Shown: positions 1 to 64,000 of the stretch, piece after piece
Position numbering within the stretch: the stretch's first letter is position 1
Layout of the letters: every line of letters begins with the position of its first letter
Assembly (NCBI RefSeq): GCF_005405905.1
Contig: NZ_BJHU01000025.1
Span: 124,001 to 188,000, forward strand
Source: Acidovorax sp. NB1
Lineage (GTDB): Bacteria; Pseudomonadota; Gammaproteobacteria; Burkholderiales; Burkholderiaceae_C
Direction: 5' to 3'
Length of the DNA: 64,000 nucleotides
Translations under genes and position numbers: made by a program
The notes under the pieces: model-generated
Seen by the model: only the letters and a program-made list of their open reading frames with translations
Database searches by the model: none
Told to the model about the DNA's origin: nothing

Positions 1-622
1 CTTTGACCTTCAGGCCCTGGGCGATCTGCAGGCAGGTGTCGAGGTTGGATTTGCCGAACGCGCTGTTCTGGTAGATGACGGCAATGTTGTTAATGCCCAG
101 CGTGGCCAGATGCCCCACGATCTTGCGCAGCTCGACCTCGTAGCTGGCGCGCACGTGGAACAGGTAGCGGTTGTGCGTAGTGCGGAATGACGTGGTGCCC
201 ACCAGCGGCGCGAACATGGGCACACCCGCCTTTTCGGCGATGGGCATGGCGGCGATGAGGTTGCCGGTGGCCACGTAGCCGATCAGGGCAAACACCTTGT
301 CTTCATCAATGAGCTTGGCCGTGTTTTCGGCCGTCTTCTTGGGCTCGTAGGCATCGTCGTGCGACACCAGCTCCAGCGTGCGGCCCTGCACGCCGCCGGT
401 CTTGTTCACCTTGTCGAACGCCAGCGCAATGCCTGCCTTGTAGTCCACCCCGAAATCCTTGGCCGGGCCGGTGAACACGGCCGACTGGCCTACCTTGATG
501 CGGGTGTCTGTCACCCCGGTCTCGGCGGCTGCCGGGCCTGCGGCCCCCAGAGCAGCGGCAGCCAGGGTTGTCAGCATCACACGGCGGTCGATGCCCCCCT
601 CCTCCATCCCACGAAATTTCAT
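1..622 (-). CDS. ABC transporter substrate-binding protein, type 1 periplasmic fold (partial)
   Basis: Periplasmic binding component of a LivK-type ABC importer. Only the first 207 codons are present; the C-terminal half lies beyond the left edge. The ATG at 622 has AAGGAG six bases upstream. The N-terminus has a twin-arginine-like signal (DRRVMLTTLAAAALG, residues 12-26) followed by an Ala-rich cleavage zone, so export is expected and Tat use is possible. The mature start (TDTRIKVGQSAVFTGPAKD) is typical of the family. It is the last visible gene of the leftward operon that begins at the 6-hydroxynicotinate reductase homologue, 120 bp after the nicotinamidase-like gene. It is a second binding protein in the operon, distinct from the one at 5143-6354. 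The ligand is not determined by sequence. Confidence 0.88.
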   Translation of the reverse strand, partial: MKFRGMEEGGIDRRVMLTTLAAAALGAAGPAAAETGVTDTRIKVGQSAVFTGPAKDFGVDYKAGIALAFDKVNKTGGVQGRTLELVSHDDAYEPKKTAENTAKLIDEDKVFALIGYVATGNLIAAMPIAEKAGVPMFAPLVGTTSFRTTHNRYLFHVRASYEVELRKIVGHLATLGINNIAVIYQNSAFGKSNLDTCLQIAQGLKVK

Positions 623-742
623 GAAACGCTCCTTACATCAAGTGCGCAAGTTTCCCTGCAAGCGGAGCGGCTGCGCAACCATTTCTGCGGGGTGTTGTGA
701 ATCCGTCAAACCCCGGCGCGCAAGCACCGGGGCGGGGCGCCA

Positions 743-1468
743 TCAGGCGACGTCGATATCGCTGGACTGGATGCGTTTGACGCCCTTGGCCTTCATGTTC
801 TTCCAGGCCGCGTCGAGCGATCCGTTGAGGTCGATGGCGCGGGTGGCGTCTTCGACCACATAGGTTTCAAAGCCCAGGCGTTTGGCGTCGAGCGCCGTCC
901 AGGCCACGCAGAAGTCGGTGGCCAGACCCGTGACGAACACGGTCTTGATGCCACGCTGCTTGAGGTAACCGGCCAGGCCGGTGGAGGTCTTGCGGTCGGC
1001 CTCTTCAAAGGCCGAGTAGCTGTCCACATGCTGATGAAAGCCCTTGCGCAAGATCACCTGGGCCTTAGGCACCTTGAGGTCCTTGTGCAGGGCGGCGTCG
1101 TCGGTGCCCTGCACGCAATGATCGGGCCACAGCACCTGCTGGCCGTAACTGAGCTTGGTGGTTTCAAACGGCTTCTTGCCTGCATGGGTGCTGGCGAACG
1201 AGGCGTGACCCTGGGTGTGCCAGTCCTGCGTGACCACCACGTTCTCAAACGCTGTGGCGATGCGGTTGATGACGGGCACCACCTCATCCCCCTTGGCTAC
1301 GGGCAGCGTACCGCCAGGGACAAAGCAGTTCTGCACATCGACCACGATGAGCGCCGCTCGCTCACCGGGTTTGATCTTGCCTGCAGCCCAGCTGGCAGGG
1401 AAGCTGACCCCGGCCACGGTGAGCGCGGCCGATTGAAGAAGAAAGCGACGACGTTGCGCAGTTTGCAT
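743..1468 (-). CDS. Exported nicotinamidase/isochorismatase-family amidohydrolase
   Basis: Cysteine hydrolase of the isochorismatase superfamily, closest in motif pattern to nicotinamidase (PncA), which hydrolyses nicotinamide to nicotinate and ammonia. The catalytic triad candidates are D44 (VVDVQNCF), K142 (ILRKGFH) and C187 (ATDFCV). The metal site is D82-W-H84 with H88 and H95, and the WPDHCVQGT signature is present. Unlike cytoplasmic PncA it has a signal-like N-terminus with QRRRFLLQS, a twin-arginine motif, then a hydrophobic stretch ending SWA-A. I chose the ATG at 1468, eight bases after GGAG, because the upstream in-frame GTG at 1477 abuts that Shine-Dalgarno. It lies 75 bp after the importer ATPase in the ring-cleavage operon, so periplasmic release of nicotinate from nicotinamide is plausible. 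The substrate is inferred. Confidence 0.85.
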   Translation of the reverse strand: MQTAQRRRFLLQSAALTVAGVSFPASWAAGKIKPGERAALIVVDVQNCFVPGGTLPVAKGDEVVPVINRIATAFENVVVTQDWHTQGHASFASTHAGKKPFETTKLSYGQQVLWPDHCVQGTDDAALHKDLKVPKAQVILRKGFHQHVDSYSAFEEADRKTSTGLAGYLKQRGIKTVFVTGLATDFCVAWTALDAKRLGFETYVVEDATRAIDLNGSLDAAWKNMKAKGVKRIQSSDIDVA

Positions 1469-1543
1469 GGTGAACACTCCGGTTGGGAACGCACTGACAC
1501 ATCGGCCACGGCCCGGTAAGGCCAGGGCCGGGGAACTTCTTCT

Positions 1544-2293
1544 TCAGACGCTGAGGTAGGCGCGCCGCACCTCGTCGTTGGCGGCCAGCTCTTCCATGCT
1601 GGCCTGGTAGCGAATCTGGCCCTTTTCGAGCACATAGGCGCGGTCGGACACCAGCTCGGCAAAGTGCATGTTCTGCTCGGACAGCAGGATGCTCACGCCC
1701 TGCTCTTTCAGCTCCAAGATCATGTGCGCCATCTGCTCCACGATCACCGGGGCCACACCTTCAGAGGGCTCGTCCAACAGCACCAGATACGGATTGCCCA
1801 TGAGCGTGCGGGCCACCGTGAGCATCTGCTGCTCACCGCCACTCATGCGGCCGCCGGGGCGCTGGGGCATCTCGCCCAGGTTGGGGAAGAGCTTGAACAG
1901 GCGCTCGGGCGTCCACACCGGGGCAGCCGTGCCGTCGGGCCAGGTGCGGGCGGGCTGGCGGCCCACTTCCAGGTTCTCCATCACCGTGAGGTCGGTGAAC
2001 ACGCGGCGGTCTTCGGGCACAAAGCCCAGGCCCAGGCGCGCGGCGTCGTGCGGGTCGCTTTTGGAGAGGTCGCGGCCCATGAACTGGATGCTGCCCTTGC
2101 GTTTGGCCAGCATGCCCATCAACGTCTTGAGCGTGGTGGACTTGCCTGCGCCGTTGCGGCCCATCAGGGCCACGACTTCGCCACGCCGCACGTCCAGGTC
2201 CACGTCGTACAGAATTTGCGCGGCACCATACCAGGCCTGCAGGCCCTTGGCCTGGAGCAGCAGTTCTTTGGGGTTGTGGGTCGTCATGGTCAT
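1544..2293 (-). CDS. Branched-chain-type ABC transporter ATP-binding protein (LivF-like)
   Basis: Cytoplasmic ATPase of the importer encoded with the three genes upstream. The 249-residue length fits LivF. Walker A is GRNGAGKST, the ABC signature is MSGGEQQ and Walker B is LVLLDEPSEG. The start codon overlaps the stop of the LivG-like gene (ATGA, 2290-2293), so the two ATPases are translationally coupled. The family carries branched-chain amino acids, but many members carry aromatic or heterocyclic carboxylates and amides. Its place in the operon of the reductase and nicotinamidase homologues makes an N-heterocycle or its amide the better guess here. Confidence 0.93.
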   Translation of the reverse strand: MTMTTHNPKELLLQAKGLQAWYGAAQILYDVDLDVRRGEVVALMGRNGAGKSTTLKTLMGMLAKRKGSIQFMGRDLSKSDPHDAARLGLGFVPEDRRVFTDLTVMENLEVGRQPARTWPDGTAAPVWTPERLFKLFPNLGEMPQRPGGRMSGGEQQMLTVARTLMGNPYLVLLDEPSEGVAPVIVEQMAHMILELKEQGVSILLSEQNMHFAELVSDRAYVLEKGQIRYQASMEELAANDEVRRAYLSV

Positions 2294-3072
2294 GCCGCCT
2301 CCGCATTGGCTGCGGCTTTCTTCTCAAACGTCTTGCCGGTGCCGAAGTACACCTCCTGCACCTTGGGATGGTCGCGCAACTCCAGCGGTTTGCCCTCGGC
2401 AATCAGGCGCCCGCGCGCCAGCACGATCATGCGGTCGGCATAGGCAAACACCACGTCCATGCTGTGCTCGGTGAAGAGCACTGCCATGTGGCGGTCGATC
2501 ACCAGTTGCTTGGTCAGCGCCATGAGCTCGTTGCGCTCCTTGGGAGCCATACCGGCAGTGGGCTCGTCCATGAGCAGGAGCTTGGGGCTGTTGGCCATGG
2601 CAATCGCCAGCTCCACACGCTTCACATCGCCATAGGCCAACACGCTGCAGGGCCGGTCGGCCTGCGACTTCATGCCCACCTGGTCCAGCAGCGCCAAAGC
2701 TTCGTCGCGTTTGTGGTCTGCAGCCCTGCGCCATAGGGAGAACAGCAGACTGTCGTTGGAGATCAGTGCCATCTGCACGTTCTCCACCACCGTCAGCGAT
2801 GCAAAGGTTTCGGCGATCTGGAAGGTGCGGCCCACACCCATACGCCAGATGTCGCGCGGCTTGCGGCCCACCAGCTCCTGCCCGTTGAGCTGGATGGAAC
2901 CCGCATCGGCGGGCAGTTGGCCGTTGACCATGTTGAAGGTGGTGGACTTGCCTGCGCCATTGGGGCCGATGAGCGCCAGCAGCTCACCCGCAGCGAGTTC
3001 GAAGTGGATGCCATCCACCGCCTTCACGCCGCCAAACGATTTGCCCAGACCGGTGACTTCGAGGAGGCTCAT
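2290..3072 (-). CDS. Branched-chain-type ABC transporter ATP-binding protein (LivG-like)
   Basis: Second ATPase of the importer, 260 residues. Walker A is GPNGAGKST at about residues 36-44 and Walker B is LLLMDEPTAGM. The signature region reads VLAYGDVKR rather than LSxGxQ, which is common in the LivG branch. It overlaps the permease stop by four bases (3069-3072) and the LivF-like start by four bases, so permease, LivG and LivF form one coupled unit. The C-terminal EVYFGTGKTF is typical of LivG proteins. Confidence 0.93.
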   Translation of the reverse strand: MSLLEVTGLGKSFGGVKAVDGIHFELAAGELLALIGPNGAGKSTTFNMVNGQLPADAGSIQLNGQELVGRKPRDIWRMGVGRTFQIAETFASLTVVENVQMALISNDSLLFSLWRRAADHKRDEALALLDQVGMKSQADRPCSVLAYGDVKRVELAIAMANSPKLLLMDEPTAGMAPKERNELMALTKQLVIDRHMAVLFTEHSMDVVFAYADRMIVLARGRLIAEGKPLELRDHPKVQEVYFGTGKTFEKKAAANAEAA

Positions 3073-4976
3073 GCCGTGCCCTCCTTGGTGTTCTTGGCGT
3101 CGCGCATGTTGTCAAAAATCTGCTTGATGGTGCCCGCGATACCCTGTGGAAACAGCAGCACCAGGATGAGGATGATGGCGCCCAGCATGGCGCGCCAGTA
3201 GTCGGTGTTGCGCGCCACGGTGTCGTGCAGCCAGGTGAAGGTGACCGCGCCCACCACGGGACCAGCCAGCGTCTGGATGCCGCCCAGCAGCACCATCACC
3301 AACCCATCCACCGATTTGCCCACGGCAAGCGACTCCGGCGAAATGCTGCCCTTGGAGAACGCATACAGCGCCCCTGCCAGCCCTGCCGCTGTGCCCGCCA
3401 CCACAAACGCCGCCCACTGCATGCGCTTGACGTCGATGCCGATGGCATCGGCCCGCAGCACAGAGTCGCGCCCTGCGCGCAGCGCATAGCCAAACGGTGA
3501 GAACAGCACACGGCGCAGCCACCACACCCCCGCTCCCACCAGTGCCAGCGTGAGCCAGTAATACATGCGCTTGTCTGCCAGCCAGGCTGCAGGCCAGACA
3601 CCCGTCAGGCCGTTGCTGCCCCCCGTGAAACTGTCCCACTGGTAGGTGATGGCCCAGGTGATCTGGGCGAAGGCCAGCGTTAGCATGGCGAGGTACACAC
3701 CCGACAGCCGCACCGCAAACCAGCCGTAGACAAACGCACCGACCGCCGCCACCAGCGGCGCCACCACCAGTGCGAGTTCCATGGGTAGCCCGAGCGAACG
3801 CACCAGCAGGGCCGCGCCATAGGCGCCCAGCCCGAAGTAGGCAGCATGGCCGAAGGAGTGCATGCCCGCAGGCCCCATGATGAAGTGAAGGCTGGCCGCA
3901 AACAGCGCTGCGATCAGCAGGTCGATCAGCAGCACCGTGGTGTACGGCGACTGTGCGGTGAGCACCGGCGCTGCTGCCAGCAGCAGGCCCAGCACCGCAG
4001 CCGCCACCAGGTAAGCCTTACCCGGGCGACGCAGCGGCTCCTCCTGCATACCCACGTAGCGGCTGGGTGCCTGCGGCCGGCCGAACAGGCCCCACGGACG
4101 CCAGACCAGCACCACCGCCATCACAAGAAAATCCACCACCAGCGTCAGCTTGGAAAACGAAACACTCAGGCCAAACACATCGACCACACCCAGCCAGATG
4201 CAGATGGCCTTTATTTCGGAGATGAGCAGTGCAGCCGCGTAGGCACCGGGGATGGAGCCCATGCCACCCACCACCACCACCACGAAGGCGGCACCGATGG
4301 TGTGCAAATCCATCTCCAGCGTGGCGGGCTCGCGCGGCAGTTGCAGTGCGCCACCCAGCCCGGCCAGCATCGCGCCCAGCGCGAACACGGCCGTGAACAA
4401 CCAGGCCTGGTTGACGCCCAGGGCGCTCACCATCTCGCGGTCTTGCGTGGCGGCGCGCACCAGCGTGCCAAACCGGGTGCGCGTGAGCAGCAGCCAGACG
4501 GCACCCAGCACCAGCGGACCGACCACGATGAGGAACAGGTCGTAGCTGGGGAACTGCCGCCCCAGCAGGCTGACGGAACCCGAAAGACCCGGCGCGCGTG
4601 GGCCCAGCAGTTCGTCGGGGCCCCAAAGCCACAACACCGCGTCCTTGATGACCAGCACCAGGGCAAACGTGGCCAGCAGCTGGAACAGCTCGGGTGCCTT
4701 ATAGATGCGGCGCAGCAGCACCACTTCGATCAGCGCCCCGAGCACGCCAACGATCAGCGCGGCCAGCGGCAAGGCCACCCAGAAGCCCAGGGCACCGCTC
4801 AGGCGCTCGACCAGCGAGTACGCAACATAGATGCCCACCATGAAGAACGAACCATGGGCAAAGTTCACGATGCGGGTCACGCCAAAGATCAGCGACAAAC
4901 CCGCCGCCACGAGGAACAGCGACGACGCACTCGCCAGCCCGTTGATGAGCTGGACGATGAAACCCGAAAAACTCAT
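3069..4976 (-). CDS. Fused LivH-LivM branched-chain-type ABC permease
   Basis: Inner-membrane channel of the importer. At 635 residues it is about twice the usual size because both permease subunits are in one chain. The N-terminal half (about 1-295) begins like LivH (FIVQLINGLASASSLFLVA, then GLSLIFGVTRIVNFAHGSF). A hydrophilic linker at about 295-320 leads into a LivM half containing FGLGAYGAALLVRSLG and GVYLAMLTLAFAQI. Each half has many hydrophobic helices. The 166 bp between this gene and the upstream binding protein contain no ORF. The fusion gives a single-gene heterodimer equivalent; such fusions are known in this family but less common than separate genes. Confidence 0.92.
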   Translation of the reverse strand: MSFSGFIVQLINGLASASSLFLVAAGLSLIFGVTRIVNFAHGSFFMVGIYVAYSLVERLSGALGFWVALPLAALIVGVLGALIEVVLLRRIYKAPELFQLLATFALVLVIKDAVLWLWGPDELLGPRAPGLSGSVSLLGRQFPSYDLFLIVVGPLVLGAVWLLLTRTRFGTLVRAATQDREMVSALGVNQAWLFTAVFALGAMLAGLGGALQLPREPATLEMDLHTIGAAFVVVVVGGMGSIPGAYAAALLISEIKAICIWLGVVDVFGLSVSFSKLTLVVDFLVMAVVLVWRPWGLFGRPQAPSRYVGMQEEPLRRPGKAYLVAAAVLGLLLAAAPVLTAQSPYTTVLLIDLLIAALFAASLHFIMGPAGMHSFGHAAYFGLGAYGAALLVRSLGLPMELALVVAPLVAAVGAFVYGWFAVRLSGVYLAMLTLAFAQITWAITYQWDSFTGGSNGLTGVWPAAWLADKRMYYWLTLALVGAGVWWLRRVLFSPFGYALRAGRDSVLRADAIGIDVKRMQWAAFVVAGTAAGLAGALYAFSKGSISPESLAVGKSVDGLVMVLLGGIQTLAGPVVGAVTFTWLHDTVARNTDYWRAMLGAIILILVLLFPQGIAGTIKQIFDNMRDAKNTKEGTA

Positions 4977-5142
4977 GTTCGATACACCCTGTAGGGCCTG
5001 TTCACACTGTTTTTGCCAGCGCGAAGGCCATGAAAGAAGCCGGCCGTGCTCCAGCCAACACCCGCAGAACCGGGCGGTGCCGGACTGCAGGTAGCGTCTG
5101 CCGGGACCGAGGCGCGGCAGGCGCCTCAGACCTCAGAGGGAA

Positions 5143-6354
5143 TCAATCAGCGCTTCGCGACTTCTTCACGTCGGCTGCGGACGGCTGGTACTTGGCATCG
5201 GCGCCATCCAGGTAGACGTAATCCACCATCACGCCCTTGCCGCCTTCGTTCTTGGTGCGACCGACAAACGCGCCCATGGTGGCCTGGTGGTCTTCAGGAC
5301 GGTAGGTGATCTTGCCAAATGGGGTGTCCACCTGCAGACCTTTGAAGGCTGCGACCAGCTTGTCGGTGTCGGTGCTCTTGGCCTTGGCAATACCGGCAGC
5401 AGCCGACTTGATCATGCTGTAGCCCACCACCGAGCCCAGGCGCGGGTAGTCCTTGAACTTGGCCTGGTACGCCTGCTCGAACGCCTTGTGTGCGGGGGTG
5501 TTGATGCCGTACCAGGGATAGCCGGTCACCAGCCAGCCGGTGGGGGCCTCGTCTTTCAGGGGGTCCATGTATTCGGGCTCGCCCGTCAACACGCTGACCA
5601 CCTCGATGCCCTTGAAAAGGCCGCGCGTGTTGCCTTCGCGCACGAACTTCGACAGGTCCGCGCCAAACAACACGTTGAAGACGGCGTCGGGCTTGGCATC
5701 CGACAGCGCTTGCACGACGCTGCCTGCGTCCACCCGGCCTAGCGGCGTGGCTTGCTCGGCCACAAACTCCACGTCGGGCTGGGCGGCCTTGAGCAGTTGC
5801 TTGAACGCCGCCACGGCAGACTGCCCGTACTCGTAGTTGGGGTAGACCACGGCCCAGCGCTTTTTCTTCATCTTGGCGGCCTCAGGCACCAGCATGGCGG
5901 CCTGCATGTAGGTGCCGGGGCGCAGGCGGAAGGTGTATTGGTTGCCACCTTGCCAGGTCATCTTGTCGGTCAGCGGCTCGCCAGCCAGGAAGAAAAACTT
6001 CTTCTGCTTGGCGAAGTCGGCCACCGCCAGACCGGTGTTCGACAGGAAGGTGCCAGCCAGCACATCGACCTTCTCGCGCGACACCAGCTCTTCGGCCACA
6101 CGAACTGCGTCGCCGGGGTTGGCGTTGTCGTCGCGCGTGATCAGTTCGATCTTCTTGCCATTGACGCCGCCCGCAGCGTTGATCTCATCGACCGCCAGCT
6201 CCATGCCTTTCTTGTAGGGCTCCAGGAAAGCGGGCTGCGCCTTGTAGCTGTTGACCTCGCCAATCTTGATCACGCCCTGGGCAAAAACAGGGGCCAGGGT
6301 AAGGGCCAATGCAGCCGCAGCCGTGGCACGCATGAGGTTTCGTCGCATCGTCAT
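5143..6354 (-). CDS. ABC transporter substrate-binding protein (LivK-like)
   Basis: Periplasmic ligand-binding protein, 403 residues, type 1 periplasmic fold. The signal peptide spans residues 1-25 (RRNLMRATAAAALALTLAP, cleavage near VFA-Q). The mature protein starts VIKIGEVNSYKAQPAFLEPY and has the family's GxELAVDEINAAGGVNGKK segment. The ATG at 6354 has AGGAG six bases upstream. It lies 80 bp after a DUF1185 gene and 166 bp before the fused permease, so it is the natural partner of that permease. The ligand is unknown; operon context points to a pyridine carboxylate, its amide or a ring-cleavage product rather than leucine. Confidence 0.92.
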   Translation of the reverse strand: MTMRRNLMRATAAAALALTLAPVFAQGVIKIGEVNSYKAQPAFLEPYKKGMELAVDEINAAGGVNGKKIELITRDDNANPGDAVRVAEELVSREKVDVLAGTFLSNTGLAVADFAKQKKFFFLAGEPLTDKMTWQGGNQYTFRLRPGTYMQAAMLVPEAAKMKKKRWAVVYPNYEYGQSAVAAFKQLLKAAQPDVEFVAEQATPLGRVDAGSVVQALSDAKPDAVFNVLFGADLSKFVREGNTRGLFKGIEVVSVLTGEPEYMDPLKDEAPTGWLVTGYPWYGINTPAHKAFEQAYQAKFKDYPRLGSVVGYSMIKSAAAGIAKAKSTDTDKLVAAFKGLQVDTPFGKITYRPEDHQATMGAFVGRTKNEGGKGVMVDYVYLDGADAKYQPSAADVKKSRSAD

Positions 6355-6434
6355 GGGGAGACTCCTGAAGGATGGTTGGAGAGAGATCGAACGGGGGTGA
6401 GACAGGACAGGTGTGTGTTGTACGCGCGCTGGGC

Positions 6435-7019
6435 TCAGCGCAGGCCGTCAACGCCTTTTATTTCAGAGGCCGTGAGGCCGCCGACACGTGGCAACGGCCG
6501 CCCGCTGTCGGTCACGACAACGGCCACCACGATTTCATTGGCCCGCGGGGCATCGGCTACACGGGCTTCCATGGCGTCGAAATGGCTGCGCACGTAAGCC
6601 GCATCCTTGTGGCCCAGGGGCACGTCGATGGCCGTGCCGAGGCCGCCCATCTTCTTGCTGGATGGGACCAACGCGGCACCCTTCTCGACAGCCACACGCA
6701 GTGGTGCGCCCAGCTTGGGGTGGAGGATGGCGGCGGCGTGCTCCAGCTCGCCCGCCTCGCCCACGATGGCGGCCTTGCCGTAGCTGTGCGCATCGCCCGG
6801 GGCAATGCCCAGGGCCTGCACGCAGCGGGCGCCCAGAAGGCCTCCCAGCTCCTCACCGATGGCGATGAGTTCGTCGAGGTTTTCCACATAACGTCCGGCA
6901 AAGGGGTTCTCGATCACGGCCATGGCCAGCGCCTTGCGCACCGGGGGCTGAACGTCACGCCCCATTTCCACGCGGACCTCGTCGGTCTGCACAATGATCT
7001 TTCGAATCTTGGCTGGCAT
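6435..7019 (-). CDS. DUF1185 (PF06684, 'amino acid synthesis') family protein, paralogue 1
   Basis: A 194-residue cytoplasmic protein of the DUF1185 family. As I recall, the family has a chorismate-mutase-like fold and no firmly assigned reaction. It shares with the next gene NPFAGRY, YGKxAIVGxAGELEH, KKxGGxGxAxDVPLxH and YVRSHFDAxExRV, a block rich in Lys, His, Asp and Glu that could form an active site. The ATG at 7019 has a strong AAGGAG upstream. It sits 55 bp after its paralogue and 80 bp before the importer genes. The context suggests an enzyme acting on a ring-cleavage intermediate, but no reaction can be assigned from sequence. Confidence 0.9.
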   Translation of the reverse strand: MPAKIRKIIVQTDEVRVEMGRDVQPPVRKALAMAVIENPFAGRYVENLDELIAIGEELGGLLGARCVQALGIAPGDAHSYGKAAIVGEAGELEHAAAILHPKLGAPLRVAVEKGAALVPSSKKMGGLGTAIDVPLGHKDAAYVRSHFDAMEARVADAPRANEIVVAVVVTDSGRPLPRVGGLTASEIKGVDGLR

Positions 7020-7074
7020 TTTTTGGCTCCTTGGGATCTTGTCTTGTTCGATGGTGTGCGGGTCGGCGGACGGC

Positions 7075-7716
7075 TCAGCGCAGGCCGTTCCACTGGCTGA
7101 TGTCTGCCGCCTTGAGCCCTCCGACGCGGGCGTGGATGCGCGGGCCCGTGGTCATGGCAAGTATGAACACGATCTCATCAGCGGATGGCGCGCCCGGAAC
7201 ACGCACTTCGATCGCGTCGAAATGGCTGCGTACGTAGCTGGCGTTGATGTGGGTGAGCGGCACATCCAGCGCTGCACCGGGGCCACCCACCTTCTTGGTG
7301 GAAGGCACGATAGACAGTGCATTGGCGGGTTGCCCGGTCTTCTCTTCGGCCAGGCCCTTGGCGTAGGCGTTGCGGTCGCCCTTCCAGCCCAGCAGTTCGC
7401 GCATGGCGTAGCCGCCGGGCACATGCCACAGCGCACCGTGTTCCAGCTCACCCGCCGCGCCCACGATGGCACCCTTGCCGTAGGTCTCGATGCGCTCGGC
7501 GGGCACGCCCATGGCCTTCAGGAGGCGCTGGGCCATGTCCAGCCCCACGTCCTGCAGCGCGTCCATCATGGGGAGGATGTCGGGCTCGTACCGTCCCGCA
7601 AACGGGTTGGTCAGCACCGCGCCGATGGCGCCGCGCAGCAGCGGCACGTCGGCCACCGGCCCGAATTCGTGCCGGATTTCCTCAAGATGGGTGAAAACGC
7701 GTCGTATCTGGATCAT
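7075..7716 (-). CDS. DUF1185 (PF06684) family protein, paralogue 2
   Basis: A 213-residue paralogue of the adjacent 6435-7019 product, with the same NPFAGRY, YGKGAIVGAAGELEH, KKVGGPGAALDVPL and YVRSHFDAIEVRV segments. It carries an extra insertion (about residues 100-125, containing LGWKGDRNAYAKGLAEEK) absent from the shorter paralogue. It begins 21 bp after the UPF0280 gene. Two diverged copies side by side suggest a hetero-oligomer or two successive steps. No signal peptide or membrane segment is visible. The function is unknown. Confidence 0.9.
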   Translation of the reverse strand: MIQIRRVFTHLEEIRHEFGPVADVPLLRGAIGAVLTNPFAGRYEPDILPMMDALQDVGLDMAQRLLKAMGVPAERIETYGKGAIVGAAGELEHGALWHVPGGYAMRELLGWKGDRNAYAKGLAEEKTGQPANALSIVPSTKKVGGPGAALDVPLTHINASYVRSHFDAIEVRVPGAPSADEIVFILAMTTGPRIHARVGGLKAADISQWNGLR

Positions 7717-7737
7717 TCTGGAGACCTGTGCATTTCG

Positions 7738-8670
7738 TTAAGCAAATACTGAACCAACTTCCGATTCCACCGCCGGATCCCGGGGCCATACCGCATCCGC
7801 CAGCGCCTGAGGCGCCGAGGTCGCCACCCACTGCCCTTGGCACGCCAGCAGTGCAAACCACAGCAGGCCGCCGGACTGCAATTCTTGCGCCTTTTGCAGC
7901 CCCTGGTGCAAGGCCTGGCGCACCGACTCTTCAGGCAAGGCAGGGACATCCACCGTGACGGGAATGGCCCCCAGGTCACTGTCGTCCCGCACCTGCCACG
8001 CTGGCCTGCGGACGATTCGCACATCGGCTACATCCACAGCATTCGCCACGATGGTCGCCGCCGCATCGGCCTGCGCCGCTGTGCGCGCCAGCACCGTCAC
8101 GCTGTCGGCAATTCCCAGCGACTGGCTGCGCCCGCGCCAGCCACTGGTGGCCACACCGCGCACCGGCATGGCGCTGTCGATGCTGATCTTTCCATCCAGT
8201 ACCAGGCCGTTGCACAACTGTGCAGCGTTCAGTGCGGCAATGTCAGCGTACACCCCCACCGTGATCGACTGGCCGGGCGCCAGGTGCAGCGCAATGTCGC
8301 CGCCGTTGTTGACCCACGCGCGGTCTATGCCCGGCTGTTCGTAGCAGGTCAGAATCTCCTGCGCCACCGCGCCCGCCACCGCCGCCATCGATGTGATGAA
8401 ACCTGCGCGATAGGGGCTGCAGGCGGCCCACATGCGGCGCGCCACCACGCCCTGCAACGTGCAGTGCGCGCCCACTGGCGCCCGCAAGCCGGGAAGTTCA
8501 TTCACCAGCTCCTGCAGCAGCCCGTCAAAACGCTGCCACGCGCGCTCGTGCGCCAGGTCTACGGCGTCGCGCGCCCCTTCAGCCTGGAGGATGAGGTCCA
8601 TCGGGCCATGCTGGAAATGCCAGCGGCCATCGGACAGGAGATTGCGGCAAGCGTTCACAGCACGGCTCAC
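7738..8670 (-). CDS. UPF0280 family protein (ApbE-like fold), candidate flavin transferase
   Basis: A 310-residue protein matching the UPF0280 family, which from memory is structurally related to ApbE, the FAD:protein FMN transferase. Recognisable blocks are SDGRWHFQHGPMDLIL near residue 13, VAGAVAQEIL, AWVNNGGDIALHL, GVATSGWRGRSQSLGIADSV and a C-terminal LWFALLACQGQWVATSAPQ. The GTG at 8670 directly abuts the TAA of the reductase gene (8671-8673), implying tight translational coupling. Since 6-hydroxynicotinate reductase is reported to carry covalent flavin, an ApbE-like neighbour fits a maturation role. That role is inference; the family itself is well recognised. Confidence 0.88.
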   Translation of the reverse strand: MSRAVNACRNLLSDGRWHFQHGPMDLILQAEGARDAVDLAHERAWQRFDGLLQELVNELPGLRAPVGAHCTLQGVVARRMWAACSPYRAGFITSMAAVAGAVAQEILTCYEQPGIDRAWVNNGGDIALHLAPGQSITVGVYADIAALNAAQLCNGLVLDGKISIDSAMPVRGVATSGWRGRSQSLGIADSVTVLARTAAQADAAATIVANAVDVADVRIVRRPAWQVRDDSDLGAIPVTVDVPALPEESVRQALHQGLQKAQELQSGGLLWFALLACQGQWVATSAPQALADAVWPRDPAVESEVGSVFA

Positions 8671-10290
8671 TTAGCCCAGCAGGGGAGGACGACCCAGCGG
8701 CCAAGGGTTGGCCGCGGGCAAGGTTTGCCACACGCGCGCCTGCGGTGCACCGTCGTTGTGCCACGCACCGCGCTCCAGTACGTCGCGCAGGCTGCGGACC
8801 TGTTCTGTGTGGCCGCCCAGCGCTTCGTAGTCCGCGCGGCGCATGCTGAACTCAATGGGTGCCACGATGGCGGGCGTGGGCACGGTGCCAAAGCTGTTGT
8901 CCGGCATGCGAAGCACATCCGCCATCACGGTGATACCGCCGCCCGGCCACACATAGGCGGGGGCACCACCACAGGTCACGTTGACCAGCGCGTTCTTGAT
9001 GGAGCGGGTAAGCAGCACCGGGTTTTCGGTAACCCCTGCGCGCAGGCTGCCGCCTGCACCGCCGAGGAACAGCACGGAGGCGAGCGAGGGCTCGCAGTTT
9101 TCGCCAATGCGGTCCACGATGCGTCGCACCTCGGCAGGCATCTCGGCCTCGACCGGATGGAGTTGCTCGTCCAGCACGTACCAGGAGGCATGTTCCCCGG
9201 TGGTGGAGGTCATCAACAGGCGCAGCCCTGGCCAGGCCACGGATTCATCCCAGCCCTCGATGATGGACAGCGGGTCGGCAATGTCGGTGCCGCCCCAGCC
9301 GGTGCCCGGGTTGGCCACCTGAAAGTAGCGGCCCGGCGTGGACTTGCGACCGCGCATCTGGATGCCCGAGGGCTTCATGTCCAGACAGCGACCCGCCTGG
9401 TGTTCGGTGAGCACGCCGGTGATGTGGTCGTCCACAACCACCACCTCGTCTGCATGACCGAAGAACTGGCGCGCAAAGATGCCAATCGCCGCCGAGCCGC
9501 AACCGACGCGCATGCGCTGCTCGGCCACACCGTTGACGATGGGTGCGCACCCTGCCTGAATCACGAGCTGCGAGCCACCGTCGATGGTGAACTCCACGGC
9601 CTGCTTGTTGCCCAGCGCCTGCATCATCTCGGCGGTGATGCGGCCTTCCTTCTTGGTGCCACCCGTGAGGTGGTGCACGCCGCCCAGCGACAGCATCTGC
9701 GAGCCGTACTCCGCCGTGGTCACATGGCCCACCACCTCACCCTTGCAGCGCACGTTGGCCTGTTCGGAGCCGAGGAAGCGGTCGGTGTCGATCTTCACCT
9801 TGAAGCTGCAGTAGCTGAAGATGCCCTCGGTGACCACGGTGACCATGTCCACGCCATCGGTTTTGGAGCCCACGATGAAGGGCGCAGGCTTGTAGTCGGG
9901 ATAGGTGGTGGACGAGCCCACGCCTGTCACGAACACCTCTTCAGACAGCAGCAGATCGCCATTCCATGCGGGTTCTGTAGCCACGTCGGCATCAGCGCCT
10001 TCTACAGCCGGGGCGCGGCCCGCAAATGGCACCAACGTGGCCTCGCCCGCCTCCAGCGTCTTGCGCAACAACACCACCGGGTCCAGCCGCACGAGCACGC
10101 CCGCCTGGTTGGCGTAACGGTCGCACGCACCTGCGCGGCCTTCGGAAATCTGGCACAGCACCGGGCACGCATTGCACTCGACCTTGGCAGCGTTCATGCG
10201 CTCGTTGCGCGGACGGGCACGCTCCAGCACCTGCGGCAGATCTGGCGCATCCATGCCCGGCAGCCCATCGGTCTTGGTGTGTTCAGTCAT
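8671..10290 (-). CDS. hnr: 6-hydroxynicotinate reductase-like iron-sulfur flavoenzyme
   Basis: A 539-residue homologue of 6-hydroxynicotinate reductase, which reduces 6-hydroxynicotinate to 1,4,5,6-tetrahydro-6-oxonicotinate with ferredoxin as donor in nicotinate fermentation. Near the N-terminus C39, C42, C46 and C56 (ECNACPVLC, then GACDRY) form a CxxCxxxCx9C cluster-binding motif. Other conserved-looking blocks are GVGSSTTYPDYKPAPFIVGS, EGIFSYCSFKVKIDTDRF, GGVHHLTGGTKKEGR and WPGGGITVMADVLRMP. I placed the start at ATG 10290; the longer frame to 10353 would begin inside an operator-like inverted repeat and lacks a Shine-Dalgarno. It is the first gene of the leftward operon and is divergent from a ferredoxin and a ferredoxin reductase. 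The exact heterocycle reduced is inferred. Confidence 0.85.
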   Translation of the reverse strand: MTEHTKTDGLPGMDAPDLPQVLERARPRNERMNAAKVECNACPVLCQISEGRAGACDRYANQAGVLVRLDPVVLLRKTLEAGEATLVPFAGRAPAVEGADADVATEPAWNGDLLLSEEVFVTGVGSSTTYPDYKPAPFIVGSKTDGVDMVTVVTEGIFSYCSFKVKIDTDRFLGSEQANVRCKGEVVGHVTTAEYGSQMLSLGGVHHLTGGTKKEGRITAEMMQALGNKQAVEFTIDGGSQLVIQAGCAPIVNGVAEQRMRVGCGSAAIGIFARQFFGHADEVVVVDDHITGVLTEHQAGRCLDMKPSGIQMRGRKSTPGRYFQVANPGTGWGGTDIADPLSIIEGWDESVAWPGLRLLMTSTTGEHASWYVLDEQLHPVEAEMPAEVRRIVDRIGENCEPSLASVLFLGGAGGSLRAGVTENPVLLTRSIKNALVNVTCGGAPAYVWPGGGITVMADVLRMPDNSFGTVPTPAIVAPIEFSMRRADYEALGGHTEQVRSLRDVLERGAWHNDGAPQARVWQTLPAANPWPLGRPPLLG

Positions 10291-10347
10291 CGTGGCGACC
10301 CATTCATTGCATTGTTGCAAGTGCTTGTACGCGCTTTGCATTTTGTG

Positions 10348-10399
10348 TAGCATTCACTTAACTTAAATGTTGTGAACACTACATTTGATGTCAATGTAG
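10348..10399. promoter_or_regulatory. Divergent promoter/operator region with inverted repeats
   Basis: An AT-rich island between the divergent reductase and ferredoxin genes. It contains a perfect 7-bp inverted repeat with 7-bp spacer, CTACATT (10379-10385) and AATGTAG (10393-10399), and a second weaker pair, TTCAC (10353-10357) and GTGAA (10372-10376). This is the natural target for the TetR-family protein encoded at 11692-12414. Promoter hexamers cannot be assigned confidently. Confidence 0.6.
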
Positions 10400-10465
10400 C
10401 GGAATCATTCAGACTCTGCAATGGTGTTTTCGCACCCCCAAAAACGGTGCACGAGGAGCCCCAAA

Positions 10466-10795
10466 ATGACGCACGTTGTGACGGACGCCTGCATTCGGTG
10501 CAAGTACACCGACTGCGTCGATGTGTGCCCTGTGGACTGCTTCAAGGAGGGGCCAGAGTTCCTGGTGATCGACCCCGACGAATGCATCGACTGCGCGGTG
10601 TGCATTCCCGAATGCCCGGTGAACGCGATCTATGCCGAGGACGACCTGCCAGAGGGCATGGAAATCTTCCTGGAATTCAACAAAAAGCAGGCCCCCGCGC
10701 TGCCCCCAATCACCAAAAGAAAAGCGGCTTTGCCAGATGCGGAACAATGGAGGGTTGTGAGCCACAAGCTTTCCGGGCTGAACATCGCGCCCTGA
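10466..10795 (+). CDS. fdxA: 7Fe ferredoxin (FdxA-type, [3Fe-4S][4Fe-4S])
   Basis: A small electron carrier of 109 residues closely following the Azotobacter ferredoxin I pattern. The first cluster motif is [14 protein letters not shown] and the second [12 protein letters not shown], giving one 3Fe-4S and one 4Fe-4S cluster. The [12 protein letters not shown] linker and the long C-terminal tail ([14 protein letters not shown]) are typical. The ATG at 10466 has GAGGAG 7-12 bases upstream. It lies first in the rightward arm, with the NADP-dependent reductase next and the reductase homologue across the divergent promoter. It is the obvious electron donor to that enzyme. Confidence 0.93.
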
Positions 10796-10864
10796 CGCCT
10801 CCAGCCCCAGCCTTTCAGCCAGCTTTTTCGCCTCATTTCTCAACTTTTAGCCGACGAAATCACC

Positions 10865-11641
10865 ATGAGCGCCTTTCTTGAAGAACGCGTCCTCTCCGTG
10901 CACCACTGGACGGACCGCCTTTTCTCCTTCACCACCACACGCGACACCGCGCTGCGCTTCTCCAACGGCCATTTCACGATGATTGGCCTGCGCGGCGAGA
11001 ACGGCAAACCCCTGCTGCGCGCCTACAGCATTGCCAGCGCCAACTACGAAGAACACCTGGAGTTCCTGTCGATCAAGGTGCCGGACGGCCCGCTGACCTC
11101 GCGCCTGCAGCACATTCAGGTGGGTGACACCATCGTGGTGGGCAAGAAGCCCACCGGCACGCTGCTGATCGACTACCTGCTGCCTGCCAAGCGGCTGTAC
11201 ATGCTCTCTACCGGCACGGGCGTGGCCCCGTTCCTGAGCCTGATGCGCGACCCCGAGACCTACGAGAAGTTCGAAGAGGTCATCCTGGTGCACGGCGTGC
11301 GCGAAGTGAAGGAACTGGCCTACCACGACTACATCACCGAAGAGTTGCCAAAGCACGAGTTCCTGGGCGAGATCGTCTCCAAGCAACTCAAGTACTACCC
11401 CACCGTGACCCGCGAGCCCTTCAAGAACCAGGGCCGCGTGACCACCGTGATCGAAAACGGCCAGCTCGCCCGCGACCTGGGCCTGCCCGCGCTCAACCCC
11501 GCTGAAGACCGCGTGATGATCTGCGGCAGTCCCGAGATGCTGCGCGACCTCAAGCACATGATGGAAGAGCGCGGCTTCAAGGAAGGCAACACCACGAAGC
11601 CGGGTGACTTCGTGATCGAACGCGCGTTCGCAGAGCAGTGA
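10865..11641 (+). CDS. fpr: Ferredoxin--NADP(+) reductase
   Basis: A 258-residue FAD enzyme of the bacterial Fpr family, moving electrons between NADPH and ferredoxin. The FAD-binding motif RAYSIAS is at about 52-58, the NADP-domain STGTGVAPFLS at about 115-125, and MICGSPEML lies in the C-terminal half. The C-terminus (DFVIERAFAEQ) is typical of the Azotobacter-like subclass. It follows fdxA by 69 bp and is probably co-transcribed. With fdxA it forms a dedicated NADPH-to-ferredoxin supply for the 6-hydroxynicotinate reductase homologue. The start codon lacks a strong Shine-Dalgarno. Confidence 0.94.
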   Translation: MSAFLEERVLSVHHWTDRLFSFTTTRDTALRFSNGHFTMIGLRGENGKPLLRAYSIASANYEEHLEFLSIKVPDGPLTSRLQHIQVGDTIVVGKKPTGTLLIDYLLPAKRLYMLSTGTGVAPFLSLMRDPETYEKFEEVILVHGVREVKELAYHDYITEELPKHEFLGEIVSKQLKYYPTVTREPFKNQGRVTTVIENGQLARDLGLPALNPAEDRVMICGSPEMLRDLKHMMEERGFKEGNTTKPGDFVIERAFAEQ

Positions 11642-11691
11642 TCCCCGGCGGCCCCCGCCCTGGGGGCCCGCCTCATCCACCAGGACCCGCC

Positions 11692-12414
11692 ATGTCTGCC
11701 ACTCCCACCAAGACCCGGACCGCGTCCCCCCGCACAGCCTCTGCCCGCAAGACGGGCGTGCGCGAGCAGGCCGCACAGACCACGCGCGACAACATCCTGA
11801 AAGCGGCGACCAAGGTGTTCGCCCGCTACGGCTACGAAGGCGGCAGCGTGGAGAAGATCTCCAAGGCGGCCAAGTCCTTCGACCGGATGATCTACTACTA
11901 CTTCGGCAGCAAGGAAGGCCTGTTCATCGAGGTGCTGGAGGAAACCTACCGGCGCATGAACGATGCCGAGTCCAAGCTCGACCTGGACACCGCCCGGCCC
12001 GTCGAGGCACTGCAGGCCGTGATCCGCTTTGTGGTGGGCTACTACCGCAAGAACCCCGAGTTCATCACGCTGCTCAACACCGAGAACCTGCACAAGGGCA
12101 AGCACATCTCCAAGTCGATGCGCGCCCGCGAATATTCATCGCCCGCCATCGAGGTGATCCGCCGCGTGCTGGAGAGCGGCCAAGCGCAGGGCCTGTTCCG
12201 CAAGGATGTGTCGGCGCGCGATGTGTACCTGCTGATCGCCGCCACGGGCTACTTCTACATGTCCAACCGGCACACGCTGTCGGCCTTTCTGGGCGAGGAC
12301 CTGGAAACGCCCGAGGCCCTGGCGCACTGGGAGTCGTTCGTCATCGACAGCGTGCTGCGCACCGTGGCGCCCGGCCCCAACCTGCCCAAGGGCAAGGTGA
12401 CAGCAGCGGCCTGA
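11692..12414 (+). CDS. TetR/AcrR-family transcriptional regulator
   Basis: A 240-residue regulator. After a basic Ser/Thr-rich leader (residues 1-22), a TetR helix-turn-helix spans about 30-75 (TRDNILKAATKVFARYGYEG, then YYYFGSKEGLF). The C-terminal ligand domain contains RFVVGYYRKNPEFITLLNTE. I chose ATG 11692; an upstream in-frame start would add a Pro/Gly-rich leader overlapping fpr. It sits between fpr and the enamidase gene in the rightward arm, so it likely controls the divergent promoter at about 10.35-10.40 kb. The ligand is probably the substrate or a pathway intermediate. Confidence 0.9.
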   Translation: MSATPTKTRTASPRTASARKTGVREQAAQTTRDNILKAATKVFARYGYEGGSVEKISKAAKSFDRMIYYYFGSKEGLFIEVLEETYRRMNDAESKLDLDTARPVEALQAVIRFVVGYYRKNPEFITLLNTENLHKGKHISKSMRAREYSSPAIEVIRRVLESGQAQGLFRKDVSARDVYLLIAATGYFYMSNRHTLSAFLGEDLETPEALAHWESFVIDSVLRTVAPGPNLPKGKVTAAA

Positions 12415-12482
12415 ATCGACAAGAGATTTTTCCCTGCGGAGTGCCGCGCGGCGCCCCGCCCACCACCCCACGAGGAGAATCC

Positions 12483-13670
12483 ATGGCAGAAGCAGCAGCC
12501 GGCGGCAAGTCGGGCAAAGTCGTCATCCAGAACATCGGTCTTTTGTTGTCGGGCGATCTGGATCGCCCCATCCTCGACGCCGACACCATTGTGGTGAACG
12601 ACGGCCTCATCGTGGCCGTGGGCCGCTACAAGGACTGCGACACCGACCACGCCAACACCGTGATCGATGCACGCCAGACCTGCGTGGCGCCGGGCCTGAT
12701 CGACAGCCACGTGCACCCCGTGTTTGGCGACTGGACGCCGCGCCAGAACCAGATTGGGTGGATCGACTCCACCATGAACGGCGGCGTGACCACCATGGTC
12801 TCGGCCGGTGAAGTGCACCTGCCCGGCCGCCCCAAGGACATCGTGGGCCTCAAGGCCCTGGCCATCACCGCGCAGCGTTCGTTCGACAACTTCCGCCCCG
12901 GTGGCGTGAAGGTGATCGCGGGCGCCCCGGTCATCGAAAAAGGCATGACCGAGCAGGACTTCAAGGACCTCGCAGACGCGGGCGTCACGCTGCTGGGCGA
13001 AGTGGGGCTGGGCTCCGTCAAGGCGGGCTACGAGGCCCAGCAGATGGTGGCCTGGGCGCGCAAGCACGGCATCCAGAGCACCATCCATACCGGTGGTCCG
13101 TCCATTCCGGGCTCGGGGCTGATCGACAAGGACGTGGTGCTGGAGGCCGATGCCGACGTGATCGGCCACATCAACGGCGGCCACACCTCGCTGCCCTGGA
13201 AACATGTGTGCGAGCTGTGCGAGAAGTCGTCCCGCGCTATCGAGCTGGTGCACAACGGCAACGAGAAGATCGCCATCCAGGCCGCGCGCGCGGCCATCGA
13301 ACTCAAGTGCCCGCACCGCGTGATTCTGGGCACCGATGGGCCAGCGGGCTCGGGCGTGCAGCCGCTGGGCATGCTGCGCATGATTGCGTTGATTTCCAGC
13401 TTTGCCGACATCCCTGCCGAGCTGGTGTTCTGCTTTGCCACAGGCAACACGGCGCGCATCCGCAACCTGAACTGTGGCCTGGTCGAAGTGGGCCGCGCGG
13501 CCGACTTTGTGTTCATGGACCGGGCCCAGCACACTGCGGGCGCCACGCTGTTGGAGAGCGTTCAGCTGGGCGACATCCCGGGCATTGGCATGGTCATGAT
13601 CGACGGCCTGGTGCGCTGCGGCCGCAGCCGCAACACGCCGCCTGCGACCGAGATTCCGGTGGTGCTGTAA
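12483..13670 (+). CDS. ena: Enamidase-like amidohydrolase (ring opening)
   Basis: A 395-residue amidohydrolase-superfamily enzyme resembling enamidase, which hydrolyses 1,4,5,6-tetrahydro-6-oxonicotinate to 2-formylglutarate and ammonia. Metal-ligand candidates are H76-x-H78 (DSHVHP), E173 (LGEVGLG), H202 (STIHTGG), H229 (IGHINGG) and D285 (LGTDGPAGSG). Further enamidase-like stretches are KVVIQNIGLLLSGD, GGVTTMVSAGE plus LPGRPKD, and a C-terminal SRNTPPA. The ATG at 12483 has a good GAGGAG upstream. It is the last gene of the rightward arm and is followed by a strong terminator. Pairing with the reductase homologue strongly supports a two-step reduce-then-hydrolyse route. Confidence 0.88.
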   Translation: MAEAAAGGKSGKVVIQNIGLLLSGDLDRPILDADTIVVNDGLIVAVGRYKDCDTDHANTVIDARQTCVAPGLIDSHVHPVFGDWTPRQNQIGWIDSTMNGGVTTMVSAGEVHLPGRPKDIVGLKALAITAQRSFDNFRPGGVKVIAGAPVIEKGMTEQDFKDLADAGVTLLGEVGLGSVKAGYEAQQMVAWARKHGIQSTIHTGGPSIPGSGLIDKDVVLEADADVIGHINGGHTSLPWKHVCELCEKSSRAIELVHNGNEKIAIQAARAAIELKCPHRVILGTDGPAGSGVQPLGMLRMIALISSFADIPAELVFCFATGNTARIRNLNCGLVEVGRAADFVFMDRAQHTAGATLLESVQLGDIPGIGMVMIDGLVRCGRSRNTPPATEIPVVL

Positions 13671-13696
13671 CCCGCTAGTCAGTCACCAGCAGCGAC

Positions 13697-13727
13697 AAAA
13701 AAAAGCCCGCGTTTGCGGGCTTTTTTC
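13697..13727. terminator. Bidirectional rho-independent terminator
   Basis: A perfect GCCCGC/GCGGGC stem with GTTT loop (13705-13720), flanked by an A-run on the left and a T-run on the right, so it can act in both directions. It separates the convergent enamidase gene and glycine-zipper gene. Confidence 0.92.
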
Positions 13728-13744
13728 TGGGGAAAACGACTGGC

Positions 13745-14557
13745 TCAGTAAGTGTCCGACACCCGCACCGTACCCGGCTGGGGCTGCGGTTGTGCATAGG
13801 GATCTGCAGCACGGGCCGAGCCGCCCTGGTCCACGCGGAAGCCCTTGCCCTGCAGCACCACGGGCGTGCCCACGGCAGTGGGCTCGGCGCGCTGGAAGTG
13901 GCCCAGAGAGCCGTCTTCCATGCGCACCGCCACCTGGTACACCGTGTGGGTGCGGGTGCGCTCTTCGACCTTGTGGCCCACATAGCCGCCGCCCACTGCG
14001 CCCAGCACGGTGGCGGCGGTGCGGCCGCTGCCCTTGCCGATCTGGTTGCCCACCACGGCACCCAGCACGCCACCGGCCACGGCCCCCACGCCCGTGGCGG
14101 GCGCGGCCTGCTGCACCGCCTGCACGGATTCGACCCGGCCGCAGCTGCGGCACACCGGTGCGGCTGCCCGCACGGGCTGCGCAGGGCCTGCGCCCAGGGG
14201 CGCGCCCGGGCTGCCCGGCATCTCTGCAGGGCGCTGCGCAGCCTGGCCCTGGGGCGTTCGGCCATTTGCTACGCTATTGATAGCTGGCTGGGCATACTGG
14301 TCGCGCGCAGAAGGCCTTTTTTCTTCAATGATTTCGGATTCTGGCGTGCGGGGTGCAGCGGCCAGCTGCGCGGGGGCCACGGCCGGGGCGCTGATCGCGG
14401 AGGGTGTGCGCTGCTGCCACACCAGGGTGGCGCCCAGTGCCAGCACGCTCACGCCCAGCACGCCAATGGCGGCCCACATCCATTTCAGGGCCTGGCCGGC
14501 GGGGGCCGCAGCGGGGATCGCAGCAGGCGGGGTTGGAGAAGAAACCGTCAGGTTCAT
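13745..14557 (-). CDS. Glycine-zipper 2TM domain membrane protein
   Basis: An envelope protein of 270 residues. One N-terminal transmembrane helix spans about residues 24-46 (WMWAAIGVLGVSVLALG). A low-complexity Ala/Pro linker follows, then a glycine-zipper pair at about 158-195 (VGAVAGGVLGAVVGNQIGKG and GAVGGGYVGHKVEE). The C-terminal domain holds YQVAVRMEDGSLGHFQR. The second of two close ATGs (14557) is preferred because AAGGA lies seven bases upstream. Related proteins are SlyB/Rcp-like outer-membrane or periplasmic structural factors. Residues about 73-95 are encoded by a copy of the dispersed repeat described at 14266-14340, so part of the linker is repeat-derived. The exact function is unknown. 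Confidence 0.85.
   Translation of the reverse strand: MNLTVSSPTPPAAIPAAAPAGQALKWMWAAIGVLGVSVLALGATLVWQQRTPSAISAPAVAPAQLAAAPRTPESEIIEEKRPSARDQYAQPAINSVANGRTPQGQAAQRPAEMPGSPGAPLGAGPAQPVRAAAPVCRSCGRVESVQAVQQAAPATGVGAVAGGVLGAVVGNQIGKGSGRTAATVLGAVGGGYVGHKVEERTRTHTVYQVAVRMEDGSLGHFQRAEPTAVGTPVVLQGKGFRVDQGGSARAADPYAQPQPQPGTVRVSDTY
14266..14340 (+). repeat. Dispersed repeat, copy A (inside a coding sequence)
   Basis: Carries GCTAC...ATAGCT, then TACTGGTCGCGCGCAGAAGG and CCTTTTTTCTTC, aligning along its length with the intergenic copy at 51632-51702. It lies within the glycine-zipper gene and is translated antisense in frame, giving a segment including EEKRPSARDQYAQPAINS. Confidence 0.8.
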
Positions 14558-14875
14558 GGTCATTTCCTTGTTCGTATCGGAGAAGTCCGCAGGGGGCGGG
14601 TGTGCAAAGAAAGCGCTGTGCGCCCGCTACGGGATGGAGCCGTGGTGTTTCAACGGACCGGATGGCCCGAAGGTACACAGCGGCGGGCGCTGCGATGTGG
14701 CCGGTTTGTAAGCGGCAGTAAGCAGCGGTAAACCTCTTTTGGCAGCATTTGCGACCACAGCCCAGCCACGCTGCCTTTGTGGACGCATCCTGGCAGCGCA
14801 ATGAGCCCCGTCGTGGCGGCCGCTCTGGGCTGGGCAGAGCAATGGAATCGGCATCGTGCGCGCTGTTGCCAACAT
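14558..14875. other. Intergenic region, no gene seen
   Basis: About 318 bp upstream of the glycine-zipper gene and downstream of the YihY gene. I see no convincing ORF, RNA gene or strong hairpin. It presumably holds the promoter of the glycine-zipper gene. Confidence 0.5.
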
Positions 14876-15880
14876 TTACAGCTCCTGCACCCGCGCCCGG
14901 GCGGATGCGGCCCAGCGCGCCAAGGCCGCTGGGCGGCGCGGGCCGGAATGCAAGGCATCCTCCAGCGCCTGCGCGCAACTGGCAGAAAACAGCAGGATGG
15001 CCGACGAAAAATAGATCCACATCAGCAGCACCACCAGCGAGCCCGCCGCGCCGTAGGCCGACACCACAGCCGCAGTGGACAGGTACCAGGCCAGCAGCTG
15101 CTTGCCCACCGTGAACAGCGAGGCCCCCACCACGGCGCCCATCACCAGGTAGCGCAGCGACGGCCTGGGGCCCGCGCCAATGCGCATGAGCCCCACAAAC
15201 AGCGCCACGGCCAGCCCGAAGGCAATGGCTTCGTTGACGAGCTGCAGCAGCGGCGCCAGCGGCGCCAAAACAGGCAGGTGGCCTGCGGCCAGATGCTGCC
15301 CGGCCCAGCCCGCCAGCAGGTGGATCAAGGTGGACAGCGCCAGCGACACCAGCAGCAAGAACCCCAGCGCCAGCACATAGGCCAGCCCCCGCAGCCGCAG
15401 CGACGCCATGCGCCACCATGCGGCGCGCTGGGGCGGCGTGTCATCGTCCCGGCGCCACAGCCGCTCGAGCGCGGACTGCAGCTCCACAAACACCCCGGTG
15501 GCCCCCGAGACCAGCACCCCAAAACCGATGACCGATGCCAGCCGCCCCTCGGACGGCGCCTGCGCGCTGGCCAGCGCCTGGCGCACCACGTCGGCCACCT
15601 GCTGGCCCATCACCGACTGTACCTGGGCGACCAGACTGCTCTCCAGGTAGCTACGGTCCACCCACCAGCCCAGCACGCCCACCAGCAAGAGCAGCAGGGG
15701 CGCGAGGCTCAGCATGCCGTAGAACGACATGGCCGCACTCATGCGCAGCCCGTCGGCGTCCAGCCACATCTGCGCCGCACGCCAGAACGGCTGCACGAGG
15801 CGCCACAGCGGCTGCAGGGGCTGGGCCATGCGGGCAAGCCTGGGGGTGGTTGTCGCCAGGGGCGGGGAAGACTCGTTCAT
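14876..15880 (-). CDS. YihY/BrkB-family inner-membrane protein
   Basis: A 334-residue polytopic membrane protein. The conserved YihY opening DGLRMSAAMSFYGMLSLAPL is at about residues 42-61, followed by about six hydrophobic helices. The GAAGSLVVLLMWIYFSSAIL signature is at about 280-299. The C-terminus is a short basic cytoplasmic tail. The start was set at ATG 15880 because upstream in-frame codons encode an Arg/Gly-rich stretch unlike the family. Historically annotated as ribonuclease BN by mistake; the actual role is unknown, possibly transport. It is divergent from the SDR gene; the 299 bp between them show no ORF. Confidence 0.92.
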   Translation of the reverse strand: MNESSPPLATTTPRLARMAQPLQPLWRLVQPFWRAAQMWLDADGLRMSAAMSFYGMLSLAPLLLLLVGVLGWWVDRSYLESSLVAQVQSVMGQQVADVVRQALASAQAPSEGRLASVIGFGVLVSGATGVFVELQSALERLWRRDDDTPPQRAAWWRMASLRLRGLAYVLALGFLLLVSLALSTLIHLLAGWAGQHLAAGHLPVLAPLAPLLQLVNEAIAFGLAVALFVGLMRIGAGPRPSLRYLVMGAVVGASLFTVGKQLLAWYLSTAAVVSAYGAAGSLVVLLMWIYFSSAILLFSASCAQALEDALHSGPRRPAALARWAASARARVQEL

Positions 15881-16179
15881 CCCCGCGAGCCTAGGGCCGG
15901 GGCGCGCATCCGTCCATCCGCCGTGGCCGCAAGTGCGGGTAGGCGCCATCCCACACGGGGCGGGCAGGCGGCAGCGCGCAGAGTTTCAAAGGTGACAGCG
16001 GCGGTTTTACACCGGGCGGACGCAGGGCTAGCATGAAGCGCTGACCGACCAGCTTGCACGGCGGCCACCGCCGCCTTTCCCGCACCCCTTCGCCCCACCC
16101 GGCGCGCCACGAGCCACCGGGACCCGGGTTGGGCATTCATTCACCTTCACCCCACTCTCTGCACGAAAGCGTTTTTTCC

Positions 16180-16953
16180 ATGAGCGTCAAGCAACTCTTC
16201 GATCTCACCGGCCAGGTCGCCCTGGTCACCGGCGGCTCACGCGGCCTGGGCCTGCAGATGGCCGAAGCCCTTGGCGAAATGGGCGCCAAGCTCGCCATCA
16301 CCGCGCGCAAGGCCGATGAGCTGGCCGAGGCCAAGAAGCACCTCGAAGCGCAGGGCTACGAGGTACTGACCGTGGTGAACGACCTGCAAAAGACCGAGGA
16401 CATCCCCGGCCTGGTGGACCAGGTGGTCGAGCGCTTTGGCACCATCGACATCCTCGTGAACAACGCGGGCGCCACCTGGGGTGCCAAGGCCGAGGACTAC
16501 CCCGATGCCGCCTGGCACAAGGTGATGGACCTGAACGTGAGCGCGCCGTTTTTCCTGTCGCGCGAAGTGGGCAAGCGCTGCATGATCCCGCGCGGCAAGG
16601 GCTCGATCATCGTCACGGCCTCGGTGGCCGCGCTCAAGGGCACGCCCCCGGGCATGAACACCATTGCCTACAACACCTCCAAGGCGGCGGCCCTGCACTT
16701 TGCGCGCACCCTGGCGTCCGAATGGGGGCACTACGGCGTTCGCGTCAATGCGATCTGCCCCGGCTTCTTCCCGAGCAAGATGGCCAGCGGCCTGATCGAA
16801 AAACTGGGCCCCGCCATGATCGAGCGCACGCCCCTGCGCCGCATCGGCGGCGAAGAGGACCTCAAGGGCGCGGTGGTGTTCCTCGCGTCCAACGCCTCGC
16901 GCCACATCACGGGCGAATCCATCGTGGTCGATGGCGGCGCCAGCCTGATCTGA
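16180..16953 (+). CDS. SDR-family oxidoreductase
   Basis: A 257-residue classical short-chain dehydrogenase. The cofactor motif TGGSRGLG is at about 19-26, NNAGAT at about 94-99, the catalytic Ser lies in TASVAALKG, and Tyr/Lys are in YNTSKAA. The C-terminal [12 protein letters not shown] is typical. ATG 16180 gives the family length; the frame extends upstream without a Shine-Dalgarno. It is followed after 38 bp by an acyl-CoA dehydrogenase and then a CoA ligase, so it probably oxidises or reduces a hydroxyacyl or oxo intermediate in the same acyl-CoA pathway. The substrate is unknown. Confidence 0.92.
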
Positions 16954-16991
16954 CCCCGTCCGCCCCCCCCATCGCACCGCCAAGGATTCCC

Positions 16992-18218
<1,227 letters not shown>

Positions 18219-18282
18219 TGATGATGACGGCGGGCGCCCTGCCACGCCCGCCCGACGATGCCTGACCCCAAGGAGCTTCCCC

Positions 18283-19971
18283 ATGTCCGACCGCCACCTG
18301 GCCCACTGGCCGCCGGGGCTGCCCCGCCACCTCACGCTGCCGCAGACGCATCTGTTTCACAACGCCGAGGTGTCGGCCGCGCGCTACCCGGACAAGCCCT
18401 TTCTGGTGTTCTACGACACGCTGGTGACCTTCCGCCAGTTCCAGCAGCAGGCCGAGCACATCGCGGGCTTCTTGCAGCAGGTGTGTGGCGTGAAGGCGGG
18501 CGACCGCGTGCTGCTGTACATGCAGAACAGCCCGCAGTGGATTTTGGCGTTCTACGGCATCCTGCGCGCCAACGCGGTGGTGGTGCCGGTGAACCCCATG
18601 AACCTCACCGACGAGCTGCGCCACTACGTGCACGACAGCGGTGCCACCGTGGCCTTTGTGCCGCAGGACCTGCATGCGCAGGCGCAGCCGCTGGTGGATG
18701 TGGCCGGCGGTGCAGGCACGCTGCAGCACCTGATCGTGGCCGCCTACAGCGACTACCTGCAGGTGCCCACCGACCTGCCCGTGCCCGCGTTCGTCAGCGC
18801 ACCGCGCCAGGCCATCGATGCCCCCGGCGTCACGCTGTGGAGCGACATGCTGGCGCAGCAGCGCCCCCCCGGCCCCATCACCACCGGGCCGGACGACCTG
18901 TGCGTGATGCCCTACACCTCGGGCACCACCGGCCACCCCAAGGGCTGCATGCACACGCACCGCAGCGCCATGAGCACGCTGGTGGGCGGCGCGCAGTGGT
19001 TTGCGCGCACGCAGGATTCGACCTACCTCACGGTGCTGCCGCTGTTCCACGTCACCGGCATGTCGGGCAGCATGAACGGGCCGCTGTTTGTGGGCGCCAC
19101 CGTGGTCGTGCTGCCGCGCTGGGACCGCGACGCGGCCGCCCAGCTCATCCAGCGCTACCGGGTCACCATCTGGCAGGCCATCTCGACCATGGTGGTGGAC
19201 TTTCTGGCCAACCCGCGCATCGCCGACTACGACATCAGCAGCATCCAGGCCATACGCGGCGGCGGCGCGGCCATGCCCAAGGCCGTGGCGCAGCGCCTGA
19301 AGGACCTGACCGGGCTCGACTACGTGGAGGGCTACGGCATGTCTGAAACCATGGCCGCCACGCACATCAACCCGCCCCACCGCCCCAAGCCGCAGTGCCT
19401 GGGCATCCCGGTGTTCGACGTGGATGCGCGCGTGGTGGACCCGGCCACCTTCACCGAACTGCCCCCGGGCGAGATTGGCGAGATCGTGGTGCATGGCCCC
19501 CAGGTCATGCTGGGCTACTGGAACAACCCGCGGGCCTCGGCCGACAGCTTTGTGACGCTGGATGGCAAGCGCTTTCTGCGCACGGGCGACCTGGCGCAGG
19601 TGGACGAGGACGGCTACTTCTTCATGGTGGACCGGCTCAAGCGCATGATCAATGCGTCGGGCTTCAAGGTCTGGCCCGCCGAGGTCGAAGCCATGATGTA
19701 CGCCCACCCTGCCATCCAGGAGGTGTGCGTGATCGCGGCGCACGACGCGCGCCGGGGCGAAACGGTGAAGGCCCTGGTCGTGCTGCGCGACGCCTTCAAG
19801 GGCCAGGTGAGCGAGCAGTCCATCATCGACTGGAGCCACGAACACATGGCCGCCTACAAAAGCCCGCGCATCGTGCAGCTGGTGGACAGCCTGCCCAAGT
19901 CCGGCACGGGCAAGGTGCAGTGGCGCGAGCTGCAAGAGCAGGAGCGCAGCCGCACGGCTGCCGGTGCCTGA
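18283..19971 (+). CDS. AMP-binding acyl-CoA ligase (long-chain-fatty-acid type)
   Basis: A 562-residue adenylate-forming ligase that activates a carboxylate to its acyl-CoA. The AMP motif YTSGTTGHPKGC lies at about 207-218. The EGYGMSETMAATH motif, RTGDLAQVDEDGYFFMVDR hinge and C-terminal SLPKSGTGKVQWRELQ with the catalytic Lys are all present. A perfect AAGGAG precedes ATG 18283. It ends the operon with the SDR and acyl-CoA dehydrogenase. A hairpin-forming repeat copy follows its stop and may terminate transcription. The substrate chain cannot be told from sequence. Confidence 0.93.
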   Translation: MSDRHLAHWPPGLPRHLTLPQTHLFHNAEVSAARYPDKPFLVFYDTLVTFRQFQQQAEHIAGFLQQVCGVKAGDRVLLYMQNSPQWILAFYGILRANAVVVPVNPMNLTDELRHYVHDSGATVAFVPQDLHAQAQPLVDVAGGAGTLQHLIVAAYSDYLQVPTDLPVPAFVSAPRQAIDAPGVTLWSDMLAQQRPPGPITTGPDDLCVMPYTSGTTGHPKGCMHTHRSAMSTLVGGAQWFARTQDSTYLTVLPLFHVTGMSGSMNGPLFVGATVVVLPRWDRDAAAQLIQRYRVTIWQAISTMVVDFLANPRIADYDISSIQAIRGGGAAMPKAVAQRLKDLTGLDYVEGYGMSETMAATHINPPHRPKPQCLGIPVFDVDARVVDPATFTELPPGEIGEIVVHGPQVMLGYWNNPRASADSFVTLDGKRFLRTGDLAQVDEDGYFFMVDRLKRMINASGFKVWPAEVEAMMYAHPAIQEVCVIAAHDARRGETVKALVVLRDAFKGQVSEQSIIDWSHEHMAAYKSPRIVQLVDSLPKSGTGKVQWRELQEQERSRTAAGA

Positions 19972-19991
19972 TCTGATGCGCCGCTCAGTTC

Positions 19992-20055
19992 AAAAAAATG
20001 CTATTATTTTTATAGCTGCTAGCGCTTGTCTACTAAGCGCTAGCAGCCAAAATAC
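19992..20055 (+). repeat. Dispersed repeat, copy F, with 13-bp hairpin
   Basis: TGCTATTATTTTTATAGCT (about 19999-20017) followed by a perfect 13-bp inverted repeat (20015-20027 with 20035-20047, loop GTCTACT). It lies 20 bp after the CoA ligase stop in the same orientation and may serve as a terminator. Confidence 0.8.
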
Positions 20056-20082
20056 CTCTAACACCACGGCCTTCACCACCCC

Positions 20083-21261
20083 ATGCACCCCATGCACCCC
20101 ACCGCCCTCGCCCGCCTGCGCTCCGTGCTGCAAACCCATGTGGACCAGGGCCTGCTGCCCGGTGCCGTGGCCCTGGTCCACCACCGGGGCCACACGGTGC
20201 TGAACACGGCGGTGGGCCACCAGCGCCCGCCCAGCGCCGAATCGGCGGTGCCCGCCATGGCGCCCGACACGGTGTTCCGCATCTATTCCATGACCAAGCC
20301 CATCGCCTCGCTGGTGGCGATGATGCTCATGGAAGAAGGCCGCCTGCTGCTGTCGCACCCCGTGGCGCACTACCTGCCCGCGTTTGCCGGCCAGCGCGTG
20401 TACGACGAAGCCACCGGCACCACCGCCCCCGTGCAGCGCGAGGCCACGGTGCACGACCTGCTGCGCCACACCGCCGGCCTGAGCTACGCGTGGGAGGCCG
20501 GCACCGTGCCCGACGCCTACCGCGCCGCCCGCGTCGGCTCGCGCCGTCACAGCAATGCGGACCTGGTCGCGGCGCTGGGCCCCTTGCCCCTGGTCCACCA
20601 GCCCGGCACCCGCTGGGAATACAGCCGCGCCACCGACGTGCTGGGCGCGGTGCTGGAAGTGATCGAGGGCGAAAGCCTGGGCGCCCTCCTGCAGCGCCGC
20701 GTGTTCGGCCCCCTGGGCATGCGCGACACGGGCTTCTCGGTGCCTGTCGCCCAGCAGCACCGCCTGGCCGAGGCCTTTGAGCGCGACCCGCAGACCGGCC
20801 TTGGCATGCCGCTGATCGACGTGACCGCCCCGCCCGTGTTCGAGTCGGCCGGTGGCGGGCTGGTGTCTACCGCCAGCGACTACGCGCGCTTTCTGCAGCT
20901 CATGCTGGGCCGGGGCACCGCCCCCGGGTCGGACGGCCCCAACGGCATTGACGCCCCCGTTCGCCTGCTGGGCCGCGCCACGGTGGACTTCATGACCGCC
21001 GACCACTTGGGCGGCCTGCCCGTGGCGGGCGACATCCTGCCCTCCGGCTACGGCTTTGGCCTGGGCGTGGCCGTGCGCACCGCCACCGGCCAGGCCACCC
21101 GCCCGGGATCGGCCGGGCACTACAGCTGGAGCGGCCTGGGCGGCACCTTCTTCTTTGTGGACCCTGCGGAAGACCTGTTCGCCATCCTGCTCACGCAGGC
21201 GCCCGGCCAGCTGCGGTATCTGTGCGAGTTGTATCCGGCGTTGGTGTATGCCGCACTGTGA
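20083..21261 (+). CDS. Serine hydrolase, class C beta-lactamase/esterase family
   Basis: A 392-residue serine hydrolase of the beta-lactamase-related (PF00144) family. The nucleophile motif is SMTK at about residues 66-69 (RIYSMTKPIASL). A YSR tyrosine motif at about 184 and a C-terminal HYSWSGLGGTFFFVDP segment complete the site. No signal peptide is visible, so it is probably a cytoplasmic esterase or amidase, not a secreted lactamase. Two in-frame ATGs lie at 20083 and 20092; neither has a clear Shine-Dalgarno. It is separated from the upstream ligase by a repeat hairpin. Confidence 0.88.
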   Translation: MHPMHPTALARLRSVLQTHVDQGLLPGAVALVHHRGHTVLNTAVGHQRPPSAESAVPAMAPDTVFRIYSMTKPIASLVAMMLMEEGRLLLSHPVAHYLPAFAGQRVYDEATGTTAPVQREATVHDLLRHTAGLSYAWEAGTVPDAYRAARVGSRRHSNADLVAALGPLPLVHQPGTRWEYSRATDVLGAVLEVIEGESLGALLQRRVFGPLGMRDTGFSVPVAQQHRLAEAFERDPQTGLGMPLIDVTAPPVFESAGGGLVSTASDYARFLQLMLGRGTAPGSDGPNGIDAPVRLLGRATVDFMTADHLGGLPVAGDILPSGYGFGLGVAVRTATGQATRPGSAGHYSWSGLGGTFFFVDPAEDLFAILLTQAPGQLRYLCELYPALVYAAL

Positions 21262-21267
21262 TTCGGA

Positions 21268-21372
21268 CACCCCCCTGAGGAGCTTCGCTCCTTCACCCCC
21301 GCTCTCGCGCTGCGCGCGGGCAGGGGGACGACGCCCTCGCTGCGGGGCGGCCCTTGCTCGGCGTCCACTGGT
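21268..21372. repeat. GC-rich hairpin repeat-like element
   Basis: Just after the serine hydrolase: GGAGC-TTC-GCTCC hairpin, then CTCTCGCGCTGCGCGCGGG and a CTGCGGGGCGGCCCTTGC block. It resembles a short interspersed element I associate with Comamonadaceae, but only one copy is clear in this window. It may act as a transcription terminator. Confidence 0.5.
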
Positions 21373-21511
21373 CTGGGTCGCGCCAGTTGCTAAGGCCGTG
21401 CCGGACATGCGGTGCGCGGGGGCAGGCTTACACTCGGCGTCCAGTCACGGCACGCGACACAGCCCCACCCGCAGTGCACAAGCCCGTCCCCCAGACCTCT
21501 TTCTTGAACCT

Positions 21512-22054
21512 ATGCAGATTCGCTGCGCACTGGTCGGCATGCCCGGCTCGGGCAAATCCACCGTCGGCCGGCAACTGGCCCACCGGGCGGGCGTGCCCTT
21601 CATCGATCTGGACCACCGGCTGGAACAGACCCTGGGCACCACCATCCGCAGCTTCTTCGAGGCCGAAGGCGAAGCCCGCTTCCGTGACATCGAATCCCAG
21701 GTGCTGGCCGACGTGGCCTGCCAGCCCGGCGGCATGGTCCTGTCCACCGGCGGCGGCGCCGTGCTGCGCCCCGAGAACCGCGAGGTGCTGCGCCAGTTCG
21801 GCAACGTGCTGTACCTGCGCGCCTCGCCCGAAGAAATCTTCAAGCGCGTCAAACACGACAAGACCCGCCCCCTGCTGCAAGGCGGCAACCCCATGGACAA
21901 GCTGCGCGACCTCTACGCCCAGCGCGACCACCTGTACCGCGAAACCGCCCACTACGTGATCGAGACCGGGCGGCCGTCGGTGCACACGCTGGTCAACATG
22001 GTGATGATGCAGCTGGAGATGGCGGAGAGCGCGGGTGGGGCGGGGTCGCGCTGA
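21512..22054 (+). CDS. aroK: Shikimate kinase
   Basis: A 180-residue P-loop kinase that phosphorylates shikimate at the 3-hydroxyl in chorismate synthesis. Walker A GMPGSGKST is at residues 9-17, IDLDHRLE holds the substrate-binding Asp, and RFRDIES and STGGGAVLRP give the Arg and GGG elements. The lid Arg lies in TRPLLQGG and a downstream Arg in YAQRDHLYRE. The C-terminal ETGRPSVHTLVNMVMMQLE is typical of betaproteobacterial copies. Usually aroK is linked to aroB; here no aroB is adjacent, so this may be an extra or relocated copy. Confidence 0.88.
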   Translation: MQIRCALVGMPGSGKSTVGRQLAHRAGVPFIDLDHRLEQTLGTTIRSFFEAEGEARFRDIESQVLADVACQPGGMVLSTGGGAVLRPENREVLRQFGNVLYLRASPEEIFKRVKHDKTRPLLQGGNPMDKLRDLYAQRDHLYRETAHYVIETGRPSVHTLVNMVMMQLEMAESAGGAGSR

Positions 22055-22108
22055 AGGGCAAGACAATGCGCGGGTCCGGGCGCGGTTAAAGGCTTATTGA
22101 TTCAGACA

Positions 22109-22147
22109 ACCAACGGCAGATAACGGCCAGAACCAGACATTCGTCAC
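22109..22147 (+). repeat. Cassette-flanking repeat R1
   Basis: About 36 bases starting AACGGCAGATAACGGCCAG, with about 26 of 36 positions identical to R2 at 22459-22494. It ends about 10 bases before the start of the small DUF6881-like gene. Confidence 0.6.
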
Positions 22148-22156
22148 AGACTCTCA

Positions 22157-22456
22157 GTGAACTCCACCAAAAAGTACATCGACGTGCTCTGGAAGCACCA
22201 AAGCGACGAGGACCCCATTCGATTGGTGTCGGAGCTTGGCGTGGACCGTTCCGAGTTGCGCAAGCTGGAGTTCTTCAGAGACGGCACAGTCGATGCTGCG
22301 GACTGTGGCCGCGAGTCTCCGCGAACGCGTCTTGGTATCGGTGCCGTGCCTCCGTTGGACGAAATCAACCAAGACCCGCAATTCGAAGGCTCAGCCATCA
22401 CGGAGGAAGCATTCGAGGCGATGTGGCTTGAACATGCCCACTCTGCGAAGCAGTGA
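22157..22456 (+). CDS. Small DUF6881-like protein
   Basis: A 99-residue acidic protein from a GTG start, with KYIDVLWKHQSDEDPIRLVS, RKLEFFRDGTVDAA and ITEEAFEAMW. These match the general pattern of DUF6881 proteins, whose function I do not know. The gene sits in a visibly lower-GC patch than its surroundings and is framed by short related repeats on both sides, suggesting recent acquisition. No Shine-Dalgarno is obvious. Small acidic proteins in such patches are sometimes immunity or antitoxin-like; nothing in the sequence proves this. Confidence 0.7.
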   Translation: MNSTKKYIDVLWKHQSDEDPIRLVSELGVDRSELRKLEFFRDGTVDAADCGRESPRTRLGIGAVPPLDEINQDPQFEGSAITEEAFEAMWLEHAHSAKQ

Positions 22457-22458
22457 TC

Positions 22459-22494
22459 AAAGGCAGAATGCGGCCAGGAGCCGACCTTCGCCAA
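22459..22494 (+). repeat. Cassette-flanking repeat R2
   Basis: AAAGGCAGAATGCGGCCAGG and continuing to CCTTCGCCA, the second copy of the element seen at 22109-22147. It separates the two small genes. A weaker third relative (GGCCAATGACCGCTTCGG) lies near 23023-23040. Confidence 0.6.
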
Positions 22495-22524
22495 TAGCAC
22501 CCGAGACAGCATCAACGAGCACAA

Positions 22525-22935
22525 TTGGAACTACCGTTGGGAACAATCAGAGTCGTCGCGTACAAGACAGTGGGCGCAGTAGGTTTCGAGATTGATCGAA
22601 ACGAGCTGGAAGAGATCCTTGGTCCATCCGACCGACAAGTGAAATCCCGTATCTGGGCATTGGAACTGCACTACGCTGCAGGCGTGTATCGATTCGGACA
22701 AGACGGCAAGCTGAAGGAGGTTTCGATTGACTCTTCCCAATTGGAGATCGAGGGCGAGAGCGTCTCCTTCACAGGTCTTAAACTCTTCTTCGAACAATGC
22801 GATGATGAGTTGTTTGCGCGCTATGGGTTTTTGGTGAGTCCCAGATTTGGCATGGCATTCGATCAACACTATCCATCATGGGTCACGGCCTTCACTCATA
22901 GCGAACTTTCGCTTTGGCGATCAATAAAAGGCTGA
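22525..22935 (+). CDS. Hypothetical protein in low-GC patch
   Basis: A 136-residue frame starting from TTG (22525, or TTG 22537 twelve bases later). No ATG start exists in the N-terminal half. I do not recognise a family. It has RNELEEILGPSDRQVKSR near residues 24-41 and FFEQCDDELFARYG near 88, with no signal peptide or membrane segment. It shares base composition with the preceding small gene and follows repeat R2. Small orphan proteins of this type are often immunity proteins to toxins, but this is only contextual. Confidence 0.55.
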   Translation: MELPLGTIRVVAYKTVGAVGFEIDRNELEEILGPSDRQVKSRIWALELHYAAGVYRFGQDGKLKEVSIDSSQLEIEGESVSFTGLKLFFEQCDDELFARYGFLVSPRFGMAFDQHYPSWVTAFTHSELSLWRSIKG

Positions 22936-23172
22936 GAGCCGCATAGCGAGCCCTTTGACGGCTGCCTGTAGGTATCGGCGATGACTGCAATGGGCGCACA
23001 GCGTCAGTCGCGACGACGCGTTGGCCAATGACCGCTTCGGAGGACGGCGAAGGACCGGGTTGGGCCCATTCCAGCCGAATCACAAAGGTTCAAGCGGCAC
23101 CGCACAAACTGCCAAAATCGCGGCTCCACCCCGCTCGGCCCGAGCATCCGCTGGCCCCGACAGGAGCACCCC

Positions 23173-23652
23173 ATGCCCCCCAAAACCACCCTCTGCCTCT
23201 GGTTCAACGGCACGGCGCTGGAGGCGGCGACGTTCTACGCGGCCACCTTTCCCGACAGCGCCGTGGGGCGGGTGATGCATGCGCCCGGCGACTACCCCGC
23301 AGGGCACCAGGGCGATGTGCTGACGGTGGAGTTCACGGTGCTGGGCATCCCGTGCCTGGGGCTGAACGGCGGCCCGGCCTTCGCGCACAGCGAGGCGTTT
23401 TCGTTCCAGATCGCGACGGAGGACCAGGCCGAGACCGACCGGCTGTGGAACGCGATTGTGGGCAATGGCGGGCAGGAGAGCGCCTGCGGCTGGTGCAAGG
23501 ACCGGTGGGGGCTGTCGTGGCAGATCACGCCACGGGTGCTGACGCAGGCCATCAATGATCCCGACCGCGCAGCGGCCAAGCGGGCCTTTGACGCGATGAT
23601 GGGCATGCACAAAATTGATGTGGCGGCGATTGAGGCGGCGTGGCGCGGATGA
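23173..23652 (+). CDS. VOC-family protein (PhnB / 3-demethylubiquinone-methyltransferase-like domain)
   Basis: A 159-residue protein of the vicinal oxygen chelate superfamily. KTTLCLWFNGTALEAATFYA opens the domain and FTVLGIPCLGLNGGPAF plus DRWGLSWQITPRVL match the PhnB-like subgroup (PF06983). Members lack an assigned reaction despite the methyltransferase name. AGGAG precedes ATG 23173. It stands alone, downstream of the low-GC patch and convergent with a LysR gene. Confidence 0.9.
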   Translation: MPPKTTLCLWFNGTALEAATFYAATFPDSAVGRVMHAPGDYPAGHQGDVLTVEFTVLGIPCLGLNGGPAFAHSEAFSFQIATEDQAETDRLWNAIVGNGGQESACGWCKDRWGLSWQITPRVLTQAINDPDRAAAKRAFDAMMGMHKIDVAAIEAAWRG

Positions 23653-23694
23653 GGGGGGGCGCAGGTTTTTGCACTTTGCCCAGTGCATTTTTCT

Positions 23695-23756
23695 GACTCA
23701 AAACACTGCCTTGCGCCTGTCCAGCAATCTTTGTCAGCTATTCATTCAATAGCATT
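23695..23756 (-). repeat. Dispersed repeat, copy I
   Basis: Read on the minus strand it begins directly at the LysR stop codon: TGCTATTGAATGAATAGCTG, then ATTGCTGGACAGGCGCAAGG and TTTTGAGTC. It matches the consensus of the other copies. Confidence 0.8.
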
Positions 23757-24679
23757 CACCTGCTGCGCCCCACCACCGGCGCATGCAGCGCCATCAACCC
23801 CGCCACCCAGTCGATGAACACCCGCACCTTGGCGCTCACATGCCGTTGGGGTGGGTAGGCCACGTACAGCGGCATGGGTGCCAGCGTCCAGTCCTGCAGC
23901 AGGGGCACCAGCTCGCCAGTGGCCACGTGGGGGCTAGCCATGTAGTCGGGCAGCCAGAGCACGCCCAGGCCCGCCAGGCCTGCGGCCAGGTAGGCGTTGC
24001 CGTCGTCCACGGCGCAAACATCGTGGCCCTGGGCGCGCACGTGTTCGGTGCCACGGCGCATCTCGAACGGCAGGGGCTGGCCGGTGCGCGCCCACAAAAA
24101 ACCCACGGTGCGGTGGTGCGGGCCTTCCAGCGCCTGCGGGTGCTCGGGCGTGCCCGCGCGCTGCAGGTAGCTGGGGGCGGCGTACACGCGCAATTGCAGG
24201 TCGCCCACATGGCGTGCGACCAGCGCGGGGTTGGTGATGGCGCCGCCGCGCACCACGCAGTCCACGTTGTCGCCCACCATGTCCACGGGGCGGTCGCTCA
24301 CGCCCATGTGCAGGAGGATATCGGGGTACTGCGCGTGGAACGCGGGCAGCGCGGGGATGAGGACCAGGCGCGCCAGCGGGCTGGGCACATCCACCCGCAG
24401 GCGGCCCCGGGGTGCAGTGGCGGCGGTGGAGACACTGGCGTCGGCATCGTCCAGATCGGCCAGCAGGCGCACCACGCGCTCGTAGTAGGCGGCGCCGTCG
24501 GGGGTAACCTGCACGCGCCGGGTGGTGCGGTGCAGGAGCTTCACGCGCAAGCGGGCTTCGAGCTGCTGCACCAGCTGGGTGACGGTGGTGCGGCTCATAT
24601 TCAGGGTAAGGGCGGCTTTGGTGAAGCTGCCAGATTCCACAACGCGGGCGAAGGCCTGCAAGGCGTCAAAACGGTCCAT
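23756..24679 (-). CDS. LysR-family transcriptional regulator
   Basis: A 307-residue LysR regulator. The winged helix-turn-helix occupies residues 1-60 (FARVVESGSFTKAALTLNMS) and the effector domain about 90-300. It is divergent from a RidA-family gene; the 158 bp between contain two partly repeated blocks, GATCAGGAACA and TATCAGAACA, that may be binding sites. The stop codon abuts a dispersed repeat copy. It probably regulates the RidA gene and itself; the effector is unknown. Confidence 0.92.
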   Translation of the reverse strand: MDRFDALQAFARVVESGSFTKAALTLNMSRTTVTQLVQQLEARLRVKLLHRTTRRVQVTPDGAAYYERVVRLLADLDDADASVSTAATAPRGRLRVDVPSPLARLVLIPALPAFHAQYPDILLHMGVSDRPVDMVGDNVDCVVRGGAITNPALVARHVGDLQLRVYAAPSYLQRAGTPEHPQALEGPHHRTVGFLWARTGQPLPFEMRRGTEHVRAQGHDVCAVDDGNAYLAAGLAGLGVLWLPDYMASPHVATGELVPLLQDWTLAPMPLYVAYPPQRHVSAKVRVFIDWVAGLMALHAPVVGRSR

Positions 24680-24837
24680 GGCGTGTAGGTCGTTGGGGCA
24701 TGTTGAAGCAGCAACACGCCCACCATTGTTTGGCGATCAGGAACAGTGGTGCGCAGATTAGCCTGTTTATCAGAACAACGCGCGCTTCTACAGTGCCTTC
24801 ATCGCAATCATCTGCCCTGCAGAACGAAAGGAATCCC

Positions 24838-25239
24838 ATGCCCCACCGTGATGTTGTCTTCCCCGCAGGCCGCCAGGCGCTGTACGAACGCAACCGCTAT
24901 TCGCCCGCCGTGCGTGCCAACGGTTTCCTGTTTGTCTCGGGCCAGGTGGGCAGCCGCGAGGACGGCTCGCCCGAGCCCGACCTGGCCGCGCAGGTGCGCC
25001 TGGCGTTCACCAACCTCAATGCTGTGCTGCAGGCTGCGGGCTGCACGTTTGACGATGTGGTGGATGTGACGATGTTTGTGGTCAACCCTGAGGCGAACTT
25101 CGCAACCGTCTGGGGCGTCGTGCCCGAGTTCTGGGGCGAAGCGCCGCACCCTACGCTGACGGGCATCGGGGTGACCTGGCTGTACGGCTTTCAGTTCGAG
25201 ATCAAGGTGATTGCGAAGCTGCCGGACAGCCAGGGCTGA
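24838..25239 (+). CDS. RidA/YjgF-family protein
   Basis: A 133-residue member of the RidA family, which typically hydrolyses reactive enamine/imine intermediates. RANGFLFVSGQVGSREDG and LAAQVRLAFTNLNAVLQAAG match the family. The usual catalytic Arg near the C-terminus (RxxxP region) is not obvious; the end reads TWLYGFQFEIKVIAKLP, so it may be a non-deaminase Rid subgroup member. AAAGGA precedes ATG 24838. It is divergent from a LysR regulator. Confidence 0.9.
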   Translation: MPHRDVVFPAGRQALYERNRYSPAVRANGFLFVSGQVGSREDGSPEPDLAAQVRLAFTNLNAVLQAAGCTFDDVVDVTMFVVNPEANFATVWGVVPEFWGEAPHPTLTGIGVTWLYGFQFEIKVIAKLPDSQG

Positions 25240-25242
25240 TGG

Positions 25243-25314
25243 GCTGGAAAATTTGAATTAAATAGGCCGCCACCGCCCATCCACCAAGCGCTGGCAGCTA
25301 TCCAATCAATAGCG

Positions 25315-25319
<5 letters not shown>
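25243..25319 (-). repeat. Dispersed repeat, copy E
   Basis: On the minus strand: TAGCGCTATTGATTGGATAG, then CTGCCAGCGCTTGGTGG and GGCGGCCTATTTAATTC. The first bases supply the TAG stop codon of the downstream half of methionine synthase. Confidence 0.8.
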
Positions 25320-28056
<2,737 letters not shown>

Positions 28057-28060
28057 AGGA

Positions 28061-28188
28061 CTCACCTGTGCAGGGGCAGCAGAAAAACAGGTGAGCGTCG
28101 TTGCGGTGGGGCTTGAATAGCTTTTGGAGTGCCCAAGCCTGACGGCTTCACCATGGCGGTGGGGCCGCTGCAACGCTCCTTGGGCAAG
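28061..28188 (-). promoter_or_regulatory. S-adenosylhomocysteine (SAH) riboswitch with Shine-Dalgarno-sequestering platform
   Basis: The minus-strand leader of metH contains the SAH aptamer pattern: CCCAAGGAGCGTTGCAGCGG at 28184-28165, then GCCGTCAGGCTTGGG pairing back to the first helix, and CGCAACGACGCTCACC near 28105-28090. Just after it, CTCACCTG (28095-28088) and CAGGTGAG (28068-28061) are a perfect 8-bp inverted repeat; the second arm contains the metH Shine-Dalgarno. Without ligand this pairing would hide the ribosome site, and SAH binding would free it, giving ON control. The class is known upstream of ahcY and metH in proteobacteria. Confidence 0.88.
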
Positions 28189-28229
28189 GGGCGGATTTTA
28201 CCGGGTGATACGAGCTGGCGTTCGCCGCC

Positions 28230-28985
28230 TCAGCGCACGGGCAGGAATTGCAAAAAGGTACCGCCCACAATGCCCTGCACATAGCTGATGGCCGCGCGGC
28301 GGTACTTTTCGGTGGTGAAGGCGGCCAGCAGGTCCAGCCGCGCAATGATCTTGCCGAACTCGCGCTCGAAGCTCAGGTTGCGGCCCTGGGCGCCGATCTC
28401 GTCGGCCAGCAGCAGCGGCTGGCCCTGGGCATTGCGGCGCTGGGCGAGCAGCCAGGCGGCGGTTTCGACATTGCGCGCGGCGTTGTAGAGGTGCTGGGCG
28501 TCCACGCCGTCGAGCAGGAAGAACTCCGTCTTGCCGCCATGGGCGGTGATGACCATGTCGGCCGTGGCATGGATGAAGGCCGCCACGCGGTCGCCTGCGA
28601 ACTCGGGCGCCAGGGCCAGTGCCATGGCGGCGATGTCGCGGCGGCCCTGCAGTGGGGCCCAGGGCTGGCGCTGTAACACGGCGGTGCGCAGCTGCTCCAG
28701 CGCCTGCTCGCGGCTGGTGGCAGTGCCCTTGCGCCATTCGGCGGGGTTGCGGCGGTAGAGCTTGTCGGCCAGGCGCAGCAGGCCGTCCAGGTTCTCCTGC
28801 ATGGCCAGGGTGGCCATGCGGTTGGCGTCGGACTGGGCCAGCTCGGTGGCATGGGTGGGCGCGCCTTTCACCTCGCCACGCGGCGTGGGGGCGTTGCTGG
28901 CACAGCCTGCCAGCACGCAGCAGGCCACCACGCCAGCCCACCAACCCGGCAACCCCCGCAGCAGCAATAAAAACGGCCCACGCAT
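28230..28985 (-). CDS. Putative lipoprotein of unknown function
   Basis: A 251-residue protein with a lipoprotein signal: hydrophobic residues 4-26 ending VLAGC, so Cys28 would be lipidated. ATG 28985 gives a normal signal length. The mature part is mostly helical, with EQALEQLRTAVLQRQPWAPL and EFAGDRVAAFIHATADMVI, then FEREFGKIIARLDLL. I do not recognise a named domain. It lies just upstream of the SAH-regulated metH gene on the same strand but has its own spacing and is probably independent. Confidence 0.75.
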   Translation of the reverse strand: MRGPFLLLLRGLPGWWAGVVACCVLAGCASNAPTPRGEVKGAPTHATELAQSDANRMATLAMQENLDGLLRLADKLYRRNPAEWRKGTATSREQALEQLRTAVLQRQPWAPLQGRRDIAAMALALAPEFAGDRVAAFIHATADMVITAHGGKTEFFLLDGVDAQHLYNAARNVETAAWLLAQRRNAQGQPLLLADEIGAQGRNLSFEREFGKIIARLDLLAAFTTEKYRRAAISYVQGIVGGTFLQFLPVR

Positions 28986-29073
28986 GCGGCCGATTATGGG
29001 TGGCGGCAAAGCGCCCCTGCCCGCCGCCGAACGGCGGTTGACATTGTTTGAAGAAACGCGCTCTGGGCTGTTC

Positions 29074-29529
29074 TTACGACGCCGCCATGGCCGATGCAGG
29101 CAGGCCGAACAGGTGGTCAAACACCCAGTTGAAGACAAAGGTGTAGCAGAGGAAGAACACGATGAGCCCCAGGTCCATCACAAACGCGTGCCACAGGCTC
29201 ACGCCGAACCACCAGGCAAACAGCGGCACCAGCGTGAAGACCAGGCCGCCCTCGAACCCGATGGCGTGCGCCACGCGCCGCGCCACGCTGCGCCCGCGCA
29301 CGGGCTGGCGCGCCTCCCAGCGCTCGAACGCCCAGTTGAAGACGATGTTCCAGACGATGGCGATCACCGAGGCCGCCACCGCCACCACGCTCGAATGCCC
29401 CGCGCCCTGGCCCGTGAGCAGCGCCAGGCCCACCGTGGCGGCGCCAATGGCGATCAGCTCGTACAGGGTCACGTAGATCACGCGGCGCTTGACGCCTTGC
29501 AGGCCAAAAAGAGTGGGTGTCTTGTCCAT
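29074..29529 (-). CDS. PACE-family efflux transporter (AceI-like)
   Basis: A 151-residue inner-membrane protein with four transmembrane helices arranged as two bacterial transmembrane pair domains. The first contains KRRVIYVTLYELIAIGAATV and VVAVAASVIAIVWNIVFNWA; the second IGFEGGLVFTLVPLFAWWFG and LIVFFLCYTFVFNWVFDHLF. The NW pairs and Glu15-type acidic position of AceI are recognisable. The family exports biguanides such as chlorhexidine and, naturally, short diamines. It is divergent from a LysR gene with clear inverted repeats between them, mirroring AceI/AceR. Confidence 0.93.
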   Translation of the reverse strand: MDKTPTLFGLQGVKRRVIYVTLYELIAIGAATVGLALLTGQGAGHSSVVAVAASVIAIVWNIVFNWAFERWEARQPVRGRSVARRVAHAIGFEGGLVFTLVPLFAWWFGVSLWHAFVMDLGLIVFFLCYTFVFNWVFDHLFGLPASAMAAS

Positions 29530-29553
29530 GGCCGGTACTTTATATTCGCTGCA

Positions 29554-29588
29554 CTGACACATAAAGTCAGCTTATTTCAGTTTTACTG
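29554..29588. promoter_or_regulatory. Probable LysR operator between PACE and LysR genes
   Basis: Two inverted repeats in the 74-bp divergent gap: CTGAC-7bp-GTCAG (29554-29570) and CAGT-TTT-ACTG (29578-29588). An AT-rich stretch TACTTTATATTCG lies beside the PACE start. Confidence 0.65.
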
Positions 29589-29603
29589 ATAGATCAAACC
29601 GCC

Positions 29604-30545
29604 ATGGCCTTCAACTCCGACAGCGTGCAGGTGTTTCTGACCGTGCTCGACCAGGGCTCGTTTTCGGCCGCCGCGCGGGCGCTGTCGCGCGTGCCATCGG
29701 CCGTGAGCATGACGATGGCGCACCTGGAGGCCGAGCTGGATGTGCAGCTGTTTGACCGCAGCGGCCGCGAGCCCCGCCCCACAGCGGCTGCGCGCGCGCT
29801 GGAGCCCCAGGCGCGGCTGCTGGCCCAGCAGCTGCAGCAGCTCAACGCCCAGGCGCTGGCGCTGACCCAGGGGCTGGAGGAGCGCCTGACCCTGGCCATT
29901 GCCCCCGAGCTGCTGGCCGCGCGCTGGCGGGGGCCGCTGGCGACGCTGGCGCACGAGTACCCGCTGCTGCAGGTGGAGGTGCTGGCCGCGCCGCAGGTGG
30001 ACGCGCTGGCGCTGCTGCACAGCGGGCGGGCGCAGCTGGCGCTGGTGTTCGAGCGGCCCAGCATCGACGGGCGCGAGGGGTTCCAGGAGGTGGGCACCGA
30101 AACCTTGGTGGCCGTGATCGCTCCCGATCACCCCGTGCTGGCCGGGGCCCGCGCCGCCGCCCAGGCGCGCGGCGAGCCGCCCGAGGGCGCGATGCTGCGC
30201 GAGGAGCACCTCACCACCACGCGCCAGATCGTGGTGGCCAGCCGCGACCTGGGGCAGACCGACCCGCGTTTTGTGTTTGCCCGCCACCACTGGCGCACCG
30301 ACAACCACCTGGCCGCGCTGGGCCTGATCGAGGCTGGGCTGGGCTGGGGCTGGCAGCCGCGCGCGCTGGTGCAGCCGCGCATTGCGGCGGGCACGCTGGT
30401 GGAAATGCCGTTTGAAAACCTCAGCAACGGCACGGCGCTGTGGGTGGATGTGGTGTGGTCCAAAGAGCGGCCGCTGGGCCTGGGCGCCGCGCGGTTTGTG
30501 GCGCTGATGCGCGACAGCGCCACGCTGGAAGGGGTGGCGCGGTGA
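29604..30545 (+). CDS. LysR-family transcriptional regulator (likely PACE activator)
   Basis: A 313-residue LysR protein with N-terminal helix-turn-helix (VFLTVLDQGSFSAAARALSR, residues 10-29) and a C-terminal effector domain. It is divergent from the PACE transporter gene by 74 bp with paired inverted repeats, the arrangement in which AceR-type regulators activate efflux in response to the exported amine. The ATG at 29604 lacks a Shine-Dalgarno, suggesting low expression. Confidence 0.92.
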   Translation: MAFNSDSVQVFLTVLDQGSFSAAARALSRVPSAVSMTMAHLEAELDVQLFDRSGREPRPTAAARALEPQARLLAQQLQQLNAQALALTQGLEERLTLAIAPELLAARWRGPLATLAHEYPLLQVEVLAAPQVDALALLHSGRAQLALVFERPSIDGREGFQEVGTETLVAVIAPDHPVLAGARAAAQARGEPPEGAMLREEHLTTTRQIVVASRDLGQTDPRFVFARHHWRTDNHLAALGLIEAGLGWGWQPRALVQPRIAAGTLVEMPFENLSNGTALWVDVVWSKERPLGLGAARFVALMRDSATLEGVAR

Positions 30546-30567
30546 CGCGCTGAAGGCGAAAGATACG

Positions 30568-30634
30568 AGTCAAAAACGGCTTCTCCGCGCGTCCACAATG
30601 CCTTCATAGCTATTGTTTGCATAGCAAACTACGC
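30568..30634 (-). repeat. Dispersed repeat, copy H
   Basis: On the minus strand: TTTGCTATGCAAACAATAGC, then GCATTGTGGACGCGCGGAGA and AGCCGTTTTTGACTC. It supplies the TAG stop codon of the MBL-fold gene. Confidence 0.8.
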
Positions 30635-31432
30635 TTGCACAGCCGCGTATTCGCGGCGCTCGCCGTCCTCGGGCACCCACAGGCGGTCGGCCCAGCCACC
30701 ATCCTCCGCCCGCTGGCGCACGGCGGTGCGGGTGGTGGGGCAGTGGTCCAGCGCCTCCAGGTGGTTGACCACGATGGCGCCCCGGGTGTGCTGCGCGGCC
30801 TCGGCCATGTCGGCCGCGTCCATGAGGATTTCTGCCCCCAGGTCAAAACGCGCGCCACCGGCGGGCAGCACCGCCACCTCGGGCTGCAGGCGCGCCAGGC
30901 AGTCGCGCACGGTGGGCGTGAGCATGGTGTCGCCCGCCAGGTAGACGCTGGGCTCGCCCGGCAGCTCCAGCAGGTAGCCGTGGCCATGCTCCATCAGGCG
31001 GCCCACCCAGCCGGTGCCGTGCACACAGGGGATGGGTGTGATGTGGCCGCCCAGCACCAGCGGCTGGCGCCCCGGCCCCGCCAGCGGCAGCACCTGCAGA
31101 CCCCGCTGCGCAAGGTAGCCCGCATCGCGCGGCATGCACAGCACGGGAATCTGCCGCTCGCGCAGAAAGCGCTTTCCCATGCGGTCCAGGTGGTCGAAGT
31201 GGCCGCGCTGGCAGTGGGTGATGAGGGCGTGGGTCACACGCTGCAGCAGCGCGTCTGTGCCTGCGGGCAGTTCCACGATGGGATTGCGCTGGCGCCCTGC
31301 GCCCAGGTAGCGCAGCGCGGGCAGGCTGCCCCGGGGCGCGAGCATGGGGTCCACCAGCAGGCCCACGGGGCGGCCTTCGGCGGAGGTGAATTCAAGCAAC
31401 ACGGTAGCGTTGCGCAATTGGGTGATCTGCAT
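30629..31432 (-). CDS. MBL-fold metallo-hydrolase (UlaG-like)
   Basis: A 267-residue metallo-beta-lactamase-fold hydrolase. The metal motif reads THCQRGHFDHLD at about 72-83, a variant of THxHxDH with Gln/Arg in place of part of the first histidine pair; further ligands are likely in CVHGTGW and LAGDTMLT. The ATG at 31432 was chosen because the frame continues upstream through another gene without a plausible start. The stop codon lies in a dispersed repeat. It is divergent from a GlxA-type regulator that may control it. The substrate is unknown. Confidence 0.88.
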   Translation of the reverse strand: MQITQLRNATVLLEFTSAEGRPVGLLVDPMLAPRGSLPALRYLGAGRQRNPIVELPAGTDALLQRVTHALITHCQRGHFDHLDRMGKRFLRERQIPVLCMPRDAGYLAQRGLQVLPLAGPGRQPLVLGGHITPIPCVHGTGWVGRLMEHGHGYLLELPGEPSVYLAGDTMLTPTVRDCLARLQPEVAVLPAGGARFDLGAEILMDAADMAEAAQHTRGAIVVNHLEALDHCPTTRTAVRQRAEDGGWADRLWVPEDGERREYAAVQA

Positions 31433-31549
31433 GGCGGGGCTCCAGAGCCGGTGGGAATGCCATGGATTGTTGGGATTCGTGGGTGCGGCGAGAATGGCCA
31501 GGTTGGACAACTTCTTTCCAATTTCTGCCACTCCCACCTGCACCGCACC

Positions 31550-32530
31550 ATGCCCCCGCCATCCTTGCCTCCCCTGCGCCTGGCCCTGCTGCTGTACCCC
31601 GGCTGCATGCCCGCCGGCCTGTTTGCCACGGCCGACCTGGCACGTGCAGCCAACCTGCGCGCGCAGCGCGCTGTGGTCACCACCTGCTGGGCGGGGGTGG
31701 ATCTGGCGCCCGTGCCCACCTGGCAGGGCCCGGCCCTCACGCCCGGCGTGGCGCTGGCGCAGGCCGAGGTGGATGCGGTGCTGGTGCCCGGCCTGTGGCT
31801 GTCGTCGCCCGACGGCTGGCAGGCGCCCGCGCTGCAGCAGCAGCTGGCACCCGCCGTGGCGGCGCTGCGCGCCCTGCCCCGCCGCACCCGGGTGTGGAGC
31901 TACTGCGCCGGGGTGGCGCTGGCCGCCGCCAGCGGCCGCTTGCGCGGGCGCGGCGCCACGGCCACCTGGTGGCTGCGCGCGGCGCTGGAACAGCAGTTTG
32001 GCGCGGTGCATTGGCGCTTTGACGAGCCGCTGGTGGAAGACGGCCCCGCCACCACCGCCGCAGGCGCCAACGGCCACCTGCCGCTGATGCTGCACGCGCT
32101 GGCCCAGCGGCTCGATGCCGCCGCGCTGGGCGACCTGCAGTCGCTGCTGATGCTGCCGCGCCCGCGCACCACCCACCCCGCGTTTGCGGAGCACGACCTG
32201 ATGGCTGTGACCGATCCCACCCTGCGCCGCGCGCTGCTGTGGGTGCAGCGTTGCCCCGCCACCGCGCTGCGCCTGCCCGCGCTGGCCGAGGCGCTGGCGC
32301 TGTCGCCCCGCACACTGGCACGCCGGGTGCAGGCGCACACGGGGCTGTCGGCCGCGCTGTGGATGCGGCGCATCAAGCTGCGCCAGGTGGGCGAGGCGCT
32401 GTGCGACACGCCCCTGCCCCTCAAGCGCATTGCCGAAGATTTGGGCTTTGCCAGCGAGGCGGGCCTGCACCGCGCGTTCCAGCAGGCCACGGGGCAGACG
32501 CCGCTGGCCTACCGCATGGCACATGGTTGA
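31550..32530 (+). CDS. GlxA-family transcriptional regulator (DJ-1/PfpI plus AraC domains)
   Basis: A 326-residue regulator combining an N-terminal DJ-1/PfpI amidotransferase-like sensor (about 8-185, with the nucleophile-elbow-like VWSYCAGVALAA) and a C-terminal AraC helix-turn-helix (about 220-320, LAEALALSPRTLARRVQAHT and KRIAEDLGFASEAGLHRAFQ). The 117 bp to the divergent MBL-fold gene probably hold the shared promoter. Members of this family regulate carnitine, arginine and other amine catabolism. The effector is unknown. Confidence 0.92.
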   Translation: MPPPSLPPLRLALLLYPGCMPAGLFATADLARAANLRAQRAVVTTCWAGVDLAPVPTWQGPALTPGVALAQAEVDAVLVPGLWLSSPDGWQAPALQQQLAPAVAALRALPRRTRVWSYCAGVALAAASGRLRGRGATATWWLRAALEQQFGAVHWRFDEPLVEDGPATTAAGANGHLPLMLHALAQRLDAAALGDLQSLLMLPRPRTTHPAFAEHDLMAVTDPTLRRALLWVQRCPATALRLPALAEALALSPRTLARRVQAHTGLSAALWMRRIKLRQVGEALCDTPLPLKRIAEDLGFASEAGLHRAFQQATGQTPLAYRMAHG

Positions 32531-32659
32531 AGGCCCCGGATTGACAGTCAGCCGGTGGTCGCGGCATCGTTCACCCGAAGGATGCCGCCGGGCGCAAGGT
32601 TTGCGAACATGCCCCGCCCACCCACACCCACACCCACAGCGCAACAACAGGACCCCGCC

Positions 32660-33064
32660 ATGACCGCCACCACCCACACCGCCACCTGCCACTGCGGCGC
32701 CGTTGCCGTCGAAGCCACACTGGACCTGGCCCAGCCCACCTACCGCTGCAACTGCAGCATCTGCCGCCGCACCCGCTTCTGGCCTGCGGTGGCCTTGCCG
32801 GGCGGCTTTCGCATCGTGCGGGGGCAGGATGACCTCACGCGCTACACCTTTGGCAGCCACAAGAACCACCACTACTTCTGCCGCCACTGCGGCGTGCGCG
32901 TGTTTGGCCACGGCGCCGAGACACCCATGGGCGAGATGTATGGCGTGAACGTGGGCTGCATCGATGGCCTGGCGGACGAAGACCTGGCGCGCCTGGCCGT
33001 GGTGCGGGTGGACGGGCTGCACGACCAGTGGCAGCAGGCACCGGCGCACAGCGGGTATCTTTGA
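32660..33064 (+). CDS. GFA (glutathione-dependent formaldehyde-activating) family protein
   Basis: A 134-residue zinc-binding protein of the GFA/CENP-V family. Zinc ligands are CHCGAV, CNCSICRRT and CRHCGVRVF, spaced as in the family. ATG 32660 follows a weak AGGA; the longer frame adds a Pro-rich leader. It may bind glutathione adducts or small aldehydes; many members have no proven activity. It precedes the PPK2 gene by 51 bp and may be co-transcribed. Confidence 0.9.
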   Translation: MTATTHTATCHCGAVAVEATLDLAQPTYRCNCSICRRTRFWPAVALPGGFRIVRGQDDLTRYTFGSHKNHHYFCRHCGVRVFGHGAETPMGEMYGVNVGCIDGLADEDLARLAVVRVDGLHDQWQQAPAHSGYL

Positions 33065-33115
33065 GGACCTGTTGAAATTACCGGCGCACCGCGCCGCACT
33101 GCCAGGAGCCCGCCC

Positions 33116-33961
33116 GTGCCTTCACCGTTTGCCACCACCCCGTCCTCCCTGCTGCAGCGCCTGCAGCCCTGGCAGCCGCCGGGCAAGCCCATGTCACTGG
33201 ACGACATTGACCCCGGCGCCAAGCCCTTCTCGCTGGGCGACAAGGCCCGCGACAAGGCGGCGGTGGAGGAGCTGGCGGTGGAGCTGGATGCGCTGCAGAA
33301 CCTGTTCTACGCCGACAAGCGCTACAAGCTGCTGGTGGTGCTGCAGGGCACGGATACCTCGGGCAAGGACGGCACGATCCGGGGCGTGTTCGGCCGCATG
33401 AGCGCCCTGGGCGTGCACGCCGTGGGCTGGAAGGCGCCCACCGAGACCGAGCGCGCCCACGACTACCTCTGGCGCATCCACCAGCAGGTGCCGCAGGCGG
33501 GCGACATCACCGTGTTCAACCGCAGCCACTATGAGGACGTGCTGGTGCCCGTGGTCAACGGCTGGATCACGCCCGAGCAGCACCAGCAGCGGCTGGCGCA
33601 CATCAACGACTTTGAACGCATGCTCAGCGAGACGGGCACCATCGTGCTGAAGTTTCTGCTGCACATCGGCAAGGACGAGCAGCGCGAGCGCCTGCAGGAG
33701 CGGCTGGACGACCCCGCCAAGCACTGGAAATTCAGCATGGGCGACATCGATGCGCGCAAGCAGTGGGCCGACTACCGCCGCGCCTACAACACGCTGCTGG
33801 CGGCCACCCACACGCCCTGGGCGCCCTGGACCATCGTGCCCGCCGATTCCAAGACGCACCGCAATCTGATGATTGCCACGGTGCTGCGTGCGGTGCTGCA
33901 GAACCTGGACCTGCGCTACCCGGCGGGCGACCCGGCGCTGGCGCATGTCACCGTCGCGTAG
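33116..33961 (+). CDS. ppk2: Polyphosphate kinase 2 family protein
   Basis: A 281-residue PPK2 enzyme, which transfers phosphate between polyphosphate and nucleotides. Walker A reads GTDTSGKDGT at about 77-86 and Walker B FNRSHYEDVL at about 130-139; the lid has conserved Arg residues near EQRERLQERL. The single-domain length and pattern fit class III or class I one-domain members that phosphorylate AMP or ADP/GDP. The start is a GTG with a good AGGAG upstream. It ends before a strong terminator. Confidence 0.93.
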   Translation: MPSPFATTPSSLLQRLQPWQPPGKPMSLDDIDPGAKPFSLGDKARDKAAVEELAVELDALQNLFYADKRYKLLVVLQGTDTSGKDGTIRGVFGRMSALGVHAVGWKAPTETERAHDYLWRIHQQVPQAGDITVFNRSHYEDVLVPVVNGWITPEQHQQRLAHINDFERMLSETGTIVLKFLLHIGKDEQRERLQERLDDPAKHWKFSMGDIDARKQWADYRRAYNTLLAATHTPWAPWTIVPADSKTHRNLMIATVLRAVLQNLDLRYPAGDPALAHVTVA

Positions 33962-33994
33962 GCCTGCCAAGCAGGGCCCGGGCAGCCCCTGAGC

Positions 33995-34041
33995 GGGGCC
34001 AGGCAACGCGCCTTTCAGCGCGCTCCGGGGCCCCTTTTTTT
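33995..34041 (+). terminator. Rho-independent terminator after ppk2
   Basis: Outer stem GGGGCC (33995-34000) with GGCCCC (34029-34034), inner stem CGCGC with GCGCG around loop CTTTCA, followed by seven Ts. Confidence 0.75.
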
Positions 34042-34177
34042 GCTGCAGCGCCGCATAAACAGGTGCTTTCCACTGGTTATGCATTATTTGCATAGCACTC
34101 AAACACTCCGGCCTTAGACAGCGTGCAACCGCAGGCATAAGCTTCGCGGCTTGAACTGATCCCACAAGGAATTCACC

Positions 34178-35482
34178 ATGTCTTCACCCACTGGCGCTGC
34201 CAGCCCCACCCACTCCCTGCCCTCGTACCTGCAGGCCGACCACCTCGGCCCCTGGGGCAACTACCTGCAGCAGGTGGACCGCGTCACCCCTTACCTGGGC
34301 AACCTGGCGCGTTGGGTGGAAACGCTCAAGCGCCCCAAGCGCATCCTGATCGTGGACGTGCCGATCGAGCTGGACAACGGCACCATCGCCCACTACGAAG
34401 GCTACCGCGTGCAGCACAACCTGAGCCGGGGCCCCGGCAAGGGCGGCGTGCGTTTTCACCAGGACGTGACGCTGTCCGAGGTGATGGCCCTGTCGGCCTG
34501 GATGTCGGTGAAGAATGCTGCGGTGAACGTGCCCTACGGCGGTGCCAAGGGCGGCATCCGCGTGGACCCCAAGAAGCTGTCGATGGGTGAGCTGGAGCGC
34601 CTGACGCGCCGCTACACCAGCGAAATCGGCTTGCTGATCGGCCCCTCCAAGGACATCCCCGCCCCCGACGTGAACACCAACGGCCAGGTCATGGCCTGGA
34701 TGATGGACACGTACTCGATGAACGTGGGCGCCACCGCCACCGGCGTGGTCACCGGCAAGCCCGTGGACCTGGGCGGCTCGCTGGGCCGTGTCGAAGCCAC
34801 CGGCCGGGGTGTGTTCACCGTGGGCGTGGAAGCCGCCAAGCTGACCGGCCTGCATCTGGACGGCGCCCGCGTGGCCGTGCAGGGCTTTGGCAACGTGGGC
34901 GGGATTGCCGCCAAGCTGTTTGCCGAAGCCGGCGCCAAGGTGGTGGCCGTGCAAGACCACACCGGCACCATCTTCAACAGCAAGGGCGTGGATGTGCCCG
35001 CATTGCTGGCGCATGTGAAGACCCGGGGCGGCGTGGGCGGCTTTGCTGGCGCCGACGTGATGAAGGCCGAGGAGTTCTGGGGCGTGGATTGCGAGATCCT
35101 GATCCCTGCCGCACTCGAAGGCCAGATCACCAAAGACAACGCGGGCCAGATCAAGGCCAAGCTCGTGATCGAAGGCGCCAACGGCCCCACGACCACCGAG
35201 GCCGACGACATCCTGCACGACAAGGGCGTGCTGGTGCTGCCCGACGTGATCGCCAACGCTGGCGGCGTGACGGTGAGCTACTTTGAGTGGGTGCAGGATT
35301 TCTCCAGCTTCTTCTGGAGCGAGGACGAGATCAACGCCCGCTTGGTGCGCATCATGCAAGAGGCCTTTGCGGGCATCTGGCAGGTGGCGCAAGAGCACAA
35401 GGTGAGCCTGCGCACCGCCACCTTCATCGTGGCCTGCCAGCGCATCCTGCACGCCCGCGAAATGCGTGGCCTGTACCCATAA
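34178..35482 (+). CDS. gdhA: Glutamate dehydrogenase (Glu/Leu/Phe/Val dehydrogenase family)
   Basis: A 434-residue hexameric-type dehydrogenase converting glutamate and 2-oxoglutarate plus ammonia. [10 protein letters not shown] and [16 protein letters not shown] contain the substrate-binding and catalytic lysines; the nucleotide fold starts at [11 protein letters not shown] (about 229). The C-terminal SYFEWVQD is typical. AAGGA precedes ATG 34178. It stands alone between terminators. It could assimilate ammonia released by ring cleavage upstream, though no direct link is visible. Confidence 0.95.
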
Positions 35483-35538
35483 GCCTTCGCCCGTGATTCA
35501 GGCCAACGTCCCTGACCCGGGACAGGCCTGCACACCCA

Positions 35539-35575
35539 CCGCCAGCCGCTGCGATCCAGCCCTGGCGGTTTTTTT
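35539..35575 (+). terminator. Rho-independent terminator after gdhA
   Basis: Seven-bp stem CCGCCAG (35539-35545) with CTGGCGG (35562-35568), then seven Ts. The rest of the 316-bp gap to the next gene (35576-35798) shows no ORF; it must hold the promoter of the ligase-transporter pair. Confidence 0.88.
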
Positions 35576-35798
35576 CTGGCCGGTACATCGCCCGGCATCC
35601 GGCGGCCGACCTGCGATTTGTTGTGCTGCGGCGACGCGGACCCCGATATATGCCCGCCGTTGGTGGGGCCAGAACGACCGCGCAGGCGAATCCGAAACAC
35701 AAAGATACGTACGCATACAAATGGTCATGTCTTGACACGCCTCGGCGTGAAAAACTTCCTGGACACAGTTTCAACAAGCCCTCTCCAGGGAGACTCCG

Positions 35799-37454
35799 AT
35801 GGCTTTTCCATCCTTGCGCAGCCTTGTCGCGCGTTTTCTGCTCAACCGCCTGCGCACCGCGCGCTCGGTGGCGCGCCTGGCCTACCGGCGCTATGCCCAC
35901 AAGCCTGCGCTGATTGACCGGCGCGGCACCCTCACCTACGCGCAGCTGCAGGAGCGCGTGTATCGCCTGCAGGCCTGGATGCAGGCCCAGGGCGTGAAGA
36001 AGGGCGACGTGGTCTTCACCTGGCTGCCCGAAACCGGCGAGCAGTACGAAACCCGGCTGGCCACCTTCGAGAACGGCACCATCTTTGCGAGCTTTCACAA
36101 GCACCTGCCCGCCGACGCGGCGCTCACCACCATGGGCCGCGTCAAGCCCACGGTGTTCATCCACGACCCGCTGCTGAGCGCCCCCATCCTGCAGGCCGTG
36201 CGCGAACAGCTGCCCGGCCTGCGCGTGCTGGCGCTGGGGGATGAATACGAACAGGCCCTGGCGCAGCACGCCCCCGCAGCAGGCACGGCCGACGTGCACG
36301 AGGACGACGTGTTTGCCCTGCACATGACCTCGGGCACCACGGGGCTGCCCAAGTCTATCGGCTACAGCAACCGCAAGTACCTGGACAGCGTGCGCCTGAT
36401 CTCGCGCGCCATCGACTTCAAGCCCCCGGCCAACGGGCCGGACGTGAACATGCTGGGCCTGCCGCTCACCGGCCCGGGCTCGGGCCTGGTGCTGCCCACA
36501 CTGCTGGCAGGCGCGGCGCTGGTGATGCCCGAGGACTTCCGCGCCACCACGCTGGCCGGGCTGATCCAGAAGCACCGCGTGTCGCGCGCGTTCCTGTCGC
36601 CCTCGGCCATCATTGACCTGCTGGACGAGCCCACGCTGGACCAGTACGACCTGTCGTCCCTGACCCACGTGCCCTACGGCTCGGAGATGATGCCCGCGCC
36701 CAAGATCGCCGAGGCCATCCGCCGCTTCGGGCCCATCTTTCAGCAGGGCTATGGCTGCCTGGAGGCCCTGCCCCCCATCACCTGGCTGCTGCCGCACGAG
36801 CATGTGGACGCGCAGGGCAACCCGCTAGGCAACGACATCCTCTCCACCGTGGGCCGCGTGATGCCGGGGGTAGACGTGGTGATCCGCGACGATCAGTTTG
36901 CGCCGCTGCCCCCGGGCCAGATGGGTCTGATCACCGTGATGACGCCGGTGCGGTTTGAGGGCTACTGGCTCGACCCCGAAAAGACCAGCGAAACCCTGCG
37001 CGATGGCTGGGTGGTGATGGGCGATGTGGGCTACTTTGATGCGGCGGGCTACCTGCATGTGCTGGGCCGCAGCGCCGACCGCGTGGCGCGCCACGGCCAC
37101 GCGCTCAACCCGCGTGAGATCGAAGAGGTGGCGCATTGCCACCCCGCCGTGAAGGAGGCCTGCCTGGTGCAACACGGCAGCGCCGCCGTGCTGGTGGTGA
37201 GCCTGCGGCAAAGCTGGCGCAGCGACCGCAGCACACAGCCGCTGGAACATGATCTGGCGGAATTCCTGGTGCAGCACCTGCCTGTGGAGATGCAGCCCGA
37301 CGATGTGCGCGTGGTACCCGAGATCCCGCGCAGTTTCCTCAACAAGATGCTGCGCCGCGAAGTGCGCCTGATGCTGGAGGCCGCCCCGCCCCGAACACTG
37401 GCCCCTGCGGTCGCCGACCACATCACCGGTCAACCCGCAGCCGCGCACCCATGA
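35799..37454 (+). CDS. Class I adenylate-forming (AMP-binding) ligase
   Basis: A 551-residue ANL-superfamily enzyme. The AMP motif HMTSGTTGLPKSIG is at about 174-187. The usual YGxTE motif is replaced by QGYGCLEALPP, and the C-terminal catalytic-lysine region reads SFLNKMLRREVR instead of the common TxxGKxxR form. These departures suggest a specialised acyl-AMP or acyl-CoA ligase, not a housekeeping fatty-acid ligase. GGGAG precedes ATG 35799. Its stop overlaps the start of the MFS gene (ATGA, 37451-37454), so ligase and carrier are translationally coupled. The substrate is unknown. Confidence 0.9.
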   Translation: MAFPSLRSLVARFLLNRLRTARSVARLAYRRYAHKPALIDRRGTLTYAQLQERVYRLQAWMQAQGVKKGDVVFTWLPETGEQYETRLATFENGTIFASFHKHLPADAALTTMGRVKPTVFIHDPLLSAPILQAVREQLPGLRVLALGDEYEQALAQHAPAAGTADVHEDDVFALHMTSGTTGLPKSIGYSNRKYLDSVRLISRAIDFKPPANGPDVNMLGLPLTGPGSGLVLPTLLAGAALVMPEDFRATTLAGLIQKHRVSRAFLSPSAIIDLLDEPTLDQYDLSSLTHVPYGSEMMPAPKIAEAIRRFGPIFQQGYGCLEALPPITWLLPHEHVDAQGNPLGNDILSTVGRVMPGVDVVIRDDQFAPLPPGQMGLITVMTPVRFEGYWLDPEKTSETLRDGWVVMGDVGYFDAAGYLHVLGRSADRVARHGHALNPREIEEVAHCHPAVKEACLVQHGSAAVLVVSLRQSWRSDRSTQPLEHDLAEFLVQHLPVEMQPDDVRVVPEIPRSFLNKMLRREVRLMLEAAPPRTLAPAVADHITGQPAAAHP

Positions 37455-38815
37455 GCCCCTCCGCGAGCCGCCTGAGCCTGGGCACCAAACTCGGCTACGC
37501 CGTGGGCAATGTCGGCCTGCAGATGCTGATTGCCGCCATGAGTTTTCTGCTCATGATCTTCTACACCGACGTGGCCCTGGTGCCGCCCGCCGTGGCGGGC
37601 GCGGCGCTGCTGGTGGGCAAGGTGTGGGACACCATCAACGACCCGCTGTTTGGCTGGATGACCGACCGCACCCGCTCACGCCATGGCCGCCACCGCGTGT
37701 ACCTGATCTACGGCGCGATTCCGCTGGGGCTGGCGGCGGCCGCCGTGTGGATGGTGCCGCCAGGCCTCTCGCCCGTGGCCGCATTCCTGTGGATCGCCAT
37801 CACCTACACCGTGTTCGACACCATGATGACCCTGGTGCAGCTGCCCTACCAGGCCATGGCCGCGAACATGACGCAGGACTATGACGAGCGCACCAGCCTC
37901 ACGGCGTTTGCGTCGATGGGCGCGCTGCTGGGTTTTTTTGCGGGCAGCGTGCTCATGCCCGTGCTGGTGCGCGCCGCGCCCGATGCGCGCACGGGCTACG
38001 CGCTGGCGGGCGCCGTGTTTGGCCTGGTGGCGGGCGTGGCCGTGGCCGTGGTGGCCTGGCGCGTGCGCGAGCCTGCAGCCAGTGCCCCACCGGCCACCGA
38101 GGCCCACGCACCGCCCCTGTGGGCCAGCGTGCGCGCCACGCTGGGCACCACGCTGCACAACCGCCCTTTTCTGCTGCTGATGAGTGCCGCCACCCTGGTG
38201 CGCCTGGGCCTCACGCTGGTGCAGGCCTCGCTGGCCTACTTCGTGATCTACCAGCTGCAGGGCGACAAGGGCGACCTGCCCCGCTTCATGGGCACCCTGC
38301 TCGGGGTGGTGGGGCTGTCGCTGTTTGTGTGGAAGGTGGTGGTAGACCGCTGGGAGAAGAACCGGGCCTACATCCTCGGGCTGGTGTTGTGCGCAGCCGG
38401 GCTGCTGGCGCTGTACTGGGTGAAGCCCGGTGACCAGCACCTGATGACCACGATCCTGGTGGTGGTGGGCATCGGCATGGGCGCGCACTGGATCGTGCCC
38501 TTTGCCATGGTGCCCGACACCATCGACCACGGCCACATGCAGGCGGGCGAGCGCCAGACGGGCATGTACTACGGGCTCTACGGCCTGATGGACAAGCTAG
38601 CGCGCACGCTCGCCACGGTGCTGGTGGCAGGCATGTTGGACGTGACGGGTTATGTGCCGAATGTGGTGCAGTCGGCCGATGCACTGCAGGGCATCACCCT
38701 GATGACCGGCGTGCTGCCCGGTCTGTGTCTGGTGCTGGCGATTCCGCTGCTGCTGGCGTACCCCATCACGCGCTCGCGCCACGCAGAGATTCGGGGCCAC
38801 ACCGGCATGCGCTGA
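37451..38815 (+). CDS. MFS transporter, GPH (glycoside-pentoside-hexuronide) family
   Basis: A 454-residue carrier with about twelve transmembrane helices. It starts LGTKLGYAVGNVGLQMLI and has the GPH-type DTINDPLFGWMTDRTRSRHG loop at about 60-79. The second half contains AHWIVPFAMVPDTIDHGHMQ. GPH members usually co-transport sugars with cations, but here the gene is coupled by a four-base overlap to an adenylate-forming ligase, so a carboxylate substrate is possible. Confidence 0.92.
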   Translation: MSPSASRLSLGTKLGYAVGNVGLQMLIAAMSFLLMIFYTDVALVPPAVAGAALLVGKVWDTINDPLFGWMTDRTRSRHGRHRVYLIYGAIPLGLAAAAVWMVPPGLSPVAAFLWIAITYTVFDTMMTLVQLPYQAMAANMTQDYDERTSLTAFASMGALLGFFAGSVLMPVLVRAAPDARTGYALAGAVFGLVAGVAVAVVAWRVREPAASAPPATEAHAPPLWASVRATLGTTLHNRPFLLLMSAATLVRLGLTLVQASLAYFVIYQLQGDKGDLPRFMGTLLGVVGLSLFVWKVVVDRWEKNRAYILGLVLCAAGLLALYWVKPGDQHLMTTILVVVGIGMGAHWIVPFAMVPDTIDHGHMQAGERQTGMYYGLYGLMDKLARTLATVLVAGMLDVTGYVPNVVQSADALQGITLMTGVLPGLCLVLAIPLLLAYPITRSRHAEIRGHTGMR

Positions 38816-38919
38816 TCCTGCGCAAAGCCTGGGTGGAGGGTTTTTGCGCGCAGGAGCGCCGCCGCCTGCGGGGATCGTGTACCTTCGAGCAGCCCCACCC
38901 GGTTCCCTGCACCACCCCC

Positions 38920-40008
38920 ATGACGGAATGGCCACTCCCCCCTCCCGCCGACGAAGCCCGCATCCAGGCGGCGCTTTGCGATCCGCAGCGGCTGGCCGCG
39001 GTGCATGACAGCGGTTTGCTCGACAGCATTGCGGAAGAGAGTTTTGACCGTTTGACCCGGCTGGCATCCAAGATCACCGGGGCGCCCGTCGCCTTCGTGT
39101 CGCTGCTGGACGCGCACCGTGACTTCTACAAAAGCACGTTCGGCCTGGACGGGCCTTTGAACTCCCTGCGGCAGCTCACGGGGCGGACCTTCTGCCACTA
39201 CGCCCTCGTGTCGGAGGAGCCCCTGGTGCTGGAAGACGCCACACAGCTGCCTGTGTTCCGCGAGGTGCCCACCGTGGCGTCCCTGGGGGTGCGGGCCTAT
39301 GCGGGCATTCCCCTGACCACCGAGGCGGGGCAGGTGCTAGGCAGTTTTTGCGCGGTGGATTTCAAGGCCAAGCGGTGGACGACGCAGGACATCGAAATTT
39401 TGCAGGAGCTGGCCCACTCCGCCATGCGCGAAATCCGGTTGCGCCGGGCACTGCACGACGCCGAGGTGCTGAACCAACAGCTGGTGCAGCAGCAGCGCAA
39501 GGTGGACGAGCTGAACCAGGCGCTCCACGAGCTGGCCCGGACCGACCCGCTCACCGGCTTGCACAACCGGCGTGCTTTTGACGACAGCCTGGGGCTGGAG
39601 ATAGCCGCCGTAGAGCGCACGCGGTCGCCCCTGAGCCTGCTGGTGCTGGACGTGGACCATTTCAAGCAGATCAATGACAGCTTCGGCCACGACGCCGGGG
39701 ACAAGGTGCTGCGCTCCATCGCCCAGGTGCTCAGCGGCTGCGTCCGGATCATCGACATCGTGGCCCGGGTGGGCGGCGAAGAGTTTGCGGTGATCCTGCC
39801 CCACACCGACGCGCAGGGCGCCCACGAGGTGGCCCAGCGCATGCGTGTTGCGGTGGCCCAGGCAAGCTGGCTGAGCCAGCCCACCACCATCAGCATTGGC
39901 GCAGCCAGCCTGCGCACTGCCGAGACCGCCTGCAGCCTTTTTGCGCGGGCTGACGCCGCGCTGTACGCCGCCAAGAAGTCCGGGCGCAACCGCGTGGTGG
40001 CGGCGTAG
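38920..40008 (+). CDS. GAF-GGDEF diguanylate cyclase
   Basis: A 362-residue c-di-GMP synthase. An N-terminal GAF-like sensor (about 25-180, LASKITGAPVAFVSLLDAHR and GRTFCHYALVSEEPLVLED) is followed by a short coiled coil (about 185-205) and a GGDEF domain (about 205-360). The active-site motif is GGEEF (VARVGGEEFAVIL), a functional variant. DVDHFKQINDSFGHDAGD holds the substrate-binding residues. It faces a phosphodiesterase gene only 18 bp away, which would remove the signal. Confidence 0.94.
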   Translation: MTEWPLPPPADEARIQAALCDPQRLAAVHDSGLLDSIAEESFDRLTRLASKITGAPVAFVSLLDAHRDFYKSTFGLDGPLNSLRQLTGRTFCHYALVSEEPLVLEDATQLPVFREVPTVASLGVRAYAGIPLTTEAGQVLGSFCAVDFKAKRWTTQDIEILQELAHSAMREIRLRRALHDAEVLNQQLVQQQRKVDELNQALHELARTDPLTGLHNRRAFDDSLGLEIAAVERTRSPLSLLVLDVDHFKQINDSFGHDAGDKVLRSIAQVLSGCVRIIDIVARVGGEEFAVILPHTDAQGAHEVAQRMRVAVAQASWLSQPTTISIGAASLRTAETACSLFARADAALYAAKKSGRNRVVAA

Positions 40009-40026
40009 GCGCCAACCCCCAAACGC

Positions 40027-40851
40027 TCAGCGGGGCTGGACGTCAAGCGCCAAGGCGTCCACCGTGGCCACCGAGCGAAAGGCCGGCTTGGCAAACAGGT
40101 AGCCCTGCATCAGGCGGATGCCCACGTCGAACAGGAAATCACGTTCAGCAGCTGTCTCGATGCCCTCGGCCACAACCTGGATGCCCATGTCTTCGCACAG
40201 GCGCACCAGATTGCGCACGATGGCCTGGCGGGCGCGGTTGGTATCGACGTTGCGGATCAGGTCCATGTCGATCTTGATGATGTCGGGCTGAAAATCCGAC
40301 AGCAGCTTCAGGCCTGCAAAACCGGCGCCAAAGTCGTCAATGGCGGTCTGGAATCCGCAGCGCTTGTACTCGCGCAGGATCTGTGCAAACCAGGGGCCGT
40401 CCTCGATGCGCTCGCCCTCGGTCACCTCGAAGATGATCTGAGAGAGCGGAAAACCATGGGCCCGGGCCGCCTCCAGCGTCGTGCGGATGCACACCTCGGG
40501 CTTGTAGATCGCATTGGGCAGGAAGTTGATCGACACCGGCTGCGTCAGCCCCAGCTCGGCCGCGCCCTTGATGGCCTTGACCCGGCAGGCCTGGTCGAAG
40601 CGGTAGCGGTTGTGGTCGTTGACCTGGGACAGCACGGTCATCGCCCCCTCGCCGTTGGGGCCACGCACCAGCGCTTCATGCGCAAAAACCACGCGGCGCC
40701 CTACGTCCACGATGGGGTGGTAGGCATAGTCAAACTGAAAGCCCAGGCCCACGGCCTTGCCGCAGTCATCGCAGTCACGGGGCGTGCCACCCAGCGGCAC
40801 GAAATCGGCAGGAAACGAAGGGTTGGACGGGGAGAGAGGAAGCGGGGGCAT
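40027..40851 (-). CDS. EAL-domain c-di-GMP phosphodiesterase
   Basis: A 274-residue stand-alone EAL protein with a short N-terminal segment containing DCDDCG. Catalytic motifs look intact: HEALVR (EAL), NFLPNAIY, FEVTEGE, DDFGAGFAGL, KIDMDL, AEGIET and the final QGYLFAKP. It should hydrolyse c-di-GMP. It converges on the diguanylate cyclase gene with an 18-bp gap, forming a synthesis and degradation pair with overlapping 3' ends. Confidence 0.94.
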   Translation of the reverse strand: MPPLPLSPSNPSFPADFVPLGGTPRDCDDCGKAVGLGFQFDYAYHPIVDVGRRVVFAHEALVRGPNGEGAMTVLSQVNDHNRYRFDQACRVKAIKGAAELGLTQPVSINFLPNAIYKPEVCIRTTLEAARAHGFPLSQIIFEVTEGERIEDGPWFAQILREYKRCGFQTAIDDFGAGFAGLKLLSDFQPDIIKIDMDLIRNVDTNRARQAIVRNLVRLCEDMGIQVVAEGIETAAERDFLFDVGIRLMQGYLFAKPAFRSVATVDALALDVQPR

Positions 40852-40979
40852 GGATCCGATTCTCCGTTCGATTCACAAGACAGACAGGGTTACAGGATTT
40901 GACATCGCACGGGCCACTGGCTGCAAATAGCCCTGCGGAAAGACAGGTGTGCGGCGGCCTCATATCGCGGTGCCGAAGG

Positions 40980-42110
40980 TCAGGCACTGGGCACCGGTCC
41001 CACCGGTTCGGGCGGCAGCACGCCCCGCATCGCCAGGCAAAACGGCTGCACGCAAGCCGCCCGCGCCGCATAGGGGCAGCCCACCGTTTCGCACAGGCCC
41101 GATGCGCCATTGCGCGCGCGGTCTTCCTCACGCGGCACCTGGCCGCTGGCCTGCAGCACGGCCATCTGCGTCCAGGGGTCGAGACGGCCCGTGGCCTGCT
41201 GCAGCATGTCGCGGCCATACACGGTGGCGGCCAGCTGCGGCTGAAAGTCCAGCACCAGCAGCGCACTGGTGCGCGGCGCTGCGGCGTCCGCCCCCTGCAG
41301 CACCAGGGCCAGCACGCCCGACTGCAGCGCCTGCGCGGGGCCGGCAAAAGGCACCTGCAGCGGCACCGCCCCCGGTGCGCCCGCAGCCCCCTGCGCAGAT
41401 GCAGGCGTGGGCGCAGGCTGCTGCGATGCGATCCAGGGCACCGGCACGCGCAGGGTCAGCGCAAAACTGCGCGGGCCTTCGGGGGTCAGCACCGCACCCT
41501 GGCGCACCAGCCAGGTCTGCAGCGGCGGTGTGTCTGCATCCAGCGCCCCACGCTCCAGGTCCTGCGCCAGCCCCACGGGCCAGGGCTGCGCGGCCACCAC
41601 CCGCTGCGGGGCGCCACTGCCTGCCGTGACCTGCTCCAGCACCGCACGCACCATGCCCATCAGCGGCGCACTGAGGCCGGTGGCGGGCCAGTCCGCCCCC
41701 CGCACGGGGGCAGCACCCGCTGCGGGGGCAGGCGCCCCCACGGGCAGCGGCGGGGGCGGCAGGGGCCCGCGGGCAGCCAGCCCCGGCCGCGTGCCTGGCG
41801 CAGCCCCCACGGCACCCGCGCCGGGGCCCGCCGCTTCGCGCCGGGGCTCAAACCCGGCCCCCAGTTGCTCGCGCGCCTGGGGCGAGATGCTGGCCTTGTC
41901 GGCCGGTACCGGCAAAGGCCCTGCCGCCGGGCTGGGCGACGTGGCCGTGGGCGGCGGCGCACTGGCATCGGCCGGGGGCAGCGGCGCGGGGGCCACGCCG
42001 GGTTTCTTGTCCAGCCCCAGCAGCGCCGTCTGCCGCTGCAGCGCGGCCTCGGCCAGAAACTGGGCCACAGGGGGCAAGGCGCTGCGCGAAGGGTCGATGG
42101 GGAGGGCCAT
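40980..42110 (-). CDS. Pro/Ala-rich hypothetical protein with cysteine C-terminus
   Basis: A 376-residue protein; I do not recognise a named family. Residues about 35-135 are very rich in Pro and Ala. A conserved-looking globular part follows (about 140-300, ending LLVLDFQPQLAATVYGRDML), with a superficial resemblance to flagellar hook-length proteins. The C-terminus has four cysteines in CETVGCPYAARAACVQPFC, suggesting metal or disulfide. ATG 42110 was chosen for a Shine-Dalgarno-like upstream and because the region above is repeat sequence. No signal peptide is visible. Confidence 0.75.
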   Translation of the reverse strand: MALPIDPSRSALPPVAQFLAEAALQRQTALLGLDKKPGVAPAPLPPADASAPPPTATSPSPAAGPLPVPADKASISPQAREQLGAGFEPRREAAGPGAGAVGAAPGTRPGLAARGPLPPPPLPVGAPAPAAGAAPVRGADWPATGLSAPLMGMVRAVLEQVTAGSGAPQRVVAAQPWPVGLAQDLERGALDADTPPLQTWLVRQGAVLTPEGPRSFALTLRVPVPWIASQQPAPTPASAQGAAGAPGAVPLQVPFAGPAQALQSGVLALVLQGADAAAPRTSALLVLDFQPQLAATVYGRDMLQQATGRLDPWTQMAVLQASGQVPREEDRARNGASGLCETVGCPYAARAACVQPFCLAMRGVLPPEPVGPVPSA

Positions 42111-42205
42111 ACAGGGCAAGCGGGGGGATGCCGGATTCTGTCGCCATTCCCTGCGCGTGACCAGTCCCGCCGGCTGCACAGCGCGTACACCACACACGCA
42201 CCGCA

Positions 42206-42272
42206 ATTGCTATCATTTATATAGCTTACAAGGCAATACCATTGCGCGCAGAGGCCATTTTTAACTCAGAAT
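42206..42272 (+). repeat. Dispersed repeat, copy C
   Basis: TTGCTATCATTTATATAGCT, then ATTGCGCGCAGAGGCCA and TTTTTAACTCAG, in the divergent gap between two unknown genes. Confidence 0.8.
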
Positions 42273-42303
42273 CTGGGCACCCCTCACGCCCGCCAAGCCC
42301 GCC

Positions 42304-42942
42304 ATGCCCTCGCTCCACCCGGTGCCTCCACCCTCCCGCAGCGCCCCGCCCCACCGGTGGGTGGCCCCGGCCCTGCTGTGTGCGGTGCTGGGCTATCTGC
42401 TGCTGGCCGCCTGGTTGTTCGCGCCGGGCTGGGAGCGCGCCTTCCGCTCCGACCATTCGCCCGCAGCCTGGCTCTCCAGCGCCTTGCTGCTGGCGCTGTG
42501 CACCACCGCGCTGCGCCTCACGGCCGAGCGCTGCCTGCCCCTTGGGCTGGGCGTGTGCCTGGCGCTGGCGTTTGCGGTGCTGGCGGTGGACGAGCAGTTC
42601 ATGCTGCACGAGCTGTGGAAGTTCCGCTGCCACGAATGGACGGACGCCTGCCGCTGGGGCCCCGTGCGCGAGGCGCCGATGCTGGCAGTGGCCGTGGTGG
42701 GCGGGGCCATGCTGGTGTGGCTGCACCACGCCCTGGGCCACCGCAGCACCCGCTGCCTGCTGTGGGCCGGGTTTGCCGTGGGTCTGGCGGCCATTGCCGT
42801 GGACCAGTGGCCAGAGGTGCAGCCGCAGGGGCGCTGGTGGCCCGAGCTGCCGCAGTGGCTGGCAACGCTGGAAGAGGCGCTGGAGGTGGTGGCCGAGGCG
42901 CTGGTGCTGGCGGCGCTGCTGCGGCAGCCGGGGGCACGGTGA
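42304..42942 (+). CDS. Hypothetical membrane protein
   Basis: A 212-residue integral membrane protein with about five or six hydrophobic helices. These include WVAPALLCAVLGYLLLAAWL at 19-38, ALLLALCTTALRL near 60, GVCLALAFAVLAVDEQFML near 81 and MLAVAVVGGAMLVWLHHALG near 127. The motif DEQFMLHE sits at a membrane edge and may be functional. I do not recognise the family. Confidence 0.72.
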   Translation: MPSLHPVPPPSRSAPPHRWVAPALLCAVLGYLLLAAWLFAPGWERAFRSDHSPAAWLSSALLLALCTTALRLTAERCLPLGLGVCLALAFAVLAVDEQFMLHELWKFRCHEWTDACRWGPVREAPMLAVAVVGGAMLVWLHHALGHRSTRCLLWAGFAVGLAAIAVDQWPEVQPQGRWWPELPQWLATLEEALEVVAEALVLAALLRQPGAR

Positions 42943-42957
42943 AGCGCGGGCGCGTCC

Positions 42958-43060
42958 TACGGATTTGCATTCGACCGCATAACCAGGCGGGAAGCCGCAG
43001 ACAGTGCTGTAGCACGGCAAGGCGAACCAACGACGTTATGCGGTTGAAGGCGAAGCCGTA
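42958..43060. repeat. Inverted-repeat-bounded intergenic element (~103 bp)
   Basis: Imperfect inverted arms of about 26 bases at 42958-42983 and 43035-43060; the inner 14 bases TTCGACCGCATAAC and GTTATGCGGTTGAA differ at one position. Between the arms is a GCCGCAGACAGTGCTGTAGC block. It looks like a REP/BIME-type element and fills the gap between convergent genes. Confidence 0.65.
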
Positions 43061-44713
43061 TCACTCCCCCGTGCGCCGCCACACCAGCCCCAGCGCCCTG
43101 ACTTTTTGCCAGGCGCTGGCGCGTTCGTCCGAGAGCACGTCCAGAAAATCCGACAGGCGCTTGGACTTGACCATGGTGTAGACCGTGAGCGAGGTGGTCA
43201 ACACAAACACCAGCGCAAAGATGCCCAGCTTCTGCCCCACCGGCGCATCGGCCTCGGCCAGCAGGTTCATGCCCAGAAAGCCCGTGGTCACGGTGCCGAT
43301 CAGGCCAAAGATGGTCACCACCGTCAGCCGCACCACGGTGTTGGCCTGGCGGCGCAGGCTGTCGGCGTCCAGGTACTGGTTCATCTCGCCGATGCGCTCC
43401 TTGACCTCGGTGTAGAGCGGGTCCAGCCCGAGGTGGTTGGAGCACATGCGGAACAGCGCGCGCACCTGGGCCTGTTCGGACACCTCGTGAAACCAGTACC
43501 GGTGCGTGAAGCGTAGAAAACCGGCAAAGCTGTCACGGATGGTGCGCTTGAAGCGGCGCACGCTGGCGGCGTCGGCAATGTCCAGGTTTTTCAGGGCCTC
43601 GGCCAGCCGGTCCGAGAACATCAGCAGCGCCGCTTTCTGGAAATGTGCAATCAGGAACAGCAAAAAATGCTGGTGCCGGAACTGCGCCAGCACCCCCCGG
43701 TCACGGCAGACAAAAAACGGGCTGTTGACATCGCCCAGCACCAGCAGCGAATGGCCGCTGCACAGATAACGCGTGTGGGGGGCGGCGCCGCTGCTGCTCC
43801 AGAAGCGGTCGTAGCAGAACCGTTGTTCAAAGTCGGCCAGGTGCTCCTCGGCATAGGGCAGGCAGGCGTCGTCGCCCGGCCTGGCCGCGCCAGTCACCAG
43901 CCCGAGGCGCACGAAGTCGCTGCGGCTCAAGGCGCGCGGGTCGTCCAGCGCCAGAAACGCCAGCTGCGGCATGCGGTAGTACTCGATCTGCCGGTAGCGC
44001 AGGGGGCCGCTGCGCTCCGAATGGTCGCTCACCAGCGGCTCCAGCAGCCAGGCCCAGTGGGCCGCGATGCGCGGGGCGCGGTGGCTGCTGACATGGGCCA
44101 TGAACAGGTCGCGCTGGTTGGCGTCGGACGCGGCCAGCACCTGCCCGGCGGCATCCAACCACTCCGCGCTGAACAGGCAGTGCTGGGCGTGGCCCTCCGC
44201 ATCCCACCCGGCGGGGTAGCCCCGGCCGAAGCGGTACAGCAGCTCCTGCGCCTGGGGCAGCGCCAGGTCGCGGGCGCTGACCTCGACATTGAGCAGCACC
44301 AGGTCCAGGTCGAGAAAAAAGTACAGGTCCACATGGACGATGTCGAGCGTGATCGGCGCCGCGCCGGGGTGCAGCACCGCCCGCACGGCGCTGACATCGC
44401 TGCGCCGGAACACCCGCATGGGCGAGCCCGTGGCGCTGCCACCTTTCTGGCTGCGCCCCTCGCCATACAGAAAGCGCTGCACATAGGGCAAAAAGGTCAC
44501 GAACTCGTTGTAATGCCGCTCGTGAAACCGCTGGCTGTCGCCCGTGAACTCGTCCACCACCTCGCGCCAGGGCGAGGCCTCGCCCATGTCCGCCAGCAGC
44601 TCCCAGGGCTTGGCGTGCCGCCCCTCGGAGCCCCGCACCGGCATCAGGCGCAGCGGCCACAACAGGACCTGGCGCAACTCCCGCACGCAGAGGGAATGGG
44701 ACTCAACGGACAT
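43061..44713 (-). CDS. CorA-like divalent cation transporter family protein
   Basis: A 550-residue protein with a very long cytoplasmic N-terminal part and two C-terminal transmembrane helices. The first helix ends in FLGMN (about residue 492), the GMN signature of the CorA channel family; the second helix contains FALVFVLTTSLTVYTMV. The preceding stretch RIGEMNQYLDADSLRRQANT resembles the CorA stalk. The length is well above the usual 320-370. The N-terminal region (HVDLYFFLDLDLVLLNVEVS) matches a subgroup with an extended sensor. Transport of Mg2+ or another metal is inferred. Confidence 0.8.
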   Translation of the reverse strand: MSVESHSLCVRELRQVLLWPLRLMPVRGSEGRHAKPWELLADMGEASPWREVVDEFTGDSQRFHERHYNEFVTFLPYVQRFLYGEGRSQKGGSATGSPMRVFRRSDVSAVRAVLHPGAAPITLDIVHVDLYFFLDLDLVLLNVEVSARDLALPQAQELLYRFGRGYPAGWDAEGHAQHCLFSAEWLDAAGQVLAASDANQRDLFMAHVSSHRAPRIAAHWAWLLEPLVSDHSERSGPLRYRQIEYYRMPQLAFLALDDPRALSRSDFVRLGLVTGAARPGDDACLPYAEEHLADFEQRFCYDRFWSSSGAAPHTRYLCSGHSLLVLGDVNSPFFVCRDRGVLAQFRHQHFLLFLIAHFQKAALLMFSDRLAEALKNLDIADAASVRRFKRTIRDSFAGFLRFTHRYWFHEVSEQAQVRALFRMCSNHLGLDPLYTEVKERIGEMNQYLDADSLRRQANTVVRLTVVTIFGLIGTVTTGFLGMNLLAEADAPVGQKLGIFALVFVLTTSLTVYTMVKSKRLSDFLDVLSDERASAWQKVRALGLVWRRTGE

Positions 44714-44827
44714 GGGCGGGCCTTTCGTGGGGTCGGGGCCGCACGCCAGGCGCTGGCGGCAGACCCATGGGCAGTGTCGGAAACCATGCTACCCAAAACC
44801 GCCGGGGGCGGGGGCCTCACAGGCCGC

Positions 44828-46222
44828 TCAGGTGCACTCCTGGTCCACCCAATGCCCGGCCCGGAACCACTGGCCGCTGATGTTGAGGTACCAGCGCCAT
44901 TCAAAGATGGGCTCGAAGCTCATGCCGCCCGGCGAAGGAGTGTCGATGCGCAGGATGTCCGCCACGCCGTCGCGGTCCAGGTCGATCTCGTGCACCGTCA
45001 CAGCGGTGTGCTTGCGCGTGGGCTTGTCGCGGATGGGCGGGTCGGCGGGCTGCATCCAGCTGGTGGCGTAGCGCCGGGTCTTTACCTTCACCGCATCGGG
45101 CGGCAGCTTGCCGGGCAGCACCAGGCGAGCCAGCACGTCGGCCGACTCTGACACCTTGGCGTAGCCGCGCACGGCAGTGGTCTCGTCGTTGCGCGGGTCG
45201 TCAAAGCCCTTGCCCGGGTAGTGGCCGCCGCAATAGTGGTCCGCATTGCTGATGTCCCAATACCGCCGACCCAAGGTGCGGGCGCCCACCAGGCCCTGGT
45301 GCGTGATGGCGTACAGCGTGAGCGCCGGGGCAAAGGCCAGATCGGCACCGCCCACGTCCCAAAAGCCGGTCACGAACTCGATCTCGGGTCCGCTGTGGCG
45401 GTTGAAGCTGCCATAGGGCGCAGTGGTGGGCTCCACGGCAATGCGGCTGCCCGCCACCGCCGCGATGCCATCGGCTTCGGCCTCGTGCAGCAGAGCCACG
45501 CCCGTGTGGCTGCGGAAGTACGACGGGGCAATCGCAGGCAGCGTGGGCGGGGCGGCCAGGGGCGCCACGGCGGGGATGTGGTCCACGGCGCGGGCCAGCT
45601 TCACATCGTCCAGCGGGTTCACCGGGCGGCCCCGGTCGATCTCCTGCTCGGGCCGCAGCAGCACGCCGCCGCGCATGAGCTTTTTGGCCGCCTCCCATTC
45701 GGGGCGCTGGGGGTACAACACCGGCATCCGCAGCGTGTGGCTTTGGACCAGCGCGGGCAACTGCAAGGCAGCGGGGCGCGGCAGTGCGTTGCCGTAGGCC
45801 CTCATGCGGTTGGCCGACGGCGCCACCCAGAACGCGCGGGCGGCGTCCTTGCCCGCCTGCGCCAGGGTGAGGGGCTGGTCGGCCAGCAGGTTGCAGGCCA
45901 CATGGGCTTGCAGGGGTTCGGCCAGCGGCGGGCCCAGGCGCGCATCGCCCGCATACAGCACGGCGCACCAGCCGTCGCGCTCGGTGAGCTGTTGCAGCAC
46001 GGTGTTGGCAGGCACCTGGGCCACCACGCGCGCCTGCGACTGGGCAGCATCGCGCAGGTTGACCCAGGAGCCCTGCACGTAGCGCTGCTTGGCAGGCGCG
46101 ACGGCCGGGGCCTGGGCCCACGCGCTGACGCCCGCCAGTGCAGCAACCGACGCAACCGCTATGGCGACCATGAACGCAGCGGGAGCTCGCAAGCGTCGCC
46201 GGGCTTTCGATGTCGTTCCCAT
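44828..46222 (-). CDS. Exported SH3-domain-containing protein
   Basis: A 464-residue secreted or periplasmic protein. The signal peptide spans residues 1-36 (FMVAIAVASVAALAGVSAWA, cleavage before QAP). A bacterial SH3-like domain follows (about 45-115, VQGSWVNLRDAAQSQARVVA and ERDGWCAVLY). The large C-terminal region contains EIEFVTGFWDVGG and HEIDLDRDGVADILRIDTP, an FG-GAP-like calcium-binding loop pattern. I do not recognise the C-terminal domain. ATG 46222 gives a normal signal. It is downstream of the exported lyase gene on the same strand after 105 bp. Confidence 0.78.
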   Translation of the reverse strand: MGTTSKARRRLRAPAAFMVAIAVASVAALAGVSAWAQAPAVAPAKQRYVQGSWVNLRDAAQSQARVVAQVPANTVLQQLTERDGWCAVLYAGDARLGPPLAEPLQAHVACNLLADQPLTLAQAGKDAARAFWVAPSANRMRAYGNALPRPAALQLPALVQSHTLRMPVLYPQRPEWEAAKKLMRGGVLLRPEQEIDRGRPVNPLDDVKLARAVDHIPAVAPLAAPPTLPAIAPSYFRSHTGVALLHEAEADGIAAVAGSRIAVEPTTAPYGSFNRHSGPEIEFVTGFWDVGGADLAFAPALTLYAITHQGLVGARTLGRRYWDISNADHYCGGHYPGKGFDDPRNDETTAVRGYAKVSESADVLARLVLPGKLPPDAVKVKTRRYATSWMQPADPPIRDKPTRKHTAVTVHEIDLDRDGVADILRIDTPSPGGMSFEPIFEWRWYLNISGQWFRAGHWVDQECT

Positions 46223-46327
46223 GTGTGTTGACTCCCTTCGCGATGGGCGTGAGTATCGCCCGCCCGAGAGACCCACTCCGGTCGAGCCCTTCGGCCCGCC
46301 TGAAGCACACAGCCCGCGAGCCCACGC

Positions 46328-47968
46328 TCAAGGCAACGACTTCACACCATCAAAAGCCGCGTTCAAGGCAGCCTCAGCCGCCAGCAGCCGCTGCCGCGCC
46401 TCGCCCGACCACACGCGGTCTTTGGCCAGGGTGTCCTTGGCAACCGTCGCCATGCGCGTGACCTCCTGCGGCTGCGGCCCGCCCGTGCCGGTGCGGGTGG
46501 TCACCATGTCTGCGGGAGACAAAGCGCGGCGAAATGCGGCTTCACCCAGCGGAAGGCGCTGGTCCTTAAGGTCGTATTTCTTGCCCGCTTCGCGGTAGAT
46601 GCGCACGGCTTCCGCGTACGGAAAATCCTTGGGGCGAATGCTGCGCTCTTTGGCAAACACCACCACGTCCGACGCAAAGTGGTGCCCCACGCGGAACGGC
46701 ACGCCATGGCTGCGCTGCAGCGCTTCAGCCAGTTCCATCGAGGTGGTCCACTCGGATTCGAGTTCGTCCAGCGCACGCGCGGGGTCGATGCGCAATGAGT
46801 CCAGCACATCGGCAAACTGCTGCAGCATCTCCGTGCCCTGCACAAAGGTCTTGGCGCTGGCCGGGCTCCAGGTGTTCTTGTAGTCGATCATGCCGGGCGT
46901 GACGTTATGCGCCCGCCACAGCGATGCCTGGGCCGAGGCCACCACGTCGCTGGCCTTGGCCCGCGTGTTCTGGATGATGCCGGGGTTGGCCTTCTGGGGC
47001 ATGGCGCTGCTGGTGTAGGTCTTGCCACTGGCCAACAACAACCACGGCCGGGTCTGGTGGTACTGCGTGTGCACATCCTGCATGAAGGCGCCCACGCGGA
47101 TGGCCGTGGAACTGGCGATGGAGGTGGCCTCGATGGGAATGTCGTAGGTGCTGATCTGCCCCGCATCCAGCGAGTTGACGATCAGCCCGTCAAACCCCAG
47201 CAGTTGCGCCAGGCGCTCGCGGTTGATGCTCCAGCTGGAGTTGGCCAGCACGGCCGTGCCCATGGGGCTGAGGTTGATGCGCGCGTAGGCCTCGCGGATG
47301 CGTGCCGAGTCGCGCGCAAACGAATCGGCAAACGCCATCAGGTAGTGCCCGTAGCTGATGGGCATGGCCTGCACGCCATTGGTGTACGCGGGCACATAGG
47401 TGGCGGTGTGTGCCTGCGCCGTGTTGATGAGCCGTGCGCGCACCTGGTCCAGCGCATCGGCAAAGTCCAGCATCTCCAGACGCAACTGCGCCGCATTCAA
47501 GGTGGAATGGATGTCCTGGCGGCTGCGCCCGGTGTGGATGAGCGTGGCCTCGGGGCCCACAGCGTCGGTGATGATCTTCTCGACCTGCAGCACATCGGTG
47601 GGGCGCTTGCCACCGGGCGTGGTGGCCTGGGTGATCGACAGCTCGACACCGCGCGCGATGCGGCCGGCCTGGGCCTTGGGGATGATGCCCTGCTCGACAT
47701 TCACCACGGTCGATGCCATGTTGATGCGACCGAACCAGTAGAACGTGTCTTGCGACTTGGCCAAGGCGCTGGTGGCATCCCCTTTGACCACGCCCTGGAT
47801 CTTGGCGACCTGCGCCTGGCACTCGGCGGTGGTTTTGCAGGCGGTGTCGAGCGTGTCGGCGGCTTGCGCCTGGCCCATGGCCAGGATGGCACCCACGACC
47901 GGGGCGAGCAGGAAGCGGGTGGGGCGCAAGGTGATCGTGCGCGCAGGGTGGCGCTGAGGCGATGGCAT
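46328..47968 (-). CDS. Exported argininosuccinate-lyase-like (fumarase/aspartase superfamily) protein
   Basis: A 546-residue lyase-superfamily protein. A signal peptide is evident (FLLAPVVGAILAMGQAQA, cleavage before ADTLD), unusual for this normally cytoplasmic superfamily. Motifs are HTGRSRQDIHST (argininosuccinate lyase region 1-like), ANSSWSINRERLA and the superfamily signature SSAMPQKANPG, with the flexible loop containing the catalytic Ser. ATG 47968 has a good AGGAG. It is divergent from a LysR regulator with palindromes between. Relatives include argininosuccinate and EDDS lyases, so an extracellular N-substituted aspartate-like compound is a reasonable but unproven substrate. Confidence 0.82.
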   Translation of the reverse strand: MPSPQRHPARTITLRPTRFLLAPVVGAILAMGQAQAADTLDTACKTTAECQAQVAKIQGVVKGDATSALAKSQDTFYWFGRINMASTVVNVEQGIIPKAQAGRIARGVELSITQATTPGGKRPTDVLQVEKIITDAVGPEATLIHTGRSRQDIHSTLNAAQLRLEMLDFADALDQVRARLINTAQAHTATYVPAYTNGVQAMPISYGHYLMAFADSFARDSARIREAYARINLSPMGTAVLANSSWSINRERLAQLLGFDGLIVNSLDAGQISTYDIPIEATSIASSTAIRVGAFMQDVHTQYHQTRPWLLLASGKTYTSSAMPQKANPGIIQNTRAKASDVVASAQASLWRAHNVTPGMIDYKNTWSPASAKTFVQGTEMLQQFADVLDSLRIDPARALDELESEWTTSMELAEALQRSHGVPFRVGHHFASDVVVFAKERSIRPKDFPYAEAVRIYREAGKKYDLKDQRLPLGEAAFRRALSPADMVTTRTGTGGPQPQEVTRMATVAKDTLAKDRVWSGEARQRLLAAEAALNAAFDGVKSLP

Positions 47969-48024
47969 GGGGTTTTGTCTCCTGAGATACCGCTCAGCCA
48001 GCGGCGGGCTGGCGCGGGAATAAG

Positions 48025-48124
48025 ATTCGTTAATTGAATGAACCCAGCATGGGTTTGCACCCCACTGGCCCCGGAATCGTTCCACAACGATCCAAGCAAG
48101 GCCAATGCTTCTTTTTCAATTGAA
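48025..48124. promoter_or_regulatory. LysR-type operator candidates between lyase and LysR genes
   Basis: In the 175-bp divergent gap: ATTCGTTAATTGAAT (48025-48039), an inverted repeat of the T-N11-A kind, and a perfect palindrome TTCAATTGAA (48115-48124). Both share the TTCRNTYGAA-like half-sites. Confidence 0.6.
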
Positions 48125-48143
48125 TCCATTTTTCGAATAGCCC

Positions 48144-49088
48144 ATGCCAGACTTGACGCCCTCGGTCCTGTTCAACCGCATCCTGGGGCGCGTGCGCCTC
48201 AAGCACCTGCAGCTGGCCATTGCGATTGCCGACCTGCAAAGCCTGCACCGCGCGGCCTCTTCCATTGGCATGAGCCAGCCCGCAGCGACCCACGCGCTGG
48301 TCGAGCTGGAAAGCTCTCTGGGCGGCCCCCTGTTCGAGAGACACTCCAAGGGCATGCGGTTGACCAGTCTGGGGGATGTGGTGTTGCCGCTGCTGCGCGC
48401 TTCGCTGGTGCCTCTGCAGGCAGCTGCTGGCAATGCAGCATTGATGCAGCAAGGCGCCGCTTCCGCGCTGATCCGCATCGGAAGCATTGCGGCGGGCATC
48501 AATGGGTTGCTGACCGCCGCCATTCCGGCCTACTGCGCCTTGCACCCGAGCGCCGCCATCGATGTCCACGAAGTCACCATCGACAACCTGCTGGAGAGCA
48601 TCCAGGAAGGAACCCTGGACTTGGCGATCTGCCGCGAACCAACCCCGCTGCCGCAGGGGTTCGAGTTCCATGCCGCACTCCAGGATGAATTCGTCGTTGC
48701 CTGCCGTCCCACGCACCCGCTGGCTCAACAGACATCCGTCACGGGCGCAGATCTGCTGTCACAACGCTGGCTGGCACCGCCGCTCACAGGGTTGGGCCCT
48801 CAACAGGTGGATAGCCTGTTCGACGATTTGGGTGGGGTGCCGGAACTGTGCCGCGTATCGAGTCGCTCGACGGAAATCATCTACGCGATGCTGGCGGACA
48901 GCGACATGTTGGTCTGCGTGCCTGCGAGCCTTGTGCGGCCGTTGGTGCGGCGCAGGGATCTGGCCGTTCTATCGTGGAGACCCCAGGGTGTGGGGCCTCT
49001 TGGTGTGCTGGTCAAAGCGGAGGTGTTCGCCAACCCGGCCCATTCTTGCCACGCATTCATCGAGCACGTGCTCTCCCTGCGGGGTTGA
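48144..49088 (+). CDS. LysR-family transcriptional regulator of the lyase locus
   Basis: A 314-residue LysR protein, GbpR/PcaQ-like in its N-terminus (LGRVRLKHLQLAIAIADLQS and RAASSIGMSQPAATHALVEL). The effector domain covers about 100-300. It is divergent from the exported lyase gene with AT-rich palindromic sites between them, so it most likely activates that gene in response to its substrate. The effector is unknown. Confidence 0.92.
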   Translation: MPDLTPSVLFNRILGRVRLKHLQLAIAIADLQSLHRAASSIGMSQPAATHALVELESSLGGPLFERHSKGMRLTSLGDVVLPLLRASLVPLQAAAGNAALMQQGAASALIRIGSIAAGINGLLTAAIPAYCALHPSAAIDVHEVTIDNLLESIQEGTLDLAICREPTPLPQGFEFHAALQDEFVVACRPTHPLAQQTSVTGADLLSQRWLAPPLTGLGPQQVDSLFDDLGGVPELCRVSSRSTEIIYAMLADSDMLVCVPASLVRPLVRRRDLAVLSWRPQGVGPLGVLVKAEVFANPAHSCHAFIEHVLSLRG

Positions 49089-49113
49089 CCCAGGCGCGCA
49101 GCGGCGCGTTGGT

Positions 49114-50553
49114 TCACGCGGTCAGTGCAGGCTCTGCCTTCGCATCGCCCGCCTGGGCCTCCACCACCCGGGCCAGCAGCGCGCCGCTGTAGCGTGCGGG
49201 CAGCGGAATCCACACGCGCACGGGGTTGCCCTGGGCGACCTGCACGGGCTGGCCTTCCACGTTGCGCATTGCTTGCAGGCGCACTTGGGTGTTGCCGCTA
49301 GGGTGCACCACTTCGAGCAGGTCGCCCACGGCGAAGTGGTTCTTGGTTTCGACCTGCACCCAGTCGCCTTGCAAGCCAACATCCACCTGTCCCTCGGCGC
49401 CCAGCACCTCGCCCACGAACTGGCTGCGCTGCGTGGCCGAATGGCCGCTGAGGTAGTTCTGGTAGTCGTTGCTGGGGCGGCGCTCCAGCAGGCCGCCGGT
49501 GTAGCCGCGGTTGGACAGGCCTTCCAGCTCGATGAGCAGCTCGGGGTTGAAGGGACGGCCCGCCACGGCGTCATCGATCGCGCGGCGGTACACCTGGGCG
49601 GTGCGGGCCACGTAGTACAGGCTCTTGGTGCGGCCTTCGATCTTGAGCGAATCGACGCCGATCTGCGCCAGGCGCGCCACGTGCTCCACCGCGCGCAGGT
49701 CCTTGCTGTTCATGATGTAGGTGCCGTGCTCGTCTTCCATGATGGGCATCATCTGCCCAGGGCGGCCGGCCTCTTCGATGAGGTAGACCTTGTCGGCCTT
49801 GGGGTGGCGCTCGCCGTTGCCGGTGGTGGAGGCGAAGGCCTGCTCAGCCTTTTGCTGCGCGGCCTCGAAGTTGAAGTCGCCTTCCATTTTTTGCGCAATG
49901 GCTTCGCCCGTGGTGGGGTCGATGTCGGCGTCGTGCGTGGCGTAGTTCCAGCGGCAGGCGTTGGTGCAGGTGCCCTGGTTGGGGTCGCGGTGGTTGAAGT
50001 AGCCGCTGAGCAAACACCGGCCCGAATACGCGATGCACAGCGCGCCGTGCACAAACACTTCCAGCTCCATGTCGGGGCATTCCTGGCGGATCTTTTCGAT
50101 CTCGTCCAGGCTCAGTTCGCGCGACAGGATGACGCGCTCCACGCCCATCTTTTGCCAGAACTTCACGGCCGCCCAGTTGGTGGTGTTGGCCTGCACCGAG
50201 AGGTGCACCACCTGCTCGGGCCACTTTTCCTTGACCATCATGATCAGGCCCGCGTCGGCCATGATCAACGCGTCGGGTTGGCAGTCGATCACGGGCTCGA
50301 TGTCGCGCAGGTAGGTGCGGATCTTGTCGTTGTGCGCAATCAGGTTGCTCGTCACAAAGAACTTCTTGCCGCGTGCGTGGGCCTCGTCAATGCCTTGCTT
50401 GATCTGCTCCAGGCGGAACTCGTTGTTGCGCGCGCGCAGGCTGTAGCGCGGCTGGCCTGCGTACACCGCGTCGGCACCAAAGTCGTAGGCGGCGCGCATC
50501 TTGTCGAGCGAGCCAGCGGGCAGGAGGAGTTCGGGGGCTTTGAGCGTGGTCAT
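49114..50553 (-). CDS. U32 peptidase-family protein (YegQ/TrhP-like)
   Basis: A 479-residue U32 family member. PELLLPAGSLDKMRAAYDFG opens the TIM-barrel domain; the U32 signature ELEVFVHGALCIAYSGRCLLS is split here as ELEVFVHGALCIAY plus GRCLLSGYFNHRDPNQG, with further Cys in GTCTNACRW for an Fe-S site. The C-terminal beta domain includes GNTQVRLQAM. Relatives such as TrhP act in tRNA wobble-uridine hydroxylation using prephenate, so a tRNA role fits better than proteolysis. The neighbouring ttcA is also a tRNA modification gene. Confidence 0.92.
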   Translation of the reverse strand: MTTLKAPELLLPAGSLDKMRAAYDFGADAVYAGQPRYSLRARNNEFRLEQIKQGIDEAHARGKKFFVTSNLIAHNDKIRTYLRDIEPVIDCQPDALIMADAGLIMMVKEKWPEQVVHLSVQANTTNWAAVKFWQKMGVERVILSRELSLDEIEKIRQECPDMELEVFVHGALCIAYSGRCLLSGYFNHRDPNQGTCTNACRWNYATHDADIDPTTGEAIAQKMEGDFNFEAAQQKAEQAFASTTGNGERHPKADKVYLIEEAGRPGQMMPIMEDEHGTYIMNSKDLRAVEHVARLAQIGVDSLKIEGRTKSLYYVARTAQVYRRAIDDAVAGRPFNPELLIELEGLSNRGYTGGLLERRPSNDYQNYLSGHSATQRSQFVGEVLGAEGQVDVGLQGDWVQVETKNHFAVGDLLEVVHPSGNTQVRLQAMRNVEGQPVQVAQGNPVRVWIPLPARYSGALLARVVEAQAGDAKAEPALTA

Positions 50554-50587
50554 GGGGTGGCCCAATCTAAAAATCATCGGTGTCAGG

Positions 50588-51517
50588 TCAGCGCGGCATC
50601 AGCGGCAGGCCCGCGAGCATGCCCACGGCCTGCGCAGGCAGTTCTTCGGCGTCAAAGGCCTTGTCGCCATCGGCGTCGGCCATGCCGTTGGGTAACAGGC
50701 CCTTGAAGTCGAACTGGCGCGGGTCCATGAAGTGCGAGGGCACCAGGTTGCGCAGCGCCACGGCCATGTTCTCGATGCGGCCGGGGTAGAGCTGCTGCCA
50801 GTCGCGCAGCATCTGGCCAATCTGCTTGCGCTGCAGGTTCTCCTGGCTGCCGCACAGCGTGCAGGGGATGATGGGGAATTGCTGGATCTGCGCCCAGCGT
50901 GCCAGGTCGTCCTCGGCCACGTAGGCCAGGGGGCGGATGATGAGGTGGTCGCCCCGGTCGCTCTGCACCTTGGGCGGCATGCCCTTGAGCTTGCCGCCGA
51001 AGAACATGTTCAGAAAGAAGGTCTGCAGCATGTCGTCGCGGTGGTGGCCCAGCGCAATTTTTGTGCAGCCCAGCTCGTCGGCCACGCGGTACAAAATGCC
51101 CCGGCGCAGGCGGCTGCACAGGCTGCACATGGTCTTGCCCTCAGGGATGTGCTCCTTGACGACGCTGTAGGTGTCCTGCGTTTCGATGTGGAAGGGCACG
51201 CCCACCTGGGCCAGATATTCAGGCAGCACATGGGCCGGAAAGCCGGGCTGCTTCTGGTCCAGATTGACGGCGATCAGTTCGAACCGATTGCCGTTGCGCT
51301 GCTGCAGCAAACGCAGCACGTCCAGCATTCCATAACTGTCCTTGCCGCCCGACACGCACACCATCACCTTGTCGCCGTCTTCGATGAGGCCGAAGTCGGT
51401 GATGGCCTGGGCCACCTGGCGCACCAGGCGCTTTTCGAGCTTGAGCGCGGCGTGGGCAGCGGCTTTCTCGGCAGCCTCCGCAGAGGGGGTGTCGGGCAAG
51501 GTGGCAATAACGGACAT
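50588..51517 (-). CDS. ttcA: tRNA 2-thiocytidine(32) synthetase TtcA
   Basis: A 309-residue PP-loop ATPase with an Fe-S cluster that thiolates cytidine 32 of tRNA. The PP-loop is [11 protein letters not shown] at about 55-65. Cluster cysteines are in [11 protein letters not shown] and [16 protein letters not shown] 51517 gives the family length; the upstream extension is not typical. It lies 34 bp before the U32 gene on the same strand, forming a tRNA-modification pair. A dispersed repeat separates it from the metH half upstream. Confidence 0.95.
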
Positions 51518-51631
51518 GGCAAACAGACCGGAGCTGGCAGAGGGTGCGGAAAAGACTTCAACGGAAAGGCGCAAGGGTGCCGCAGCTTCCGGCAACCCGC
51601 AATGCGCTACCGCAGGGCGGTGGCGCATGAA

Positions 51632-51702
51632 TTGCTACATATTTAATAGCTATAAACGCTTACTGGTCGCGCGCAAACGGCCAATTTTTCTCGGATTTTC
51701 AA
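51632..51702 (+). repeat. Dispersed repeat, copy B
   Basis: GCTACATATTTAATAGCTAT, then CTTACTGGTCGCGCGCAAAC and GGCCAATTTTTCTC. It abuts the stop codon of the homocysteine-binding metH half. Confidence 0.82.
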
Positions 51703-52763
51703 GCTTCTGCGGGGTAAAACATCTTGCGGGTGGGCACAGCCTCCACCGCCTGGGCAATGGCGCCGATGTGGTCCGGCGTGGTGCCGCAGCAGCCGCCCAG
51801 GATGTTGACCAGCCCCTCGGCCGCGAACTCGTGCACCAGGCGGCTGGTGATCTCGGGTGTTTCATCAAAGCCGGTGTCGCTCATCGGGTTGGGCAGGCCG
51901 GCGTTGGGGTAGCAGCTGATGAAGGTGTCCTCGGCCACGCGGTTCAGCTCCTGGATGTAGGGGCGCATCAGCGTGGCGCCCAGCGCGCAGTTCAGGCCGA
52001 TGGCCAGCGGGCGCGAGTGGCGCACGCTGTGCCAGAAGGCGGTCACGGTCTGGCCGCTCAGGATGCGGCCCGAGGCGTCGGTCACCGTGCCGCTGATGAT
52101 CAGCGGCAGGCGCTGGCCACTGTTTTCGAAATACTCGTCGATGGCAAACAAGGCCGCCTTGGCGTTCAGCGTGTCGAAGATGGTCTCGACCAGCAACACG
52201 TCGCTGCCGCCCTCGACCAGCGCCTCGGTCTGCTCGTAGTAGGCGGCGCGCAGCGCTTCAAAGTCCACATTGCGCGCGCCGGGGTCGTTCACGTCGGGGC
52301 TGATGCTGGCCGTCTTGGGCGTGGGGCCCAGGGCACCGGCCACGAAGCGGGGCTTGTCGGGCGTGCTGTACTTGTCGCAGGCGGCGCGGGCGAGCTGGGC
52401 CGAGCGCAGGTTCATCTCGCGCGCCAGGTCGGCCATGTGGTAGTCCTCCTGCGCAATGGTGGTCGCGCCGAAGGTGTTGGTCTCGATGAGGTCGGCACCG
52501 GCTGCCAGGTAGCGCTCGTGGATGTCGCTGATCACGTCGGGCCGGGTGAGCGAGAGCAGCTCGTTGTTGCCCTTCACGTCGTAGGCAAAGTCCTTGAACC
52601 GGTCGCCCGCGCTGCCCGGGCCGCTGTAGCCCTCGCCCCGGTACTGCGCCTCGCCCAGCTTGAAGCGCTGGATCATGGTGCCCATGGCGCCGTCGAGGAT
52701 GACGATGCGTTGGGCGAGGATGTCGGGCAGTTGCGCGGCGCGCGTGTAGGCAGGCGTTTTCAT
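51699..52763 (-). CDS. metH: Methionine synthase, homocysteine-binding half
   Basis: A 354-residue homocysteine S-methyltransferase domain, the N-terminal module of cobalamin-dependent methionine synthase. [20 protein letters not shown] and [15 protein letters not shown] are conserved. Zinc ligands are the Cys of GLNCALGA and the Cys pair of [13 protein letters not shown]. It complements the 913-residue half at 25315-28056; together (1267 residues) they contain every MetH domain. ATG 52763 overlaps the stop of the GNAT gene (52760-52763). No SAH riboswitch precedes it, so the two halves are regulated differently. Confidence 0.95.
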
Positions 52764-53305
52764 CCCCCGATTGTAGAAACCCGCTCGACGGCCGGGCCCG
52801 CAAGGGGTTTCGGCACCGTCGGCACAACGTCGCCACAAACCAGGGTGTAGCGCTGCTTGGCCAGCCGCGTGGCCCCCAGCCGGTCATAAAAGCGGATCGC
52901 GCCTTCGTTCCACACGGGGGTTTGCCACTGCAGCTGCGCGCAGCCCAGGGCGCGCGCGCGGCACACGGCGGCGTCCAGCAGCGCACGGCCCAGCCCCAGG
53001 CCCCGTGCCGCCGGGGCGAGGTACAGGCAGTCCAGGTGCAGAAAGGGCTGCGCCGCCAGGGTGGCGTAGTCCAGGGTGGCACTGGCGTAGCCCACCGCGT
53101 GCCCATTCAGATAACCCAGCCAGGCGTTCAGCCGCCCGGCCTTCAGCCCGTGCGCCAACCGCTCGGCGTGGCCGTCGGCGCAGTGCGGAATCTGCTCGTA
53201 GGCCGCATGCGCCGCACACAGGCGGGCCAGCACTTCGGCATCGGCCGCCAGCGCGGGGCGCAAGGCCCAGCCCGCAGGGGGCGGGCAGGTAGCGGTGGTC
53301 AACAT
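52760..53305 (-). CDS. GNAT-family N-acetyltransferase
   Basis: A 181-residue acetyltransferase of the GNAT fold. The acetyl-CoA motif is [19 protein letters not shown] (about 95-113), preceded by HLDCLYL and followed by [13 protein letters not shown]. Its start overlaps the end of the rhodanese gene by seven bases and its stop overlaps the metH-half start by four, so the three genes are tightly coupled. The substrate is unknown; the coupling to methionine synthesis is unusual. Confidence 0.9.
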
Positions 53306-53760
53306 GCGCACTCGATGGCGGGCCGGGCGGCGGGCATGGTGCCGCGTTCGGGGCCGGTGGCCACGGGCTGGCCATCGCGGATCCAGAAGTCCAGGCCGCC
53401 CAGCATCTCCTTGACCGTGAAGCCCAGGCGCGCGAGCTTGTAGGCGCCCTTGGTCGATCCGTTGCAGCCAATGCCGTCGCAATAGGTCACGTAGACCTTG
53501 CTACGGTCCAGGTGGGCCGTGCTGTCCGCGTCCATGGTGCTGTGGGGAAAACTCACGGCGCCGGGCACATGGCCTTGTTCGTAGTGCGCGGGCGAGCGGG
53601 TGTCGAGCACCACGATGGCATCGATGCCGTTGCGCAGGTCTTCGGCCACGTCCCAGGCATCGGCATGAAAACTGAGCTTGGCGGCCATGTAGTCGCACGA
53701 CTGCGCGGGGGTGGGGGCGGGAAAGGCCAGAACGCTGGAGGTGGGGGCGGGGTGGGTCAT
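53299..53760 (-). CDS. Rhodanese-like domain protein
   Basis: A 153-residue single rhodanese domain. DAIVVLDTRSPAHYEQGHVP and GAVSFPHSTM match the CDC25/rhodanese fold. The active-site loop reads YCDGIGCNGSTKGA, with a candidate catalytic Cys at CDGIGCN. A strong AAGGAG precedes ATG 53760. It starts the rhodanese, GNAT and metH-half operon and is divergent from a MocR-type regulator. A sulfur-transfer role is plausible given the neighbour's sulfur amino acid function. Confidence 0.92.
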   Translation of the reverse strand: MTHPAPTSSVLAFPAPTPAQSCDYMAAKLSFHADAWDVAEDLRNGIDAIVVLDTRSPAHYEQGHVPGAVSFPHSTMDADSTAHLDRSKVYVTYCDGIGCNGSTKGAYKLARLGFTVKEMLGGLDFWIRDGQPVATGPERGTMPAARPAIECAC

Positions 53761-53838
53761 GGGGCTCCTTGGGTGATGCCGTAGTGGTGCGGTGGTGGTG
53801 TGCAGAGGTTGCGCCGATGGATGCCAGTGTGCGCCGCT

Positions 53839-53884
53839 TTGGCCTTATAAATGAGGCCAATTTCTCGATACGAATAAGACCAAT
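53839..53884. promoter_or_regulatory. MocR-type operator: direct repeats plus inverted repeat
   Basis: Direct repeats ATGAGGCCAAT (53851-53861) and ATAAGACCAAT (53874-53884), 23 bases apart, plus an inverted pair TTGGCC (53839-53844) and GGCCAA (53855-53860). MocR/PdxR regulators typically bind direct repeats near their own divergent promoters. Confidence 0.6.
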
Positions 53885-53892
53885 CCAGCTCC

Positions 53893-55362
53893 ATGGCCAC
53901 GATCAAACCCCGTCTTTTGCTGTCGCTGATGGAAACCCAGGCCGACGGCGGGCGGCGGGCGCGCCTGTGCGCCGCCCTGCGCGAGGCAGTGCGTAGCGGC
54001 CAGGCCGTGCTGGGCGAGCGGCTGCCGTCCAGCCGCCACCTCGCACAGGACCTGGGCCTGTCGCGCGTGACGGTGGAGGCCGCCTATGCCCAGCTGGAAA
54101 CCGAGGGCTACCTGCGCCGCCAGGTGGGCCAGGGCAGTTTTGTGGCCATCGACATGGAGGCCGCTGCGCCGCGCCAGGCCAGTGGCGCCCTCCGCCCGGC
54201 GGGCGCTGCGGGCGCGCTGCGGCTGTCGGCCCGGGGCCAGCGCATGGTGGACACCGGGGGCTGCCGCGAGCCCGAGCGCCCGCGCGCCTTTGTGGCGGGC
54301 AGCCCGGACCTGGAGGCCTTTCCCACCGGCCTGTGGCGCCAGCTGCTGCAGCGGCGCCTGCGGCAGGACGCGGCGGCGCTGATGTTCTATGGCGACCCCC
54401 AGGGCCTGCCCGCACTGCGCGAGGCCATTGCGCGCTACCTCGGCCAATCGCGCGGGGTGCGTTGCCACGCGGGGCAGGTGCTGGTGCTGACGAGTTCGCA
54501 GCAGGCGCTACAGCTGCTGTCGGCCACGCTGCTGGACGACGGCGATGCGGTGTGGATGGAAGACCCGGGCTACGCGGGCGCCCGCACGGCCTTCAGCGCC
54601 AGCGGCGCCCGTCTGGTGGACATGCCCCTGGACGGCGAAGGCGCCACGCTGGACGCGGCACGCCCCACCCCCCGGCTGATCTACCTCACGCCCTCGCACC
54701 AGTTCCCCACGGGGCAGGCCATGTCGCTGGCGCGGCGGCTGGCCTTCATCGCCCACGCCCGGGCCACCGGGGCCTGGCTGATCGAGGACGACTACGACAG
54801 CGAGTTTCTGTACGACCACCAGCCCACCCCGGCGCTGCAAGGGTTGGACGAGCAGGGCCAGGTGGTCTACATCGGCACTTTTTCCAAATCGCTGTTTCCG
54901 TCGGTGCGGCTGGCCTACATGGTGCTGCCCGAGGCGCTGGTCGCCCCGCTGGTGACGGCACGCACCATCTACGACGGCCACCCCGCGCAGCCCATGCAGG
55001 CGGTGGCGGCAGATTTCATGGACCAGGGCCACTTCGCGGCCCACCTGCGGCTGATGCGGCAGCTCTACCGCAGCCGCCGCGACGTGCTGCTGCAGGCCCT
55101 GCACAGCCACCTGCCCTGGGCCACCCCCATGGACAGCCGGGGCGGCCTGCAGATGGCCGTGCGCCTGCCCGAGGGCCAGGAGCCGCAGTACACGCGCCGG
55201 GCGGCAGCCCTGGGCATTGCCACCCCCAGCCTGAGCGAGCTCTACCACACGGCGCCCGCCATCGCGGGCTGGCGCCTGGGCTTTGCGGCCCTCGCGCCCG
55301 AAGCCATCGATGCGGCAGCACGTGCGCTGGGGCGCATCGGCGCTCATGGACAATACCGGTAA
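53893..55362 (+). CDS. MocR/PdxR-type GntR-aminotransferase regulator
   Basis: A 489-residue regulator fusing a GntR winged helix (about 18-85, [20 protein letters not shown]) to a fold-type I aminotransferase-like domain (about 125-480). The PLP-binding Lys is probably in [16 protein letters not shown], with the Asp/Tyr element in [10 protein letters not shown]. Members sense PLP to control pyridoxine or amine metabolism. It is divergent from the rhodanese operon with direct repeats between. Its stop overlaps the recQ start by one base (TAATG). Confidence 0.93.
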
Positions 55363-57269
55363 TGAATGTGATCGAAATTTCTGCCCCAGGCGAGACACTG
55401 TCGGCCTGCTCTGCCGTTCTGCACGAAGTCTTCGGTTACACGGCCTTCCGGGGCGCGCAGGCAGAGATCGTCACGCATGTGAGCAATGGCGGCGACGCCC
55501 TGGTGCTCATGCCCACTGGCGGCGGCAAAAGCCTGTGCTACCAGGTGCCCGCCATCGTGCGCCAGCAGCGAGGGCGCGGGGTGAGCATCGTGATCTCGCC
55601 GCTGATCGCGCTGATGCACGACCAGGTGGGCGCGCTGCACGAGGCGGGGGTGGAGGCGGCGTTCCTCAACTCCACGCTGAGCTACGACGAGGCGCAGGAC
55701 GTGGAGTTTCGCCTGCAGACGGGCGAGATCACGCTGCTGTATGCCGCCCCCGAGCGGCTGAACACGCCGCGTTTTCTGGGCCTGCTCGACAGCCTGTACA
55801 GCGGCGGCCACCTGAGCCTGTTTGCGATTGACGAGGCGCATTGCGTGAGCCAGTGGGGCCACGACTTTCGCCCCGAGTACCGGGCGCTCACGCTGCTGCA
55901 CGAGCGCTACCCGCAGGTGCCGCGCATCGCGCTCACGGCCACGGCCGATGCGCTCACGCGCGAGGACATCGTCGAGCGGCTGCAGCTGCAGGACGCGCGG
56001 CTGTTCATCAGCAGCTTTGACCGGCCCAACATCCGCTACCGCATCGAAGAGAAGAAGGACGCCACCACGCAGCTGCTGCGCTTCATCGAGCGCGAGCATG
56101 CGGGCGAGGCGGGCGTGGTGTATTGCCAGTCGCGCAAGCGTGTGGAAGAACTGGCCGCCACGCTGTGCGACGCGGGCCTGACGGCCCTGCCCTACCACGC
56201 AGGCCTGGACACCAAGGTGCGCCAAAAGAACCAGGACCGCTTTCTGCGCGAGGAAGGCATCGTGATGGTGGCCACCATCGCGTTCGGCATGGGCATCGAC
56301 AAGCCCGATGTGCGTTTTGTGGCGCATGTGGACATGCCCAAGAACATTGAGGGCTACTACCAGGAGACGGGCCGTGCAGGCCGCGACGGGCTGAATGCCG
56401 ACGCCTGGATGGCCTACGGCCTGAACGATGTGGTGAACCAGCGGCGCATGATCGACGAGAGCCCGGCGGGCGAGGAGTTCAAGCAGGCGCTGCGCGGCAA
56501 GCTCGACGCACTACTGGCCCTGGCCGAGGCCACCGACTGCCGCCGCGTGCGCCTCCTGGCCTACTTTGGTGAGCAGTCCACGCCCTGCGGCAACTGCGAC
56601 AACTGCCTGAACCCGCCTGCAGTGTGGGACGGCACCGATGCGGCCCGCAAGCTGCTGTCCACCATCTACCGGGTGCACGCGGCCAGCGGGCTGACCTTTG
56701 GCACGGGCCACATCATGGACATCGTGCGTGGCAAGGACACCGAGAAAGTGCAGCAGTTCGGCCACGACAAGCTCTCGACCTTTGGTGTGGGCAAGGAGTA
56801 TTCCGAAGCGCAACTGCGCGGCGTGCTGCGCCAGCTGCTGGCCACCGGTGCCGTGGGCCTGCACAAAGTGATGCTGGAAAGCGGCCACAGCTTTGACACC
56901 CTGAGCCTCACCGAAGGCTCGCGCGCCGTGCTCAAGGGCGAGGTACCGGTGCAGCTGCGCGAATCCACCGCTGCCGCACCGGCCAAGCGCGCACGCACCC
57001 GCAAAGGCACGGGCAGCGCGCCGCCCGCCGCCGCAGCCAACCTGGGCCCGGATGCGCAGGTGCGCTTCATCAACCTCAAGTCCTGGCGCGCCGAGGTGGC
57101 ACGCGAGCACAACCTGCCCGCGTATGTGATCTTTCATGACGCCACGTTGGCGGCGATTGCCGAGCGCAACCCCGCGTCGCTGGACGACCTGCAGGGCATC
57201 AGCGGGATGGGGGCGAAAAAGCTGGAAGCCTACGGAGCGGACGTCCTGCGCGTGGTGCGCGCGGGGTAG
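55362..57269 (+). CDS. recQ: ATP-dependent DNA helicase RecQ
   Basis: A 635-residue 3'-5' helicase for recombination and repair. The P-loop is [12 protein letters not shown] (50-61), the DEAH box [20 protein letters not shown], motif [11 protein letters not shown]. The RecQ-C-terminal zinc module has [13 protein letters not shown] and CGNCDNC. A winged helix and a C-terminal HRDC domain (about 555-635) complete it. ATG 55362 overlaps the regulator's stop by one base. Coupling of recQ to a PLP-sensing regulator is unusual. Confidence 0.96.
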
Positions 57270-57337
57270 CCCAGCGGCCGCGCGTGGCTGCACCGCGATG
57301 CGATGGCTGCAGGGCTGCGTGAACAGATCCTTCGAAC

Positions 57338-58984
57338 TCAGGCAGCCGACGCCGCCCGTGCCCGCAGTGCGCGAATGCCTTCGGAAAACCGCCGCAGCGT
57401 GGGCGTGCTGTCCCCCGGCGGCACCATGAGTTCGATGAGCTGAAACCGCCCGCGCTCGGCAAATGCGGCATCGAGCGCCGCCTTGAACTGCGCGCGGGTA
57501 TGCACCCGGTGGCCGCGCCCGCCCAGCGCGTCGGCGGCCTGGGCCAGGTGCCAGTCGCCCAGCGCGGCGCAGCGCGATTCGGTCTGGAAGGCGCGGATCA
57601 TCTCCCAGGTCTGGTTGTTGAGCACGATGACCACCGGGTCCAGCCCCAGGCGCGGGCAGTTGCCCAGCTCCCAGCCCGTCATCTGGAAGGCGCCGTCGCC
57701 CACCAGGACCAGGCTGCGCTGGCCCGAGGCCACCTGTGCGCCGATGCCCGCAGGCACGCCAAAACCCATGGACGCGTAGTAGCCCGGCGCCACCAGCGGC
57801 GTGGGCAGCAGCTCCATGGCGGCGAAGAGGCAGTCGCCAATGTCGGCCACGATGTTCATGGGACCCTGCGCACGGATGTGGTCGTTGAGCGCGCGGGAGA
57901 GGTCGGCCGCGCACACGGGGGTGTCGTCAGCCACCAGGCCTTCGGGGCATACCGGTGCAGGCGGCAGTGTGCGCGTGGCCTGCTGGCCCACCGCCGGGGC
58001 GCGCGCCAACAGCGCCTCCACCAGCGCGGCCAGGGGGATGTTCGGGTACAGGTGGTGGCCCACGCGCGCCTCGCGGTGCGCGGCGATGAGCGCGCGGCGG
58101 AAGTCCATGCGCTGGGCGCTCACGCCGAAGTTGCTGTCCGACAGGATGGCGCCCAGCATCATGGGCAGGTCGGAATCGTCGAGCAGCGCGCTCGTCTCGG
58201 GCGCGCCCGCCACGCCCAGGTAGGTGCCGTGGAAGGGCACACCCTCCTCGGCCAGCAAGCCCCGGCCCATGAAGGTGGTGAGCACCGGCAGCTGCAGGCG
58301 CCGCGCCAGCTCGGCCACACGGCCCTCCAGGCCGAAGCGGCGCACCTCCACGTCCACCACCAGCACGGGGCGCTGGGCGGCGTCAATGCGGGCCATCCAT
58401 TCGTCGGCGCACTCGGCCACGGCGGCTTCATTGAAGGGGCTGGGCGGCAGCAGGGGCACCTCGGCCATGGGATGCAGCGTCATATCGCGCGGCACCTCGA
58501 TGAGCACGGGCTGTGAGTATTCGCGGCAGCTGCGCAGCACGCGGGCGAGATCGGCGGGCGCAGTGGCGGGGTCGGACAGGCGCACCTGGTCGCAGGTGAT
58601 CTCGCGGAAGATGCGCCACTGCGAATCGACATGCCGCACCTGGTGGTGCAGCACCAGGCCCGAGTGCGCCTCCACCTCGCCCGGGCAGCCGGCCAGCACC
58701 ACCAGGGGTGAGCGCTCGGCATAGGCCCCGGCTACGGCGTTGACCACGTTGAGCGCGCCCGCGCCGTAGGTGACGGCCACCACGCCCAGCCCGCAGTGCA
58801 TGCGCGCGGCCGCGTCGGCGGCAAAGCCCAGCGAGGGCTCGTGGCTGAGCGTGACCAGGGGCAGGATGCCGCTCTCTTCAATCTGTTTGAACAGGGGCAG
58901 GATGAAGTCGCCGGGGATGCCGAAAATCTCGCGCGCGCCGTGGGTTTTGAGCGCGTGCAGCAGCTGGAGGCCAAGGGGGTTCAT
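57338..58984 (-). CDS. ipdC: Indolepyruvate/phenylpyruvate decarboxylase (TPP-dependent)
   Basis: A 548-residue thiamine-diphosphate decarboxylase resembling the Azospirillum indolepyruvate/phenylpyruvate group. The activating Glu lies in LSHEPSLGFAADA (about 48-60). The TPP/Mg motif begins LVGDGAFQMTGWELGN and ends VIVLNNQTWEM. The predicted reaction converts indole-3-pyruvate or phenylpyruvate to the aldehyde, a route to indole-3-acetate or phenylacetate. ATG 58984 gives the expected N-terminus. It faces recQ convergently across 68 bp. Confidence 0.88.
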   Translation of the reverse strand: MNPLGLQLLHALKTHGAREIFGIPGDFILPLFKQIEESGILPLVTLSHEPSLGFAADAAARMHCGLGVVAVTYGAGALNVVNAVAGAYAERSPLVVLAGCPGEVEAHSGLVLHHQVRHVDSQWRIFREITCDQVRLSDPATAPADLARVLRSCREYSQPVLIEVPRDMTLHPMAEVPLLPPSPFNEAAVAECADEWMARIDAAQRPVLVVDVEVRRFGLEGRVAELARRLQLPVLTTFMGRGLLAEEGVPFHGTYLGVAGAPETSALLDDSDLPMMLGAILSDSNFGVSAQRMDFRRALIAAHREARVGHHLYPNIPLAALVEALLARAPAVGQQATRTLPPAPVCPEGLVADDTPVCAADLSRALNDHIRAQGPMNIVADIGDCLFAAMELLPTPLVAPGYYASMGFGVPAGIGAQVASGQRSLVLVGDGAFQMTGWELGNCPRLGLDPVVIVLNNQTWEMIRAFQTESRCAALGDWHLAQAADALGGRGHRVHTRAQFKAALDAAFAERGRFQLIELMVPPGDSTPTLRRFSEGIRALRARAASAA

Positions 58985-59148
58985 GGGCTGGGTTCCTTGC
59001 AGAGGGTGCCGTTGTGCGGCGATGGCGGATGATCCGCGCGGGCTGTGCAAGGCGCCTCTGATGCGCATCAAAGCGCGCGGGGTATCGCCGAAGTTCGCAT
59101 GTTTATTTCAAACCAAGCATTTTTGCGCAGGAAAAAGGCGTGCAGCGT

Positions 59149-59880
59149 TCACGCGCGGCGCAGTGCAAAGCTTGGGAACAGCGCGGCCAGCTGCTGCCGG
59201 TGCGCGTCCGTCAGCGCCCAGGCTGGTGCGCCGGGCGTGCGGCATTCCTGCAGCGCCCAGCGGCGCACGCCGCGCGCGGCCAGGGTGCGGGCAAGGTCCA
59301 GCAGCTCGTCCACGCCGAACAGCCCGGCGTGCCAGGTGGTGCGGCATTCGTGGTCGGTGCCGTGGGCCAGCAGCACCTCCAGCGCGTCCCAGGCGCGCGC
59401 ACCGCTGCCGGGCGTCGCGGTGATGGCGTCGTAACGTTGCGGCAAGGCCTTGATGTCCAGGCCCACCCAGTCCAGCTGCGCCAGCAGGGCCGCGAGCCGC
59501 CCGGGGTACATGCCACCGGTGTGCAGCGCGGTCTGCAGGCCCAAAGCCCGCACCTCGGCCAGCGCAGCGGGCAGTGCGGCCTGCAGCGTGGGCTCGCCGC
59601 CGGAAAACACCACGCCGTCGAGCAAACCACGGCGGCTTTGCAGAAAAGCCAGTGCGCGCTCCCACGGCAGCGCGGGCGGCGCCGTGGCATCGAGCAGCTC
59701 GGGGTTGTGGCAGTAGCCGCAGCGCCAGGGGCAGCCCTGGCAATAGACCACCGCCGCAAGACGGCCGGGGAAGTCGATGGTGGTCAGCGGCGTGAGGCCG
59801 CCCAGGCGCAAGGACTGCGCTTCAGCAGGCGCCGCTGCGGCAACCACCAGCGTGCTCTGCAAAGAAGCGGCGCTCGGCAT
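59149..59880 (-). CDS. nrdG: Anaerobic ribonucleotide reductase-activating protein NrdG
   Basis: A 243-residue radical SAM activase that generates the glycyl radical on NrdD. The cluster motif is C50-PWR-C54-GY-C57 (GCPWRCGYCHNPEL), with FSGGEPTLQ and DIKALPQRYDAI beyond. The ATG at 59880 lies inside the preceding small gene (59-base overlap); later GTG or TTG starts near 59847 or 59808 would avoid most of it, and the family core starts at about residue 25. It follows the glycyl-radical peptide and the NrdD body in the same direction. Confidence 0.9.
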   Translation of the reverse strand: MPSAASLQSTLVVAAAAPAEAQSLRLGGLTPLTTIDFPGRLAAVVYCQGCPWRCGYCHNPELLDATAPPALPWERALAFLQSRRGLLDGVVFSGGEPTLQAALPAALAEVRALGLQTALHTGGMYPGRLAALLAQLDWVGLDIKALPQRYDAITATPGSGARAWDALEVLLAHGTDHECRTTWHAGLFGVDELLDLARTLAARGVRRWALQECRTPGAPAWALTDAHRQQLAALFPSFALRRA

Positions 59881-60025
59881 GCTCGCCGCGCTTGCCGGTG
59901 TTGAAGCTGGCCACCGGGCGGTGGTAGCCCATTACGCGGGTCCAGACCTCGCAGGGCTGGCGCTCGTCGTCGGTGAGCTGCACGGCGGCCAGGGCGGTGT
60001 GTTCAGCGGGAGAAAAGTGACTCAT
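59822..60025 (-). CDS. nrdD: Separate glycyl-radical C-terminal peptide of anaerobic ribonucleotide reductase
   Basis: A 67-residue protein matching the extreme C-terminus of class III NrdD. The radical motif is RVMGY (residues 30-34), making Gly33 the radical site, followed by HRPVASFNTGKRGEHAERR. It has its own strong AAGGAG upstream of ATG 60025. In single-chain NrdD this segment follows the zinc-binding CPRC region, which here ends the separate large gene at 60113. The large protein lacks a radical motif, so both chains are needed. Extra C-terminal cysteines (GGCRSGAC) may bind metal or reduce. It overlaps nrdG. Confidence 0.85.
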   Translation of the reverse strand: MSHFSPAEHTALAAVQLTDDERQPCEVWTRVMGYHRPVASFNTGKRGEHAERRFFAEHAGGCRSGAC

Positions 60026-60044
60026 GGTGTGCTCCTTGGGGTTG

Positions 60045-60110
60045 AAATACTATGATTTTGATAGCTGTCAATGCTTGATAGACGGGCGGAAATGCCCTTT
60101 TTTATTCATA
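60045..60110 (+). repeat. Dispersed repeat, copy D, in the nrdD split
   Basis: ACTATGATTTTGATAGCTGT, then AATGCTTGATAGACGGGCGG and TGCCCTTTTTTATTC. It occupies nearly all of the gap between the large nrdD gene and the glycyl-radical peptide gene. Confidence 0.8.
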
Positions 60111-60112
60111 AA

Positions 60113-62131
60113 TCATGCCGCCAGACGCGCGCGTTTAGCAGCCAGCCGCTCTTCGTCGCAGCGTGGGCAGAACGGGTGCTCGCCCGCCAGGTAGCCGTGC
60201 GTGGGGCAGATGGAGAACGTGGGTGTGACGGTGATGTAGGGCAGGCGAAAGTTCGTCAGCGCCCGTTTCACCAGCTCGCGGCAGGCAGCGCCGCTGGAGA
60301 CGCGTTCGCCCATGTACAGGTGCAGCACAGTGCCGCCGGTGTATTTGGACTGCAGCTGCTCCTGGCGCATCAGGGCTTCGAACGGGTCGTCGGTGAAGCC
60401 CACGGGCAACTGCGAGGAGTTGGTGTAGTACGGCTGCTCGGCCGTGCCCGCCTGCAGGATGCCGGGCCAGCGCTTCCTGTCTTCCTTGGCGAAGCGGTAG
60501 GTGGTGCCCTCGGCGGGCGTGGCCTCCAGGTTGTAGAGGTGGCCGGTTGCTTCCTGGAAGTCGGTCATGCGCGCGCGTACATGGTCGAGCAGGCGCAAGG
60601 CCAGGCGATGGCCTGCTTCGCTGGTGATGTCTTCGCGGCCGCTCGTGAAGTTGCGCACCATCTCGTTGATGCCGTTCACACCCAGCGTGCTGAAGTGGTT
60701 GCGCAGCGTGCCCAGATAGCGTTTGGTGTAAGGGAACAGGCCCTGGTCCATGAGCCGCTGGATGAGCTTGCGTTTGGTCTCCAGGCTCTGCTTGCCCAGT
60801 TCCATCAGGCGGTCAAGCGCGGCAAACAGGCCCGCTTCATCGCCCGCATGCTGGTAGCCCAGGCGCGCGCAGTTGATGGTGACCACGCCCAGGCTGCCCG
60901 TCTGCTCGGCGCTGCCGAACAGGCCGTTGCCGCGCTTCAGAAGCTCGCGCAGATCGAGCTGCAGGCGGCAGCACATCGAACGCACCATGTTCGGCTCCAG
61001 CTCAGAGTTGATGAAGTTCTGGAAGTACGGCAGGCCGTACTTGGCGGTCATGTCGAACAGCAGTTGCGCGTTCTCGCTCTCCCAGGGGAAATCCTTGGTG
61101 ATGTTGTACGTGGGGATGGGGAAGGTGAACACGCGCCCCTTGGCATCGCCCGTGGTCATCACATCGATGTAGGCGCGGTTGATGAGGTCCATCTCGGCCT
61201 GCAGGTCGCCGTAGGCAAACGGCATCTCCTGGCCAGCGATCACGGGCACCTGCTCGCGCAGGTCGTCGGGGCAGGTCCAGTCGAAGGTGAGGTTGGTGAA
61301 CGGCGTCTGCGTGCCCCAGCGCGAGGGCACGTTGAGGTTGTAGACCAGCTCCTGGATGCACTGGCGCACGGCGGCGTAGTCCATGGCATCGATGCGCACG
61401 AAGGGCGCCATGTAGGTGTCGAACGACGAGAACGCCTGTGCGCCCGCCCACTCGTTTTGCAGAGTGCCCAGGAAGTTCACGATCTGCCCCACGGCGGAAC
61501 TCATGTGCTTGGGCGGCCCCGCCTCGACCTTGCCTGGCACGCCGTTCAGGCCCTCGTGCAGCAGCGTGCGCAGCGACCAGCCCGCGCAGTAGCCGCTGAG
61601 CATGTCCAGGTCATGGATGTGCATGTCGCCATTGCGGTGCGCCTCGCCGATCTCCGGCGTGTAGACGTGCGACAGCCAGTAGTTGGCCGTGACCTTGCCC
61701 GCCACGTTCAGGATCAGCCCGCCCAGCGAGTAGCCCTGGTTGGCATTGGCGTTCACGCGCCAGTCGGCCCGCGTGAGGTATTCGTTGATGGAGCTTTCCA
61801 CATCGACCAGCGTCTGCTTGTCAGCGCGCAAGGTAGCGTGCTGCTCGCGGTAGACGATGTAGGCGCGCGCGGTGGCCAGGTGGTTGGCGGCGATCAGCGT
61901 CTGCTCGGCCACGTCCTGGATCTGCTCCACCGTGGGCGCTTCGCCCTGGAAGCGGTGGATCAGCACCTTGGTGACCTGCGCGGTGAGCAGTGCGGCTTCT
62001 TCTGCGCCATATTCGCCCGAAGCCTGGCCCGCGCTGGCCAGCGCAGCACGGATGCGTTCAGGGTCAAAAGGAACACGCTGGCCGCTGCGCAAGAGGACTT
62101 CGCGGGGCAAAGTGACGAGGGTGGGCGCCAT
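60113..62131 (-). CDS. nrdD: Anaerobic ribonucleoside-triphosphate reductase large chain (no glycyl-radical site)
   Basis: A 672-residue class III reductase body. An ATP-cone allosteric domain covers about 10-95 (GQRVPFDPERIRAALASAGQ). The catalytic barrel includes HIHDLDMLSGYCAGWSL (C182), SMCCRLQ and VVTINCARLGYQ. The C-terminus stops after the zinc-type CPTHGYLAGEHPFCPRCDEE, before the RVxGY radical loop that canonical NrdD continues into; that loop is encoded next door at 59822-60025. NrdR boxes lie 30-77 bases upstream of the ATG. Function: anaerobic dNTP synthesis. Confidence 0.93.
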   Translation of the reverse strand: MAPTLVTLPREVLLRSGQRVPFDPERIRAALASAGQASGEYGAEEAALLTAQVTKVLIHRFQGEAPTVEQIQDVAEQTLIAANHLATARAYIVYREQHATLRADKQTLVDVESSINEYLTRADWRVNANANQGYSLGGLILNVAGKVTANYWLSHVYTPEIGEAHRNGDMHIHDLDMLSGYCAGWSLRTLLHEGLNGVPGKVEAGPPKHMSSAVGQIVNFLGTLQNEWAGAQAFSSFDTYMAPFVRIDAMDYAAVRQCIQELVYNLNVPSRWGTQTPFTNLTFDWTCPDDLREQVPVIAGQEMPFAYGDLQAEMDLINRAYIDVMTTGDAKGRVFTFPIPTYNITKDFPWESENAQLLFDMTAKYGLPYFQNFINSELEPNMVRSMCCRLQLDLRELLKRGNGLFGSAEQTGSLGVVTINCARLGYQHAGDEAGLFAALDRLMELGKQSLETKRKLIQRLMDQGLFPYTKRYLGTLRNHFSTLGVNGINEMVRNFTSGREDITSEAGHRLALRLLDHVRARMTDFQEATGHLYNLEATPAEGTTYRFAKEDRKRWPGILQAGTAEQPYYTNSSQLPVGFTDDPFEALMRQEQLQSKYTGGTVLHLYMGERVSSGAACRELVKRALTNFRLPYITVTPTFSICPTHGYLAGEHPFCPRCDEERLAAKRARLAA

Positions 62132-62160
62132 GGGTTCTCACAATCCAACAGGGGTTTAAA

Positions 62161-62208
62161 ACACTACCTATGGTGTCCACGATACCCATCAAACACTATA
62201 GGTAGTTT
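62161..62208 (-). promoter_or_regulatory. Tandem NrdR boxes upstream of nrdD
   Basis: Two 16-bp sites, ACACTACCTATGGTGT (62161-62176) and ACACTATAGGTAGTTT (62193-62208), matching the NrdR consensus ACACWATATATWGTGT in their conserved ends. Centres are 32 bp apart, about three helical turns, as is usual for cooperative NrdR repression of nrd operons. Confidence 0.85.
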
Positions 62209-62240
62209 GACCCAACACAACCGGGACGGTAAGCAGGGGT

Positions 62241-62270
62241 AAAAAAAAGCCGGCACAAGGGCCGGCAAAA
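62241..62270 (-). terminator. Rho-independent terminator after the hemerythrin gene
   Basis: GCCGGC (62249-62254) and GCCGGC (62261-62266) form a perfect stem around a 6-base loop; on the minus strand it is followed by eight Ts. Confidence 0.85.
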
Positions 62271-62355
62271 GGAAGGTGCCCTCAGGCCCTACCGATGGAT
62301 CAGGGTGCATGCGAAGGCATGCGATGGGTGCGCGATGGCGCGGTGACTCAATGGC

Positions 62356-62784
62356 TCAATGGCAGTCGGCGGTTTCTTCTTCCTCGATGCGGGGATAGAA
62401 GTCATGGTCTTCGCGCTGCATGCGCTCGAACACCCGGCGCAGCACCACGTTGGCCTCGTCCCGAAAGCCCTGGGCGTTGCGGCGCACGTTCTCGGCCGTG
62501 TTCCAGCGGCGCGCAAACGCGTCGTATGCGCTGGCGATCGAGGCCATCTCGCTCTGGTACTGGCGGCCCAGGCGCGCCAGCTCCACGTTGCCGCCGCGCT
62601 GCAGCGCGGGGTACAGCACCTGGTCTTCCACGGCCAGGTGCAGCTTGATGGTGCCGCTCATGGCCACGATGCCCTGCGCGATGGCACTGGCATTGCCTTC
62701 CACGCCCGCCTGGGCCAAGGCGCGCAAGGTGGCAATGCTGCGCAGGATGTCGGTGTGCTGGTGCTTGAATTTGTCGAGGTTCAT
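62356..62784 (-). CDS. Hemerythrin HHE domain protein
   Basis: A 142-residue four-helix di-iron protein of the hemerythrin HHE family. Likely ligands are in KHQHTDIL (residues 7-14), KLHLAVEDQVLYP (about 47-59) and REDHDFYPRIEEEE near the C-terminus. A strong AAGGAG precedes ATG 62784. It follows the nitric oxide reductase gene by 84 bp on the same strand and ends before a strong terminator, so it likely senses, binds or helps detoxify NO or O2, or repairs iron-sulfur sites under nitrosative stress. Confidence 0.92.
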   Translation of the reverse strand: MNLDKFKHQHTDILRSIATLRALAQAGVEGNASAIAQGIVAMSGTIKLHLAVEDQVLYPALQRGGNVELARLGRQYQSEMASIASAYDAFARRWNTAENVRRNAQGFRDEANVVLRRVFERMQREDHDFYPRIEEEETADCH

Positions 62785-62868
62785 GTTCGCTCCTTGTGGG
62801 ATGAATGAATGAAGGGATGAAGGGCCTGCGCTGCCGCCGGGGGTGGTGGCCGCAGCGCGCGGCGCGGC

Positions 62869-64000
62869 TCAGCGGCGGGACTCCGCCAGGTAAACCCCTG
62901 CGGTGGCTGCCGGGGCCCGCGAGCCGAACAGCCCGCTCACCACCTGCCAGGCCACGGCAAGCGCGCCGACGATGAAGACCACGTCGCCGAAGGTGCGCAC
63001 CCAGCGCAGGGTCTGGATGAAGGGCTGCTGCATGAAGGCCTCGCCCCGGGCGTACCACAGGCCTTCGCTCACGCTGGCGTGGAACTGGAACAGGCCGATG
63101 GGCAGCAGGCTGGTCGCGATCATCAGCACCAGGCCGGCGTTGAGCCACCAGAAGCCGGTCTTCATCAGCCTGTCGCTGAACACCAGCTGCGGGCGGATGT
63201 AGCGCAGCACCAGCAGCGTGAAGCCCAGCGCCAGGAAGCCGTACACACCGAACAGCGCGGCATGGGCGTGCACCGGCGTGGTGTTGAGGCCCTGCAGGTA
63301 ATACAGCGCAATCGGCGGGTTGATCATGAAGCCGAAGACGCCCGCGCCCAGCATGTTCCAGAAAGCAACGGCCACGAAGCACATCAGCGGCCACTTGAGG
63401 TTGGCCATCCACTTCGCGCGGTGCTGCAGGCGCCAGTGCTCCCAGGCCTCGTGGCCCAGCACCACGAGCGGCACCACTTCGAGCGCGCTGAACGATGCAC
63501 CCACGGCCATCACCGGCGTGGTGGTGCCCGCGAAGTACAGGTGGTGGAAGGTGCCAGGCACGCCGCCCAGCATGAACAGCGAGGCCGAGGCCAGGCTGGC
63601 CGCTGTGGCCATGCGGGGCGACACGAGGCCGAGCGTGGAGAAGATGAAGGCCAGCGCCGTGGTGGCGAACACTTCAAAGAAGCCCTCGACCCACAGGTGC
63701 ACGACCCACCAGCGCCAGTACTCCATCACCGACAGGTGGGTGCGCTCGCCGTAGAAGAAGCCCGCGCCGTAGAACAGGCCGATGGCCACCACCGAGGCAG
63801 TGAGCAGCGCCAGCAGGTTCTTGTCGCCAGGCTGGCGGAACGCGGGCACGATGCCGCGCAGCATGAGCACGAGCCAGAAGGCCACGCCGGTGAACTTGCC
63901 GATCTGCCACAGGCGGCCCAGGTCCACGTATTCGTAGCCCTGGTGGCCCAGCCAGAAGTTCCACTCGGGCGGCATGATCTGCGCAATCGCCAGGTAGTTG
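62869..64000 (-). CDS. norB: Nitric oxide reductase large subunit, quinol type (partial)
   Basis: The C-terminal 377 residues of a heme-copper-superfamily NO reductase; the N-terminus lies beyond the right edge. Conserved segments include MPPEWNFWLGHQGYEYVDLG (qNOR-like), HLWVEGFFEVFATT with the functional Glu, GTFHHLYFAG (metal-site His pair) and TTPVHAHAALFGVYG (heme His). At least eight membrane helices are visible. It reduces 2 NO to N2O at the inner membrane. Together with hemerythrin and the class III reductase it marks an oxygen-limited physiology block. Confidence 0.92.
   Translation of the reverse strand, partial: NYLAIAQIMPPEWNFWLGHQGYEYVDLGRLWQIGKFTGVAFWLVLMLRGIVPAFRQPGDKNLLALLTASVVAIGLFYGAGFFYGERTHLSVMEYWRWWVVHLWVEGFFEVFATTALAFIFSTLGLVSPRMATAASLASASLFMLGGVPGTFHHLYFAGTTTPVMAVGASFSALEVVPLVVLGHEAWEHWRLQHRAKWMANLKWPLMCFVAVAFWNMLGAGVFGFMINPPIALYYLQGLNTTPVHAHAALFGVYGFLALGFTLLVLRYIRPQLVFSDRLMKTGFWWLNAGLVLMIATSLLPIGLFQFHASVSEGLWYARGEAFMQQPFIQTLRWVRTFGDVVFIVGALAVAWQVVSGLFGSRAPAATAGVYLAESRR

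Follow-up and report, generated by a model that had tools for sequence, protein, structure and literature searches.

A two-armed locus of Acidovorax sp. NB1 with the gene content of reductive nicotinate-type ring opening, and candidate roles for its UPF0280 and DUF1185 proteins

At the start of the 64-kb (64,000-nucleotide) window of Acidovorax sp. NB1 DNA analysed here, positions 1–13670 carry two divergent gene arms. The minus-strand arm encodes a homologue of 6-hydroxynicotinate reductase (Hnr), a UPF0280 protein, two DUF1185 proteins, a Liv-type importer and a nicotinamidase, and the plus-strand arm encodes a ferredoxin, a ferredoxin-NADP reductase homologue (Fpr), a TetR-family regulator and an enamidase homologue. 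This is the inventory of an earlier sequence-only reading, and every gene in it proved to be an intact open reading frame at, or very near, the place assigned to it.

The importer genes, all on the minus strand, comprise a LivK-type substrate-binding protein (5143–6354; PF13458), a LivH-LivM permease fused into one open reading frame of 635 aa (3069–4976; PF02653 in two stretches, with the UrtB, UrtC, LivM and LivH models matching below their cut-offs), and the ABC ATPases LivG (2290–3072; PF00005, PF12399) and LivF (1544–2293; PF00005). They are followed on the same strand by the nicotinamidase of the isochorismatase family (743–1477; NF008623, 190.8 bits, cut-off 174), whose N-terminus, RRRFLLQSAA, resembles a twin-arginine motif when judged by eye. 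A second periplasmic binding protein is encoded at 2–622 on the minus strand; 207 aa of its open frame fall within the window, and the frame continues past the window start, in the direction of nicA, to L002:19150. In several relatives, LivK-like matches likewise lie between livF or the nicotinamidase gene and nicA/nicB. The molybdenum hydroxylase, previously held to be missing or encoded elsewhere, is in fact close at hand: the hnr strand of this contig carries NicA-like and NicB-like frames whose ends lie approximately 0.6 and 0.9 kb ahead of window base 1. Among relatives with enough flank, 60 of 62 encode a molybdenum hydroxylase subunit.

Hnr (8671–10290, minus strand; 539 aa) is the only match of its kind in the whole genome. 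Searches of Pfam, NCBIfam and PDB with this protein returned zero matches, and it owes its name to plasmid homologues of 56–81% identity, many of which are annotated as 6-hydroxynicotinate reductase. A scan confirmed at least 592 relatives, and 80 named hnr loci were surveyed, with denominators below varying with the number of loci having enough flank. The start at 10290 is backed by these relatives, since the protein begins with MTEHTKTDGL in 48 of the 80 named loci and with MTEH, MNEH, MAEH or MTVH in 70. Seven cysteines (C39, C42, C46, C56, C161, C264 and C399) are invariant across nine sequences and may ligate Fe-S clusters. The predicted structure is poor (pLDDT 63), and a fold search with this low-confidence model gave no match at E 0.001. 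For the homologue of strain SG-6C, 42% identity to Hnr of Eubacterium barkeri is given in the published account (PMC3511419).

The plus-strand arm begins with a ferredoxin, FdxA (10466–10795; NF045490, above cut-off), and Fpr (10865–11641), which falls below the NF008178 cut-off (156 against 390 bits) yet has both domains, PF00175 and PF00970. A private Fpr–ferredoxin electron chain had been proposed for this locus, an idea that the survey weakens: 51 of 70 loci have an fpr gene no more than 2.6 kb upstream of hnr, but only 16 of 73 have an FdxA-like gene within 1.6 kb, a count that a more diverged ferredoxin would escape. The TetR-family regulator (11692–12414, plus strand; PF00440, PF17938) has RutR as its best NCBIfam match, under the cut-off. 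Between the arms lies an operator-like palindrome, CTACATT-N7-AATGTAG (10379–10399), which has no other match in the window and none in 100 shuffles; 28 of 81 loci, the window included, have its exact arms at a spacing of 5–9 upstream of hnr. The regulator probably represses both arms from this putative operator.

The plus-strand gene at 12483–13670 encodes the enamidase homologue, to which the solved enamidase 2VUN aligns full-length (E 1.5e-108 over residues 11–391) with the H-x-H metal motif present. We surveyed 249 Pseudomonadota genomes, in which Hnr is present in 18 and absent from 231. Reductase and enamidase occur together in 10 of the 18 Hnr genomes (eight with enamidase only and two that also have a caprolactamase-like HyuB); the remaining eight have such a HyuB and no close enamidase, and none has neither. 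Ten further records or genomes divide equally, five with enamidase only and five with HyuB only, none having both or neither. The nearest named relative of this HyuAB is the two-subunit ATP-dependent caprolactamase CapAB of Pseudomonas jessenii (PMC8453981), although HyuAB of the relatives misses the NCBIfam equivalog cut-offs for CapA/CapB (482.5 and 309.2 against 1000 bits), its substrate would be 1,4,5,6-tetrahydro-6-oxonicotinate (THON), and it was not found in the Acidovorax cluster. We propose that caprolactamase-like HyuAB probably replaces the enamidase in many relatives outside the betaproteobacteria. Alternatively, a diverged amidohydrolase might open the ring in the hyuB-only genomes and HyuAB belong to another lactam pathway: the E cut of 1e-60 in the enamidase search would let distant amidohydrolases escape, HyuB lies away from hnr in G051, G071, G197 and G139 (by 1.4 Mb in G139), and hyuA and hyuB are not adjacent in G139 or in G016, where they flank hnr on opposite sides. 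We regard this as unlikely, given that every Hnr genome has at least one of the two ring openers, that several loci have HyuAB close to hnr, UPF0280 or DUF1185, and that fpr adjoins hyuAB in all seven genomes of one genus, even far from hnr, an arrangement resembling the Acidovorax run of enamidase with fpr and tetR.

The co-occurrence of hnr, a ring-opening gene, a molybdenum hydroxylase and an importer is that of the proteobacterial THON-type cluster, and the locus, counted together with the nicAB genes beyond the window edge, is very probably a nicotinamide/nicotinate catabolic cluster with ring opening via THON. Gene families, their conservation and a glutaryl-CoA dehydrogenase can be read from the DNA; from these we infer substrate, electron flow, order of steps and regulation. 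In the proposed pathway, (i) the nicotinamidase would convert nicotinamide to nicotinate, which the Liv-type importer would take up; (ii) the NicAB-like Mo/2Fe-2S/cytochrome c hydroxylase would form 6-hydroxynicotinate; (iii) Hnr would reduce this to THON with electrons passing from NADPH via Fpr and a ferredoxin; and (iv) the enamidase would open the THON ring, yielding 2-formylglutarate and ammonia. Decarboxylation would most likely follow, taking the carbon to glutarate semialdehyde and on to glutarate and glutaryl-CoA, in place of the B12 route known from E. barkeri. The sequence-only reading had posited a reductive nicotinate-type module with its own importer, which is supported, and later steps that differ from those of E. 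barkeri or are encoded elsewhere; of these, a difference is probable. The genome encodes a glutaryl-CoA dehydrogenase (746 bits to 3D6B), and none of the genes at 1–13670 is a B12 mutase gene. It is highly improbable that the nicotinate names are merely inherited from annotation and that the cluster degrades another N-heterocycle, for instance a pyrazine or a pyridine carboxylate that is chlorinated or otherwise substituted. That reading would suit the lack of a curated model for Hnr, a NicB-like protein far under the cut-off of every NCBIfam model matched, and a molybdenum hydroxylase that varies among clusters between a NicB type and a CoxM plus MoXdh type; however, the Acidovorax cluster contains an equivalog-level nicotinamidase, as does the neighbourhood of hnr in 3/3 hyuB-only genomes tested, 32 of the 62 loci whose downstream flank is long enough have a nicotinamidase, and growth experiments with strain SG-6C, which has such a cluster, showed degradation of nicotinate and 6-hydroxynicotinate (PMC3511419).

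Adjoining hnr is the gene for UPF0280 (7738–8670, minus strand; NF003322, 388 bits, cut-off 290), a family found in 18/18 Hnr genomes and 0/231 others, always adjacent to hnr on the same strand, 24–549 bp apart by match ends, and in all 79 named loci whose flank is long enough; distant relatives below the family cut-off occur in two methanogens, which lay outside the Hnr search. Its predicted structure (pLDDT 90) has the ApbE fold, with VIA Z-scores of 19.5 to 2O34 and 15.9 to Ftp (4IG1), the ApbE-type structure of highest Z, titled a bifunctional FMN transferase/FAD pyrophosphatase. With the flavin transferases ApbE, Ftp and FmnB, UPF0280 shares the G-G-D and T-S-G motifs as well as the fold, and its D-A-x-x-T motif (D-A-x-A-T in common; D202 in 28/28 and T206 in 93% of 28 sequences), which we take to be the metal-site motif, aligns with that of ApbE. 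Unlike them, it has no signal peptide by eye, and the H-x-IDPxTG segment of ApbE is absent from it in a profile alignment with four ApbE proteins. This segment presumably houses the catalytic histidine, His257 of Vibrio cholerae ApbE. The histidine is described as the general base in PMC12052999. The partner Hnr also departs from the targets of these transferases, as D-x-x-[ST]-G-A-[ST] occurs in 0/80 named-locus Hnr proteins and in none of the window's cluster proteins. We see an even chance that UPF0280 matures the flavin of Hnr or attaches it. The missing histidine segment and target motif, the similarity to Ftp and an ordinary ApbE encoded in the same genome are also consistent with a tentative alternative, in which UPF0280 attaches nothing covalently and serves Hnr as a chaperone or, in the manner of Treponema Ftp, as an FAD pyrophosphatase or a source of FMN. 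Hnr of E. barkeri, however, is said to contain a covalent flavin (attributed to Alhapel, 2006), which that alternative would have to explain, and the one-to-one partnership with Hnr suits a target-specific modifier.

Both DUF1185 proteins, DUF1185b (6435–7019) and DUF1185a (7075–7716, a separate clade by tree), are encoded on the minus strand and pass the PF06684 (AA_synth) cut-off of 27 bits (243 and 228.6 bits). Among named hnr loci with enough flank, DUF1185b occurs in 71/71 and DUF1185a in 65/71; DUF1185b is present in all ten genomes having both Hnr and enamidase, and DUF1185 accompanies either ring opener in 17 of 18 Hnr genomes, the exception being G139. It also occurs in 17 genomes without Hnr, and in G238 it adjoins an enamidase homologue without Hnr. 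The family includes TgnF (trigonelline, Acinetobacter baylyi) and HcdD (umbelliferone, Pseudomonas mandelii), likewise placed with ring-cleavage genes (PMC7913881), whereas Acidovorax has two paralogues of separate clades, beside an enamidase here and HyuAB in relatives. This family membership and the association with both ring openers suggest that the proteins work on the product of ring opening, and we consider it plausible, at somewhat below even confidence, that they process the enamine or 2-formylglutarate. More doubtful is a role as accessory or stability factors of ring-cleaving or dehydrogenase enzymes: TgnF is described as stimulating TgnE-dependent oxidation, the authors of the HcdD work sought an effect and found none (PMC7913881), and G139 manages without DUF1185, but charged residues conserved to more than 90% in each of three groups (K82, E91, E93, H94, R108, R144, E162, R174 and R178, counted from the aligned DUF1185b fragment) could form a dicarboxylate pocket. 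DUF1185b is a close homologue of the solved 2QTP (E 6.7e-89), for whose family a part in amino-acid metabolism has been suggested in print (PMC2954203); if the processing role is true, 2QTP is the structure of a nicotinate-pathway protein.

A joint reading, which we hold to be distinctly unlikely in its entirety, would make UPF0280 a non-canonical ApbE-type flavin attacher dedicated to rendering Hnr active, one that relies on a different base and modifies a different target site; DUF1185/TgnF would be enamine hydrolase-decarboxylases turning 2-(aminomethylene)dicarboxylates, the kind of product shared by trigonelline and nicotinate opening, into semialdehydes; and the ring would be opened by either of two unrelated enzymes, the enamidase or an ATP-dependent THON lactamase. 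What the survey adds to the published cluster is a set of definite roles, open to experiment, for UPF0280 and DUF1185, two families that lack an informative name; a possible maturation factor, UPF0280, for a flavin/Fe-S reductase without a recognised fold; and a repeated swap between metallo-enamidase and ATP-dependent lactamase in what seems to be the same pathway.

Nicotinate fermentation in E. barkeri reportedly (Alhapel, 2006) involves Hnr, a bifunctional enamidase and a selenium enzyme. The Acidovorax locus has a putative counterpart of that Hnr and a homologue of the bifunctional enamidase (enamidase step, PMC9304392) and differs in a NicAB-like cytochrome c hydroxylase in place of the selenium enzyme, in UPF0280 and DUF1185 beside hnr, and in the glutaryl-CoA dehydrogenase of the genome. 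The module had been presented as unusual for an apparently aerobic host, but a proteobacterial THON-type nicotinate cluster, aerobes included, is already published in Azorhizobium (AZC_2804-2790), Bradyrhizobium (blr3818-3830) and SG-6C (PMC3511419), and our locus is one more member of this known pathway. Shared with those clusters are Hnr, the genes of the first three steps, the importer, the conserved unknown proteins and aerobic hosts; relative to the published map as its figure legend conveys it, the Acidovorax locus is distinguished by its two divergent arms, TetR regulator, palindrome, fused LivHM, local FdxA and nicotinamidase.

The window covers positions 124001–188000 of contig 25 in the genome of Acidovorax sp. 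NB1 (5.49 Mb). This genome contains a single match to hnr, which encodes the 6-hydroxynicotinate reductase homologue Hnr (8671–10290, minus strand) and whose closest relative among the matches listed is an Acidovorax sequence with 95–96% identity. Outward from position 10290, the minus arm comprises hnr, UPF0280 (7738–8670), DUF1185a (7075–7716), DUF1185b (6435–7019), LivK, a fused LivHM, LivG, LivF, a nicotinamidase and, extending beyond the window, a second binding protein, while the plus arm carries FdxA, Fpr, TetR and the enamidase homologue (12483–13670). The sequence-only reading had described most of these genes and deduced from them the uptake and reductive opening of a nicotinate-type ring; its gene observations were confirmed and its pathway proved correct in outline. 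The molybdenum hydroxylase step, which it had missed, is present, since the continuation of the same contig carries, on the strand of hnr, a 2Fe-2S subunit (NicA in the layout) about 0.6 kb outside the window and a molybdenum hydroxylase frame of 1311 residues with C-terminal cytochrome c domains (NicB) about 0.9 kb outside it. We did not adopt NAD salvage, another possible reading, as the cluster holds a hydroxylase, a reductase and a ring opener. The second, LivK-like binding protein (2–622), which by eye has a twin-arginine-like start, lies between the nicotinamidase and nicA, and several relatives also have a LivK-like match at the corresponding place. Two types of molybdenum hydroxylase occur beside hnr, NicB with cytochrome c versus CoxM with a fused Fe-S/Mo subunit, and these are exchanged between otherwise similar clusters (L055, L012, L017, L013 and others).

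Between the arms lies the palindrome CTACATT-N7-AATGTAG (10379–10399), the sole such match in the 64 kb and a good candidate for the TetR operator. Its exact arms, at a spacing of 5–9, precede hnr in 28 of 81 loci including the window; in the remaining 53 no such exact copy stands there. A search of 10250–10500 yielded no sigma-70 promoter, so what stands of the divergent promoter proposed earlier is the gene layout and the palindrome. No RNA element reached its gathering score within 1–20000.

Conservation was assessed in the 80 best-scoring of the named hnr loci, which by title come nearly all from Burkholderiales or other betaproteobacteria and are therefore not independent. By bit-score and distance cuts of our choosing, and among loci whose flank is long enough, UPF0280 comes after hnr in 79/79 (two readings, L075 and L078, contain a stop codon), and DUF1185b is found in 71/71, DUF1185a in 65/71, LivHM in 63/64, an upstream TetR in 59/64 and a molybdenum hydroxylase subunit in 60/62. 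The enamidase lies within 10 kb in 50/52, the remaining two carrying it elsewhere in the genome. Fpr is close upstream in 51/70, a nicotinamidase occurs in 32/62 and the ferredoxin in 16/73. An SDR, an acyl-CoA dehydrogenase and a CoA ligase at 16–20 kb were weighed as candidates for later steps and dropped for poor recurrence in relatives' loci: at E 1e-20, the acyl-CoA dehydrogenase had matches in 0/97, the CoA ligase in 2/97 (at most 29% identity) and the SDR in 6/97 (at most 41%).

The pairing of Hnr with UPF0280 is exact. Among 249 evenly drawn Pseudomonadota genomes, Hnr and the UPF0280 family NF003322 each occur in 18, and these are the identical 18 genomes (8 of 132 genera), with both genes on one strand and 24–549 bp apart by match ends. 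Two methanogen control genomes also gave NF003322 matches, though under the cut-off; other roles or partners are thus probable for the wider UPF0280 family. Hnr itself has no Pfam, NCBIfam or PDB relative that we could find; its AlphaFold2 model is poor and gave no Foldseek match at E 0.001. The Hnr of Eubacterium barkeri, whose nicotinate fermentation takes the B12 route, carries a covalent flavin. The UPF0280 model is good (pLDDT 90) and matches best the UPF0280 structure 2O34 (Z 19.5), followed exclusively by ApbE-type proteins (Ftp, Z 15.9; T. maritima ApbE, 15.3; FmnB, 14.5; V. cholerae ApbE, 14.1) before the first other fold at Z 8.0. In profile alignment with four ApbE proteins of relatives (our filter left a usable frame in 4 of 12 loci), the T-S-G and D-A-x-A-T motifs align (E 1.2e-5). 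Based on the exact pairing and the modelled fold, UPF0280 is the obvious candidate for attaching the flavin of Hnr, or for supplying or inserting flavin in another way. Against a plain transferase speak the ApbE general-base segment (the base being His257 according to PMC12052999), which is missing from UPF0280 in that alignment, the seven-residue ApbE target motif, which occurs in 0/80 Hnr proteins, and an ordinary ApbE encoded in the same genome. We do not class UPF0280 as an ApbE.

The ring-opening step appears to be shared out between two enzymes. In the 18 Hnr genomes, enamidase (search cut E 1e-60) is present at 61% identity or more in 10, and HyuB, 65–81% identical to that of a Neorhizobium cluster, likewise in 10; eight have enamidase alone, another eight HyuB alone, two carry both and none lacks both (Fisher P about 0.001 over the 18 genomes, with kinship ignored although seven belong to one genus and five to another). 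Ten further records or genomes divide into five with enamidase and five with HyuB, without overlap, and the NB1 genome has only a HyuB paralogue at 43% on another contig. The stop flagged in each HyuB of G194 and G197 gave way on re-reading to intact frames over the aligned part. Closest to HyuAB is the ATP-dependent lactamase CapA/CapB, a caprolactamase, yet the scores fall below both cut-offs. We infer that HyuAB opens 1,4,5,6-tetrahydro-6-oxonicotinate (THON), since THON is a six-membered lactam, the kind such an enzyme would open. The substrate of the HyuB-only clusters looks the same as that of the enamidase clusters, because proteins near hnr passed nicotinamidase models in all three HyuB-only genomes tested. 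One genus, represented by seven genomes, has fpr beside hyuAB in every one of them, whether hyuAB is near hnr or not, much as the enamidase of the window locus stands in one run with fpr. The genes hyuA and hyuB lie apart in G016 and G139, in the latter by about 1.4 Mb.

Of the 105 sequences collected, 56 went into an Hnr tree (the window, 16 genomes, 8 plasmid loci and 31 of the 80 named loci), with named and plasmid rows labelled from their flanks and the eight plasmid records checked as whole records. HyuAB rows fall among enamidase rows at several places, and the branches with good support cannot be explained by fewer than five changes of HyuAB label when two-enzyme rows count as a third label. 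G016 was left out, its hnr being split over two overlapping frames; this form (L195), and the two pieces in the plasmid record AP027375.1, may reflect a reductase of two subunits, a frameshift or an error in sequencing. In G123 and G194 (L193, L194), which also encode HyuAB, the enamidase lies away from hnr with its own DUF1185a/b pair. In G238, which has no Hnr match, an acyl-CoA ligase, a DUF1185 gene and an enamidase homologue (41%) stand in a row (L192:3504–6845) and may form an enamidase-like pathway with a different substrate.

Both DUF1185 copies belong to PF06684. For DUF1185b, the solved structure 2QTP is a very close match (E 6.7e-89); we take it to be SPO0826. PMC2954203, which presents the earliest DUF1185 structures (BB2672 and SPO0826), notes branched-chain transporter genes next to SPO0826 and proposes a role in amino-acid metabolism. 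In a tree of proteins from 198 places, reduced to 72, DUF1185a and DUF1185b form separate, well-supported clades apart from other PF06684 proteins. A DUF1185 is carried by 17/18 Hnr genomes: DUF1185b by 10/10 with enamidase, and DUF1185a, at hnr, by 7/8 with HyuB only, G139 being without any. This split is not absolute, as two plasmid HyuAB clusters hold both copies, and the typing covered copies at hnr or enamidase loci while several genomes have extra ones elsewhere (e.g. G035, G055, G123, G194, G197, G200, G217).

DUF1185 also occurs in 17 genomes without Hnr, where those read closely show two contexts besides others. The first comprises a luciferase-type monooxygenase, a flavin reductase, an alpha/beta hydrolase and an aldehyde dehydrogenase, varying subsets of which recur in L178, L180, L183, L189 and L190; it resembles the trigonelline (tgn) cluster and is possibly, we presume, tgn itself. 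An enamine of 2-formylsuccinate is an intermediate of trigonelline degradation; the opening of THON would yield its homologue longer by one carbon, the enamine of 2-formylglutarate, as product or intermediate. The second context (phenylpropionate-type hydroxylase, VOC protein, hydratase) recalls the umbelliferone cluster, home of the DUF1185 protein HcdD, which PMC7913881 calls homologous to TgnF of trigonelline degradation and for which its authors sought an effect and found none. We hypothesise that DUF1185 has enamines of this kind, or the formyl acid, as its substrate, which would connect the nicotinate, trigonelline and umbelliferone-like contexts and explain the course of the aerobic pathway to glutarate; the genome does encode a glutaryl-CoA dehydrogenase, which matches 3D6B at 746 bits. 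Of the three helper assignments, this one is the most speculative.

As far as the open-licence literature tells, the assignments for UPF0280, DUF1185 and HyuAB are new: we found there no published function of UPF0280 or DUF1185 in this cluster, nor HyuAB as a THON opener. Alhapel 2006 reportedly listed such genes in nine Proteobacteria already. The Azorhizobium route leads to glutarate according to PMC3511419, and PMC9304392 describes the E. barkeri enamidase as one enzyme that opens and deaminates THON to 2-formylglutarate. With a published cluster and at least 592 hnr relatives confirmed in named genomes, the cluster is a known system, common in Burkholderiales as far as the titles of the 80 best-scoring of these indicate, and the NB1 locus is an ordinary representative of this known kind.
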